A model generated the notes under the pieces. The model searched no databases, was not told where the DNA came from, and saw only the letters and a program-made list of their open reading frames with translations. Below, piece after piece: positions 1 through 64,000 of a stretch of 64,000 bases of DNA. Position numbers and translations under genes: made by a program. Source of the DNA: Bimuria novae-zelandiae CBS 107.79 (Eukaryota > Ascomycota > Dothideomycetes > Pleosporales > Didymosphaeriaceae); the NCBI GenBank assembly GCA_010015655.1, contig ML976738.1, forward strand, positions 245,971 through 309,970, read 5' to 3'. Position 1 is the stretch's first letter. Every line of letters begins with the position of its first letter.

Positions 1-1654
1 AATTTAAGAGGATAAGAATTAAAGACTTCCTTACTATTAAGTATAATGCCTATAGTAAAGTAAAACTAAAATAGTAAATATGCTAATAAGCTAGGAAGCT
101 AACCAAAGGCGCTAGTAAGCAAGTTATAATTAATTTTTATTACTCTAAAGTAGATAGATTAATAAGAGAGAAAAGCTAAATACTAATTATTAATTAATTC
201 TCTAGTTTTATATAGAACTTTTACTTTAAGGATAACTGCCTAGCACGTTTAATTATTAAATTACTTAGCACCTTTATGCTATTTATAAAAGTATAATACA
301 GTATTATAGTAAAAGTAGTTAAATCTAATAATAAGATCTTCTTTATTAAGGTAGACGTTAAAAAGTAGTACTTAGTATATAGGATGAAGATTAAGCCTTT
401 AGTACCTAATATTTAAGTATAAAATAAAAGGGCTAAATACTTAAGGAGTATAATAAAAAAGAAAGCGGGTATAATATAACTTAACTTTAACCTACTCTAG
501 TAAATAGTCTAAGATTACTTAAGCTATAGTCTACCTCTATAGTTAAACTTTAAACTACGCTAATTAATAGTAATCTCTATATAAAGTATTCTTTGTAATA
601 GTAGCTTTCTAGAACGGCGTTATTACTTAATTAAAGAAGCTAAATTAAGCTTACTTAAAATCCTATAGCTATAAGGCCTTTACTATAACTAATAATACTA
701 AACGTGGTAAAGGTAAACTCTAGTACCTAGATCCTAAAGCCTAAATAGGCTCTCTAGTTAGCTATAAATTGACTAATATTTAAAGGATATAGATCCCCTC
801 TTTAGTGAAGATATTTAGTACTCGCGACGTAATATTTGACAAGGATAGTATATTCTTAGATAAAACTAAAAACTTAATAAATAACTTTATATATAGTATA
901 TTAGAAGAAATAGTAGCCTAGGTATAATTAGTAAAGTTACCTTTTTTTACTTTAATAAAAGTAAGCTACGAAGTCCTTTTTTAAGAATAAAATAATTAGG
1001 AAAGTGCTAAAGGGAGAGGTTAAATAAGCTTTTAAGTATAAGTAAGATAAAAAGTTAAATATAAGTATTTAATACTTTCCTTAATACTACTACTAGTAAT
1101 ACTTCTTATATAAGTAATAGTAGTAGGCGATTAAACTAAACTAACTCTAATAGTATAGACTATATAATAATAAATAAGTCCTTAGGCAGCTGCATTTCTA
1201 GCAGGTATAAAAGCAGGACCCTATAGTTTTATTAATAAAAAGACGCTTAATAAGGAATAGCTAAAGCGCATAATTATTACTAGTAAGAAACCTTACTAAA
1301 GTATAATACTAAAACTACCTACTTATAAAGATAAATTTAAAGATTGTTTACTATATTACTTATAGAAAGTAGCCAAGAACTCCTATTTTTAAAATTACTA
1401 TAAGATAAAGTCTTAAAGTAAGGTAGCTACCTCCTAAGTAAAAGTAGTAGGATATTATATCCTTAATTATATATAGGTTTATACCTATAAGTTTAATAAA
1501 TACTATTAACTATAAAAGTGTACGACACGACTAGTTATAAAAGATAACTAATAATAGTACCTTACCTTATAAGAAATCTATGCTATAATACTTATAAAAT
1601 AATCCTTTTATATGCTTATAGTAATTGTAGCTTAGTTTAACCTTAAGCTTATTT

Positions 1655-1932
1655 AACACGACGTTACTAACCCTTTCGTTCACGCAAAACTAGATAGAGA
1701 AATCTACATGAGAATGCCCCGCGGTTACTCTCGAGCAGGCACAGTCCTCCAACTACACAAAGCACTCTACGGACTGCGCATATCTCCAATACTTTGGCAG
1801 AGAGTGTTTACATCAACGCTCCACGATATTAGTTTTAAAATAGTGTCCTACGGGCCATGTTATCTTATTAAGAATAGTATTATTACCTTTTTTTATGTAA
1901 ATAACCTTATTATTACTTATAATAAGTTATAA
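1655..1932 (+). pseudogene. Copia reverse transcriptase fragment (less-mutated island)
   Basis: A 74-codon open stretch from 1708 encodes part of a Copia RT: MPRGY, then KALYGLR and the tract reaching FYVNNLIITY. The first aspartates of the YVDD box read N-N, a change explained by GAC/GAT to AAC/AAT. Bases from about 1655 to 1866 have normal GC and ordinary codons, while both sides are extremely AT-rich. This is a remnant of the surrounding Copia element and not an independent gene. Confidence 0.8.
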
Positions 1933-2987
1933 AAGTAAGCTGCTAAAGCTACTTTAGTAAAAATGAGTACTAAATTTATACTTATTAGTAGTAAAAACCT
2001 ATAGTAGTTTTTAGGAGTTAAAATTATTAGAAACTATATAAATAGAAAAATCTAGCCTTTATAGACCTTATATATTAACAAGATCTCGTGCCTTATTAAG
2101 CAATATAAAATATAATATAAAATATTTAGAGTAGTTGTTAAACTACTTTCTTAAACTAGACTCGCTAGTAAGGCTATAGTTAATTAATATTAGTAAAAGA
2201 TAAGATTAATCCTATACGCTAGTATAACTATGCGACTAAATATTACTTTTATAAGTTTTTAACTATTATAATTTTTAATAAACCTAAGTAAAGCCTACTA
2301 AGTAGCTACTAACTAAGTTTTCCTTTACCTTGCTAATACTAGATTACTAGGTCTTTAGCTTAGGAGTGTAGATACTTTAGAAGTAGCAAGAGGTATATTT
2401 TTTTACTAATAATACGCTTAACTACAAGAGCTCACAAGGATATATTATTAAGCTATTTAGTAGCTTAATTATATAGAAAGCAAGCAAGCAAGACATAGTT
2501 ACTATATTAACTATAGAGACTAAATTACTAGCTCTCTTGCAGGTTACTAATAAGGCTTTATTTACTTTATAATTATTTAGGGAGCTGAAAATTAAACTTA
2601 GTAATTTTCTTATTATAATTAATTATTATAATTAGTAAATAATTCAACATATTACTAAAGAGATTATTCAGTTATAGACTAAGCTCTAGCATCTAGATAT
2701 TTATAATTATTAACTAAAATAAGAGGTTGCACTAGGGATAATTAAGGTAAAATATTAATGCTTAGAGTATATAGTTATAGATAGACTTATAAAGGCCCTA
2801 CTACCTAATAAGTAGAGCAAGTTTTTAAATAAACTAAGACTTATAAAGATTAAAGATAAGATTACTAATAAAGAGGTTAACCTGCTTAATCTAGAGTAGA
2901 GGATAATGGCCTCTAAAATTAAACTATAAAACTATTTAATTACTAATAGATACTCTATAGCTTAAGTATAAGCTTAAGCTAAGGGGG

Positions 2988-3200
2988 TGTATCTAATTAT
3001 ATAGTCTTTTACACTGATAAGGTGGCTAGCGCACCTATACCCTTATATAAGATACATTCCTTCCTTGCATTCCATAGCAAAGCAAGGGATGTCCTTATAG
3101 TTATATAGATGCTACCTCCTATAGTAGGAAAAACGGCAAACAATTAATAATCATTTTTCTATCTTATCAAGAATACCCTTTAATCTGACAACCTTATACA
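2988..3200 (+). repeat. 3' LTR of the first Copia element
   Basis: The segment starts TGTATC directly after a polypurine tract (aaggggg, 2981-2987) and ends TATACA, so it has TG...CA ends and is about 213 bp long. It is less AT-rich than the internal region. No 5' partner is in the window, so the boundaries rest on the tract and terminal dinucleotides only. Confidence 0.65.
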
Positions 3201-4400
3201 TCCCTTCCATAGGCGAGCTTATAATTATGTTATGGTAGCAATAGTTTAAAGTCTAGATAGCTACCTACTTAGTATAGATAAGGTATTAATTTTCTTATAA
3301 GTATCTATAGAGTTCCTACTAGTAGATATAGTCTTTAATTAGGTTATTCTACTTAACTAGAACTCTAGCGGCCTCTTTATATAAATAAGCTGCTATAGTT
3401 AGAATATATAGTTTAATATAATAGCCTTTTAAACTTGTTAGAGGTACCTAAGTTTATCGCTTTATAAACGTAGCCTAGTGTTTAGTAATTTTTTACTTTT
3501 CTTTTTTTATCCTGCTATTAGCGTCCTGCTAGGTTTATTAGGCCATTGTCTAGACGTTCTTATTAATATGCCATACGTATAATAGTTAAGGGATACTTAA
3601 GAGTGGTAAGTAAGCTACTATCTTTAAAGCCTCTTTTTAATCGCTAAGAAATACATATAGTAGTTTTACTTTTATTTTAAGAAAAAAGTTCGTAATATCC
3701 TATTAGTAGTCTGCTTACGTTTTACTGCTATGGAAGTAGAAACCTGCAGAGAAGAAAGTCTATAGATTAGTATAATAAAGAATATGCAATAATAAAAGTT
3801 TATATCTATTTATTTAATATATATAGTCTATTAGTAGTACGTTGGAATTGGCAAGACGTAGCTCCACTTACTTTTCATAGGCAAAGAGGAGATTTTATAC
3901 GTAATTATAATCATCTTTTTTTATAGTAAAGATTTAGTCCGTAGTAGATAGATTATTTAGTAGTATCTTAATAAAATTTCTCTTATTTAAGTATTTTGTT
4001 AATTACTTTCCCCTCCCTTTAAATATTAGTTATAGAGACTAGTATGTTTTAGTCTTTTTTTTTATTATAGCTAGTATCTACATCGGCCGCATCCTAGTAT
4101 AGGTTATTAACTTAATTACCTTCTTTTATATTAATATATGATTATAGTAGATATTATACACACTAGGATTAATAGATTAAAGATAATTATAATGTTAATT
4201 TTAAATCTTTAGTTTTTATTAGCTACTAACCTTTATCTTAAAGATAATGAGCTTAAAGGGACATCCTATTAACTATATACTTATACTTAAAATCTTTATA
4301 GTTAACTAAAAGTTACTCCTAAAGTAGTTATAATAGTAGTAGTAACGCGTTTTAGTAATTAAATTATAAGACTAGCTCTGCTTAAGGATAAAGCTATAGC

Positions 4401-4469
4401 TATCCCATGCACTGGTAAAGTCGCCCGCACACGGACCACCTTAAGTAGGCCAATCAGACGATAGTTGCT
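4401..4469 (+). repeat. Left terminal inverted repeat of piggyBac-like copy 1
   Basis: It pairs with the reverse complement of 6621-6689. Shared blocks are TATCCC at the tip and CCCGCACACGGACCACC in the middle. A TA dinucleotide is present at both outer edges. Confidence 0.75.
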
Positions 4470-4555
4470 TGGCAACACCAAATCTATCGTAATGTTAATA
4501 ATTTCGATTTACTGAGTAAAGCCTACTATATTAATAATTACTAATATATGCAAAC

Positions 4556-6540
4556 ATGCCTAAAGCTGCAGGTCTACCTAGCAATGACGCTGAATTAGTT
4601 AGATATACTAGGTATAGCAAGAAAGCTGGTGTTTTACCAGATCTGCCGCGCGTGCCGCCACCCGAATAGCAACCTCTCCCAATTAACAACCCACACAAAT
4701 TTGGTGAGCCTTAGATCCTTAAGGGTACTAATATTGGGTCTCTAGTTGCCTTATTCGATCTTTTCTTTAACACTAATGTCCTCGACCGAGTCGCGTACTA
4801 TACAAATCAGCATGCTGAGCACGTAGAGGCAGGCCGACTGTCAACACCAGCAGCGCGTCGCTGGAAGCCTACATCACCGACAGAGCTCTATACGTACTTT
4901 GCAATTGTTATCTATATGGCCGTCCACAAGGAGCCCTCGCTGGTAGAGTACTGGAGTCGACTTCACAAATCTGCGCCTACACACAAAATCAACGAGTACA
5001 TGTCGCAGTCGCGATGGGAGCAGCTAGACAGATACCTATACTTTACGCAGCCAGATCAGGCCTTCGTGACTCTATTTAAGCGCGTCTAGGATCTCTTAGA
5101 GACGCTCCGCCAGCGCTTCTTTTAGTATTTGATACCTAGGCAGCACCTTTGCGTTAATAAAGTAATTGCTAGATTTACAGGCCACGCTAAAGAGATTATT
5201 ATAATTAAGATAAAGCTAACGCTAGAGGGTTACAAGATCTAGTGCTTAGCCAATAATAGAGTAATACTAAACTGGTTATTTTATGCTAGAGGTAGAGGGC
5301 CTGTTAACTTACTTATACCTGCTGACGCGCCTGCTTTTACGCCTATAGAATCTGTCCCAGTCACTCTTGTACTTGCCGCTAACGCTGCCGGCCGTCGCCT
5401 GTTTGCGCCAAATCTCCATACTGTCTGGGACGATAATCTCTTTAATACGATACCTATGCTTGAGTACCTAAGATCGTATGGCGTAGGATGTGCGGGGACT
5501 GTTAGGACAATAAGGACAGCGATAGAGGAGAGATTTAAGGCTTTAGTAGAGGCAGAGTTAAAGGTAGAGGCACTAGTAATCGCGACGCGCGCGCGCTCGA
5601 AGTTAATAAAAAAGCGTTTTAGCAGCGATCTAATAAGGCTTAAGACTTAGTATACATAATAGATGAAGTGGGGAGAGACCTACTAGGCTCTCTTGGAGGG
5701 CAAAACAGTACTGTAAGCAGCCTGGAGAGTTAACTAGGTTGTCTTGTTTGCCTTAACTATTACTGAGCGTGAGTTTCTGCCCTTAACACTATGCTAAGAC
5801 CTACTAACAAGAGTCGCCACTTAGTAACTTAACTTATTATAAAGCTCCGCCGATGCTCTAAGTTAACCTAAAATAATAAGAAAATCTTTAAGAAGGCCTT
5901 TAGCAATAAGCCTGTTAAGTTACTTAGTATACCTAAGATAATAGACTAGTATAATTAGCACAAAAGTAAGGCAGATTAATTTAATTAAGTTAAAAGCTAC
6001 TATAGTGTTTAGCAAGTCAAGAGGCGTACATAGAAGCCTCTCTAGTACTTTCTACTAGATCTTACACTAAACAACTGCTACCGGCTTTCCTCTTACTCCT
6101 CTCGCGACGCTGCTCAACGTGGCGGCCACAAGCAGTTTCTATATACCCTTATTAAGCAGTTGTTTGAGCGCGGGAGACGTCTCACATCTGGCTCACGAAA
6201 ACGAGCGAGACTTGACGACACGATTGTCTCTGAGGAGAGCTCTCACAGGTCGGCAAAGCTATATGGAGAGTCTAAGAGTTGTGTCGCCTGCGCTGAAAAT
6301 GGGCGTACAGCTCACAACTCTCAGACCTCTCAAGCCTCTCGGAGACCTCTAGGTCATGCTTCTGGCAATTCACAGAGATCTCAGTGTCCTCAGCGCTCTC
6401 CGCGTACGTACTATAGCTGTACGCTCTGCCGTCTGCCACTCTGTAGGGCAGAAGTACGCCCTGAGTGCTGGCAGGAGCACCTCCGACGGCATCAAACGAT
6501 CAAGACAACAGCTCCAAAAGACGACTCAAAAATCAAGTAG
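4556..6540 (+). pseudogene. piggyBac-like transposase (DDE_Tnp_1_7), RIP-inactivated
   Basis: The start at 4556 (MPKAAGLPSN) matches the start of the second copy (MPNPAS). The frame then carries MSQSRWEQLDRYLYFTQP, WDDNLFNT and YLRSYGVGCAGTVRT, the last being a piggyBac-type block like the family's LRxxGIxATGTVR. The C-terminal part has paired cysteines (CVACAEN, then SCTLCRLPLC and CWQEHLRRH), fitting the cysteine-rich end of this family. Many in-frame TAG codons stand where CAG is expected, the first about 37 codons in, and the frame shifts near 5800-6160. No functional protein can be made. Confidence 0.8.
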
Positions 6541-6620
6541 TCTTAGATCAGTACCTCTCACAATGCAATCGCCATACAAATTTGTACACAAAGTTCATCT
6601 TTTGTGGTTTTCTGCCAAGT

Positions 6621-6689
6621 CGGAGCTATCCTCCGATTGGACCTCAGCAGGTGGTCCGTGTGCGGGTGTTGTTAACGGTTCAGGGGATA
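6621..6689 (-). repeat. Right terminal inverted repeat of piggyBac-like copy 1
   Basis: Reverse complement matches 4401-4469 imperfectly over about 69 bp. It also resembles the 3' end of the second copy near 44926-44995, which confirms that this is the element end. Confidence 0.75.
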
Positions 6690-6930
6690 CTATATACTAT
6701 ACGTCTTAAGCGCGTCATATGCTTCTTTATAGGAGCCGTAGAGCAGGTCTGGAGGTGGGGTTATACCTTCTATGTTGTCTATAAACAGGAGAATAAGTTA
6801 CTACCTCCCTCCTTAAAAGCTATCTATCTAAGTAGAGACGCGTGGTGTCGCGATATTATCGCGATAGTGTCGCGTCTATAAATTACGCGCTAAACTAAGT
6901 TAAGGCGGTAACTTTCGCTAACACTAGCGT

Positions 6931-6984
6931 TGGGGACAAATCTCATCTTGGGGACAAATCTCAAAACGCTAGGGACAAATCTCG
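6931..6984 (+). repeat. Three short direct repeats of (g)gggacaaatctc
   Basis: Three copies of a 13-14 bp unit occur at 6932, 6950 and 6971, separated by short different spacers. They lie just beyond the MULE N-terminal fragment. They could be subterminal repeats of a transposon end, but no partner was found at the other end. Confidence 0.5.
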
Positions 6985-7782
6985 CCAGCCCTTTTGCCGA
7001 TAATACATACAATACTGCGCGCAGGTGGATGACTAATTTGCGCCAAGGTTTGTACCACGTCATAAGATTCCAGATCCGTTCCGATCGACACCGGAGAAAC
7101 TCTCGGAAAGTGTGTCCCTAGACCTGAATGCCCCTCTGAACGGATTGAGGTATTCTGTTACTATGGCCCCGTCTTCCTGATACTCCGATTCTCTGAGGCA
7201 TGCCTGCCATCTTGATCTGACAGGGTTGCACAAGCAAAGCAGAGACTGATGGCGCGAATGGAAACATGTATTTTACAATCAAAATCCGCGAGTGCGCAGT
7301 GGCTCTTCAGTACCCAGGTGCAGGAAGGCCTTAAAAATAATATTGTATAGGCTGCACCCTAATTATCTTCTTGAAAAGGCTTTCTATAAGGTGTAATTGG
7401 AGATGCGGCTCGCGTCGTAGGGTGGCTCGTGATATGGGGATGGATGTTACATCGTTCACAAGTGCAAAGCATTTGAAGTTGGAACTCATAAGGTCACATC
7501 AAAGTAAGAAGGTCGCCAGAAACGTGTCACGGCACGGGATGGTTTGTATTGGCTCGAAGTCTAAGTTGGTATACCTTTTGCCTCTCATCCTGTCATTTCG
7601 GCACACTCCTCCACGAGGGTCTTCTCCTCCAAAGCATGTACAAAGGTCTGACAAAGCACGTAAGAAACAGACGGAAGGGCTATCTTGTCTGCCATCGGCA
7701 GGCTCGAATGGATTGTCCACTGTGTAGGGCGAGTGGCGGTTGGTTTGAAACGCTCGAAGACTGGTTGTGATGCTCAGTTTGG
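6985..7782. other. GC-balanced intergenic stretch, no supported gene
   Basis: Short open frames on both strands overlap one another and show no recognisable motif, signal peptide or intron pattern. This is probably the 3' flank of the peptide-precursor gene that starts at 8905 on the minus strand. Confidence 0.5.
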
Positions 7783-7857
7783 CTAGACGAGAGCGGCGCT
7801 GCTGAAGCCACGGGCCTTCAGAGCCTCGATAAGACCGCTCGCCTAGGTAGAACGCTT

Positions 7858-8905
7858 CTAGTTAGACCTGAATCCGAGCTCGGCTTCAGCTTCAGCTTCG
7901 CGCTTCTGGTTGGACCTGAATCCAGGCCCGGCTTCAGCTTCAGCTTCGCGCTTCTGGTTGGACCTGAACCCGCGAGCTTCAACTCCTGCAACAGAGCGCT
8001 GGTTGGACCTGAACCCAGGCTCGGCTTCGCGCTTCTGGTTGGATCGGAAGCCGCGTTCTTCAACGGAGCGCTGGTTAGACCTGAAGCCACGTGCCTCCAG
8101 TTCCTGGTCCTCCTCGCTGTCCTCGTCCTCCTCGCTGTCCTCGTCCTCTTCGACAGAGCGTTGGTTCCCCCTGANNNNNNNNNNNNNNNNNNNNNNNNNN
8201 NNNNNNNNNNNNNNNNNNNNNNNNNNNNNNNNNNNNNNNNNNNNNNNNNNNNNNNNNNNNNNNNNNNNNNNNNNNNNNNNNNNNNNNNNNNNNNNNNNNN
8301 NNNNNNNNNNNNNNNNNNNNNNNNNNNNNNNNNNNNNNNNNNNNNNNNNNNNNNNNNNNNNNNNNNNNNNNNNNNNNNNNNNNNNNNNNNNNNNNNNNNN
8401 NNNNNNNNNNNNNNNNNNNNNNNNNNNNNNNNNNNNNNNNNNNNNNNNNNNNNNNNNNNNNNNNNNNNNNNNNNTCCTCGTCCTCCTCGCTGTCCTCGTC
8501 CTCTTCGACAGAGCGTTGGTTCCCCCTGAACCCGCGTGCCTCGACAGAGCGCTGGTTGCCCCTGAAGCCCCGAGCCTCGACGGAGCGCTGATTGCCCCTG
8601 AATCCGCGTGCCTCGACATGCTCTTCCTCGTCCTCGTCCTCAACGGATTGTACATCAACGTTGATGTCCTCTGAAACAGACCGGGCCTTGTTGTTTGCAC
8701 GGAATCCACGCTTCTCTACTTCCTCGCTATCGATGTCGCGCTCCGAGAGATCCCGAGTGTCCGAAGTGATGTGACCATCACTGCTTCTGAAGAAGCCTCG
8801 CTCGTTGACGAAGGTCTCGAGCTGGTTGGGTGTCTGCACGGCGTCTGGAACTGGAGCGGCGAGTACCGAAAGAGCAAAGGTGGCGATGACAAATGCGGAA
8901 CGCAT
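7858..8905 (-). CDS. Secreted repeat-peptide precursor with Kex2/Ste13-type motifs (KEP-like), gapped
   Basis: The start at 8905 gives a clear signal peptide (MRSAFVIATFALSVLAAPVP, cleavage likely after residue 16-17). A VEKRGFRANN unit and three ARGFRGNQRSVE repeats with acidic EDEDSEEDE spacers follow, then an assembly gap. Beyond the gap are more units: ARGFRSNQ, ERGFRSNQKREAEPGFRSNQ and GFRSNQKREAEAEA. KR followed by EA dipeptides is the arrangement in alpha-factor-type precursors cut by Kex2 and trimmed by a dipeptidyl aminopeptidase. The repeated core is GFR(S/G/A)NQ. The frame ends at a TAG (7858-7860) in the middle of a repeat; the same frame continues with KRST, a second TAG and LIEALKARGFSSAALV before TAG at 7783-7785. 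The core lacks the Trp/Cys residues common in ascomycete alpha pheromones, so a KEP-type signalling peptide of unknown role is the safer call. Frames before and after the gap differ by one. Confidence 0.75.
8175..8474. other. Assembly gap (300 N) inside the repeat-peptide gene
   Basis: Exactly 300 undetermined bases lie within tandem repeats. The round number and the mismatch of reading frames on its two sides suggest a placeholder length. The sequence just before the gap is duplicated just after it (GNQRSVEEDEDSEEDE), so repeat units are probably missing or collapsed. Confidence 0.9.
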
Positions 8906-9654
8906 ATCGACGGTGTGGGATATCTAATTTAGTATGGTTTTTTGGTGATGTTTGCGTGATATGCACAGCACGAAATAAATTAAAAGCACTAATAGTAGGC
9001 ACAGCCTAAGTGTAGAAGCTGAGTTCGAGTGAACGAGTTGGGAAGATCCAGATCCTCTGCCATATCAAACATGGGAATGAACGCACTTTTATGCACCTGA
9101 GACGGAATTCGTGCTGCGATAAGAGATTTGGGGAATCGAGCGCTGATTGGTGCAACGGTTAAGTGACTCGATATGCTGAAGCGCTGGGTCCAGGAGTCGT
9201 ATCATGCATGCGATGCAAGCCTTGGAAAACAGGTGCACGGCTGGAGAAGCGAAGACAAAAATAGGCACCAGCTTAGGTTAGTATAGGCTAGTGTGGGTCA
9301 GCCACAGCAACAGTTTAGCCGCCGGTGACCATGCCATCGGGATCGAAGCACTAATCAATTGAGGTCTCGTGGACCTGCTTAGCCAATACGCAATCGTGCA
9401 CGTCCCCTAATACCCTGGTATCTTGTGCTCGCTGCAAGGAAGTGGCTGGAGTCTAAGCGCCGGGCTTTATTGCATGAAGCGTAAGACACTTTGACTGGCC
9501 TGGAGTGCATTCATGGATAAGGGTTGGTGGAATGCCACCTCCAATGAAACAGCAGGCACGATATTGTTTCGGTGAAAAAGGATGCAATTTGTGTCATATT
9601 CAGAAGGTAGGTCGATAAGCCACCTGCTTGCACGCGGCTTCAATGTGATGAAGT
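8906..9654. other. 5' flank of the peptide-precursor gene, no gene seen
   Basis: GC-balanced sequence. A minus-strand 81-codon frame at 9467-9712 has no recognisable feature and overlaps a repeated segment (9655-9705). Promoter elements for the gene at 8905 presumably lie here, but none is distinctive. Confidence 0.4.
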
Positions 9655-9705
9655 ACTGTGGTATCAGGCAAAAGTAAGGTGAATGGCCCGCGCACAGCAG
9701 GGGTG
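9655..9705 (+). repeat. 51-bp inverted repeat, left arm
   Basis: The reverse complement of 25396-25446 matches this arm with two mismatches (both A/G). The arms lie in non-RIP sequence at the two outer edges of a 15.7-kb transposon block. Similarity stops abruptly on both sides. Confidence 0.85.
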
Positions 9706-9846
9706 TTGCCAAGATGCCAAGCTATGTAAATTTCGCACGCTTGTCCTCTTTTATATATAAATTTTAGTACCTAATATAACTACTTTTTATATTAATTGTA
9801 GCCTAGTATCTAGCTAGTACGCTTTTAATAAGCTTTTTAAATATTT
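9706..9846. other. AT-rich debris before the Copia element
   Basis: Composition changes to RIP-like at about 9745. No coding trace is readable. It ends with the TATTT target duplication (9842-9846). Confidence 0.5.
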
Positions 9847-10088
9847 TGTTGAGAATATATGGGTTCAGTCCAGATTGGTGGAAGGTAGGCTTGTGGTACT
9901 TGCTGTACAGAAGAGTGCCAAGCCTGGTGGTCCTTGCTCGATTGTACAGATTGTACCTCACGATAGCTTGTTTAATCTGGTACGCAATACACGATAGTTA
10001 ATATAATATATTATAGCTACCTTACCTTGTCCCTTACCTACTTAGTTATTTATAGTAATTATACTACTAGAGAGATTTTGTTCTAATA
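9847..10088 (+). repeat. 5' LTR of Copia 9847-15276
   Basis: Starts TGTTGAGAATAT and ends TTCTAATA. It aligns over its full 242 bp with 15035-15276, differing mainly by C/T transitions. Confidence 0.95.
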
Positions 10089-10102
10089 GGTTATAAGCCT
10101 AG
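10089..10102 (+). other. Primer binding site, half-tRNA-iMet type
   Basis: Directly after the LTR is GGTTATAAGCCTAG. With two C/T- or G/A-type changes this is GGTTATGAGCCCAG, very close to the Copia site that pairs with the anticodon arm of initiator tRNA-Met rather than its 3' end. The Copia at 37463 carries GTTATGAGCCCGG at the same place. Confidence 0.75.
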
Positions 10103-10124
10103 TTACTAACTAACGTTATTATTT

Positions 10125-10310
10125 CTCTAGAGTCGCGCAGGACTTAGCTATAATTTATAAAAGGAATTAGTTAGTACTAGAGTTGCGCAGGACTTAGATT
10201 TAAGAAGGAATTAAACCTTAAGAGTCACGCAGGACTTAGCTACGATTCGCGAAAGGAATTAGTTATCGACTAGAGTCGCGCAGGACTCAGATTCAAGCAG
10301 GAATCAACTT
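10125..10310 (+). repeat. Tandem leader repeats (about 50 bp, four copies)
   Basis: Four copies of AGAGTCGCGCAGGACTTAG, spaced roughly 46-52 bp apart, lie between the primer site and gag. Successive copies become less RIP-mutated toward gag. Confidence 0.75.
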
Positions 10311-10312
10311 CA

Positions 10313-10416
10313 CCTCATCGCCTGCATCGCCTGCATCGCCTGCATCGCCTGCATCGCCTGCATCGTCTGCACCACCTGCACCGCCTGCATCGCCCGCATC
10401 GCCCGCATCGCCTGCA
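10313..10416 (+). repeat. 9-bp tandem repeat (cctgcatcg)n
   Basis: About eleven head-to-tail copies with a few substitutions (cctgcaccg, cccgcatcg), just upstream of the gag start. The minus-strand frame here reads only Arg-Cys repeats and is a by-product. Confidence 0.9.
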
Positions 10417-10455
10417 ATCGACACATGTGAGCCTCCTCACGTCCGAACACATATA

Positions 10456-13400
10456 ATGGCCGAAGAGAAGGGACAGTGGGAGATTCCTAAACTCACAGCG
10501 GAGAATCATGATAGTTAGTTCCGCCAGAACAAAGTCAAGCTAAGAGGGAAAAGAGTCTTTTACGTGTGCGAGAGAAGCCTAGAGGAGCACTGCTAAATTA
10601 CTACTGCTAAAGACCTGTTAGATGCTGTGAAAGGACTAGATATTACAGATAATAAGACTGTTAAGGCCCGCATTAATATTAACAAGAGAGACAAGTACCT
10701 AGAGGACGAGGCAATTGTAATTAACCTTTTATTTAGATCTCTTAGCAATAATAACTAGGCCTTAGTTAATAAGTATAACACTGCCTTCTAGTTCTAGGCT
10801 TACCTGCGAAAGAAGTACACCTAAGCTAACGCTACTATCGCTAATATGTATATAATTAGGATCTAGACATTTATATTTAATTCTAAGAGCATAATTATTA
10901 GATTATAGGAAAAGCTAAAAGATTACTAGCGTAAGCTTGTCTTAGTAGACGCTAACACTAATAGAGCCTATAAAGATGCTGTATTACTACTTATTCTTAT
11001 TAGATTACTCCCTCTAAGTTTTAAGACTATAATTGACACCCTGAATGCTTAGCTTAACCTTACTGTTAAACAAAAGCTTAAGTTTCTGGAAGAGAAGGAG
11101 GTCCGAGACTAGCAAGATACTAATGAATAAGCTCTTCTAGCATTCCGAAAAGCCCACAAGTACGTTCCGCCCCACAAGCGAGGCAACAGGGAGCTGTTAT
11201 CCGACTCCGAACCTAGCGCTACGTCTGGTATCTAGTGCTACCTTTGCGACGAATCTCACTACATGCGAGACTGTTCAAAGCTTATAAAGGCTCGAAAGCT
11301 CCTAAGGGAATATAAAGCTAAAAAGAAGTAAAGGAAAAAGAAGCCGTTCCCTCTAAAGCTGCCTAAGCCGCCTATTAAGTCTAGGAAATCCAACAAAAAG
11401 ACTAGTAAAGTATATAGAGCCAAAAAAGAAGCTAGGTTAGAATTAGAGCTAGAGACATCAACTAATACCTTAGACTTAGAGGACGAGGAAATTGAGACAT
11501 GCCGTCTCTTAAAAGATATTATTAGTAAGGCCTCTCTATCTACCTAGGCTGGCGACACTGGCGCTTCCTCACACATGTCTAACCAACCCTTATTGTTTAG
11601 ACGGATGATCAAGATCAAGCGAAGACTTGTTCGGGTTAGAGGGGGAGAGTTATATATAGACTAGAAGGGAGAAGCTTAAGTAGTATATAAAGACGGGTCC
11701 TTAACATGGCTTTTAGATGTACTACTTATACCTAATCTTAGAGTTAATCTATTATTAGGGAGACAAATTTGCGTAGCAGGCCTAAAGGGTCGATTTAACT
11801 TAAATACACTGCGTTTCAAACTAGGAAAGAAGACAATTATTAAAGCAACTATAGACAACGGCCTCTATATAGTGTCACACATCGCTAATAGATACCGAGA
11901 GACAGCATTCCCAAGTACAGAACAGCATACACCAGCAGAATTTAACGAAACAGAATTTAAGGCTGGTAAAAAAGAGAGATACTTGCTATATTACAGACGT
12001 TTCGCACACCTGGGGCCTGCAAAGATCGCGAAGCTCCACGAAGTCACAACCCTCTAGAAGAAGATTTAAGTGCTAGAAAAGATGGAACTCTGCGAAGTCT
12101 ACGCCTTAACAAAGATAAGGAATAGCATCCCTAAGCAGCTAAAAGAGCATAAGGCTACAAAGCTAGCTTTAATACAGTTTAATATTACAGGACCCTTTCT
12201 AACATCTCTAAAAGGAAACTAATGGTTCCTCCTTATTATTAATAGCTACACGCGAAAGAACTGGGTTATCCCGTTAAAGTATAAAGGAGACGCATAAAAG
12301 GAACTTAAAGTCTAAAAGACCTTTATTAAATATTAAACTAATAAAAAGGTTAAAGCTGCTAGGACTAATAACGCACTAGAACTCTTACAATAAGTTAAGG
12401 AATAGAGAGTTATATAGGGAGTGGAACTGCAGCCTACTACAATTACGTTATTATATTAAAATAGACTAGCTGAGCGAAATATCTAAACTATAGAAACTAA
12501 CATAAGAGCAATGCTTAAGGACGCTAGTCTACTAATTAAGTTCTAGGATAAAGCTATAGAGGCAGACACATACATGCGAAACCGCACTAATACAGGACCT
12601 ATAATTAATAGAAAGCAAGTTAGCCCTAAAGAGGCTTTTACAGGAAAGACGCTATCTATTAACTATATTTATATATAGGGGAGCAAGTGCTACTCCTATA
12701 TTTACCTTAAGATAATTCTAGTAGATTAACGACACGACAAGCTTGTAGACCGCGGCAGAGTTAGAGTATTTATAGGCTATTCTAAGACAATAAATAAGTA
12801 GTTTAAGTTCTATTCGCCAGAGCTGGGGTACACATTAAGAACAAGCCGATTGTTAGTGGACGAAAACACCCCTGGAGGAAAAGTTGAACTACGACTGCGA
12901 AATATCCTAGCTAGACCACAAGGGACACAGAACATAATGCTAGACTGAAAACCAAGAGGAAGACCCAGGAAGGTTCTAGGGACTAATACTGGGACTAATA
13001 CTGAGGAAAACTAACGCCCTATTCTTGTTTAACTAGCGGAACCGATAGAGACAACTTCTGCAGAAACGATGGAACCAACTTCTATAGAACCGATGGAACC
13101 AACTTCTGCAGAACCGATGGAACCAAATTCTGCAGAACCAAATTCCGGGCTAATAAAGCGTAGAAGAGGAAGACTAAGGAAGCTAACTACTATTCCTCCT
13201 ATTGCCCTACCTTAAGACGAGCGAGTACCTGACTTGGTAAACGAAGAGCCTGGAAAACCTGTTAAAGTCTTGCCAGAAGCTCCACGATACTTTATAAGAG
13301 AGTCTAAACGCAAGAGGTCTAGCGAAGACACTATAGAAGATAAAAGATTCTAGAAAATTATTAAAGCTATGCTAGCACAAGTCGACTTTACGGACGAATA

Positions 13401-15027
13401 AGCACAGATTTTTAAGAAAGCTTTTCCAGCAACTAAGATTGCAGGAATTCGGATTCCCCAGACATATTAACAAGCTATCCACGACTCAAAGCACGGAAAT
13501 TAATAGAAAGCAGCAGTGCTGGAGGAGATAATTTCACTAATAGAAAATAGAACCTAGGAAGAAGTCTTTCCGGCAAAAGACGCGAACATGGTTGACTTAA
13601 AGTAGGTTTTTATAATTAAGACTAAGCCAGACAGGATAGTTAAACAATTTAAGGCACGCCTTGTGGCAAGGGGTTTCACCTAAGTACAGGGAATTAACTA
13701 CAACGAGACCTTTACGCCGACTATCCGCATAGATACCTTACGTCTATTCCTAGCCACTGTCGCAGCAGAAGACTTAGAATGTTTTTATTATAACATTAAG
13801 AATGCGTTTACTAAGTCTTACCTTAAGGAATAGATCCTCCTTAAGCCACCTAAAGGAGTTTATGTTAAGAAAAGATATGTCCTAAAAGTCCTTTAAAGCC
13901 TATACGGACTAAAGTAAGCTGCTCGAGACTAGAACCTATTAATAAAGAAAGAGCTTCTTGCATAAGGATTTGTACAAAGCCTAGTAGACCCTTGTATGTT
14001 TGTCCATGAGGAGAGAAAGATTTGAATCCTAGTCTACGTTAACGACGTCCTTGCAGCGGCAAAGGAACAATCTCAGACTAAGTAGTTCTAAAAGAAGCTT
14101 TCTAGACGATTCAACGCCAAGAACCTAGGGGAGGTACATAAAGTCCTTGGAGTGCGAGTTACAAGAGACAGAAAGCACTATATAATCTTCCTTAACTAAG
14201 AGTAATATCTACGCGCAGTACTTAATAAGTTCAGAATATTAAGTAAGAAGCATAAAGATAGGAAGATTCTATCTACTAATTACACCTTATTTAGGCCAAC
14301 TACTAATAATAACACCCAAATTAACATGACTAAGTACTAGCAGGGAATCAGAAGCCTAATGTTTACTATAGTTCTTACACGTCTAGATATTGTATTCACC
14401 CTTAGAAAACTGAGCTAATACATGAGCAATCCAGCAAAACACTATAGCCATGCATTAAAGAACCTATTACGGTACCTTAGGTTAATAGTTATAATAAAAC
14501 TACGCTACGGACTAGGGGGAGCACACTCACAATTTGTCGTCTACTTAGATACTGACTGGGCAAGCGATACTATAGACCGAAAGAGCGTCTTAGGAAGCAC
14601 TGTAATATTCTATAGAGGTCTAATATTATAGTCTAGTAAGAAGCAACAATTAGTTATAATATTAAGTTGCGAATCTAAGTATATTGCACTATTAACATGC
14701 TATAAGCAAGGCTAGTGGATTGCTTAAGTATTTAAAGACATTAGATTCCCAAAGTACATTAGAAAAGACACCAACAAGGTCTAAATGCTAGGCGACAATC
14801 AGGGCGCTATTGCACTTACAAAGAACCCTCACCTTCACGAAAAATTAAAGCATATCGATGTCTATTATCACTTTGTCAGGGACCTGGTAGAATAAGGCAG
14901 ACTTAATATAGCCTACGTGCCAACTGCAGACATGGTTACTAATAGAATAATAAAGCCTTTGTAGCGAGTGGCATTTAAGAGATTTAAGAACCAACTAGGA
15001 GTTATCTATAGACCAGACCTGTCCTGA
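10456..15027 (+). pseudogene. Copia gag-pol polyprotein, RIP-inactivated
   Basis: Gag starts at 10456 (MAEEKGQWEIPKLTAENHDS). A zinc knuckle CYLCDESHYMRDC lies near 11235-11275. Protease DTGASSHMS is near 11555. Integrase is spread over 11950-12700. RT near 13600-14070 has KARLVARGFTQ (TAA read as CAA), TFTPTIRIDTLR and the active strand YVNDVL. RNase H from about 14430 has YLDTDWASD and DNQGAIALTKNP, and the end reads NQLGVIYRPDLS before TGA. Dozens of TAG/TAA codons replace Gln/Trp codons. A single Gag-Pol frame is usual for this family. Confidence 0.9.
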
Positions 15028-15034
15028 GGGGGAG

Positions 15035-15276
15035 TGTTGAGAATATATGGGTTCAGTCCAGATTAGTGGAAGGTAGGCTTGTGGTACTTGCTGTATAGAA
15101 GAGTGCCAAGCCTAGTGGTCCCTGCTCAATTATACAGATTGTACCTCACGATAGCTTGTTTAATCTGGTACGCAATACACGATAGTCAATATAATACGTT
15201 GCAGCCACCCCGCCTTGTCCCTTACCTACTCGGTTATTCATAGTAGTCATACTACTAGAGGGACCTTGTTCCAATA
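15035..15276 (+). repeat. 3' LTR of Copia 9847-15276
   Basis: 242 bp, preceded by a purine tract and followed by the TATTT target duplication (15277-15281). Confidence 0.95.
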
Positions 15277-15931
15277 TATTTTACTTTTAATTAAGTCCTA
15301 TACTTTTTATATAATATTATATAGCTAGCTATATATACGCTACTTACTTCTAAGTAAATTAAAATAATACTACTTAATATAGTCCTTTATTTTATTTTAT
15401 ATTACCTTAATTAGGATAAGATCTAGCAAGAACGCTAGCTATAAAATAAAATATTTTTTTTTTAAAATTAAAAATTTTAATTATATAAGTAGTAGCGTTC
15501 TTAAGAGTGCTATCTGATATAAATTAATAATATAAATTAAGGTGTAGCTATCTATAAATAAGAGGTATAACTTTCTTATAATAGCTCTTTTTATTAATAC
15601 TCTTCTATTCCTTCTTTTAGAACACAGATAGCCCCTTCGTTGTACCTTAGAGGTAACCCTGGAATATCTAGCTACGCTTCTTACGTAGCTTCTTAATAAT
15701 ATAAAAGGGATCTAGTTCCTTTCTAAGGCGCCTAGTAATCCACTTTTTATAATACTAGCTACTAGTTACCTAAGTTTCGTTACTTTAGAGGATTATATAC
15801 TACTACTAAAGAGACTAGTTAGCGTAAGCTTCTGCCTATACGAGGCGTAGCTAATAATTCTTTTTAGTAAAAGGAGGCTTAGTAAGAGCAACGCAGTAAG
15901 TATATATTTTATTTTATAAAATATTTTAAAT
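15277..15931. other. AT-rich degraded repeat sequence
   Basis: Strongly AT-rich, no readable frame. It was continuous with 24972 onward before the pogo element inserted. Confidence 0.5.
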
Positions 15932-15933
15932 TA

Positions 15934-15976
15934 ACGTGGTTCACCACCGAGCGGGCCAACCCCACCGAGCGGGCCA
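15934..15976 (+). repeat. Left TIR of pogo/Fot element
   Basis: Begins ACGTGGTTCACC and pairs with the reverse complement of 24927-24969 with one mismatch. Confidence 0.95.
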
Positions 15977-16624
15977 ACTTTGCTAAATGCAGCCCACCTC
16001 CAGCTTATACCACAATGCCATCACAACATAACGCGCAATAACCTTATACTAAAAGCGCACTATAGCTTACTATTTAAGCTATAATTAAAGATCGCGATAA
16101 GAGTAAAAGACGCGTTATTATAGCCTTTAGCGTGCCTTAAATAATAGTATAATAACAACGCTAAGGAGCCCTCTCTTAACGCGATCGCGAGCCCAACTTA
16201 AAGAAGCTAACTAAGCTAGAGGAGGAGGCTCTAGTCCGACGTATACTTAAGCTTAACCAGCGAGGAATAGGTGCAACAAGGGATATAGTCTAAGATATGG
16301 CTAATAATCTACTTGCTAAGCGCGGTAGATAGCCTATTAGCAAGTACTAGATAGACAGGCTTAAGACGCGTACGCTAGAAATTAAGCTTTAAAGAAGCTA
16401 TTTATATAATTATTAGCAAGCCCTAAATAAAGATCTACGTATTATAACGCCCTAGTTCGAGCTGGTTACTAATACTAAGGCTAAGTACGGTATTGCTAAT
16501 AACGATACGTACAACTTCGACGAGACAGGCTTTATAATAGGGGTAATACAGGGTTAGATAGTCTTTACAGGCTCTAAGAAGCGAAGCAACCTAAAGAAGA
16601 TTTAATTTAATAACTATAAGTAAG

Positions 16625-16797
16625 TGTCACGAGTCGTAGGTCGAGGGCCCTCGACGGCCCTAGTCCGCTCTAGACCGGCGCTATCCGGGCCTTTCGCCTA
16701 TCTACTTCCCTCGCCGCAGCCCTTCTCTTCCCTCTCTAAGGGATCGCCTTAGTACTGTAGATAGACTGAGTCGCCCGTAGTCAGGGCGCTTTTTACA
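16625..16797 (+). repeat. 5' LTR of the Gypsy element
   Basis: Starts TGTCACGAG and ends TTTTTACA. Its GC content is unusually high for this block. It contains TAAGGGATCG (16737-16746), complementary to the primer site just downstream. Confidence 0.95.
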
Positions 16798-16800
16798 ATA

Positions 16801-16810
16801 CGATCCCTTA
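16801..16810 (+). other. Putative self-priming primer binding site
   Basis: CGATCCCTTA, three bases after the LTR, is an exact reverse complement of 16737-16746 in the same LTR. No TGG-initiated tRNA site is present. In Tf1/sushi chromoviruses, the 5' end of the RNA folds back on such a site to prime reverse transcription. Confidence 0.6.
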
Positions 16811-16837
16811 CCCCCTCATATCTAATTCACCTGTACG

Positions 16838-19800
16838 ATGGAATCGACACGAAGAGTTACCCGCCAGACCTTAAAAATAGCAAGAGACCCTTAAAGCAGG
16901 TTACCACCCGCAGGACCCTCTAAATAAGAGCCTCTAATAGTTACAACGCCTATAGAAGACCTAACAACACCTATAGACCTAGAGGAAGACCCCCTGCCGT
17001 TATAGGCAGTAATAATAACTAATAATTAGAGGAAGTTACCCTTTAAGAACGCCTAGGCGTGCTACAGCTCTAACAACGTATCTAAGAACTAAAGGCCTCC
17101 TTAATAGTAGAGCGTCACTAATCTAAAGGCAAGACCCTAGTTAGGAACAAGACAATAACTACTAGCATCTTTAATAACTCCCTAGAGCCCGAGGAGGGTC
17201 ACGGCAACCCAGACGAGGCCAAAGACATAAGTAATAACCTGTTAAGCAATAGCTTAACGGAGGACGCGTCCTTAAGCTTAGACAATACTAGTTAAGACTA
17301 ATCTAGGGCTTTTAGAAGCATCTAACGCCCGCGGAAGAAGGATAGACAAGGCCAGGCCCGCACTAGCTACGACAAAGAACGTTAGATCTAAATAGCAGCT
17401 ACTACCCTAGACGCACAGCTACTAAAGCTGCTAAAACCCCCTTAATTTAAGGGTAGGGGTTGCAAGGAACTAAACTTATAGAAGAGGGCCTATAAGGACT
17501 ATATTAACTTCTTACCCGCCCTTAAAACTAACGAAGCGCAGGTTAGGTTCGCAGTAAGATACTTAGGAGATACACAACGTAACTACTAGAACTAAATAGT
17601 CACCAAGATCCTAGAGCGGAAGCGACACAGGAAAGTTACCTAGGACCTTCTATAGCAGACTATAGTGGACTCCCTAGAATTAGCCTGGGAGCGAAAAAGT
17701 GCCGCTCGCCGAAGGATTAAGGCAGCTAAATAAGGTAAGAAGACCCCTACAGAACTCTTTAACTACCTTAAGGACTAATAGGAGGAATACGACCTAGAGA
17801 AGGCCTTAGATAATAATAATAAAGACTATATTAATAACTTCTATACGGCACTAGACAAGAAAATCTAAGAACGCCTTAAATAGCAGCCACGCGAATAGAA
17901 GAGCCTCTCTTGCTTAAAAGCGAAGGTAAATATGTATTAGCAAGCGTTAAAACCTTATAAATTAAGGAAATAACATACACACGATGTTAATAACAACTTC
18001 CTTAATAAGCTAGCTAATAAAAGGCGCGATCGAAAGCGATCTAGGTTAAATAACACAAGACTATACTAGAGACGCCACGACAGCGACCGTCGCGACAAGG
18101 ACGGCAAGAAGAAGGCTCAGGCAGTAGAGGACAGGGACAAAGACCAATGCTTCTATTGCCACGAACTAGGCTATTATAAGGCGTCCTGTTTAAAGTATAA
18201 GGCCAAGGCGGGGAAAGACAAGCTGTAGACTAGGAGGCCTAATAGTCTATAGGCAAGATTAACTACAATAAGGGTTAATAATAACTAGTCGCAGCCGCAA
18301 GGACCCCTAGGGATAGGAGTGGTGGCTTACTAATCGCGCTAGACGGTGAAGTACAGCACGAGGGCAACTAACAATAGATTAAAGCCCTAGTAGACTACAG
18401 AGCTAAAGCGAATTTCGTTAGCAGCAATTTAATAAAGCGGTTAGGGGTTGCGGTAACAATAACAAAAGGCAAACGCTACGTGGCGCTAAACGGACAAGAC
18501 TTGGGCGTTCTGGGCCAGGCGAAGCTCCCCTACACCATTATAGATAGTCGCGGTAAAACCAAGAGCGGTAGTTGCCTATTCATAGTTAGTAACATTAGTG
18601 GATTTGACATGGTCCTAGGAATGCCCTAGCTAGCAGAATAGAGCCCCATCGTAAACTTCTATAATAAGACCATTCGCTTTGCCTATGAGAAGCGCAAATA
18701 GACTAAGATCTCTACTAAATTAGTAGAAGAGTTCGCCGGCACGGCTAAAGACATAGTAAATAACTATTTTATTATGTATACCACCCTAAAGGACACATTA
18801 GGAGGCCCACCTGGGACGCTACCTAAAGAATACTAAGGACGATAGGAGGAAGCCTTCTCTAAAGAAGCCGCGAGCATCCTTGCCAACCATGGCCCCTACG
18901 AGATAAAGATCGATATCGAGGAAGGTAAGGAAGTGCCTTTTAGACCACTCTATAGTCTATTAGAGTTAGAGTCGGCAGTTCTGCGCGACTATATCTAGAA
19001 GAACCTTAAATAGGGCTTTATTTAACTGTCGCGATCGAGCGCCGGGGCACTAATCCTTTTTGCAAAGAAAAAGGATAGAGGCCTCCGCCTCTGCGTTAAC
19101 TACAGGGGACTGAATATAGTTATAATAAAGAACTAATACCTACTTCCCTTAATACAGGAATCCCTTGACCGACTAGGGGATGCCTAGATCTATACTAAAC
19201 TAGACCTAAGGGACGCCTACCACCGCGTCCGAATTAGGGCAGGAGATGAATGGAAGATAGCCTTCTAAATAAGGTACAGATAGTACGAATATATAGTAAT
19301 GCCTTTTGGCTTAACAAACGCGCCTGCGACCTTCTAAAGCCATATTAACGATACACTGTTGGACCTTCTCGACATCTACTATATTGTGTACCTCGACGAT
19401 ATCCTTATCTACTCTAAGACGAAGGAGGAACACATCTAGCACGTTTAGACGGTGCTAGAACGCCTTATTAAACGCCGGCTATACGCTAAACTATTTAAAT
19501 GCGAATTCCACACACGCAAGGTGGAATACCTAGGCTTTATAGTATTCCTAGACAGCGTAGAGATAGAGGAGGACCGCGTCACCTCTATAAAAGATTGGCC
19601 TGAACTAAACTTAGTTTAAGTAGTTAGGATCTTCCTTAGCTTTGCTAACTACTATTAAAGGTTTATAGAAGGATTCTCTCGAGTGGCGGCACCCCTTCAC
19701 GCCCTAATAAGAAGGCTAGAGGGAGCCACTAAGGGCAGACAGCGATAGAGACTTAAGGAATTAGTTATAATAAGCCTACTAAAGCAGGCTAAGGCCTCCT

Positions 19801-22043
19801 TTTACTAGCTAAAAGAGAGTTTCATGCGAGGGCCCTTGCTAGCCCACTTCGACCCTAGAAGACCCTTAAGAGTGGAAACCAACGCTTTAGGTTTCGCGAT
19901 TTCGGGTATCTTAAGCCAACCGCAACTAGACAAACATGGGAAGCTATAATGGCACCTAGTTGCTTTTTATTCGCGTAAGATAAACCAGGCAGAATAAAAC
20001 TATAACACGCATAATAGCGAGTTGCTGGCAATTATTAAAGCTTTTAAGCATTAGCAACACTACCTAGAGGGTGTTAGCGAAAAGGTCGAGCTTCTAACTA
20101 ATTATATTAACCTATAAGGGTTTATGTCTATAAAAGTCCTAACTAGATAGTAGGCAAGGTGGGCCGAATAGCTCGCGACGTTTAATTTTAAAATTAAACA
20201 CTATCTAGGAAGGATAAATCCCGCTAACAGACTATTGCGGAGACCTGACTACAAGTTGGAGGAGGAAACAAGCTTAGGTAGGACAGGCAGTTCCTAGCAG
20301 AGACTTCTTGAGGCCTTATAGCATAAGTTACAGCTGAAAGGCAACGCTTTAGACAAAGCAGGCGTGGCAGGCAGCCTATAGCCACTAAAGTAGGCAGGAA
20401 GCCCTAGACTAGTGGTAGCGACAAGAGTCGCTAGACCTAGAACGTTAGTAACTAAGGAGGCGGCGGTAAACGATTTAGTAAGCGCTTACCCTATAGTGGA
20501 GCTATTAAAGAGAAATAGCTAGGGGGACGAAACTATAGAACGAATCCTCCAGTACCTCCAAGGGCCAGAAATGGCAAAGCCGGAATGGCTAAAGCGCTAG
20601 ATAATTGGACCGGCCAACCTATTACGGTACGAGAATAGGCTATACGTGCCACCTCTAGCGAGGGTACACGTCCTTTAATAATGCTACGATAACCCCCTCG
20701 CGGGCTATTTTAGCTTTATTAGAATCTTAGAGCTAGTGCTGCGGGAGTTCTAGTGGCCCGGTATCTAATAATACGTAAAAAACTACGTTTAGACCTGTTA
20801 AGCGTGCTCTAGGGCAAAACCTGTCTAATACGTAACGCACGGCTAACTTAATAGCCTACTAGTCCTAAGGGGCATCTAGGAGGACATCGCTATAGATATA
20901 GTAATAAATCTACCTAAGAGTAAATCTAGAGCCTATCGTTATAATAGCATCCTAGTAGTTATTAACTAGTTTTCTAAGATGGTATACTACATCCCCACGC
21001 GAAAGGACCTAAAGGCAGTAGAGCTAGCTAAGGTCTTTAGGAGAGAGGTTCTACGCCTACACGGCCCTTTAAAGTTAATAGTTACGGATAGAGGTAGCCT
21101 ATTTATATTAGCTTATTAGAGCACTTTTACTTAATGTTTAAGAACTAAGCGACTCCTCTCTACTGCCTTCTACCCGCAGATAGACAGATAGATAGAACGA
21201 TAGAACTAAATGCTTAAATAGTACCTTCGAGTGTTCTGTAACTACGAATAATCTAATTAGGCGGACCTTCTATCTAAAGCAGAATATTCGTACAATAATA
21301 GCATTTATAGCTCTACAGGAGTGTCGCCATTTATTATAGTGTACGGCCTAAATCTACTAATAATAGGCCTGCCCCGAGAAGTACAGCTGCGCGGGTCGGT
21401 ACCTACGGTAAGGGCCAGAGCGGCAGTTCTAGCCCAGACTAGGGCCCGGATAACCCAAGCGATCCTTAGGGCACAGGCGTACTAGGCGACGTAGTATAAC
21501 AGGAAGCATAAGGCCTAAACCTTTATAGTAGGGGACATGGTATACCTCGACGCCCGTAACATACGGTTAACTAGGCCTAAGAAGAAACTTAACTACAAGT
21601 CTTAAGGTCCCTATAGGGTAAAATAGCGGATTAGTTAACAGGCATATAAGCTAGAGCTGCTAAAGGACTTTAACATTTACCTAGTGTTCCATGTGTCTCT
21701 CCTAAACTAGGCAGCCTTAAAAGGACTGCTACAACGAGAGCAAAGCCCGCCTAAGGTTATTATACTATAAGTAGGGGAGGATATATACCTAATTAAAGGA
21801 ATTAGATCTAGGGTACTCCAGGACGGAGAATGGCTGTATAAAGTTAAGTGAAAAGGATACAATAGCAATGAGAACTAGTGGTTGTCTGCAGAGGAAATCT
21901 CTAAAGGGGCGATAAAGCAGTTCCTAAAGGGCTTGGATAAGGAGACTAAAGGTCGCCCTAGACAGGAGCCCAAGAGGCGGGGTTGCCCCCCTAGAGAAGG
22001 AGGAAGACAGCACTCAATAGTAATTAGTAATAGATTACCCTAG
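16838..22043 (+). pseudogene. Gypsy gag-pol with chromodomain integrase, RIP-inactivated
   Basis: Gag starts at 16838 (MESTRRVTRQTLKIARDP). A zinc knuckle near 18150 reads CFYCHELGYYKASC, with Tyr for the usual His. RT near 18930-19560 has [31 protein letters not shown] and an intact YLDDILIYSK. RNase H and integrase follow (about 19800-21300). Near 21780-21930 the end reads YLIKGI, LYKVK-KGYN and W-LSAEEI, matching a chromodomain of the CHR integrase type. Many in-frame TAG/TAA. Confidence 0.9.
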
Positions 22044-22249
22044 AGAGTACACTTTATAGGCTGCGAAAGACTAGAATGAACAGGGCAGAGGATTCTTAAA
22101 TAGACTAAAGACTAGAACAAGCTATCTAGGCCTATTCACGCCTCTCGGGGCCTAACAGAGGCTCACAAGCCTATTCGGACCGTACCCAACGCGATCATAG
22201 CTAACCAAAACCTAACTAAAACCGCCTAAGGGTATAGAACGTGAATAAA

Positions 22250-23405
22250 ATCCGGACACCGTTAATAGGGGCAGGAATCCCTAGATTATACTAGATAACC
22301 CTCTTAATTAGTCAGGCGCTTAGACTTATAGGCTTGCTAGAAAGTCTCCTAATCGCCTTTACTCTTAATCTTCTTCTTTACTTCCTCCGCGAGGAAGTCT
22401 AGCGTGGCTAGGATACTAGTCTTAAACACTAACTACCTTAAATTAGTATTAATAACCCGGGATTAGGGTTAAGGACCCTTACTAACTTAGGAGTAACCTT
22501 CTTGCGCCTAGGGGTAAGAGCACTAGCAGCAACTAGGGAGGTTAGACTACCCCCCTCTATAGTAGAAGCTTTCCTCTTCCGCTTCTCCTTAATAGAGAGG
22601 CCCACCACCAGAATGATCTCCTCAGGAGGCTAGGTGTTATAACCCGAGTGGTAGGGGGTCAACGGGTTTCCGCAGAATTTGGATCTGGTGGCCCTATATA
22701 ACTTAGTCCAGATAACCCTTAACTACACTAGATAACACTTATATAATAATATTACTCTATTCCGTCTCTAGTACCTGCGCGGTGGCTTTTACTAATGCCT
22801 TATTTAATTTAGAGAGGTTAATCTTATTGCATGTATACGTATTAATTTGGCTTAAGCGCGGCATAAGGGTAATTAGGGCACTTAACACGTTCTCTAAGTT
22901 GTCTTTAGGTATCTGCTACTAATTAGCCTTAAAACCCCTATATGACCCTTAAAGCGCTAACTTACCTGCTAATAATTCCTACTACTACCATAGCAGGTAT
23001 CGTAGCGGCAGATTAAATTGTAGTCCTCCAAATCTATTAGGCTAAGATTAACATATACTGTCTTAGACTAGACACGACGCATCTCCTTAACCTAAAACTA
23101 GTAAAGCTTTATCTTCTTATAATCGGACTGCTTAAGGCTATCTAGGATAATAGGAAGGCAGGTATAGCACGGGTTAATAGTACTAATCGCGCTTGCACGC
23201 GCCTTGTTAACTAGGGCCTTAAGGATGGCGTTCGCGGTACTTATAGTGCCAAATAGCGTAGGTATATCTAGACAAAGTCCGAAGGTTGCTAAAGAGGGCG
23301 GTGGAGAAGTAATAAGTACAGGGACGACTTAGCAGGCCTGCACCAGGTTAGTCTACCTTTACAACCCCCAAATTTAGAGTAGCTAGGTACCGAAATAGGG
23401 GGCAT
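22250..23405 (-). pseudogene. Antisense reading frame between Gypsy pol and 3' LTR
   Basis: On the minus strand a coherent frame emerges once TAG/TAA are treated as mutated Gln codons. Pieces are SLATFGLCLDIPTLFGTIST, NKARASAISTINPCYTCLP, VYVNLSLIDLEDYNLICRYD and, after a probable intron at about 22970-22925 (GTAAGT...GCTAATTAG), NLENVLSALITLMPRLSQIN and KLNKALVKATAQ. A further piece reads EEIILVVGLSIKEKRKRKAS. A possible start is the ATG at 23405. I recognise no domain. It may be an accessory gene of the retrotransposon or a captured host gene. Confidence is moderate that it was coding and low for any function. Confidence 0.55.
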
Positions 23406-23635
23406 CTAGGGTCAGGCACCCTAGACTACTATAGATCGGCCAAGTCGTACTTACGGGTTAGGGAGCCTCCGGGATAAGGTAAGCCGCCAAGTGGAGAGTA
23501 AGAATAAGGGTTTTAGGCCTTAGTGTAAGCCTAAGATTTAGCTTACGTTATTAGCTTACGTAATACGCGAGGCCTAATTAGGCTAGTTATTACGTGCTTA
23601 TTCTCGCGGTCGAGACCCTTAAAGAAAAGAGCCTT

Positions 23636-23808
23636 TGTCACGAGTCGTAGGTTGAGGGCCCTCGACGGCCCTAGTCTGCTCTAGACCGGCGCTATCCGGG
23701 CCTTCCGCCTATCTACTTCCCTCGCCGCAGCCCTTCTCTTCCCTCTCTAAGGGATCGCCTTAGTACTGTGGATAGACTGAGTCGCCCGTAGTCAGGGCGC
23801 TTTTTATA
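23636..23808 (+). repeat. 3' LTR of the Gypsy element
   Basis: 173 bp, TGTCACG...TTTTTATA, followed by the GTAAG duplication at 23809-23813. Confidence 0.95.
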
Positions 23809-24926
23809 GTAAGTTACTAATATCTAGGGTGTTAGCGCTAAAGGCTAGGCTCTACTACTTTTTCTTATCTTCCTTAGCAAGGTTCTAATCACGTCCTGGT
23901 TCTATAATCTACCCTAAGACTAGGTTATTAAAGTTAGTCTTAATAGCTAGACGTTAAATAAGCTTAGCCTTACCTAGCTAAGGCACTTTAATACCTATAC
24001 TAAGGCGCGTAGTTTGGGTGCACACTAGCTACTAATTATAGATAGTCACGAGAGCCACTGCTTACACGAATTCCACAAATACTGTAAGGAACAGAAGATT
24101 ATTATTCTCTATATGCCTTTACACTTATCACACCTCTTGCAGCCACTTAATGTGGGTTATTTTTTGCCTTTAAAGCGGGCGTATAGTAATGAGATTAGTA
24201 GCTTAGCACGGTATAGCACTAAGTAGATTAAGAAAGAGGCCTTTCTACTAGCCTTTAAAGTAGCTTTTAAGAAGGTAATAATAAAGGCGAACATTTGCGT
24301 AGGCTTTAGAGGCGCTAGATTAGTCTTACACGACCTAGAGGTAGTGTTATTAAGACTTAATATAGTTCTTCGTACGCCAACTCCACCTAACGTAGAGGAC
24401 ACCCTATAGGAATTAAAAATACTAAGTAACCTCCGCGAAATAGAGGCTTAGTTAACACTAGTTCGTGAGCGTGTATAAAAGTATAGAGATTCACTAGTTT
24501 TTCCGCTTCTTAGAGCTATTAAGCAGCTTAATAAAGGTGTTGCATTAATAGGGCACGAAATAGTGTTAATATAATAGAAAATAGTAGGGCTTCGTAAGGT
24601 AGTAAAGATAGTAACAAAGGTAAAAAGTTAAAAGAGGAAGTATATTCAGGTAGCTAAGACACTTATAGTAGGAGAGGTAGTTAATTTAATAGCTAAAAAG
24701 GATAGTAGTGGGCAAAAGGAGGGTGAAGAGTCTGCAAAGAGGGTGCGTGGGCAGAGGCGCTACGGACGTTGCGGCGAAGCTGGCCACAACGCTCGCACCT
24801 GCGCAGTAGAAATTATAAATACATCTAATAGTGATAAGTCTAAATAGTATTTCTATATTCTGCAAATTATAGTAAATTATAGTGGTGTTGTAGGAGGCGC
24901 TTCGCAATAGACTGACTTTTAAAAAG

Positions 24927-24969
24927 TGGCCCGCTCGGTGGGGTTGGCCCGCTTGGTGGTGAACCACGT
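24927..24969 (-). repeat. Right TIR of pogo/Fot element
   Basis: Reverse complement of the left TIR with one mismatch, followed by TA. Confidence 0.95.
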
Positions 24970-24971
24970 TA

Positions 24972-25395
24972 TATATTTATTAATACTTTAGTAAGTAAAA
25001 GGATTTTTATAAGGCGTAGGAAACTTATTTATCTTATTTATTAAAATAATTTAATAAATTTTTTAAGCTAGTCTACTTATTTATTTATAAAAAAAGTTAA
25101 ATAACTAGTACGCTTTTTTAGCGTAACGCGTATGCTAGTAATTACGTAAGTAACTTATCTTTTTAAAACCTTAAGAAGGTTAGTAATAAATAAGTAAGTA
25201 TACCTAGCTAGACGTAAGGTGCGTATCTAGAGGCGTTAGTTGCAAGTGAGGTATTGACAAGTTAGTGTAGATAGGGGAGACGTTATGGTGATGTTGTGGT
25301 GGACAGCACGCGACAGGGGTACACGCATTATTATATAAATTACATGGAGCTAATGGTATTTCTGTCTAGTGGCGTCTGTTTTGTATCGAGTCAGG
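24972..25395. other. AT-rich debris grading into host sequence
   Basis: Strongly AT-rich to about 25215, then GC-balanced. No coding trace is readable. Confidence 0.5.
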
Positions 25396-25446
25396 CATCC
25401 CTGCTGTGCGCGGGCCACTCACCTTACTTTTGCCTGATACCACAGT
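25396..25446 (-). repeat. 51-bp inverted repeat, right arm
   Basis: Reverse complement of 9655-9705 with two mismatches. It lies about 260 bp beyond the 3' end of the DUF3176 gene. Confidence 0.85.
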
Positions 25447-25708
25447 AGAGTCTCTGCGTTGTACTGCAATGAAGTGATCCGATTGGTCTTTACCATGTCG
25501 ATCACGAGCGATGCTGCTCAGTCGTCATCGTCACTTACAGCAGATAAGGATGACTCGAAGGGCAGTGATGGCACTGAACATGCCGAGTTTTTTGACATGA
25601 AGGTTTCATTAAGATTTGTTTCTCGGAGGACTAGATGCCTATCGAAAGAGTGTAAACCTGTTTGGTTGTATCCAGCGCGACCGCATCCTGGTGGAAACAC
25701 GGTGGTGC

Positions 25709-28276
25709 CTATGGAATTGGTGACGATTTCGCATTCCAGGAAATAGGAGAGATGCTGTTTCCAGAAAATCTCCAACCTCCTTTGGACACCCACTTCACCT
25801 TGACTTCCTTTGCCTTTGCCCGTGGAGTTCCATGGGCCTTTGTCGATATCATCTTCTTCGACATGTCGTCGGGGAGACCGTATAGAAGCGTAGCAATGGC
25901 AGAGGTCTTGTAAATCCCAACGCTGTCGTGCTCACGTGAACTCCGAACGATAGTTGCAAGTAGGAAAATCCCGGTGAGGGTGAGCAGACCCAGAGGCAGC
26001 GTCAGCCATATCCATCGAACATCTACGATGCTTTCTTTGTCATAAGCATCGCCCTGCACCATTTTGGTGTTGCTGGCAGCTGAACGCATGACATTTGTCA
26101 TGGCTGAAGCCATGTGGTCGAAATGTGAAGAAATGTTCTCGTAAAGGAACGGGTTATACGTTACGCTGCGCGTTACTGGGTTGACAGTCTTGTACTGCTT
26201 GTACCGCAGCATCGCTTTAGCTGTGTCGGTGCTATTGATGAGTGTATACTCTGAGGGGAAAACATCATCGAACAGGGATACAAGGGCCGAGTGCGTGCGA
26301 TTGTCGATCTGATAGAGTGTATCGTTGACTCCGGTCAGGGTGATATTCTCTCCAAACGAGTAATAGTAGCCGAGAAGGTTGCCCTTGTCGTCTTTGACTG
26401 GATCCGCTCTCCATGCTGATGGCCCGTCGGTATCATTGATCACCGCCCTAGTCACGTTCTCGATGTAGCCACCTTCATTGTAGTCCGACTGGAGCGTTTT
26501 AGCGCTCCAAGAGATCATACATTCATTGGCGATGGGAGTCTCGTTCCTGTGTACGCGGTCCGAATCTAGACCAGAAACGATGACAACGTGGGCTAATGGG
26601 TTTCGACTATTGAGCTTTGGCTGGTAGCCAGGAATGAAGTCTCGTGTAAAGATATCGTAAAGTGGCTGAGCACGTACGAGCAAGATCTCCCCAGCGTTCT
26701 CAGTGCCACGATCTACGTCATAACCGGTCATAAGCAAAGGCGTATCTGCTTTGAGCCACCACCCACAGGCGGTGCCGTTCGGAAAGGTAGCGTCAGCGTC
26801 TCCTCCGCTTGGATCCACGATGGGGTTTTGGATCCAGTCGAGTGTTGTGTTGGTGCATTTGAACTCCACGCGATCGGAGGCATCTGAACAACGAGTATGA
26901 ATGCCCAGAGTCTCGTATTCGGGCCATGTGCAATTACTGTTGGGGCATCCAAGAGGTACCTCGGCCCTGACACCTTTGCCAAATGTCACAGGCAATTCTC
27001 CGTTGTTGTAAAAGAATCTGTATGTGATGCCCAACAAGCCTTGGTCAAGTTCCAGATTCTCCATTCCGGACTGATATTCTTTGCCCGCCGAGAACGGCTC
27101 GTAACCGGTTGCCGTGGGAATATAGCCACTGCCATCCTGTATGCGCCACTTCTCAGGATACTCAACGACTTGTTGGAAGAATGGATCGAGACACAGCGCG
27201 AATATCGTCACAGCAGCACCAAGTGCTGCAAGTGATCTGCCTTTGGTCCGCACAAGCAGGAGGAATGATCCCCAAGGCCCTCTAGATGCGTTATCGAAGA
27301 TCTCGAAATCCCACATCTTCTTCGATCGGGCACCTTGAAACCAACTCCATTTTAACTGGCCAAGAGCTTCTGACACAGGCAAGAGAAGTGCTGCAGAAGC
27401 AACTTTTGACAAAACAGAGATATAAGCGTTCAAGGTCAGACCAAGAGGCCATTTGGGGATGCGCCCATTCTGATGAAAACCAAGCATAATGAGGATCCCG
27501 GCCATGCAAGCTGCGCTTAATGTCCAGCTGATGATTTCCAGAAGCCATCTCTTAACCACGTTCCGCGAAGCGCTGTACTTCCACAGCTTCTGCTCAATGC
27601 GTTGAGCCCAGTTCGACGCCTTCTGTGATTCATCTTCTTGTGCTCCTTTCTCTACCGTGCCAGGTGTAATTGGGCTGGCGTCCGGTCTGAAGGGTACCTC
27701 AGCAATTCCGAGGCCAGCCTGAGTCTTATGGCTCCAGTCAATCTCATCGAACTCAGTGACCGTCGGAGATAGAGGGGAGAAAGCATTCCGACGAAACCGG
27801 ACGTTTGGTCTTCCTTTAGGGTCGAATTGAAGCGCTCGTGTCGGGGTCTGAGGTTTCGACCAGTGGCGAGGTGGCTCTACTGTGAGTACCGGTATGGTCA
27901 AATGTCGTGGTGATGGAGGCGGGGGTGGAGCCGGCGAGATTGAGTTGTACGAAGGAGGGGCGGGTGAGTGCGCCATTGATACACAATGAATCGGCGTATC
28001 TCGTGAGTTCTGATTGCAATTCGGACATATGTGTTCCGGAACATGCCTAGGGTGTAGAGAACGCGCGGAGTGTGCAGGAAGTGTCGAATTTATCGATCGC
28101 GCCGACCGTGTTGATTGTGCGGAGTCTGTGCAATGTGTTGAATCCGAAGATCCCCGTCGGTCTTCTTCGCAATCTTCGCCGCGATCTAGATAAATAGGAA
28201 TGTTCGGATTCGAGGACCAGTATGGCGATACTGGAAACCTGGGCATGTTGAATGAGGGCGTTACAAGTGACTGCAA
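25709..28276 (-). CDS. DUF3176 family membrane protein, intact, 855 aa
   Basis: A single uninterrupted frame. The N-terminal ~200 residues are low-complexity, rich in Ser/Pro/Arg, and likely cytosolic. Residues about 243-266 (SWTLSAACMAGILIMLGF), 279-303 and 347-368 (GAAVTIFALCLDPFFQQVVE) are hydrophobic segments; with the linking LGQLKWSWF and LLLVRTKGRSLAALGA blocks they match DUF3176, a fungal family of unknown role. A long presumably extracytoplasmic region with several N-x-S/T sites and paired cysteines (for example CPNSNCTW) follows, then a last membrane segment near 755-776. Two starts are possible (Met1 and Met11, MPRFPVSP). No intron is needed. Base composition is normal, so the gene has escaped RIP despite sitting 740 bp from a transposon block. 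Confidence 0.9.
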   Translation of the reverse strand: MQSLVTPSFNMPRFPVSPYWSSNPNIPIYLDRGEDCEEDRRGSSDSTHCTDSAQSTRSARSINSTLPAHSARSLHPRHVPEHICPNCNQNSRDTPIHCVSMAHSPAPPSYNSISPAPPPPPSPRHLTIPVLTVEPPRHWSKPQTPTRALQFDPKGRPNVRFRRNAFSPLSPTVTEFDEIDWSHKTQAGLGIAEVPFRPDASPITPGTVEKGAQEDESQKASNWAQRIEQKLWKYSASRNVVKRWLLEIISWTLSAACMAGILIMLGFHQNGRIPKWPLGLTLNAYISVLSKVASAALLLPVSEALGQLKWSWFQGARSKKMWDFEIFDNASRGPWGSFLLLVRTKGRSLAALGAAVTIFALCLDPFFQQVVEYPEKWRIQDGSGYIPTATGYEPFSAGKEYQSGMENLELDQGLLGITYRFFYNNGELPVTFGKGVRAEVPLGCPNSNCTWPEYETLGIHTRCSDASDRVEFKCTNTTLDWIQNPIVDPSGGDADATFPNGTACGWWLKADTPLLMTGYDVDRGTENAGEILLVRAQPLYDIFTRDFIPGYQPKLNSRNPLAHVVIVSGLDSDRVHRNETPIANECMISWSAKTLQSDYNEGGYIENVTRAVINDTDGPSAWRADPVKDDKGNLLGYYYSFGENITLTGVNDTLYQIDNRTHSALVSLFDDVFPSEYTLINSTDTAKAMLRYKQYKTVNPVTRSVTYNPFLYENISSHFDHMASAMTNVMRSAASNTKMVQGDAYDKESIVDVRWIWLTLPLGLLTLTGIFLLATIVRSSREHDSVGIYKTSAIATLLYGLPDDMSKKMISTKAHGTPRAKAKEVKVKWVSKGGWRFSGNSISPISWNAKSSPIP

Positions 28277-28690
28277 GTCCGGACTGGATTCACCTGTGAA
28301 TAATTAATACTAAAGGAATAGTTTGCCAGCGGACCGTTGAGAATCGAATTGATCGATGGCGCATGGAGAGGCTAATGATACTTTTATTGTACGAGATGTT
28401 GCACGGTTCCCACGGTTCCCATAATGGCTATATTTGGGCAACAAAAATACCCGCAAGGTTGGCGCTGGGGCTGACTTTCAAGCCGCTGCTTGTTTCGCTG
28501 TTCCCACCAACCAGGGAGTGTTTTGGTTTGCTCGGCGCGCTAGATCCCTGCACGTCGGTCAGTGAGTCCAGGCGATCTGCTTGCCAGCACAGACCAAACA
28601 TAGGCGCCACGGCGCTTGCGAAAGAAACGAGAGGTTACCGCGTCTCCACAACGCGAAGATTTGTATCGATACCATGATGGACCTCCCACG
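28277..28690. other. 5' flank of the DUF3176 gene, no gene seen
   Basis: GC-balanced. The overlapping small frames on both strands (28363-28677) have no recognisable motif. Confidence 0.45.
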
Positions 28691-29021
28691 GAACTAAATC
28701 CTGCCGTTATCCTCGCGAGGTAACTAAAGAGATAAAAGAGAAGAAAGAGCTAAAAAGGTAGCTTACCGCGATGCCTAGAAGTCTGCCTATAATACTAAAA
28801 AAGCTCTATAACTATCCTAAAAGGATAAGAGAAAGACCTCTCAGCCATCTCTATAAAGTAGAAAGCGTTAGAAACGTGTTGTTAATACTATAGATATTAG
28901 GGAGGCCTTAGAGGGCGCATTTACTGCCCTAACTAAATCTATACGTAGCTGCCGCAATATTAAGCTTTTAAATAGATTTAAATAGTATAAATTAATTATA
29001 GCTATTAGCTTAACATACTCC
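28691..29021. other. RIP-degraded repeat, class unknown
   Basis: AT-rich with TAG-interrupted frames. Plus-strand translation includes EALEGAFTALTKSIRSCRNI and LLNRF, which looks like former coding sequence but cannot be assigned. Confidence 0.4.
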
Positions 29022-29105
29022 ACAAGCGAGTCGGACACACAAGCGAGTCGGATACACAAGCGAGTCGGATACACAAGCGAGTCGGATACACAAGCGAGTC
29101 GGATA
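29022..29105 (+). repeat. 17-bp minisatellite, five copies
   Basis: Unit acaagcgagtcggatac at 29022, 29039, 29056, 29073 and 29090, nearly identical. The pogo element at 29106 has inserted at the TA of the last unit. Confidence 0.9.
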
Positions 29106-29419
29106 CTCGCCCCACACGCCAACCGGAGGTTGGCCCTGCGCAGCCCAACGTAACTTCGCAGCCCAACGTAACTTCGCAGCCTAACGTAACTTTGTATAGA
29201 GAATCGAAATTGATCCAGTCTTTTGACAGCGTAGACTTTAATTATATAGGCTAATATATAGTGGAGTTAGTGTAGCAAGTAGGGCAGGATCTACAGTCAT
29301 CTCTCTAAGAGATAGGACCTATTAGGGCTAATTTTATAGGCTCTATAAGTAGGCGTCCTTGTACGTTTTTACAGCCTTTCGAGTAACCTTTTAAGCCTTA
29401 AGCTCTACACGTTAATTAA

Positions 29420-31362
29420 TTACTTATTACGCTACTTTAATAGTTACTACGCTACCTTTTTATACTAGCCTTTTATCTTTAATCTGCCTTTTTTGGCGTT
29501 GTTAAGCTACTGCGGTAATATCTATAAGGTCGCGCTAGGCCAGCGCGAGACTATTAATTAGCAATTACGAGCTTTCTAGGAATTTTGTAAGCCTCCTGCT
29601 TGATATATTGCTTCTCTCTAGGGCGCGCGACATTTTTTGATGCTGCCGCTAATATGCTATAGGTGTATTAGCGATAGGGCTCGAATCAACAGCGGATAGA
29701 ACTAATAGGGATGGCGTCCGGATGGGTGCTGGCAGCTTCATGTAAACAAGCTCTGGATTAAATAGAAAGATCCCAGCTTTCTCCCAGGCGCTTAGGATTA
29801 TGCTACGCTTGAATATATCTATCCTAATCCTATAGATCGTATATAGAAATTTGACTTTATTAAAGTGTGTGCAGCTAGTTCGGGTGGCCATTTTTATAGC
29901 CTTTTTATAATTCTGCTTTAATAGCTAAAAATAGACGACGTCTAGAGGCTGCAGATGATGTGATAAATATAATAATAGTAAGAAGGGGAGTATCTTATAA
30001 TTATCGTAGAACTATATAAACTTAATAGTAAGGTGGCTACTAAATCTATTAAATATAAGTAATTACTTTACGCCTTTCTGGCGCGCACGCGTTTATATTT
30101 TAAAGAACTTTAGCTACTTTATTAAAATAGAGTTATTAGCGTATCCTAATATTAATATAGTAATTATATAGCTATTAGGCAGCGCCATATTTATATACTA
30201 GTAATAAAGGTAATTAATAGCCTGTACGACAAGTATAGGTTCGAGCACCTCTCTATTACTAGAGATTAATTTAATACTCGTAATATAATCGCGTGACGTC
30301 TCTAATATAGAGATATAAGGATAATTAAACTCTATAGTAATAATCTATTAATTACTACTAACGCCTATGCGGAAGCCGGTTTCGTCCATATTATAGGTGT
30401 CTAATAGGGTGACGCCGTAGGTGTATATCACCTTTTTAAGCTTAATAAAATAATAGCTATAAGCTTTAAACGTCGCTATTACTATATAATTAATATGCTG
30501 CGACTTCTGCTTTATGCGGCGATAGTCTAGATTTCTTAATAGCCATCGCGATAGCTAGTTCTTGCTAAGTAGAGGAGCTCTGCTATTAGAGTGCGCGTAA
30601 TTAAGGATATATTAAGTAGTACCTTTTAACTATAGTATAAGGCTGTTAAGTCCCCAAAAGGATAGCTAATCCCTAAGGGGTTAGGGTTGGTTCTCGGGCA
30701 GGAATACTGGTAGGACGGGAGAGGTTGTAGTGATAGCTTGCGCTTGTCACTAGGGCGTTAGTATCGAAGGTGTGTACGGCACAATCAAATCAACAAGGTT
30801 GCTTACTCAGATCCAAACGATAGATTGATAAACAAGATTGAACACGAATGCCATAAGGGTATTCGTGTCGGTTTATATACAAGAGGTTTATTGGTTACCG
30901 TCCACCTATCTTTCTGCCATCCTATCTTTCTGGTGGATGGTCGTGTCATCCATGGATGGTATACCGTCCATGATCTTGGCTGGATGGTATGTCTTGGCTG
31001 GATGGTACATCACGTGATCTCGGTTGCGCAACCCCACCAAGTGTCACCCCCGCTGAGGGCCCGTTGGTCCTCCGCGTCCCATACATGTTCAGATCCTAAC
31101 AAAGGCATAGCATGCTAATAGTGTTATAGCGACGTATATATAACTTTAGCGCTTTATCCTAGGTCTCTAAGAGTCGTAGATTCGTGCCGCTACAGTTATA
31201 GCGGCTAATCCGGCCTCCAGCGCGCGCTTGAAGTCGCGAAACAGGCACGCTCTATTCGCGTGCTGCAGTTGCAAAATTGGGTATTTCTAAGCTAGAAAAA
31301 CTAGAGAGACAATTAGAGATACGCTGCTTAATTTTATAGCTCTTGCTATAATATTTAGGCAT
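29420..31362 (-). pseudogene. pogo transposase (DDE_1), RIP-inactivated and interrupted
   Basis: A possible start is 31362 (MPKYYSKSY, an N-terminal HTH region reaching FATAAREF-type sequence). After the solo LTR the frame reads YNMDETGFRIGV (near 30400, first catalytic region), HHLQPLDVVYF (near 29950) and AWEKAGIFLFNPELVY (near 29800-29750), all in pogo order. Stops are abundant. Confidence 0.85.
30644..31101 (+). mobile_element. Solo LTR, not RIP-degraded
   Basis: 458 bp with TGTTAAGTCC at the start and CCTAACA at the end, flanked by the 5-bp duplication AAGGC (30639-30643, 31102-31106). GC-balanced sequence lies inside an AT-rich pogo relic, so it inserted after the pogo copy was mutated. 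No internal retrotransposon sequence remains. Orientation cannot be told. Confidence 0.88.
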
Positions 31363-31477
31363 AGTTATAGGTTATTTATTAAGAAAATAGAAAAATCCGC
31401 GACGAAAAGTTACGTTAGGCTGCGAAGTTACGTTGGGCTACGCAGGGCCAACCTCCGGTTGGCGTGTGGGGCGAGTA

Positions 31478-32041
31478 GGTGGTAAAGCAATGTTGGACGG
31501 AGTAAAGTGGACGCCGGACATGGAGGCCGTCCGGGCGACGATTCAGTTTGCTATCAGCACAGGCAGGTTGGAAATGGATATAGGCTAGAGAGCATCGACA
31601 AGCACAAAAAACAACAAAGCCTGTGTGGCAGCAAGTTCTGCTTCAATCGCCGGGTTAGGGACAATGAACACTTAGAGAAAGGACTCTAAGATAACTTGCG
31701 ATAAATCTAATACGCATAGGAATAAGACATTAATAGCAAAGGATGGTAGCGCAGGAAGAGGGTAACAGTAGGGGCTTGTCGAGTTTGGGATATCAGAAGG
31801 CTAGGATTAGGTAATAAACTGTACTAGTGCCCTTTAGGCTTAGTGCCGGGCGAAATGAAACTCTCTCTCTCTCTCTCGTTCCAGCCATCTTTCACTCTCA
31901 AACGCCCACACCCCGATTTGTATCTTCTCTCAACCCGCCCTTGATACCCCCTCTCCACGGGTCTGCCTCGCTCGTCATTTCACTGCAGTGCACATCGTCA
32001 TTTCCATTGACTATCTCGAGCGTTCGCTACGCTCTCGCGCC
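31478..32041. other. 5' flank of the FunK1 gene, including a CT-rich tract
   Basis: No gene seen. A (ct)n run at about 31861-31878 followed by pyrimidine-rich sequence resembles fungal promoter or 5' UTR composition upstream of the ATG at 32042. Confidence 0.45.
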
Positions 32042-34476
32042 ATGGCCGATGAGTCGCGATCAAAAGCAATCAAGGCAAACCCCATTGGCAAAGGACTCAA
32101 TAACTTTCGCGACTCTTTCGAATTCAAATGCAGAGGCCTAGGTATCGCAGGCGCTGATGCATTGTACCATGTTAGTGGTGAAGGTACGGCATAACACCAA
32201 ACTTGCGAGATTTCCTAATATCAACAGGACCTAAAAATTCCCTCCTTGATCTGATACACGCTTTGCAAGGTCTCTCTGCCACACGTTCGCTGCCTTCGAA
32301 TCAGGGTAATAGGGATCTCCTCGGCGACCTATTAGCGCTGAGTTCTGCGGTCTACTCCGACAACTTCGACATTAAGCATATCCTACCGCTCCTCAGAGCA
32401 GTACTCAACAACGAGCCCGATGAAGTCATATGGAACAATGTCTACGCCGCCGTCGCCGCATCCAAAGCTTTCACAGTCGCCAAACCGACAACTCCTCCGT
32501 TGTCCGCGCCGTCCCTCACCGCCTCCTTCCAGCAGACGCCATGGCTGCACAACACGGGCAGCTTCGCGAACTCTACCGAACATCGCAAATATGTGGACGG
32601 CGTGCTAAAGGAGGAACTGGGACATCTATACGTCGGGGTCCCTGATTTCTTCGACGCCTACTTCGGAAGCGTCGCGGGTCTGAAGTCGGTAGCGCAGGCC
32701 GTGTTCGACAAGTGCAAAGAAGGAGATAATCCGCTCTACCGAGAGGAGAGCGGTTGGCAGGGCTGGCCTGAAGGCGCGAGGGAACGTGACGTCTTAAGCT
32801 GGTTTGCGCCTCTTACCGGCCAGCTCTTGGACTTCGCAGCAGAGAATCAGCCCGCCTCTAGGCGTCGACGGCGGCCGCTGGCACAACCCCACCAGCCCGT
32901 GCAAGGCTCCACCGCCGACCGCAAGTTGGATGTCGGCTTCGTAGACGACCCGAGCGCCGGCGTTGACTCCAAGTGCCGTTGGTCGCAGATCCTCATACCA
33001 GGAGAACTCAAGAGCAATCCATTGGCAGACAAAGCGTCCAAAGCGTGGCTTGACCTGGGGCGATATGCGAGGGAGGTGTTCGCGGCCCAGGACAGCCGCC
33101 GCTTCGTGCTCGGCTTTACCCTGTGCGGGTCGCTCATGCGGTTGTGGGAATTCGACCGACTGGGCGGCATTGCGTCTGAACAATTTGACATTAACAAAGA
33201 TGGACTACAGTTTGTATCCGCCGTGCTTGGATTCCTGTGGCTGAACGAGGAGCAACTTGGATTTGACCCTACCATCATCACAGCCGGGGACAAGCGGTAC
33301 ATCGAGATCCAACGAGACAACCACACTGAGCGGCTCGTCATCGACAGCGTTGTGAAACGGGTACCCTGTGTGACCGGCCGAGCGACAACCTGCTGGAGAG
33401 CACATCGCGAGGGAGACGATTCCCGAACCTCTCTTGTGATCAAAGACTCATGGCAGTTTCCAGAACGCGAGGAGGAGGGCGAATTGCTGCGCGAGGCGAC
33501 TGACAAGGACGTGGTCAACGTCGCAAGATACTATCACCACGAGACGGTCTGTGTGGGCGGCCAGGACGACGATATCCGCAGAAACGTACGACGTGGCTTG
33601 GACATAACAAAAGCGACAAACTACAGACCGGAAAGCTCGATGCCGCCTCCAAGCACGGCTGGGCGTCATGTCTCGCGGGTAGGTCGGAGCAGCAGCGTCG
33701 CCGGGCGCAAGCGGTCCTCCAGCTGCACCGGCGCACCGTTGCCGCCTACTAAGCGAACCTGTTCGAGCTCTCCAACAAAGGGCGGAAGGGCGACTGCAAA
33801 TCGGGTGCATCGTCGCGTCATCGTCCGTGACTATGGAAAGGCCATCTACAAAGCAAGCTCCCGGACTAGTCTTCTTGCTGCGTTGGAAGGATGCATCGAA
33901 GGATACGAGTCGTTGCACACACGAGCCGGTATGCTACAATGCGATATCTCACCAAACAACCTCATAGTGAACGAAGAAGATGACAACCCCTCTTGGAGCG
34001 CGTTCTTGATCGACCTCGACCTTGCTATTAAGGAGCAGCGCGAGAACTCTTCAGGAGCACGGGGGAAGACCGGCACACGGGCGTTCATGGCAATTGGGGT
34101 GCTTCTAGACGATGAGAAGCATTCATTCATGCACGATCTGGAATCGTTCTTCTGGGTGCTATTCTGGATATGCATTCACCATGATGGTCCGAAAAGGGAA
34201 AGAGTTGTCAAACGCTTTGATAAGTGGAATTATGTGGACACAGAAGAGCTTGCTGAGATAAAGAAAGGAATCGTAGGTGACGAGAGAGATTTTCTGAAGA
34301 CTGTAGAGGGAACCTTTACGCCACATTACCAACCTTTAATCCCTTACGTCAACCGATTGCGGAGGGAAGTGTTTCCCGATGGCAGGAGATGGAGGGATCC
34401 AAATCCGAAGCTGTACCTTGGTATGAAGGAGATACTTCGGGCAGCACGGGATAACTTGAGGGAGTTAGAAAGATAA
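32042..34476 (+). CDS. FunK1-type protein kinase, two exons, about 796 aa
   Basis: Exon 1 (32042-32183) starts MADESRSKAIKANPIGKGLN. A 44-bp intron (32184-32227, GTACGG...CTAATATCAACAG) joins it in phase to the long frame (GPKNSLLDLIHAL). The C-terminal half carries FunK1 hallmarks: VIVRDYGKAIYKA, the catalytic loop LQCDISPNNLIV near 33935-33970 (Cys in place of the His of HRD, catalytic Asp present), LIDLDLAI in place of DFG near 34006-34029, then GTRAFMAIGVL and HDLESFFWVLFW. This family expanded in multicellular fungi; substrates are unknown. A GTGAAG donor six bases earlier would also keep the frame. A Ser/Arg-rich linker lies at about 33630-33780. Composition is normal. Confidence 0.85.
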
Positions 34477-34519
34477 GGAGATAATTATTCGGCATATTCA
34501 TAAACTAACGTTGTGATAA

Positions 34520-34768
34520 CTAAGGCCCAGCTTGAATGCAGTCTTTCAAATCCTCCAGTTTGAGCCCAAAGAAGTCCAGTTCGCGTGAACTGGCCTTGTA
34601 CATCATCCGTTCGTCCTCGCAACTAAACACTCTCCACAAGGGAAATTCGAAGTGTGTTGAGAAAAACCCCGCGAACTCCCAATCTATGGTTTTGTGAGCC
34701 GAGGTCGTTGTAGCAAAGCACAAATGAATCGGTCTCGGCCGATATTCGCTTCCAAGACCATCGGTCAC
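34520..34768 (-). pseudogene. APH/choline-kinase-type phosphotransferase remnant
   Basis: Only the end of the family is present. The minus strand reads FVLCYNDLGSQN (about 34724-34689), matching the HxDLxxxN catalytic loop, and, after a frame change, TIDWEFAGFFSTHFEFPLW, matching the IIDWEfAG block with the second catalytic Asp. The ten or so residues normally between the two blocks are missing and no N-terminal lobe is visible upstream. A broken fragment of a fungal aminoglycoside-phosphotransferase-like gene. Confidence 0.6.
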
Positions 34769-36098
34769 GGCTGTTGTATCGATAATAGAAAGAGCAGATG
34801 TACTTGGTAGGGTTTATAAACAGCGGGCATCCGGGCGCGTTTCGCAGATATATCGGACCGATGTATTAACGAGGGTTAGTCACTGCTGGGTCATATACCG
34901 TTTATAATAGGCTGGCAAGGCTTGGGCTGAGTAAATTCCCGATGGCGGGTGAAAGGGTGGAGAATTCAGTGGATCATCAAGTAAGTGGGAAATGCCTCTA
35001 GTTCTATAACGTGTTCGTATTTGTCTGCAGAAAGTGACTTGTCAGCGGCGCGCGGTCATGGCGAATTAACTGTGGCTGTGACTGACCGGTGCAATGGCTG
35101 ACGAAGTAGAAGATGTCGCCATCGGCGGCGACCAATGGCGTATCTCGCTCGCACACGTTGCTGCCGTCGGCTGAGCGAGTGAACAAACTAACCAGTGTTC
35201 TAGCTGTTATCAGAGATGCAGATGGTAGAGGCTTTCCCTTCATCTAGGCGGGTAGTTTGACGAGCGTGTTGTAGTCCGGGTAGTGGGATGGCGCACCACG
35301 AGCGTTGGAACGCGGCCTCGGTGGCAAAGCTGCGGGGTACGGCGCGGTTTGATGGCGGACATGAGAGGCTGCATCGCTCGGCTATACCGCCGCCACCTTC
35401 CGTCGCCTCCAAATCTCCTTGCCATCCAATCACAAGCCTCCCTCCAATAAGTATGGACTATTTGCCGCTAGCTCTGCCGGATGAACGCCATAATTGGGGC
35501 CATTTTTCTCCGTGACCGTGGTCTGCGAACGGATGCCTGCAGCGACCCCTCTATTTTACACCATGACCTATTCACGCCCGAGCACCAACGTCAGCTCAAG
35601 GCGCCTCATGTGCGTTCGCTATACCCTTGCCTACCAAATTTATGAGCGGGGTAAAGACTTAATGTAGTATTTGAATGAGCGCAATGTCTCCTGTCAGGTC
35701 TACTCATTAAAATACGACATCAAAGTTGGTACCGAGCTCACTGAGTCCTTCAGCTCAGGCTATGTAAAGAACATTTCAGAGGAGAGTTGTTCCTGAGATT
35801 AAAATTTCTGAAAGTGAAAGACTGGGGGTAACTAAAAACTTCACGCGGTTGGCTGCTGCCTAACACAAGCAAGGTTGCAACCAGCTCAAGCTGTAGTGTT
35901 AATCGCCTAAACGCCGGCCACTCAGGTCTGGGTAGGTACGAAATCCTCCAGGCTGGCTATAAATTGCCCCTCAGCTACACTCTGATAATTCGACAGCAAT
36001 CCCCAAAGTAACCTTAACTTTAACCTACTTCAGCTCGATTTATCACAATCTTTGTCCTTCTTGAGAGTATAACCATCCTTTACCTTACCAAATCAGCT
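34769..36098. other. Intergenic stretch with several unsupported short frames
   Basis: GC-balanced sequence. Overlapping frames at 35004-35515 on both strands have no motif or codon pattern that favours one. The last 150 bp form the promoter of the small gene at 36099. Confidence 0.4.
35958..35963 (+). promoter_or_regulatory. TATA box upstream of the small cysteine protein
   Basis: TATAAA, 136 bp before the ATG at 36099, followed by CT/TC-rich leader sequence and an A/C-rich start context (accaaatcagct before ATG). Confidence 0.45.
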
Positions 36099-36323
36099 AT
36101 GTGTAAGGAATACAGGACCACGTACCTTTATTCTGGAGGTGGTTGCAAGATTGGAGTATGCGACGAAGTCAAGTACACGGCAGATCCATGCGACGAGAAA
36201 CCTGCCAGCGGTATTCGAAACTGCCACAGGTACCAGATGATTCATTCTGGATCGACTAGGAGGAAAGGTCCGCGTCCAGGACATAATCACGGCGATCAAG
36301 GCGGAAATTCCAGCTCGGCCTAG
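36099..36323 (+). CDS. Small hypothetical protein with conserved-looking cysteines, 74 aa
   Basis: MCKEYRTTYLYSGGGCKIG... has cysteines at residues 2, 16, 21, 31 and 43, a basic, His/Gly-rich tail (RRKGPRPGHNHG) and no signal peptide. The N-terminal pattern (MC, then a short stretch with a Gly-Cys) resembles small fungal cytosolic proteins often annotated as hypothetical. A TATA box and a leader-like upstream region favour a real gene. Function unknown. Confidence 0.5.
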   Translation: MCKEYRTTYLYSGGGCKIGVCDEVKYTADPCDEKPASGIRNCHRYQMIHSGSTRRKGPRPGHNHGDQGGNSSSA

Positions 36324-36555
36324 GCAGGTTGGTACAAAGACCTTAGTTGAACTTGGTTGTCCTCTAACATGTTTGTCGATTATGCACTATCTACGAGAGG
36401 TCAAACACTAGATACGCCCGCTATCATCACGTCCACTTAGCTTAATAACAAGGCAAATTCTATTGCTGGTGTCGTTCGCTTAAGAGGGGATAACGGGCGC
36501 GTACAAGATAAAGATAGAGTTAAACAAGCGGTTGCTAGAGAATATATCGTATTAT

Positions 36556-37372
36556 CTACACATCTTTTCTCTCTCCTGTCTTATCAGCTTCTTTCGTTTC
36601 CTTCGATCTGAAGACATCCTTGCCGTAATTAAGGATGTCTTTAGCAGAAGAATTTTTTTTTCCAGCAGCCCATAATAATATCCCCAAGCAGAAGTCCTTC
36701 TGTGCTCGGAAACTTTCCTCTTCGAAAGCATGACTCGATTGATTCGTCGCTCAGGCCTTCGTAGGGGGTTTGACCAGCTAGCAGTTCATAGAGTGTAGAA
36801 CCCATTGCGAATAAGTCCGACTCCACCGTGTTATCCGCCTCAGGATCTCGAGGGAGGTAATGGCTTAGGATTTCAAGTCCCTGTGCCGGTTTTCCTTTTA
36901 ATCCGAGGTCTGGCTGGTCGTCAAATCCCGATGCGTTGAAGTCACTAAGCCGGGCGTTAAGGTCTGCGTCTACCAGCCACTGGTCGAGCCTGAAGTCAGA
37001 ATGCCTGACTCCCTTAGAATGGATATATGCGACACTTTCAACCATTTGATAGGCCCAACGCTTCAGATCCGTTTCTGTGATTCTTGTGCAATTCTTCTGG
37101 ACGTATTCCTTAAGATTGCCGTTAGGATAGTACTCAAGCTCAATATATTCCTTTTCGGGACCAATTGACAAGCATTTGGCGATGAGTGGGTGGCTGCCCA
37201 GGATAAGATAGACGTCGGCCTCATTTTTGCATGCCTCCATGTTCTGCTCTGTGATGCCCATGTCATCAACGAGCACATGACATTCCTTCCTGACGGTGTT
37301 TCCGATGCGGTAAGTTTTGGCGCTCATGCCCACCATGAGCAGCTCGCGCTTTGGCGGCGTAGACGGTAACAT
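36556..37372 (-). CDS. Protein kinase-like protein, frame broken at a T9 run
   Basis: The native start is most likely Met at 37372 (MLPSTPPKREL); the longer frame to 37486 begins inside a Copia LTR and is an artefact of the insertion. The kinase fold is visible: IELEYYPNGNLKEYV (hinge region), the catalytic loop VRHSDFRLDQWLVD, LSDFNASGFD in place of DFG, and SDLFAMGSTLYELLAGQTPY. The catalytic loop ends in Gln, not Asn, and DFG reads DFN. The frame stops early (CWKKKFFC) at 36641. With one base less in the nine-T run (36653-36661) it continues through SSAKDILNYGKDVFRSK to a stop at 36556-36558. The break could be real or a homopolymer error. Confidence 0.65.
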
Positions 37373-37462
37373 AATTTGAAAGTTGATGCAAAGAACGTGT
37401 TGTTGGCTTAAGACAGAATAACAGGGGGGCCAGGGAAGCGGCTGTGGTACGAGCGGAGACAA

Positions 37463-37626
37463 TGTAACGGTATTCGGATTGTTCATTGTTGCCTATGCTA
37501 GCTCATTGCTGCCTACACTCATTTACTGCTGCCTAGCCTACCTAGCAGTATATATCTTAGCTACTACACACATACAATCAAATCAGTGTTTTTCCCGACT
37601 TTCGCTTTGCAGCAACAACCGCTACA
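37463..37626 (+). repeat. 5' LTR of Copia 37463-43127
   Basis: 164 bp. Aligns with 42964-43127, differing by transitions. Confidence 0.95.
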
Positions 37627-37639
37627 GTTATGAGCCCGG
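37627..37639 (+). other. Primer binding site, half-tRNA-iMet type
   Basis: GTTATGAGCCCGG immediately after the 5' LTR. The same 13 bases recur at 38033-38045. Confidence 0.75.
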
Positions 37640-37960
37640 AATCGCTGAAGCCTGCGCAAGCACTCAAGAGACGGATTCCCACTCGGGTGGGGTACCACAA
37701 GCGAGCACGTGCACACCACACAAATAGCCAAGAGCACACTGCACCAAAGAGCACTGCGCCAGAGAGCACTAGGCTAGCAATGCAAATGCTAGCGCTAGAT
37801 GGCTATAGTGCCAGATGGCTAAAGAGTCAGTTGCAAGAAGGGCCACAGACGTAGAGGGCGAGCGGGAGAGACTGGAGCAGAATATACAGGGCATGTTGCG
37901 CTGCGGCCAATATGTATGAGAAACCTTGAAAAGCTTCCATCTCTTCGCTACGCTACGATC

Positions 37961-38045
37961 TGGGGGGGTGTGTGACGGTTAAGAATATTCTACTCCAACG
38001 GGAGCAGAAGGTTAGCCTTTTGCTCCGCGACAGTTATGAGCCCGG
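37961..38045 (+). repeat. Internal PPT-LTR-PBS cassette with a 62-bp LTR-like unit
   Basis: The leader holds a purine tract (tgggggggtg, 37961-37970), then a 62-bp unit TGTGACGG...CCGCGACA (37971-38032), then GTTATGAGCCCGG (38033-38045), identical to the element's own primer site. That is the order found around an LTR shared by two elements or at a one-LTR junction. No target duplication flanks the unit. Gag starts 70 bp later. Confidence 0.6.
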
Positions 38046-38114
38046 ATTGCGACGGGATCTCACTCACCTGACTTATTACATACTCACACATAGAGTAGAG
38101 CACCTACGAGCACG

Positions 38115-41100
38115 ATGACAACCGAGTCGGACCTAACAGTTACTTAGGTGACAATCGTCCTTAGCTAATTAGAGGATTAGCATAAATAGCTGTTTATCCG
38201 CAAGGATACGGCACAAAAGAACTAACTCTAGAAATACGTTAATCTAGATATTACAGCAGACTAACTACCCTAGCTAGAGGAGCCAACGGAGCCTTAGCTA
38301 AGCAACTATAACTAACGAGCTATATTATTTACTAGCTTAAACACTAAGCAGCGAGCCGACTATCGTTAAGCGTATAAGTAATAGGAGAAGAAGGATCTAG
38401 AGTATAAGCGTTAGCTTAAGGCTCTAGCAGACTTTAACTCTAAGATTAGTAAAATAATAGTAGCGTATTATATATACCTAATTAAGGACAAGAATACGCC
38501 GCACTAATAACTTATAACCCTTAAGAAATATCTCGTACTATTAGATACAACGCGTCGTCGCGATTTAATAGCAAAATATAAGGATCTTTAGACACTGCCA
38601 AAGGGCAGAAAGGTTAAAGAATAGCTTTAATATTAGATTAAGGTTACTAGCTAGTGCAAGGCTATTAAGCTTTTAGAGACTAAAGATACCCGTGCGTAGG
38701 AGGACTTCCTAGTTGCCTATAAGATAATTAACCCTAAATACGGAACGGCAGGTCTGCGAGACCTAATCTAAAAAGAGAGGCTTAATATAAAAGTCCTATT
38801 AGTAGAAGACTACGTTACCAAGTTCTTAGCATACCTAAAGCGTACACGCCTAATTAGTACAGGCTTTAGTGCACACGCGGCAGAGCTAGAGATAGTAAAG
38901 CTAATAATACTATAAAATAATAAACCTTCTCGAAGCGGTATATGCCTCTGTAGCAAGAGACACTTATAGTCTAAGTGCTAGTTAATAAACCCCGACGCTC
39001 CTAACCAACCCTAAGGATATAATAATAAGGAAGCTAGTAAGAAAGTGGCTATAGCCTTTGCCAAGGATTCGAGCTTGAAAGCGAGGGTAGAGAAAGCTAT
39101 ACAGGACTAAAAGGTAACTTAGTTAAACTCTAAGCCTGTAGTTACTATTAACAATAGTAAGCCTCCTTCTAATCTATTAACCTACACCGCATAATATATA
39201 GTATCTAATACTATTATAGTTAATAAGCACGACGAGCACGACGAGCGCAACAAACATAATAAGGATCTAATACTTAATAATAGTATTAAACCTATTAAGG
39301 AGTTGGTAGCTCTATTAACGCTTAACGATGTTAGTAGCTATGACTTATTAAGCAACTAATTTATACTTAATCCTAGTTTAAACACTTACATTGTTAACAC
39401 TAAGTCCTAGCCTAGATAGACAAGAGAGTATAAGGCCAGTGCCAACGACTTCGTAGGAGCAGGAACAGGCTATATTAAAATTACTACATAGGGTAGTATA
39501 AAGCTAACCGTGAAAACACTAAGAGGACTATTACCTATCGTCTTAACATACGTTGCCTTAGTCGAAGGCTTCTTAACAAGCCTTATAGGCTTAGCACGCT
39601 GTCGCTTAAGTTAGATCCACTTTAACTTAAGACAAGATTTACTATACAAAGGTAGCAAGAAAACCGTTATTGCATAACTAAAGTATAATAATAGCTACTA
39701 GCTAGTTAACGCTAATGCCAGCCGCCGCCTAGACATACGCCTATTATTATCCTTTAGCACTACCTACTAACCTTTAAAGGACTCTTAACGTAATTATATA
39801 GTTAACTACAAGACAGCGCATAGCACCTAAAGTCATCCTAGTAAGAAGGCAATTAAGAAGCTAGTTAATTATATAAAAGGCTTGCGAGTAGAAGGTAAAG
39901 ATAGCGACTTCTATAGCGTATATATTAAATCGAAACTTACAAAGCAAGTCTCTAGAAGATAGTAAGAGAACTTTACACTTAAGAAGTTCTATCGCGTTAT
40001 TATAGACTTTATATAGCTACTACCTCGAGAGGCAGACTCTTGTCTTAATAGTAACTAAATTGCAGGTTACATAGTAGACTAGTATAGTAAGTGGCATAAA
40101 GTTAACTGCTTTCCACAGCGTACGAAGGCATTCCTAAGCCACTAGCTTATCTAAAAAGTTTGTAAGATATAGTATATTTTTAATAGCGACGTCACCGCAA
40201 TTAAGACTAATAATAACTAAGGATATAGAGTTACACTAAACGTGTTAGAGGAGCTTTGCGCTAAGCTAGGGATCTAATATAAGCCGCGGGCAGACTACGT
40301 AGACAAATAAAACGGCCTTATAGAGCGAGCAGGCAAGATTATCGTTATTTAAGTTTAAGCTATAAGGCTTAAAGGAAACCTACTAAAGTTATTATTAAAC
40401 GAGCTATTTTAAATAGCAGCATACATACTAAATCGTATACTAATTAAAGCGCTAGGCTAGAAGACTCTATATAAGGTTATATAGGGATTAAAGCTAAAGG
40501 TAAACTACTTGCATCCTATAGGCTGTCGAGCATACGTCCGAAATCTGTCTATTAAAAGAGGCAATAAGCTGGAATCTAGAGCTCTTATAGGACACCTTAT
40601 AGGCTATAATTTAATAAATATCTTTAGGATCTGGCTACTTATAAAGGACAGAGTAATTTGAGCAAGAGACGTTATTTTCGAGCTAACGCGATTTTACGAA
40701 GGGCCAGAAGGCTATATAGCTAAGTTAGTTATTAAAGAAGTTATAGAGCTACTTGCTTTCCTAGAAGAAGCTAAATCTAATAATATCGCTATTGAAGAGC
40801 TCATGACGCTTAGACAAAGCCGTATAATACCTGCAGCGGTAGCTCAGGCCAGCCAATAGCAGGTAGGGGGTGAGAGTAGAAGTAACAAGAACGATAAAGT
40901 TAATAAGGATGTAGAGGACCTGTTTATAGGAAGTGGGCTGCTTACACCTACGTTACCTAAGCCTCACGTAAGCCAGTAACGGAACAACGATACTCCGGCC
41001 GACGTTCTCCTGGCAGAACAAAATCTAGAGACAACACTATAAGAGCTCTCTGTAATATAAATTCCTAGTTATATACCTAATTACCACAACAACAACGCGC

Positions 41101-42899
41101 TAAGGCGTAGAAATCCTGAAATTAATAAATTAAACATACGTACAAGCTCGCGTCGCCGACAACAGCGCATAAACGACCTTACTAGTGTAATTAGATACTA
41201 GACGCACGCAATTTCCTATAGAATACGCATTAATAACTACCTACACGCATTTATAATAGCGCTAAAGCCGTAGCCTGTAATTAAGATCTATTAGTTACAA
41301 GTTCCACCTCCACTAAGGACCTGGAGAGACCTAGAGACTTATCTATATAGAGCCGAGTTTCGACAAGCTAGTTAAGAAGAATACTAAAGTATTTAGAGTA
41401 AAGAATGCTTTGCTAGGACTGCAAAGATAGTAGTAAATGTTAATACTAAGGTCTTACCACTTATGTAGGTATTTACCTATAAATTTAATAAAGACAGTTT
41501 TCTTTCACAATTTAAGGCACGATTAGTAATTAGAGGTAATCTTTAGTAGCTATACGGAGACACCTACGCCGCCACACTCGCGGCACGCACCTTTAGAGTA
41601 ATTACTACTATTACTAATTACTTTAGGCTAGAGCTAATTTAGTACAACGTACTAATAGCTTTTCTTAACGCCTTACTTAATCGTCTACTCTACGCGCAGA
41701 CGCTAGACGGATTTTAAGAAGACAGAGAACTACTCTAGATACTCCGCGCTCTCTATAGATTAAAGGAGTCACCGCTACTATAGTACAAGGAGCTCCGCAG
41801 GACGCTATAGTTACTAGGGATAAAGCCTGTGCCAGGCTTTCCATGTGTGTACACAAATAAGTGGCTTATACTATTCGTCTACGTTAACGATATCGTTATG
41901 GCCTTTCACCTACATAATACTAAGCTCCACTAGCAGTTTAAGTAGAAGCTTAGCAAGTGCTATTAACTAAAGCAACTTAGTCTACTTAAGTAGTTTTTAG
42001 GCATACGCGTTATCCGAGACATCGCCGCCTATAAACTCTAGCTACTTTAAGATACCTATATTAACAAAGTAGCCGTAAAGTATGGCATAACGTCTATTAG
42101 CCGCCGTATAGAAGTACCTATAATAGTTAACTACCTTAAGCTATCTACAAAGGATCCTAACGCAGCTTATATAAAGCTTTATTAAGAGCTTATTAGCTAT
42201 CTCGCGTTCTTAACGTAGTTTACTTAACCAGACCTCGCACGTGCATATATAATACACGCTTTATATCTTATTAACCCTAGATAAGCTCACGTAGACTCTA
42301 TACGCAAAGTATAGCGTTACGTCCTAAAGACAAAGTACTACGCGCTCAAAGCTTGCACAGAGTAAGAAATTTAAGAGTTTATAACTATAGAAGAAGATTA
42401 TCGCGATCCTATATTCTTTAAAGTATCTAATACTACTTTTACAGACAACCTAGAGACTCGCCGCAGCTTTTAAGGATATATTTTTTAGTTATTTAGGATA
42501 ACTATTAACTAGAAGTCTACCCTGCAGCGTATAGTTACTAAATTAACTACTAAGGTAGAGCTACTCGCGCTCTCCCTTATAGGCTTAGAAATAGAGGAGT
42601 AGCTACGCCTGTTTAAGGGCCTCTCACTAACGCTTTACACTACTCCGACTATCTTATGTAATAATTAGTAGACGGTTGGGATTGTTATAAAAGAACAAGA
42701 CAAACTAGCAACCAAGCTCAAGCATGTCGATATACACCAGAGCTGGATCCGCCAGGAAGTAGAGCAGGGACGACTCTACGTATAATGGCGATCTACTAAT
42801 AGGATGCCTGCTGACGGCATGACCAAGATACTACCACGTCAAAAGCACGCAGAGTTTGTGAGGTAGCTATACCTTACAAATCTATACTCTCGACTTTAA
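38115..42899 (+). pseudogene. Copia gag-pol polyprotein, RIP-inactivated
   Basis: Start at 38115 (MTTESDLTVT). Integrase remnants include ADYVDK-NGLIERAGKI near 40290-40340. RT (about 41450-41960) includes LNALLNRLLYAQTLDGF, ALYRLKESP and FVYVNDIVMAF (Asn in place of the first active-site Asp). RNase H (about 42450-42850) includes KLKHVDIHQSWIRQEVEQGR (TAG-free here) and RMPADGMTKILP. Stops are frequent and mostly TAG/TAA at Gln positions. Confidence 0.88.
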
Positions 42900-42963
42900 G
42901 GCATAGTAGATATGTAGGAGAGATCATCCTTACGTCGTTAACTAACTACAGGATAAGAGGGTG

Positions 42964-43127
42964 TGTAACAGTATTTAGATTATTTATTATTACCTATACT
43001 AGCTTATTGCTGCCTACACTTATTTACTGCTGCCTAGCCTACCTAGCAGTATATATCTTAGCTACTACACACATACAATCAAATTAGTGTTTTTCCCGAC
43101 TTTCGCTTTGCAGCAATAACCGCTACA
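42964..43127 (+). repeat. 3' LTR of Copia 37463-43127
   Basis: 164 bp, preceded by a purine tract (aagagggtg) and followed by GACAA. Confidence 0.95.
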
Positions 43128-43161
43128 GACAAGATGCGAAGACCACTATTTCACCCGAATA

Positions 43162-44875
43162 AGCTAGCGCATGGGGTTCTGAGACACCCGGGGATATGAG
43201 ACACCGCGCAGAAATCCTCCACCCTTTAAAAAATCGCGATATCTCCACATCCACCCTACTAAAATGGCCAACCGTGAGGCAGCAATTTAAGCAGCTATTA
43301 GTGATCTTAATGCTGGCATTTTTCCTAGTTAACGAGCTACTGCAAAGGCATACAACATTCCTATAGCCACGCTATCTAGGTGCGTACGCGGTTCACAAAA
43401 CTAACAAAATAGTCACGTATACTAGTAATAATTAACTCTATAATAAGAGGACTTCCTTATATAATAGATACTTAAAAAGGACGCGCGTGGGTTTCCTCCT
43501 TCTTACGCTTATACACGAGAAATAGCAAATTAAATCCTTAAGATAAACGGCGACCACGCGTTAGTAGGTAAACACTAAATATCTTATTTTATTAAACGCA
43601 ACCTACGCGTTACCTCTATTATAAGTAGGAAGATTAAGGCTATAAGAGCTAAGAGAGTAACTTAAAAGGTAATACGCGAGTTTCTTAAGCTCTATAAGTA
43701 GCTCTGCGTTAAGTTAGACATACGTAATAAGGATACGTGGAATATGGATAAGACTGGGAAGGCCCTAGGCGTATGTGCAAACACCAGAGTACTCGCAGAA
43801 AGCCAGAAAAAGAAGGCTTACTATCAGTCTCTAGAGAATCGCGACTAGGCGTCGATAATCGAGTGCGTTTCTGCAATAGGGAGAAAGCTGCGGCCAGCTA
43901 TTATTTTTAAAGGCAAAAACCTGCAGAGCACCTGGTTTCTATCAATAATACCTAACTAGCTATACGCAACTTTAGAGAATAGCTAGATATTTAATGTAAT
44001 AGGGGCTAAGTGGCTGCAACGCGTATTTCTGCCAGATACTACGCCCTTAGAGGATCGCTGGCGGATGCTAATATTAGATGGCCATGGCAGCCATGTCGAC
44101 CTGGATTTCCTGTAGATCTCTCTGTTTTCTCAGTAGTGAAACGATTCTATCGCCAGCAGATCCACAAGTTATCACACCTAGATGATGCTGCGCCGGTTAA
44201 AAAGGAACGTTTTATTATTGCCTACAACGCTGCTAGAGAGGCTGCGATTACTAAGAGAGTAATCCGCGCTAGATAGGCCGTTGCAGGCATCTGCCCGTTA
44301 AATATTAAGCGGGTAGTTAACTTATCTTAAGTTGCTTAAAGGCCTGTTACCCCCCCTCACTAGGATCAGGCTTATCTCGCCGAGAGCTCTCTCTATACTC
44401 CCTATAGCCCTCGGGATCTGTTTATGGCTTAAAGGCAGCTCCACAGCGCTGAGAAATTAAGCCGCAAGGTTTACTAACTATTTAAGAAAGCTAGCAAGGC
44501 AATTATAATAACTAATACACGCTTAGTAGCGCTAGAAGCAGAGAATAAAAGATTATAGAGTTAACTTAAGGCCCTTAAGCGTTCTTAACCACGAAAGAAA
44601 GTTTGCATAGACCTAAATTAACGCTTTGCTAGCATAGATTAAATTATAATAGTAAAGCAGGCATTTGCTCTCCTAGAGCAACAAAATAGTAGTACTTCTG
44701 CAGAAAAGGACGCAGAAAAAGCTGCAGCAGAAATAGTAGCTAAAACTCTGCAATCTATGTGTAGCGAGTGGCAATTGTAATTACGCTGAATGAATTATCG
44801 CGATTTTTTGAAGGGTGGAGGATTTCTGCGCGGTGTCTCATATCCCCGGGTGTCTCGGAACCCCATGCGCTAGCT
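43162..44875 (+). mobile_element. pogo-type Tc1-mariner element with 80-bp TIRs
   Basis: TIRs 43162-43241 and 44796-44875 match over 80 bp with two mismatches, starting AGCTAGCGCATGGGGTTC, with TA on each outer side (43160-43161, 44876-44877). The interior encodes one pogo transposase with partial RIP damage. At 1.71 kb the length is normal for the group. Confidence 0.92.
43264..44790 (+). pseudogene. pogo transposase, RIP-inactivated
   Basis: MANREAAIQAAISDLNAGIF and IPIATLSRCVRG give the psq-type HTH. NMDKTGKALGV (about 43743) is the first catalytic block, with Lys in place of Glu after the Asp. ENRD and SAIGRKLRPAIIFKGKNLQ follow, and LILDGHGSHVDLDFL (about 44070-44115) is the second. The region after 44120 is frame-disturbed. 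The last third is Lys/Ala/Glu-rich. Confidence 0.88.
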
Positions 44876-45075
44876 TATTATCGTGAGGAAGGGATGAGTT
44901 ATGGTGCAAAGGAGCCCGTGCGATTTATCCCCCGCACTGTCAAAATCTGCCACAGGCGGACTTCTTGCTAGTGGCCAATCGGACGATAGCTCCGATTCTG
45001 CATGAACACCGAGATTTATGAAGTTTGGCTGTAGATTCTTATACAATCTGCATTTTTACTCGTACTTAACTTAAA

Positions 45076-46946
45076 TTACTTAATAATTGAGCTCTTGGTG
45101 GTGTCAATTGACTTGATTGTTTGCAGTCGGCGGAGGTGCTCCTGCCAGCACTCAGGGCGTACTTCAGGCCTACACATAGGCAGTTAGCAAAGACTACACC
45201 CAAAGCGCGTACGCGGAGTACGCTGAGGAGGTCAAGGAGACTGTAAATTGCCTTGAACGTGACCCAGAGCTACCCTGGGAGGCTGAGACTTGTGCTGGCG
45301 TCGCCCACGCTCCGCACAAAGTACACAAGTCTTTGCCTGTTTATACAGGTTTGCGGAGCGATGGGAGCTCTCCTCAGCGACAACGACGTCGTCTAATCTC
45401 TCGCGCTTTGCTCCTGCGTTACAGAGACGCGTCCCGCGGTCGAAAAGCTGCTTAATAAGGTCGTATAAGAACCTTTTGTAGCCGCTCCTTTTAGCGGCGG
45501 CAGCGTCAGAGTATAAGGACAGCCTGTACGCGTTGTTAAGCGTCAGGTTAAGCAGAAAGTAGAGCAAAGGTCGCCAGGTACAACGCTTAACTTGCTGGGT
45601 CGAGTAATACGCCTTCGTCTGATCAAAGCGATCAACCTTAGTTTTGTAACAATTGTAGTCGTCAATTATCTGCGGTATGCCTAGCAGCCTCACAGGCTCG
45701 TTGCCAAAGGCTTTTTCAAAGATCCCCTTGTTGTTTTGGCTCATTTTAGAGCGTCGGCGGAGCTTCATAGTGACCTGGATCGCTGGTGGCGACTATCGTC
45801 AGCGTGCCAAGGCCATAGTGTTAAGACGACAAACTTACGCTCTGCGACGGTAGAGGCAAAAAGGACGACCTGATTGTCTCTCCACGCTGCCTGTAGGACT
45901 TCTCCGCTCTTTAACAAGTCCCATCTGATCTCTCCCCACTCCATGTGCTTTGTAAACTGCGTTTTCAGACGCATAAGGCTGCTCGAAAAGCGCTCCTTTN
46001 NNNNNNNNNNNNNNNNNNNNNNNNNNNNNNNNNNNNNNNNNNNNNNNNNNNNNNNNNNNNNNNNNNNNNNNNNNNNNNNNNNNNNNNNNNNNNNNNNNNN
46101 NNNNNNNNNNNNNNNNNNNNNNNNNNNNNNNNNNNNNNNNNNNNNNNNNNNNNNNNNNNNNNNNNNNNNNNNNNNNNNNNNNNNNNNNNNNNNNNNNNNN
46201 NNNNNNNNNNNNNNNNNNNNNNNNNNNNNNNNNNNNNNNNNNNNNNNNNNNNNNNNNNNNNNNNNNNNNNNNNNNNNNNNNNNNNNNNNNNNNNNNNNNN
46301 NNNNNNNNNNNNNNNNNNNNNNNNNNNNNNNNNNNNNNNNNNNNNNNNNNNNNNNNNNNNNNNNNNNNNNNNNNNNNNNNNNNNNNNNNNNNNNNNNNNN
46401 NNNNNNNNNNNNNNNNNNNNNNNNNNNNNNNNNNNNNNNNNNNNNNNNNNNNNNNNNNNNNNNNNNNNNNNNNNNNNNNNNNNNNNNNNNNNNNNNNNNN
46501 NNNNNNNNNNNNNNNNNNNNNNNNNNNNNNNNNNNNNNNNNNNNNNNNNNNNNNNNNNNNNNNNNNNNNNNNNNNNNNNNNNNNNNNNNNNNNNNNNNNN
46601 NNNNNNNNNNNNNNNNNNNNNNNNNNNNNNNNNNNNNNNNNNNNNNNNNNNNNNNNNNNNNNNNNNNNNNNNNNNNNNNNNNNNNNNNNNNNNNNNNNNN
46701 NNNNNNNNNNNNNNNNNNNNNNNNNNNNNNNNNNNNNNNNNNNNNNNNNNNNNNNNNNNNNNNNNNNNNNNNNNNNNNNNNNNNNNNNNNNNNNNNNNNN
46801 NNNNNNNNNNNNNNNNNNNNNNNNNNNNNNNNNNNNNNNNNNNNNNNNNNNNNNNNNNNNNNNNNNNNNNNNNNNNNNNNNNNNNNNNNNNNNNNNNNNN
46901 NNNNNNNNNNNNNNNNNNNNNNNNNNGCAGACGCAGGATTTGGCAT
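45076..46946 (-). pseudogene. piggyBac-like transposase, copy 2, gapped and with stops
   Basis: The start at 46946 gives MPNPAS before the gap. After it the frame reads KERFSSSLMRLKTQFTKHM and DNQVVLFASTVAERKFVVLT. A frame change near 45770 leads to KMSQNNKGIFEKAFGNEP, IPQIIDDYNCYKTKVDRFDQ, TKAYYSTQ and RCTWRPLLYFLLNLTLNNAY, which is the conserved end of the piggyBac DDE domain (the last catalytic Asp is probably in KVDRFDQ). The cysteine-rich tail (CVLCAERG; CSLC, CRPEVRPECWQEHLRRL) contains TGA and TAA stops. Not functional as read. Confidence 0.82.
46000..46926. other. Assembly gap (927 N)
   Basis: Undetermined bases inside piggyBac-like copy 2. By comparison with copy 1, the missing part encodes most of the transposase N-terminal half and first catalytic residues. 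Confidence 0.95.
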
Positions 46947-47093
46947 GTTTGCATGTGCTAGTAATTTCGAAAGAGGTCGATTTTGGCTGTAAAACAAAAA
47001 TTGCCGTCATCACAATTCAAATTTGGTGTTGAGATCGACTAGACGCTGATTGGCGCGTCGTTTGTGGCAGATTTTGACAGTGCGGGGGATAAC

Positions 47094-47370
47094 GCTTTGC
47101 AAGAGACCGTCCCGACCCACTTCCTGCGTATATATAGGCACGACTAAGTAGATTCTAGTATAGCGAGTCTTAACTTGTCTTAAAGCTATATATCTTCACA
47201 ATTCCTTCATAATAAACTTTATAAACTTAGTAGAATATAGAATCAGGCTACCTCTATACTATATAAAGTTTATAGAAATTTCAATAAAGTAGTTGAGGAG
47301 ACAAAAGGGATATCAATAATCTATTCTCTGATTTGCTAGGCGGGTGGGTCGGGACGGTCTTTTGCAAAGC
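47094..47370. mobile_element. Small TIR element (MITE-like), about 277 bp
   Basis: Inverted repeats of 27 bp (47094-47120, 47344-47370) begin GCTTTGCAA and share GACCGTCCCGACCCAC. The interior is AT-rich and non-coding. Its left edge almost touches the piggyBac-like element, which obscures any target duplication. Confidence 0.65.
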
Positions 47371-47474
47371 ACCAATACCGTATCTTGGCAGTCAATGCGC
47401 ACCGTCAGACGATGCGCACCCCAACATAATCGCTCGGCCAGCCACATGAGGCTGCTGGGCCACCCACAATCACC

Positions 47475-47570
47475 TTATGCATACCTGCGCACACGTCGCA
47501 CCTCCTACAGCCGCTAGATGTTGGCTGTTTCTCGCCCCTTAGGGCAACGTACGGGAGGTGGCAGATATGA
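47475..47570 (+). pseudogene. pogo/Fot transposase fragment, GC-rich
   Basis: The plus-strand frame reads LCIPAHTSHLLQPLDVGCF then SPLRATYGRWQI before a TGA, an excellent match to the conserved DDE_1 segment after the second Asp. The upstream DGHxSH block is not in frame. Codons are not RIP-mutated. The region to about 47830 is probably the rest of a broken copy. Confidence 0.75.
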
Positions 47571-48148
47571 CTGGTAGGCCCTGGTCCTTGCACTCACTAC
47601 CTGACGCCGAGACCCTGAAAAGCTCTTCAGTTAGCATACGGTTCTCTGATCGTCGGCGAGCCAGAGGCCAAGTCCAGACCAAGGTCCAGCCCAGTGCTCC
47701 GAAGTTTCAAGGAGCCACGGCTGATGGGGCTGGGATGACTTTGCGTTCCGCGGTTTCTCGTAGGTATTGTGCTAGAAGTATACTAGATTCTCGTCGATTA
47801 CGACCGCGAGCTTCCTAGTCACCCTTAAGGAACATATCTCTACTGATGATGGTAGACGACACTTCAAAAAGTGCGTATAATGAGCAGTACGGTTGTCATA
47901 TCTTCTGATAATAGAAGCTGCGAGCGACTTCAGTGACATGCGTGCCTGCCACATCGAGCGGTGTATACAACATGGGCAGCTCATGGCCAATCTCATACAC
48001 CCGTTCGCTCTTGCCCCGTCCACCCCTCTCACCTCACGACTTCTGCCCCATGCTCTTCGCTCGCCTTCGTATCTCTCGCAGGTCGCCACCTACCTTACAG
48101 CCGCCTCCCATCCAACCACGTCCTCTTGCGTGAATACCGGCCGCAGTC

Positions 48149-48907
48149 ATGACGGCGATCCAAGCGGCTTTTCCCGCAAACCACTACCTGCGCGGAGAGG
48201 ATGTCGATGTGAACAGCTTCCTCTACTACCGTACATATCAAGAAAGTTGCGCCGCGCTCGCCTACTGACACGCTCGCAGTGCAGGAAGAGGTCCTCCCTT
48301 TCCCAGGAACCCGCATCCGACTCGCCAGGTTGCAGTACGCCATCGGCCTGTGCTGTGACGCCAACGTGGATCTTCCACCACAGATCGCAAGACTTCGGTT
48401 CGGTGGCAAGTACCAGCCAAGGCAGGACGTCTCGACAAACGAGGTTCCCACGTGCACATTTGCCGAGTATCTATGCGAAGAGCGACCGGATGTGCCGTTT
48501 ACAATGGATGTGTTACAGCGCCCGGCAACCATTCGCCGGCTCGAGTCCGCCATCAAGCAGTACTGCATCCTTGCCGCAGCAGCACGCCGTGACTGCGACC
48601 GCTGCGTTGAGCAGAAAGGCAGCGCCAGGGCCTTCACCGTGTGTCGACGCATCAACACCACGGACGCCAACGACCGGCGCCACGTCCAATACGGCGGCAA
48701 ATGTTTGTCGTGTTACAAAGTGGGCAGCAAGTGCAGTCACCAAGGTATGTCTGTCGTTGCGCAAAGATACCCGCTGATGTGCTGTGTGCAGATGAACAAC
48801 ATCGTACGACACCGTCGTCGCCGCCCGGCCCTGTCGTCGTGGTTAGCGACCAAGAAGATGATGGTGATATCGAATATCTCGGCGAGGCTGGTAGGATCAA
48901 GGAGTAG
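48149..48907 (+). CDS. DUF3716-type cysteine-rich protein, three exons, 220 aa
   Basis: Exons 48149-48230, 48280-48744 and 48792-48907 join in frame. Intron 1 (GTACAT...TACTGACACGCTCGCAG) and intron 2 (GTATGT...GCTGATG...GTGCAG) have good donor, branch and acceptor sites. The protein starts MTAIQAAFPANHYLRGEDV. Residues 133-179 hold Cys at 133, 136, 149, 169, 172 and 179 (CDRC...C...CLSC...C), the layout of the fungal DUF3716 zinc-ribbon-like domain. The acidic tail reads VVVVSDQEDDGDIEYLGEAG. Role unknown; in this family a nucleic-acid or chromatin role is only speculation. Composition is normal. Confidence 0.8.
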
Positions 48908-50062
48908 CCGTATACGATGTAGCAGCAGGCCAGGTACCACAGACGGGCGAGCGCGCTAGGATCGCAGACAACTGGGGTTGGAAGGGCAGCACCATACACG
49001 CAGTGGGTGGCACGAAACACGGTGTGTGAGGTGCTACTTCTGATTTAAACTGGTATTAACTTACCTCGGACTTATTCTATGCACAATACTGCAGAGGTCT
49101 CTTGTTATCAAACAGGGATGACCTAGGCTGGCGCGCGTTACTGGCCATATTGAAAGATTATTTAGCGTGCTTAAGAAAAGAATACCAGTGCGCAGCCGAA
49201 TATTGTTTCCTCTATTGTTTACCTATTTTGGAGGCAATTATCTTATGCTTAAAATTTTGCTGCTGGCGCTTAGTAGCACCGCTGGGCCGGCAAAGGTGGC
49301 CAACGTTCTTCCGGACCAGTCTCTCAGCGAGCGTTGTCGCGACTTGGAGAATCGGCGGCGACGATGGGATGCTGCAACTCTCCATCGTGATCTGACGCAG
49401 GAAAGGACGACGGACTTGATAGTCCACTGCCATGTCTGGTTCGACGCTGCCGGATGAAGGCGCCTCTCCAGCGGGGAGTCGGGCCACGCGAGGTGTTGTC
49501 CGAACCGATCGGCGGATTTCGAGGGGAATATTCGGGCGCGAGATGCGAGTCCTAGAGCTTTTATGAGTTCGAGGAATACGAGACACATGACCGGTCGCTG
49601 ACGGGGGGTCGAGCGGTTCAAGCAGCGCTTGCAGGGCCTATTGGACAACATCGATTCGGTTGCACAGACGGTTCTCGCCGAGCAAGGCACTTCGGAGTGC
49701 ATGGGCTGATGACACACTATTCACCATCAGTTTCCCTTACGCTATGTTTATAAAAGTAGTTTCTGATTTGGCTTGTAACCACAAGCGCTATCAATTGCGC
49801 ATCCACAAAGAGATTGCTAACAGTAGTCTGATAATTTTCGCATGACAGAAATCCTTGGGATAGAAACGGCTAGAGAAGATAACATCTATCCCGCAATTAC
49901 GAAACTAAGCGAGGTACCTAAACTTGAAGTAGCTATAACTTTATGCGAACCTAGCATCATGTATAGAAGACACCCATTCTCGGACTTATCGAGTTCTGAA
50001 ACACCTTGTGACCAGCACGCCAACCGAGATCCTACATAACGCTCATATCACCAATGCTTGTA
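48908..50062. other. Mostly non-coding, with a transposase trace
   Basis: Apart from the Harbinger-like fragment (49130-49290) no gene is supported. Overlapping frames on both strands at 49160-49720 conflict and lack motifs. Confidence 0.4.
49130..49290 (+). pseudogene. Possible PIF/Harbinger transposase C-terminal fragment
   Basis: The plus strand reads VTGHIERLFSVLKKRIPVRS, similar to the IERxFGVLKKRFPIL block that surrounds the last catalytic Glu of Harbinger-type DDE transposases. Nothing else of the family is visible nearby, so this is a weak call. Confidence 0.4.
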
Positions 50063-50760
50063 CTACCAAATCCGAAGCGCCTTGTAAAAGTCCACCACAA
50101 ATTCTCCACCACCGTGAAGGAGATCCAAGAATGTTTCCTCTTCCTGCAAGTCTTTCCCGTGTTCCGCTGCAATCTTGGCGACAGCTACGCGCATAGAGCT
50201 GGAGCTGCTGGTTATTGCGTAGATCTCCTCGACGCAGACTGGGAAGATCTTGCTCTGCCAACCTTTCTTGAGTCGGTCCTTCAATTTGCTTAGAGCGAGT
50301 TCTTTCAGACCTTCCAGGAAAAATTTCTCCGCCAGATAATACACTCTAGGATCTTTCAGTAACGCCGGATCGTCTGTCTGAGTGAGCGTCCGAATGCAAA
50401 AGTTACACTAAAACCTACCTTGTAACCCTTCTACGTTGAGATTGTCTGAGTAATCGCCAGTGTACAGATATTCGAAAACCCCCCAATGAGCCAAAGGACT
50501 ATCTTGATCAAAGCTGATCTCGCCTGTGTTGCCTTCTTTGAACGTCTTGTCTTGGAAAGCCTTTGCGAAATAGCGACTCTGCACACAAATTACGAAGCGA
50601 TGCGCATAAAGTTTCGTGCCATGGATTTTGACCGTGATATCCGAGTACTCTTGTTTATTGAACATCCTAGCACGTCAGCTAGATTTGCTCAGGTCCACTC
50701 CAGGAGTCATAGATTGATCAGTGCGTACTTGCTTACGAAATTCGTGTTGGGAGGCTCCAT
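50063..50760 (-). CDS. BTB/POZ domain protein, three exons, 196 aa
   Basis: Exons 50760-50729, 50666-50419 and 50373-50063 join in frame. Intron 1 is GTACGC...GCTGACGTGCTAG (62 bp). Intron 2 is GTAGGT...CACTCAGACAG (45 bp). Exon 2 carries the BTB fold: MFNKQEYSDITVKIHG, KLYAHRFVICVQSRYFAKAF and GVFEYLYTGDYSD. Exon 3 begins with the common fungal BTB continuation DDPALLKDPRVYYLAEKF and ends EFVVDFYKALRIW. Fungal BTB-only proteins of this size are probable adaptors, possibly for cullin-3, but no partner is shown here. A longer 5' end is possible (see 50892-51081). Confidence 0.82.
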
Positions 50761-50891
50761 CGTAAGCTATGCCCAGTATTAGAATTGCATGCATATAGCA
50801 GCAAGCAGAAACACAAAGAAGCAATAGAGAAAACGTACTGGAACTTCTGAGGCCACGCCCTGAACCTGAACTGGTGTCGCCGTGGGCTTAC

Positions 50892-51081
50892 TCACTTTAC
50901 AGATTCTTGCCCAAATGCGGTCAAATTCGAGGTCGGTGCGGTGACGAGTTTTGGCTTTGTCCTTCTTTGACTGGGCTCGCCGTCGTCGTGTCTCCGCGTT
51001 ACTAGGCATACGTTCGTTAAGGTACTGAAACTTTGCAGCAGAGATGATGCGGCCCAAGGAGCCATGACGTTGGCAGAGCAA
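50892..51081 (-). other. Possible additional 5' exon of the BTB gene
   Basis: The minus strand reads MPSNAETRRRRAQSKKDKAK and DLEFDRIWARICK, followed by a consensus donor GTGAGT at 50891. A CTAATACTGGGCATAG acceptor near 50770 would join it in phase to LTMEPPNTNF of the BTB exon 1. It adds a basic N-terminus. Transcript evidence is needed to choose. Confidence 0.35.
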
Positions 51082-51584
51082 CCAACGTGCACGTGCCCAG
51101 CCGCGCGATCGCCCGGATTGCTCCCTGCAAACGCAGAAGGATTTTCGGGTCGATCTTCAATTTGCACAGTCGTGCGGCTACTGACAACTGCGCGCTTTTC
51201 GGCAAGGGTCTCCGCACTTCGTCGAGGCGATAACTCAGGATTTCATGCCCGGCAGCAGGTAGAAGGGCCGTGGAATCGGCAGTGTCGGCGCGTACAGGGG
51301 CTGGGCCGAGGGCATGACATCATCACTAATCCTTCTCCATTCGACCCAGCTACGTGACAGTTGAAAGTTTAGAGTTTTTGAAAGGGCAGCTGAGCGGATT
51401 CATACAATGCATCTAGGCCGTGTGCGACGGGTTTTGTTTGAATGATCGACGACCGCGGTATATCTGTCATGACAACGACGCGCGAACGACGTAGCTGCGA
51501 ACTGCTCGACCACCAATCTCGCTCTCACCAATCACCATGCCTCTGATATAGCTCAACTTCTAGCCAAGCGCCAAAAACAGAATC
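51082..51584. other. Intergenic, no gene or terminal repeat recognised
   Basis: GC-balanced sequence between the BTB gene and the transposase ORF. I looked for an inverted repeat matching sequence downstream of 52925 and saw none. Confidence 0.4.
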
Positions 51585-52925
51585 ATGGGCAGAGCCAAAG
51601 ACAAAAATACAAATGTCCTAGTTGCAGCAAACAATGGGAGGTCTCGTCGCAAGCCTTATCAATACAAAGTCCACAAAAACCGCACAAAAAAAACCAAGAT
51701 TCGCGAACTTTGCGCGGTAGAGAGAGCTTTTGCAGTGGGCGCGTCGGTGTTCGGCATATCAACAAACAAAGACATCGCCGAATGTTTCGACCCACCTGTC
51801 GACAAATCTACTATCGCAAAGCTCGTAAAGCGCATACGGGAGAGAGCAGATCAAGAAGGTATTTCTCTCACAGATCCAAGCCTATACGAGACGTTGCCAG
51901 GTCGCGGCAGGCCTGAGTTGCTCGATGATGCGCAGAAGAAGTGCATCATCGAGATCGTCACCCAGGACCGCACACACCGTGAAAAGGAGCCTCTACAGGC
52001 AATTCAGGATGGAGATTTTGATGAGCTGCCTCCTATGAGCATCTCCACGTTCGAAAACGTAATGTATGAAGCTGGGTACGCACGCAGAAAGCCGGGGTGG
52101 AAGCCGCCATTGACTGAGGATGAAATGCAGGATCGCTATGCCTGGGCCGTCGCGCACAACCCAGATAAATACAAAGAAGGCGACGGCCTAGGATTCAACT
52201 TCAGATCGTGTGTATATACAGACGAAACTCCAGCTCGAATTGGTGAGCAGCGCGGCATGCAGAGAGCTTGGTTTCGGCCGGAGGAGAAGTACGATGTCGA
52301 CGTCAAGCATGACCGCGTACAAAAGTACTGTAAGCTTCAATTTTACGGCGCATTTACCTACAATCATAAAGGGCCTTGCCATATATACGGACATGAAACA
52401 GAAGAAAAAAAAGCAGCTGCAAAGGTCACGCTTAATCAGGAGAATGCAGAGCGTCGGGAGCATGTAGAGAAGCAGCAAAACTATGCCCGCACAGCTCTCC
52501 AAGAACATGACCCTAATGACCGATATCTACGCCCACGCAAGAAGCAATATACAAAGAAGGATGATTATACCCGAGGCCAACGACAGCGCGGCGGCATAGA
52601 TGGGTATCGGCATCGTGAGAAGGCATTGAAGAAGGTGGTGCCCTGGATCAACTCTCTCAGAGATCAGGGCATCGACGTCGTACTTCTTGAGGACAGCGCA
52701 CCTGCTCATACTTCTCGGATTGCAAAGGATTATTTATCTACGTACAAGATAGATAGATTAGAGTGGCCAGGGCATTCGCCAGACGTTAATGCCTCAGAGC
52801 ATGCATGGCCATGGATCCGCAGGCATATCACCAAGGAGATGCCACAATCAACTTGTGAGCATAAGTTCCGACGGCAATGGCAAGAGCAATGGGAGAATAT
52901 CCCTATTGAACAGATTAATAGGTGA
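51585..52925 (+). CDS. Tc1/mariner-type DD34E transposase, nearly intact, 446 aa
   Basis: A single open frame from MGRAKDKNTNVLVAANNG. An N-terminal HTH-like part (RAFAVGASVFGIS, STIAKLVKRI) is followed by SISTFENVMYEAGY. Catalytic residues are visible: D213 (CVYTDETPAR), D370 (VVLLEDSAPAHTS) and E405 (WPGHSPDVNASEHAW), with exactly 34 residues between the last two. D213 to D370 is longer than the usual ~90 residues because of a Lys/Arg/Glu/Gln-rich segment (about 270-345). The frame ends in a TGA after IPIEQINR; 23 further codons (IDHVPVIVRRIIKHGGNNDF...) follow to a second TGA at 52995. Composition is normal with no RIP. Neither TIRs nor TA duplications were found. Confidence 0.82.
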   Translation: MGRAKDKNTNVLVAANNGRSRRKPYQYKVHKNRTKKTKIRELCAVERAFAVGASVFGISTNKDIAECFDPPVDKSTIAKLVKRIRERADQEGISLTDPSLYETLPGRGRPELLDDAQKKCIIEIVTQDRTHREKEPLQAIQDGDFDELPPMSISTFENVMYEAGYARRKPGWKPPLTEDEMQDRYAWAVAHNPDKYKEGDGLGFNFRSCVYTDETPARIGEQRGMQRAWFRPEEKYDVDVKHDRVQKYCKLQFYGAFTYNHKGPCHIYGHETEEKKAAAKVTLNQENAERREHVEKQQNYARTALQEHDPNDRYLRPRKKQYTKKDDYTRGQRQRGGIDGYRHREKALKKVVPWINSLRDQGIDVVLLEDSAPAHTSRIAKDYLSTYKIDRLEWPGHSPDVNASEHAWPWIRRHITKEMPQSTCEHKFRRQWQEQWENIPIEQINR

Positions 52926-53199
52926 ATTGATCATGTGCCTGTCATTGTTCGTCGCATCATCAAGCATGGCGGTAATAACGATTTCCATAATGACTGAGCA
53001 TGTTTAAGCCACCTCAACACCAGAAAAGGCCTGTATAGATACAAATCAAGCTTCAAAAGTTCAAGCTTCAGCATTAGCATGTCAAGAATCCCAAAGATTA
53101 TCTCATTTCTACGTGTTTTGGCTGTAGAGCGGATATGTGATGGGGGACCCCACATGCCAAGCAGGGTGGGGAAGCAATAAAAACGAGCTCCTTCGTAGT
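52926..53199. other. Flank of the transposase ORF
   Basis: Contains the 23-codon read-through extension (to 52997); nothing else recognised. Confidence 0.4.
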
Positions 53200-53405
53200 T
53201 TCTGATCACATAGGGTTCCTGATCACCCCACCAAAACGCGACACCTGCACAAAACACGCGATATCTCTCTACAACGCTCATCAATATGGACGTCCGCGAG
53301 CATGCTATACAATCCGCTATCAGCAATCTCGCTGCAGGCCTTTATACTAGCCAGCGCGCAGCTGCAAAGGCACAAAACACGAGACTTCGCACTTACTTCA
53401 TTTAG
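53200..53405 (+). pseudogene. Truncated pogo transposase N-terminus and leader
   Basis: The ATG at 53286 opens MDVREHAIQSAISNLAAGLY and TSQRAAAKAQNTRL, a psq-type HTH very similar to the start of the pogo element at 43264 (MANREAAIQAAISDLNAGIF). The leader (gggttcctgatcacccc, cgcgatatctct) also resembles that element. The frame ends at 53405 and no DDE domain follows. Confidence 0.65.
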
Positions 53406-53816
53406 AATACGGCAGAGCGATTTGCAGTAAATTAGGCGAGACCCTCAAATATATGGACCGGATGCTAACCTAGTCTAAAGAGGTTTAATACAACACGATC
53501 TGTGATCTTTGTGTGTGATGGTAATTATAGAGGGGTAATTGCATTCCTAAGGAGACGCACATTAGTATGTTGTACAATGACCTACGTGATACCAGAACGA
53601 GGGTAAGTAACTTATGTGGAATGTAGTGTTGCGCACTGTGCACATCGTTCCTAAAATTGTTAACTAAATTTCTTGTCTTCTTATGACCCCCGTAGATACG
53701 AATGCGTTTTATAATGCTATACCGTTTAATAGAGAGACGATTAGAGTAGACTAAGTCCATTTGTAGAAACCGAAAGTGTCAACACTCTATTAGTTTTAGA
53801 AAAACCAGATCTTTGC
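53406..53816. other. Intergenic, mildly AT-rich, no gene seen
   Basis: A minus-strand 91-codon frame (53485-53760) has no recognisable feature. Confidence 0.4.
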
Positions 53817-54446
53817 TCAACCCGATTTGATAGTCCTCCACCCTCGACGTGCGCTCTTTTCGGGCTTGTCATCGTCTAGAAAATCATATGCGTCTTTGTC
53901 TTCTTCCCAACACCGTTCCCAATAACTAAGCCTTCCCAGAGGACCTAGCACATTGCGATTAGCTTCGTGGAACTCACGGAGCTTGTGCGGGCTATTTTTG
54001 AAATTAGATGCGTTGTACCATTCCGGATCGGCCTCGTATTCAAGCCATCGGACACGATATTGCAGATTCCCGCGACGGAGGCGGACTGCTAGAATCCGCT
54101 CTACCTCGTATTCGACGTTGTCATTTGCACTTCTGTGATTGATCTCTGTACTACCCAGAGCCTGCAATTCTTTGGCGTTGGCCTCATTTTTTGCACTGTC
54201 GGTGGTACTCTTGGCGCCAGTTTCTTCCCCTTTCTCTACCTCAGCAACATCGGCACGCGACCGTGCTTCTGGGGGAGGTTTCGAAGGACCGGGGGAGCGA
54301 TATCGTTCTCGATGCTTTGGCGCATGTGCGGCGTTTGGGGATTGCCGTTTCCGTGTTTCGTTGGATGCGCGAAGATGCCGCTTGCAGTCAATAACATTGA
54401 ACGAACCACCGCGTTTCCGTTTCCGAATCGGCGATGCGCCGCTCAT
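53817..54446 (-). CDS. Chromodomain protein, 209 aa
   Basis: MSGASPIRKRKRGGSFNVID begins a basic, disordered half. Residues about 111-164 form a chromodomain: VEYEVERILAVRLRRG, LQYRVRWLEYEADPEWYNAS, NFKNSPHKLREFHEANR. The aromatic positions for methyl-lysine binding are plausible (Tyr113, Trp134). Such chromodomains bind methylated histone tails or occur at the ends of retrotransposon integrases; here no integrase is attached. It could be the last part of the upstream gene (54599-55833, same strand, 152 bp away), but no clean splice was found. Confidence 0.72.
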   Translation of the reverse strand: MSGASPIRKRKRGGSFNVIDCKRHLRASNETRKRQSPNAAHAPKHRERYRSPGPSKPPPEARSRADVAEVEKGEETGAKSTTDSAKNEANAKELQALGSTEINHRSANDNVEYEVERILAVRLRRGNLQYRVRWLEYEADPEWYNASNFKNSPHKLREFHEANRNVLGPLGRLSYWERCWEEDKDAYDFLDDDKPEKSARRGWRTIKSG

Positions 54447-54598
54447 ACTACGGTCGTGACAATCACCTTCTTCATCATCGTGCGTGCCATCGCCATGGCC
54501 ACCACTGTTGACGCTCTTAGGCGTCGGAGAGTTGCCTTGCTACTGTTAGGCACCGCAAAGGCATTGGCAAATCGTGAGCGCTTACCTTAATCACTGGC

Positions 54599-55833
54599 CT
54601 AGTTAGTCTTATGCGGCTGCCGTGAGTAGACCACGGAATCTCGGATGGCGTGACCACTAGTCCTTTGAATTGATTGGCGGCTAGAGGACATGCCGGTACC
54701 CGCCATGAGCAGTGGATCGCCATGAGGCACAGCATCCTCCGGCTGGATGTTGCTGCTTAAAGGCGAGAGTAACTGGGTTATAGTGGCTTCAAGCCCTGTA
54801 GAATCAGGAGCCTCCTGTAGAACGCTGCTGCTCCTTACTCCTTGTGACCAAAACTTGCCCTCCCCTTCACCGTCGTCATCGTCATCGCCTGCACCATTCA
54901 CGCCCATGTTAGCTCCATTCAGTTTACACGTCATGTTAGCGGCATGCTTACCTGAATCTGTCAAGTCAATAACTTCGTTTTCCTCTAACGTTGGTGCTTG
55001 ACTGCCCATCACATTCTGTGCGTTCGAGTCTGCTCCTTGCGAGCGGCACTCGCTCTCCCCTTCACGTCTGTCATTATCGCTTGTCTCGTCGCCTACACCA
55101 GTTGTGTCCGCATTAATTCCATTTAATTTCTGCGTGATGCTAGAATTATGCTTACCTCTATCCGTCAAATTAATTACTTCGGGTTCTATTAACGTTGATA
55201 CAGGATAGCCCATCGTGTTCTGTGGGCTCGCGTCTGCTCTTTCCGGACTGCACCCACCTTCCTCACCGTTATCGGCCATCAAGTGCATCTGATGGCTATT
55301 AATGCCGGTTTCGATCTCTGCGCAGTGTTAGACTCGTCACAGGTAATTACACTAATTCGAGCGGCTCACTTGCCTTGGCTACTACGCTCAGCAGGAGAAC
55401 CGCCATATAGGCTCCCATCCGTTACAGAGAGAATATCTCTAGCATACCTATCTTGCTCGTAGTTGAGGCTTCTCTCCCGGCGAGAGAGCGTCCAATCGTC
55501 ATCGTGATCGGCGGGACTACTCCAGTCATTTCCATCCTCGCGGTCGCCACCGTTACTAATTAGACCGTTTGATGCACTATTATCTGCGGGCACGTTACTC
55601 TGACTAAGTCTAGTTTCCACCGGCTTTAGGGGTTGCCTACCCAGGTATGCTAAGCCGGTAACTTCAATAGGATCGCAGCGCGGAATGCTGGTGATACTGA
55701 GAGTTTTGTCATCGTGATACGGCACGCTATTTAGAGGTATGCGTCGAGAGGCCGGCTTCGCCTTAGGAAGTTTTTCATGGACGAATCGAATCTCGATTGG
55801 AAGATGAGAAAAAGGCGGGTTGCATGTTCCCAT
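54599..55833 (-). CDS. Disordered protein with two SUMO-interacting motifs, two exons, 392 aa
   Basis: Exon 1 (55833-55374) starts MGTCNPPFSHLPIEIRFVHE and contains DDDWTLSRRERSLNYEQDRY. A GC-AG intron (55373-55318, donor CAAG|GCAAGT, acceptor GCGCAG) joins in phase to exon 2 (EIETGINSHQMHLMADNG). Exon 2 holds a 68-residue tandem duplication. Each copy has a canonical hydrophobic SIM followed by acidic sequence: PEVINLTDRGKH (residues 201-206) and NEVIDLTDSGKH (269-274). The second is followed by GDDDDDGEGEG. It ends RQPHKTN at a TAG. No catalytic domain is visible. Neighbour of the chromodomain gene. Confidence 0.65.
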
Positions 55834-57889
55834 TGCTGCTGTCGTCGCTTTAAAGCGTTCTGATAGTTCGAAGAAATGGGAATTGCGACAGTTTAAGTAG
55901 GCAACGGCTTCCGCGGCTACATGCCAACTAGGTGGTCGAAAAGCTGGTTTGAAATAACCTTAGCCCTCTGGCAGACAGCAGTCGGCAGTCTATGCGAAAC
56001 GACGGTCGGGACGCCACGAACCGCCAGGTCGGAGTCAGATTCGGTGGCGGGGGCGATGCAACCTTCCCATGAACCCCCTTTTCCTCTCGGACGGGATGTT
56101 GGTGACCATTCCGCAGATCCTCATCTTGGATACGGGTTGCAGAGCCAGCGCTGCATGTGGCAGGGCATTTCCCAACATACAGCTCGCCTCTCTGTCGAGG
56201 GTCGCTTCAAGGTCATGCAAGCAGAAGTCCATGTCGCGTGCACCTTCGATAGCATGCTGTTCAGGGCGAACCTCTCACGCATAGTCACCTCGTCGGCGAC
56301 CCCGAAACCCACACCTGGGCTCAAACTCTCGTCGAGGCTTTTCGTAACGCGGACTCAGCTTTGCAGGGAAGTGGACACACACACATATGCCCTTTTCGGG
56401 TCCGAAGGCCCACTATGGCCCTTCATTTTGACGGAGCTGAAGCACCGGAGTGCAACTTTGCCGTGCGTGCACCTAAAGCCCCAACCACCTGGCAGTGCAA
56501 TTCGGCTGATGCATGGCTTGACCGCCATTTGCTCATTCGAATTGTGGTTCGTAATCTGCCATGCTTGTCTAGTGTGATCCTCTACAGGAACTGGACGTGT
56601 TGAGACCAATTAGCTCCCGTGGGGAAGCTAATCCCGGAAGATTGCTGAGTGTCCAGCTTGTCTAGCTGAAGTTACAACCAGGTCTGCTCCCTCGTGCTGA
56701 GACACTAGCAAAGCGTCCTAGGCGGCTCAGTTGCCTTGCTGGTAATTTGTGACGTGACCGGGCAAGCATGTCCGGCATCAGCATGAATCAGGGAGCGGGT
56801 CCAAATCCGAATCCGAAAGGGGTTCAACCGAAGGATGGGAGGCAGAAGTGGCGCGGGGATTGGAGGCCGTTCGCGAGCGAATATGCTACGGAAGGAGGCA
56901 GTTTACGTTGGCTCCACTTTGCTCCGGTGAAGGCCAACAAAATCGAACGACCGAGTTCGAGGCAAGACAGCAGCAGAGCTGCCCGCTGAGTCCACAGAAG
57001 ACGCATCATGCGAAATTCAGTTAGAGGTAGCTGAATCTGTGACGCCGGAACGCAGCCTGCCGTCATGCAAGCAGTCATGCGGACCCAGGCTACAATCTGT
57101 CGAGTGCAGACTGGGCGAGTACATGCCACTACCGTCCTGCTCGGCCGAACAGCGGGTCGTAGCCTAACTGAGTCTGCCTCGTCTGGCTCTCATGGAACTG
57201 ACTTTGCAGCAACGGCATTCTAAGCCAATTGTTTCCACGAGGCTTGCATTTCCGTGAAACTGTTGAGGGCCCAGCTGATATTGCACGGGTCTGACCCCTG
57301 CCGCTCAGACGTTATCGCGGTGTGCAAGGCGCTTCTGTCGCCATCCCGCGTGATCGATGACGTGGCAGGTCGACAAGCTCTGATACGAGCAAGTATGCAG
57401 CTTCTTCTGGAAGAGGGAACCGAAGGGTTGGCCGGAATTCGTTCCCAGGCGGTGCCGGAGTCGAGGGTAGATGCCATAAACACTGCTCAGTCATGAGGAA
57501 GGCGAGCGACCCTTCGCGGCTGAATCCAGAGTGGAATAGAGTCGCTTGCGGAGCATCAAGGAGAATACGAGAATTGCCTTAGACACGACGCAGTACCCTC
57601 GTCGTCGGCCTATCAAAGCGGGGGGAAACTGGAGCCATCGGGGCATTGCACGGTCGCATGATTTGCTAAGAGGTGGGAAAATACCTCACAAAGGAGTCCG
57701 AGCGACTAATTAGGAGGAAAGGGGGTGCTGGGAGCATGGAGACGATAGATGGAGAAGGGTAGGCCGGCGAGGGCAGCGTGCTTATATGCGATGAGGTCGG
57801 TGCACGGGCCAGATAAAAGCGGCGAGTTGCCAAGCAAGCCTCCATTTCCCGCTCAGGAAACCTCCATTTCCGGATGCGGTTCCACCACC
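55834..57889. other. GC-balanced stretch without a supported gene
   Basis: Several frames of 60-218 codons overlap on both strands (for example 55921-56577 plus and 57220-57483 minus). None shows a domain, signal peptide or consistent intron. Some could be relics. The composition switches sharply to RIP-like at about 57890. Confidence 0.4.
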
Positions 57890-60800
57890 ACCAATATACC
57901 TAAAATTAAGTTATAGAGATCTTTATTTTTTAGTGCTAGTAATGCTAGTAGCTTTATAATAAAGTCTATAGCCACACTAGACTATAGTCTTAGGGGTAGC
58001 TATAGTAGCTATAAGAGGCTATAGGGCTTATATCTCTTAGGCTTGTTCTTGTGACAGGCTAAGTAGTTACCTAGTACCTTCTATACTACCCAGCGTAGCC
58101 TAGAGATAGCATATTTATTTGTAATCTAACGCGTTATTTTAGTAATCCTTAGGTATCCTTAGTCCTTATCTTTATATAACTTCTTTATTAGTAGCAGAGC
58201 TACTTACTTACTAATTTAGATATAGTTTTAGTAGTCTCGTGCCACTATTTCTATAGCTTAGTAAAAATTATACACTTAGTAATCCTTGTTTATAAGCCCA
58301 TCGTAATTCTATATCCTATCTATAGCTAGTTTATAATAGGTAAAGTCTATGCATCGCACTTCTAGTGCTAGCGTAAGCTATATCTTATTATAGTAAAAGG
58401 TTCCGTCCTTCGCGTAGGTTAAAATTATAATATAGTTACTACTATTATCTTCTTTTATAAGATCTAATTATTTACTAAGTACGTCTACTATAGCGTTTAC
58501 GTTCCCTAGCAGATACGTAATGTAAAAGTTAAATCCTACTATCTACTTAAACTATCTAGCCTATTATTAATTAAGCTTTTTAGTCGTTGTAAAGCGCGTA
58601 AGATTAAAATAATCTAAAAATACATTTATTTAGTATTTTACTCCTTTAATATATGCTTCCTATTACTTAAAGTAATTAATAGTTACTAATAATTCTTTAT
58701 TATAAATTTTATAGTTAAGTTTTACTCTTAAAAGCTTTTTTGCGTAATAAAAGACTAGTCTCTATTTCTTATTATTATATTCTTATAATAGTATAGCCCT
58801 TAATGCATAATCTAATACGTTTATATAGATACGATGTTGCCGCTTAAGGTTATATATTTATAGTAGGGGTGCTATTAGGAATAGGCGCTTTAGTTATTTA
58901 AAAGCTTCCTTCTCTACCTTTTATAGAGGTTGCTATTTTCCTGTCTCCGTAAGTTCTATTAGTAGAGTAGTAACTTTTAAGTAGTTCCTAATAAATTTAC
59001 GATAGAAGTTAGTAAAGCCTAAAAAGGATTAAATAATTTTTACTAATTCTAGTAGTAATTATTTTTCTATTATCGTAATCTTCTTCGGGTCCATGTTAAC
59101 ACCCTCTTAGGATATTACAAATCCTAGATATTCTGTTTCTGTAACGTAGAATTTATATTTCTTAGGGTGTAGGAGCAATCTATGCTCTTATAGTTTTTAC
59201 AATACTTTACGAACATGTTCCTTATGTTCCTCTAAAGTTCCGCTTAAGTATATTAATATGTTATCGAGGTATATCGTGCAGAATACGTCTAAGTATTTAT
59301 ATAATACTTAATTTATAAGCTCTTAGAAGGTTGCTAGGGCATTTATTAGTCTTATAGATATAACTATATACTTAAAGAGGCTATATCGTGTACGGAAAGC
59401 TATTTTCTACTTATAGCCTTTTATAATTTAAATCCTATAGAATCTAATTTAGACGTTAAATTTTGTAAACTACTTAGCTCCTTAGAGTTAATCTATAAGC
59501 TTTCTTATTAGGGGTAATAGGTAGTAGTTTTTAACTATAACAGCATTTAGCTATCTATAATTTACATAGAGTTATAGCCTACTCTCCTTTTTATAAATAA
59601 AGAGTATAATGAAGGCTATAAAACTCTAACTAGGTCTTTACTTTCTTAAGCGTAGATTCTTTTATATTAGCTCTTTTAACTCTTTCTCTTATTTATAGGT
59701 AAGGGGCCTTAGGCGTTCTAGCTATAGCTTAGCTCCTTTTACTAGTAGTATCTCGTAATCCTACTCCTTATATTTAGGCAGGATAGTCTTATCGTACTCT
59801 TTAAATAGGTCTATAAATTCCTTGTATTCTTTTAGTAGACCTAGGTTATCAGGGACTATCTTAGCCTTCTGGACCTATATATAGTGTACCTATCCTAGGT
59901 GTCGCTTTATAATCTTATCTATTTTATATACTAATATTTCTTATATCTTAAATAGTTAGTTCCCCTTTCTTGCCTAAAGTTTCTAGAGAGTTTCCCTTTC
60001 GCTAGGGCTTACCTAAGCTATTACTAGTATATTTTAGGGAAAGATTATTTCTTTAATCTAGTCTATTTATAAATTATATTATTTTAGCTATTTATATCCT
60101 ATAATAGCTTTAATATCTCCTATCTTTATAATAGTAAAAACATGTTAGCTCTCCAGGCCTTCTATATTAACTTATACTAGCGCTATCTTAAGGTGTAGCT
60201 AACTATTACTATATTCTTATTACTAGGTCTTATCCGCGAGTCCTATTTATAATAGTATCTTCTTATTATAATATAGCATATTATATTTTATAACTACTTA
60301 TAAGGTAATTAGACACGCGTCCACTCCTAAGTTAATAAGTGCTATAACACGATACCCGTGCACTATACTATTCTTAATTAAGCGTTTCTTAACTTAGTAA
60401 GTATCTACTTAATAAGTTATAATAATTACACTATTACTAGTATAGCTTATTATTTAGTAATAATCTAGTTTTTTAAGTCTTCTAACTTATTTTAGACCCC
60501 CTATAAGGCTTCTGCCTCTTAGATCTAACCCTTAAGTTAGGCTAGCTTTAAGACTTCCTTAATTCTATAATACTTATATTACTATTAATACAGGACGTAA
60601 GTCTCTTTAATCTTATTAGACTTATATACTCCTTAATTCCTATATTATAGGTAATTTAGAGTAAGGCATTCGTTTTAGGCTAATACGCTATATTTTAGGT
60701 AGCTATTAAAGAAAGCTATTTCTTTTTATAGGCTTAGGTGTATAAAGCACTATAGGTTATATTAGTTTTATTTAATTATTAGGTAGTTTACGTCTTTTCT

Positions 60801-61088
60801 TAGCTACGTGCTTTCTATTATTATGCTAGTGTCTTAAGGATCTAGGCCTTGCGGGAACTAGCCTATCTTAAACTTCTATTATCTATATAGTTCGCAGGTA
60901 ATATTAAAATATTAATACTAGCTATTCTACTTATAGTGCGTAGCTTAATAAATAAGAAAGTGCTTATAATAGTTATTAAGTACGCTATACTAGCTCTTCT
61001 CTAGCCTATAGTACTCTAATCCTCCTAGAAAATAAGAGGCTTTAACTCTAGCCTTAGAGTGCTATTAGCATCCTTTACGCGTGCATTG

Positions 61089-61500
61089 TCACCACTTAGC
61101 ATGTTCGTGTCGTTCCTGTATCGTGATCTGGCGTAGATACCGTCTTGGGCGCCCTTGTAGTTTCTCGGCAAGCCAATAGGCGTCCCATGCGTGTGCTCCT
61201 TGGACGATCACCTTTGCCTCACACTGAGATGAGTGGTGTAGCGTACTGCTGCACATCCAGCAGGTGTCGTCTGCCAATCGCTGGAAGATTTGGTATTCAG
61301 GAAGGGTCTTTCGTTCTTCTTCCTCTTCCATTGGCTCCGGGATCTCCTGCGTAAGATCTACTTCGTCGGCTTCTGCCGGCGTGAGGGTGGCCATAGCCAC
61401 TCGTAGGAGGTTAGTCGTATTGACCTTGGTCTCCTGACCCTCGCAATCCTTGGCGAGGTGACCCTGCTTGCCGCATCGGAGGCAGGCTTTGTCCTTAAAC
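61089..61500 (-). pseudogene. Gypsy Gag C-terminal region with two zinc knuckles, undegraded
   Basis: An open minus-strand frame carries CLRCGKQGHLAKDC (61486-61446), then the acidic EADEVDLTQEIPEPMEEEEE, then CWMCSSTLHHSSQC near 61255-61215; both fit CX2CX4HX4C. It ends QERHEHAKW. Two knuckles and an acidic linker are consistent with Gypsy nucleocapsid. Codons are normal, unlike those on both sides. Confidence 0.7.
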
Positions 61501-62539
61501 CTTCGTTCTCGCTCTTGCGAGATGCCACTTCTGCCCTAGTAAGCCTTCCTTGACTTGTACGGCTGCTTTCCTTTGCCGTTCTTCTTTCTGTACCATCGGG
61601 CCTCGTCGGTTCATGATGACATCTCCGTCCCGGTCTCTTCCGGCGGGTCTGGTGCTGTTTTCCTTCCTGGAGAGCAGTCGGGTGCCATGCTGTTTTTTCA
61701 GCTTTCGTTTATATAGACAGTTATCTATTTTAATAGCATTATTTATAAGTTCTTCTAGATTATCTGCTTTTCCTTAGTAGACTAGTTCGTCTTTAACTAA
61801 TTCCTTTAGTTTATTATAGTAAGTAATTATAAGTGGGGCTTCTTTCTATTTATCGAGTTCCGCTACTATTTATTTAAATTCTAGTGTATAGAGTACTACT
61901 AACTTCTTTTATTATAAGCGTTAGAGGCGTATTTTAGCTTAATATCCTTTATTAATAGTGCTAAACATTCCTTTTATAGCTTTATAAAAAGGCTTTTAGT
62001 CCTTAAAGGCGTCTTTCGTAGCGTTTAAGTTATAATTCTCTACCTTGCTATTCTTAAGGAAGTTATTAATTATTAGTCTAGCCTATATAGTTACCTTATC
62101 CTATATATTTATGCAGGTAACTAGGATCTTATCTTATTTATATTAAACTTTCCTAGGTTATAGCGGATAAATAGTTCTATCTAAGTTAGGAACGTGCCTA
62201 GATAGCCCTTCCTAAAGTAGGGTTTAGGCTTTAGGACCTTTAGCTAATACTTTATAGCCTTTTATTTACTTATCTTTTTGTTTATCTAGTTAATAATTTC
62301 CTATAGCTAGGCTACCTAAGCTACTTATTTAGTAACTATTTCTTTTAGGGTCTTTTCCTTAGGTGCTAGAGCTAGTGCTCGAACTAGGTCCTACTATTAT
62401 ACTATAAGGTAGTTAAAGTGTTATAAGGCGCTTATACCTTATTCTAATTTAAGTTAAGGTAGTAAGGTATTATAGTACTTTATAAATTATTTAGTAGTAT
62501 AAGTTAATACAATACTTAGCGTAAGGCTAGATAATCTAA

Positions 62540-62898
62540 TCTTATAATAAAATAAAATAACTATTGGTTTATATAAGAGAACGTACTCGCACAGAAGATA
62601 TATAAGTTAACTATAAAAAAGGAAATAACATAGAAGAATTTACTACACTATATACTAGTCTATTTCTTCCTTTATCTCTAGGTAATCTGGCCCCCTTAGC
62701 GGATCACCGTGGTTCGAAGCTCTTAGTAGATTACCTTAATCTAGAGCTACTATTAGATTAGAGTTACGTAACCCTAGCTAATATAAGCGACCCCGCGAGT
62801 CCTCACGGGCTAGTTATAGCATAACCTTATCTGCCTCCCCCCATTTATCCTTATTCGTGGTTGTGCCACTATCCGGGTTTCCTGAGCTCGTAACAAAA
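62540..62898 (-). repeat. Probable 5' LTR of the minus-strand Gypsy (inner end uncertain)
   Basis: Begins TGTTACGAGCTCAGGAAACC on the minus strand and includes a less-degraded stretch at 62680-62898. The inner boundary could not be fixed for lack of a second copy. Confidence 0.45.
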
Positions 62899-64000
62899 TT
62901 TATTAAGAAAAATATAAGCTTAAAAGGTAGTAAGATATTAATCGCACCTAATCTATTAAACACCTTATTAAGATTAAATAAAAAAAAAACTAGTAGCTCT
63001 AAAGGTACGTTCAATATTACTATTACTTAGTAACTTAGGATAAGCAGTAGCGTAGATCTAAAAAACGTTATTTATATTAATATAGTTCTAGCTATTATAG
63101 GCTAATATCTCTACCCCTTAATAATAACGCCTCTTAACTACACTAAAACAGGTAATATCTAATAGTTATAAAATATATAAAAAATATAAAAGTAGCTATA
63201 ATAGAATAATGTTGTTATTCCTTGCGTACGTCTCGAATCGCTCTAAATAGTAGCTACTATGTCCGTCCATAATAAGGAGTTATTTAACGCCTTTAGTGTG
63301 TAGCTTTATACAAGGATCGAATACCTCTGTAAGATATATATAACCTAGTCTGTTATTCGACTATCTAATTTTGCTATAGGTAATTATCTAGTAATCTAGA
63401 ATGTCTGCATCCTTGTTAAATTAGAAGTTCTAGAACACCTTCCCTTTAGCGATAACTATTACTAGTATACAGCGTTTAGCGACGTTTATACATTTAATAT
63501 CTAATATCTAGTCGCGATCTCTAGGCTATATATAGTTGTCAGATAGAATAAGCTACGGTGAGGTCAGATCTGTACAATCGAGCAGGGACCACTTGGCTTG
63601 GCACACTAGCAAAATATCCAAAACCAACTAAACACAGTGGAGAATACAAAAAAAAATAATAAATACTATTAAGTTGCATTAACATCTACTTATCATACCA
63701 TCTAACAATTAAGAGTCTTACTACCCCGACTGATACAATATGGCGCAACTCTCAAACCGCGATTCTACGGTACACCTGAACACCTCCGTAGACCATAGGG
63801 GGTAGAGAACACAACTCCAGGCAAGATGCGTAGTACATAACATTTAGAATAAAGTTAATCTAAATTTAACTACGCTATTAACCCCGAAACCGCTACTAAT
63901 AAGGGCTCTAGTTATTACTGACTACGCGCCAGCCGCGAATATTAAAGTCTTAATAAGACTAACTAAACTATTAGCTAGAGGCTAGAAGGCTTTTAAAGAA
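62899..64000. other. AT-rich degraded repeats to window end
   Basis: No readable gene. A GC-balanced patch at 63530-63840 contains a Copia LTR-like segment (63561-63606). Confidence 0.5.
63530..63706 (-). repeat. Diverged Copia LTR relic
   Basis: Minus-strand 63606-63561 reads TGTGCCAAGCCAAGTGGTCC then CTGCTCGATTGTACAGAT, close to the LTR of the Copia at 9847 (about 9915-9950). A start such as TGTTAGATGG at 63706 would suit an LTR. The remainder does not align. Confidence 0.5.

What the first reader, a model, noticed from the sequence alone, without database searches (positions are those of the whole stretch)
7858..8905. Secreted tandem-repeat peptide precursor with alpha-factor-like KR-EA processing sites
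The sequence shows a signal peptide and many copies of a GFR(S/G/A)NQ core. C-terminal copies are separated by KREAEAEA, the Kex2 plus Ste13 processing arrangement known from yeast alpha-factor. Upstream copies are separated by acidic spacers and AR or KR. The core lacks the Trp/Cys residues usual in ascomycete alpha pheromones. Inference: a KEP-type signalling peptide family, possibly undescribed.
Basis: partly seen in the sequence, partly recalled or inferred. Interest (0 to 1): 0.75.

Follow-up and report, generated by a model that had tools for sequence, protein, structure and literature searches.

The report
Fungal multi-peptide precursor family, GFRSNQ member
A soil fungus carries a gene for a secreted protein that looks built to be cut into many copies of a six-residue peptide, and it belongs to a family in related fungi whose members keep similar outer parts but carry different short peptides, many with an arginine in the same place, so it may be an unstudied set of fungal peptide signals.

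Summary
Window 8905-7858 (minus strand) encodes a signal-peptide-like start followed by 10 copies of GFR(S/G/A)N(Q/N), with KR-EAEP and KR-EAEAEA spacers. A 300-base assembly gap (8175-8474) splits the array; in-frame TAG codons end the last copy and interrupt a conserved C-terminal tail. The genome is Bimuria novae-zelandiae CBS 107.79, inferred from two contig lengths.

The finding is larger than reported. Bimuria has at least eight related precursor loci plus one array fragment. Five of the other seven share their upstream DNA with the window gene, yet their cores differ: INRING, ITRTANS, SVRGKAT, FGRGSHP. Relatives in Paraphaeosphaeria and Karstenula combine several such words in one precursor. 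Of 44 distinct Ste13-anchored cores, 27 have Arg at position 3 and 7 at position 4.

Best reading: Kex2-processed repeat proteins (KEPs) with Ste13 spacers, making linear peptides with a shared xxR head; function untested. Not a dikaritin RiPP by gene context, and not the published pleosporalean alpha-pheromone type. KEPs are known; this multi-core family was not found in the papers searched.

The parts
7858..8905 (-). KEP-type precursor coding region (ATG 8905; first in-frame stop after the array at 7860-7858); split by an assembly gap, so frames differ on the two sides
8855..8905 (-). predicted signal peptide MRSAFVIATFALSVLAA (by eye: short basic n-region, hydrophobic core, small residues before AP; no predictor run); similar to the starts of the paralogs
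8516..8707 (-). 5' part of the array: GFRANN (8707-8690), GFRGNQ at 8605-8588, 8569-8552, 8533-8516; spaced by RSVEAR and acidic stretches
8175..8474 (.). assembly gap of 300 N inside the array; flanks share an identical 55-base stretch (8120-8174 and 8475-8529)
7858..8088 (-). 3' part of the array: GFRSNQ at 8088-8071, 8052-8035, 8016-7999, 7971-7954, 7923-7906 and GFRSN-stop at 7875-7858; contains the KR-EAEP, KR-EAEAEAGP and KR-EAEAEAEL spacers
7774..7857 (-). remnant of the conserved C-terminal tail (KRST.ASGLIEALKARGFSSAALV...) beyond the first stop, with further in-frame TAG codons; the tail is uninterrupted in two paralogs (C13, C4a) and in P. sporulosa proteins P0001 and P0003
8841..9266 (-). 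upstream region (promoter/5' UTR) and start of the coding sequence, homologous at DNA level to the same region of paralogs on C3, C4 (C4a, C4b), C13 and C35; the matches to C3 and C13 stop short of the ATG

Best explanation
The locus encodes one member of a family of secreted multi-peptide precursors found so far in Didymosphaeriaceae (Bimuria, Paraphaeosphaeria, Karstenula). Shown: a signal-peptide-like start; a tandem array whose GFRxN core is kept at the protein level while its codons vary; Kex2-type basic sites followed by Ste13-type XA/XP dipeptides; paralogs with homologous upstream regions and similar starts but different cores; a recurrent Arg at core position 3; one kexin-type and three DPP IV-type loci in the genome. 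Inferred: after entry into the ER, kexin cuts after KR and after single Arg (EAR, GR, TR), a Kex1-type carboxypeptidase (not searched for here) trims the basic end, and a Ste13-type dipeptidyl aminopeptidase removes XA/XP pairs until it meets the core, releasing GFRSNQ/GFRGNQ-type linear hexapeptides. The xxR N-terminus is the shared 'message' and the rest of the core varies between members. The most likely role is an extracellular peptide signal (fungus to itself or to neighbours); the receptor is unknown. In this strain the gene has lost its C-terminal tail and lies in an island between AT-rich, RIP-like sequence, so it may be on its way to decay although the visible array is open.
For: Array and spacers. 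Core codons: over the G, F, R and N sites of 10 copies there are 11 nucleotide differences from the modal codon, none changing the residue; position 4 (11 differences, 4 copies with another residue) and position 6 (4 differences, 2 copies with another residue or stop) do vary. GFRSNQ and GFRGN also occur in P0001, P0002 and P0003 with different copy numbers and spacers. Paralogs: blastn matches upstream of or over the ATG between the window gene and C3, C4a, C4b, C13 and C35 at 68-76% over 123-317 bases; upstream-only scores above all of 200 shuffles for 5 of 7 window-versus-paralog pairs (misses: C4c, C14). A genome-wide DNA search with the window upstream region gave 3 places, all family loci (limits stated in the full report). 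Cores anchored after two or more XA/XP pairs: 44 distinct six-mers, Arg at position 3 in 27 and position 4 in 7; shuffling residues within cores gave a mean of 6.7 and a maximum of 17 of 44 in 20,000 trials. Kexin P domain 1 locus, DPPIV_N 3 loci. Literature: Ste13-signature KEPs are proposed as candidates for peptide hormones (PMC6339444, all of Results and part 1 of the Discussion read); for Coprinopsis KEPs expressed in Pichia, removal of XA/XP was seen by mass spectrometry and some products appeared to come from cleavage after single Arg (PMC9769878, abstract and passages).
Against: No expression, peptide or phenotype data. Six of the 10 window copies are preceded by a single Arg (AR or ER), a weak kexin site (recalled), and the core itself holds an Arg that a monobasic protease could cut. 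After collapsing related cores the Arg-3 count is 12 of 28 groups (binomial P 4e-4), weaker than the raw count; some groups are misregistered, both against (EL-GFRS, ER-ISRN, EH-YSRA) and in favour (GKR from inside a C4b core). The last spacer ends in EL, not XA/XP. The window copy is truncated and gapped. No receptor was identified, so 'signal' is inference. Upstream similarity to the window gene does not exceed shuffles for C4c and C14. In P0015 the GFRGNT word follows another core without a basic site between them.
Confidence: 0.6

Rival explanations
1. It is the alpha-type mating pheromone precursor of this fungus, binding the single Ste2 receptor.
For: Same precursor architecture (Kex2 + Ste13 sites); one STE2 locus found (C31); the pleosporalean pheromone motif PYG[L/M]P[I/V]G was not found by two exact DNA patterns, so the true pheromone was not located.
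Against: Core lacks the PYGxPxG or two-Cys signature reported for Dothideomycetes (PMC6339444). At least eight loci carry many different cores against one Ste2 locus. Pfam gave no mating-factor match in the 12 family proteins scanned (P0001-P0007, P0009-P0012, P0014; the window's own pieces and C3, C13, C14 were not scanned).
Confidence: 0.07
2. Effector or antimicrobial peptides aimed at other organisms (plants, fungi, bacteria); core diversity reflects an arms race rather than self-signalling.
For: Upstream regions are more alike than the cores, as in venom or host-defence peptide families (analogy, recalled). P. minitans carries several multi-core members and is a mycoparasite (recalled). 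Weak Pfam similarity of P0002 to the insect antimicrobial apidaecin (E 4e-4, below cut-off).
Against: Cores are short and by eye not strongly cationic or amphipathic (not computed); several core words are shared between genera, which an arms race alone would not favour; the apidaecin match (residues 197-207 of P0002) lies on the KR-DAEAEAEP spacer, not on the core.
Confidence: 0.25
3. Precursor of a cyclic RiPP of the dikaritin (ustiloxin/phomopsin) type.
For: Signal peptide plus Kex2-separated repeats is the dikaritin precursor layout; the genome is rich in UstYa-type matches (53 exon-level matches).
Against: Among those 53, none is on C83, C4 or C35; on C3, C13 and C14 the nearest lie more than 150 kb from the family loci. 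Umemura gives an average distance of 3.09 genes (PMC7329392 abstract). Ste13 signatures are reported absent from the precursors of toxic cyclic peptides (PMC6339444). Only 3 of the 44 six-mers hold Tyr.
Confidence: 0.03
4. A decaying relic or low-complexity expansion without current function in this strain.
For: Truncated last copy, interrupted tail, RIP-like DNA nearby (TpA/ApT 1.76 at 1-4000 and 1.69 at 9700-10300 against 0.57 over 7700-8900), no ORF of 150 aa or more between 1 and 25.7 kb other than at this locus (introns ignored).
Against: The array stays open over all visible copies, and the core is kept through synonymous change; homologues in P. sporulosa keep the same core. DNA directly next to the gene (6500-7700, 8900-9700) is not strongly RIP-like.
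Confidence: 0.2

Closest known systems
KEX2-processed repeat proteins (KEPs) with STE13 signature (Le Marquer 2019 PMC6339444; Umemura 2020 PMC7329392; Vogt 2022 PMC9769878)
   Same: Signal peptide, repeated short cores, KR/RR sites, XA/XP dipeptides ahead of the core. Umemura's type P-4 (Rhizophagus, Diversispora, Trichomonascus) also draws an Apidaecin profile match, as P0002 does.
   Different: Several paralogs in one genome with homologous upstream regions and similar starts but different cores; single precursors with several different cores; recurrent xxR head; many sites with a single Arg.
Ascomycete alpha-type mating pheromone precursors
   Same: Kex2 then Ste13 maturation of tandem copies, EA/DA spacers.
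   Different: Core sequence unrelated (no PYGxPxG, no Cys pair, no Trp); multigene and multi-core.
Dikaritin RiPP precursors (ustiloxin, phomopsin)
   Same: Secreted repeat precursor cut by Kex2.
   Different: No UstYa neighbours found, Ste13 spacers present, few cores with Tyr.
Multi-peptide neuropeptide precursors of animals and apidaecin precursors of bees (recalled)
   Same: Several related short peptides released from one precursor; EA/EP spacers in apidaecin precursors.
   Different: No sequence similarity seen beyond the spacer match; fungal; function unknown.

Membership tests
KEP (KEX2-processed repeat protein) | N-terminal signal peptide | tested here: inconclusive
   Judged by eye and by similarity among paralogs; no signal-peptide predictor available
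KEP (KEX2-processed repeat protein) | at least three near-identical repeats | tested here: met
   10 copies of GFRxN; tandem and direct repeats
KEP (KEX2-processed repeat protein) | dibasic KR/RR sites between repeats | tested here: met
   KR precedes 4 of 10 copies directly or via a dipeptide spacer; 6 of 10 are preceded by AR or ER only; the published pipelines were not run
KEP (KEX2-processed repeat protein) | actual cleavage by Kex2 | not testable with these tools
   no peptide data; a kexin P-domain locus is present
STE13-signature KEP | XA/XP dipeptides directly after the basic site | tested here: met
   EAEP and EAEAEAGP in the window; 90 occurrences of the same layout across 23 family sequences or pieces; one window spacer ends in EL
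Pleosporalean alpha pheromone | PYG[L/M]P[I/V]G or paired-Cys core | tested here: not met
   core GFRSNQ; signature from PMC6339444
Dikaritin RiPP | UstYa (DUF3328) gene close to the precursor | tested here: not met
   53 matches in the genome, none on C83
Apidaecin (PF00807) | Pfam gathering score | tested here: not met
   P0002 20.9 bits against 23.1; P0001 no match

The most novel reading that the evidence does not exclude
Didymosphaeriaceae use a combinatorial peptide vocabulary: dozens of hexa- to nonapeptides with a common xxR head and variable end, recombined between precursors under similar promoters and read by a set of receptors, a fungal counterpart of neuropeptide systems with message and address parts.
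Probability: 0.22. Interest if true: 0.85.

Novelty: new variant of a known kind. Interest (0 to 1): 0.58.

Why it matters
KEPs are widespread in fungi but most have unknown function. A family in which upstream region, signal peptide and spacers persist while the released peptides change, with one residue position often held, gives a defined set of synthetic peptides and a clear prediction (xxR is required for activity) to test whether filamentous fungi have non-mating peptide hormones.

Tried and rejected
Dikaritin RiPP cluster: rejected, no UstYa match near. Mating pheromone: not favoured; two exact PYGxPxG patterns gave 0 hits, so the real pheromone was not found and that comparison stays incomplete. 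Upstream homology as a transposable element: not favoured, 3 places only, all family loci, but that search skips very common words and also missed three loci that blastn relates (C4b, C13, C35), so it is not proof. Tail search in the large protein database: 6 candidates, none scored, although P0001 carries the tail; I take this as low sensitivity of a short region, not as absence. Search of the genome with P0009 added one array fragment on C3 (1226266-1228389) and weak places on C4 (155719) and C82 (296490); the C82 one I regard as chance (E 0.15) and the C4 one I did not resolve. Rfam, structure prediction and fold search were not used: short linear peptides give no useful model. Pfam on 12 family proteins: nothing over cut-off. 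Literature searches for six core or tail strings (one paper with INRINGR, unrelated by title, listing only) and for family or taxon terms (listings) gave no description of this family; supplementary tables of the two KEP surveys could not be opened, so an entry there is possible. On checking, I corrected the tail comparison: two of its seven differing positions lie before the shared tail, in unrelated core sequence, and are set aside; confidence was lowered slightly (0.62 to 0.60) for this and for the limits.

Full report
Observation. The minus strand from 8905 encodes MRSAFVIATFALSVLAAPVP and then a tandem array with 10 complete copies of GFR(A/G/S)N(N/Q): GFRANN once, GFRGNQ three times, GFRSNQ five times and a last GFRSN followed by a stop. 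Five copies are preceded by AR, one by ER, one by KR, and three by dipeptide runs after KR (EAEP, EAEAEAGP, EAEAEAEL).

What it missed. A run of 300 N at 8175-8474 splits the array and the frame differs on the two sides. The flanks carry the same exact 55 bases (8120-8174 and 8475-8529), so the stated gap length cannot be trusted and the copy number is uncertain. N gaps also lie in two other arrays of the family (C4a 183521-183815; C3 fragment 1226303-1227977). Downstream of the last copy a tail is recognisable, but TAG codons interrupt it. The same tail is uninterrupted in the paralogs on C13 and C4 and in P0001 and P0003 of Paraphaeosphaeria sporulosa; P0002 also ends before the tail. One search printed seven positions where C4a and C13 agree and the window differs; two of them fall before the shared tail, in unrelated core sequence, and do not count. 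Of the five inside the tail, three are transitions in the CpA/TpG context typical of RIP, too few to prove it. The stretch 7700-8900 has GC 0.59 and TpA/ApT 0.57; 1-4000 has GC 0.27 and TpA/ApT 1.76, 4001-6500 1.67, and 9700-16000 1.6-1.7, while 6500-7700 (0.99) and 8900-9700 (0.73) are intermediate or normal. So the gene sits in an island of a few kb between RIP-like blocks and has been damaged at its 3' end.

Species. Two family proteins of Bimuria novae-zelandiae CBS 107.79 lie on contigs of 713,565 and 1,612,603 bases, the lengths of C35 and C4 of this genome, and P0004 equals the C35 reading, so the window is from that assembly (inference). Bimuria, Paraphaeosphaeria and Karstenula are Didymosphaeriaceae, Pleosporales.

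Family in the same genome. Searches with the window protein and with a signal-peptide composite found loci on C3, C4 (three), C13, C14 and C35 besides C83 (in one search C35 and C13 are weak, E 0.05-0.06, and rest), and an array fragment without a start on C3. Their cores: C3 INRING, C4a ITRTANS, C4b FGRGSHP, TVRGPRPG and YIRGKPP, C13 SVRGKAT, C14 GGSRQSF, C35 NLRNQGQSHGPK and AISNES. C4b has an in-frame stop; C14 may have an intron after its signal peptide (GTGAGT at the break; not tested). Blastn shows the region upstream of the ATG, in part running into the coding sequence, to be alike between the window gene and C3, C4a, C4b, C13 and C35 (68-76% over 123-317 bases; the C3 and C13 matches stop before the ATG), up to 79% between C3 and C4a, and a tail shared by C83, C4a and C13 (77-85%). 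No match across the cores was reported at the cut-off of 1e-4; the last hundred or so coding bases of C3 match a stretch far downstream of C4a. Upstream-only comparison: 5 of 7 window-versus-paralog pairs exceed all 200 shuffles; C4c and C14 do not. C14 and C4c are tied in by blastn with C3, C4a, C13 or C35. A whole-genome DNA search with the window upstream region gave 3 places, all family loci. That search skips very common words and did not list C4b, C13 or C35, so it only argues against, and does not exclude, a dispersed repeat.

Relatives elsewhere. The 143-residue N-terminal part hit 3 proteins with E <= 1 among 698 candidates: two of P. sporulosa and one unnamed. A profile of five family members hit 14 with E <= 10 among the 7996 candidates scored (a capped list); the 10 with an organism name are all Bimuria, Paraphaeosphaeria or Karstenula. 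P0001 and P0004 were themselves in the profile, so their scores are by construction. Two rows are weak (P0014 E 0.13, P0015 E 2.3); I kept them because of their cores. One source labels P0013 as Pal1-domain-containing; its near-identical partner P0012 had no Pfam match. Several are multi-core: P0006 of P. minitans holds AIRNQT, AIKNES, ISRNTGSYR, GFTRAKP, LNRING and TIRGPR. Words recur across precursors and species: SVRGK in Bimuria C13 and P. minitans, FGRGSHP in Bimuria C4b and P. sporulosa, TVRGPR and YIRGKPP in C4b and an unnamed protein, AIRN in P. minitans, Karstenula and two unnamed. P0015 holds INRIN, GFRGNT and INRGA words in one precursor, though its GFRGNT follows INRINP without a basic site.

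Core rule. I started each core at the end of a run of two or more XA/XP pairs after K or R in 23 sequences or pieces (15 database proteins and 8 typed pieces, some near-duplicates). Runs beginning in the first 23 residues or leaving fewer than six residues were excluded by the script and not counted. That gave 90 occurrences and 44 distinct six-mers; Arg is at position 3 in 27 and at position 4 in 7. Shuffling within cores gives a mean of 6.7 and a maximum of 17 of 44 in 20,000 trials. After merging cores with the same first three residues and the xNR set, 12 of 28 groups have Arg at 3 (P 4e-4); misregistered groups exist on both sides of that count. Related sequences are not independent, and I had no set of unrelated Ste13-type KEPs as a control, so these P values are guides. 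In the window array, 11 nucleotide differences at the G, F, R and N codons change no residue, against 19% of single changes expected to be silent; at positions 4 and 6 residues do change. Copies are related by duplication, so this too is a guide.

Machinery. One kexin P-domain locus (C59), three DPPIV_N loci (C95, C59, C11) and one Ste2 locus (C31) were found. Kex1 was not searched. Of 53 UstYa matches none lies on C83, C4 or C35, and none within 150 kb of the loci on C3, C13 or C14.

Interpretation. The architecture, core conservation and relatives support a secreted precursor of short linear peptides. That the peptides act as signals is inferred from the Ste13 signature, which Le Marquer and co-workers link to hormone-like KEPs and report absent from precursors of toxic cyclic peptides, of epichloecyclins and from Rep1 (PMC6339444, Results and Discussion part 1). 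Single-Arg cleavage, needed for 6 of the 10 window copies, is suggested by products of Coprinopsis KEPs expressed in Pichia (PMC9769878, passages), but the internal Arg could then also be cut. Two products named there, QMRPPSW and QYKAPSW, also have a basic residue at position 3, a resemblance only. Umemura reports KEP types with many copies per strain, some nearly identical (PMC7329392, section 6 part 1); that part does not mention a family with changing cores, and I did not read the rest of the section.

Novelty. KEPs with Ste13 sites are known. New here, as far as the searches show, is a family with homologous upstream regions and similar starts, changing cores, multi-core precursors and a recurrent xxR head. 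Supplementary tables of the KEP surveys were not available.

Noticed in passing
window 1-6500, 9700-16000, 58001-64000: AT-rich blocks with strong RIP-type dinucleotide bias (TpA/ApT 1.6-1.76) lie on both sides of the gene island.
   Followed up: partly
window 25709-28276 (-): ORF with DUF3176 (PF11374, E 1.7e-34).
   Followed up: no
window 32203-34476 (+) and 36641-37486 (-): Fungal protein kinase PF17667 (E 7e-142) and a second protein kinase ORF.
   Followed up: no
window 45232-45768 (-), 51585-52925 (+), 53817-54446 (-): Transposon-related ORFs: DDE_Tnp_1_7, DDE_3 with a Tc3-type HTH just below its cut-off, and a chromodomain ORF; a 927-base N gap at 46000-46926 lies near.
   Followed up: no
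window about 10310-10415: Short tandem array of a GCATCGCCT-like 9-mer, next to spaced repeats of a gagtcgcgcaggact-like motif (about 10130-10290), seen in the raw sequence.
   Followed up: no
G000 C149 and C184: UstYa-type matches in equal or nearly equal scoring pairs on two contigs, in a genome with 53 exon-level UstYa matches; looks like a duplicated or twice-assembled cluster.
   Followed up: no
G000 C3:1226266-1228389 (L049): INRINGREAEP array fragment without a signal-peptide start in frame, running into a 1675-base N gap, about 6 kb from the C3 member.
   Followed up: partly
L036/L031: C83 -935..-749 and C3 -752..-566 relative to each ATG: A 187-base stretch 88% identical between the far upstream regions of the two genes, more alike than the near upstream regions; possibly a separate small repeat.
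   Followed up: no
L031/L029: C3 592..911 and C4a 1829..2149 relative to each ATG: A 323-base match (73%) between the end of the C3 gene and a stretch far downstream of C4a; the C-terminus of the C3 frame may come from a repeat.
   Followed up: no
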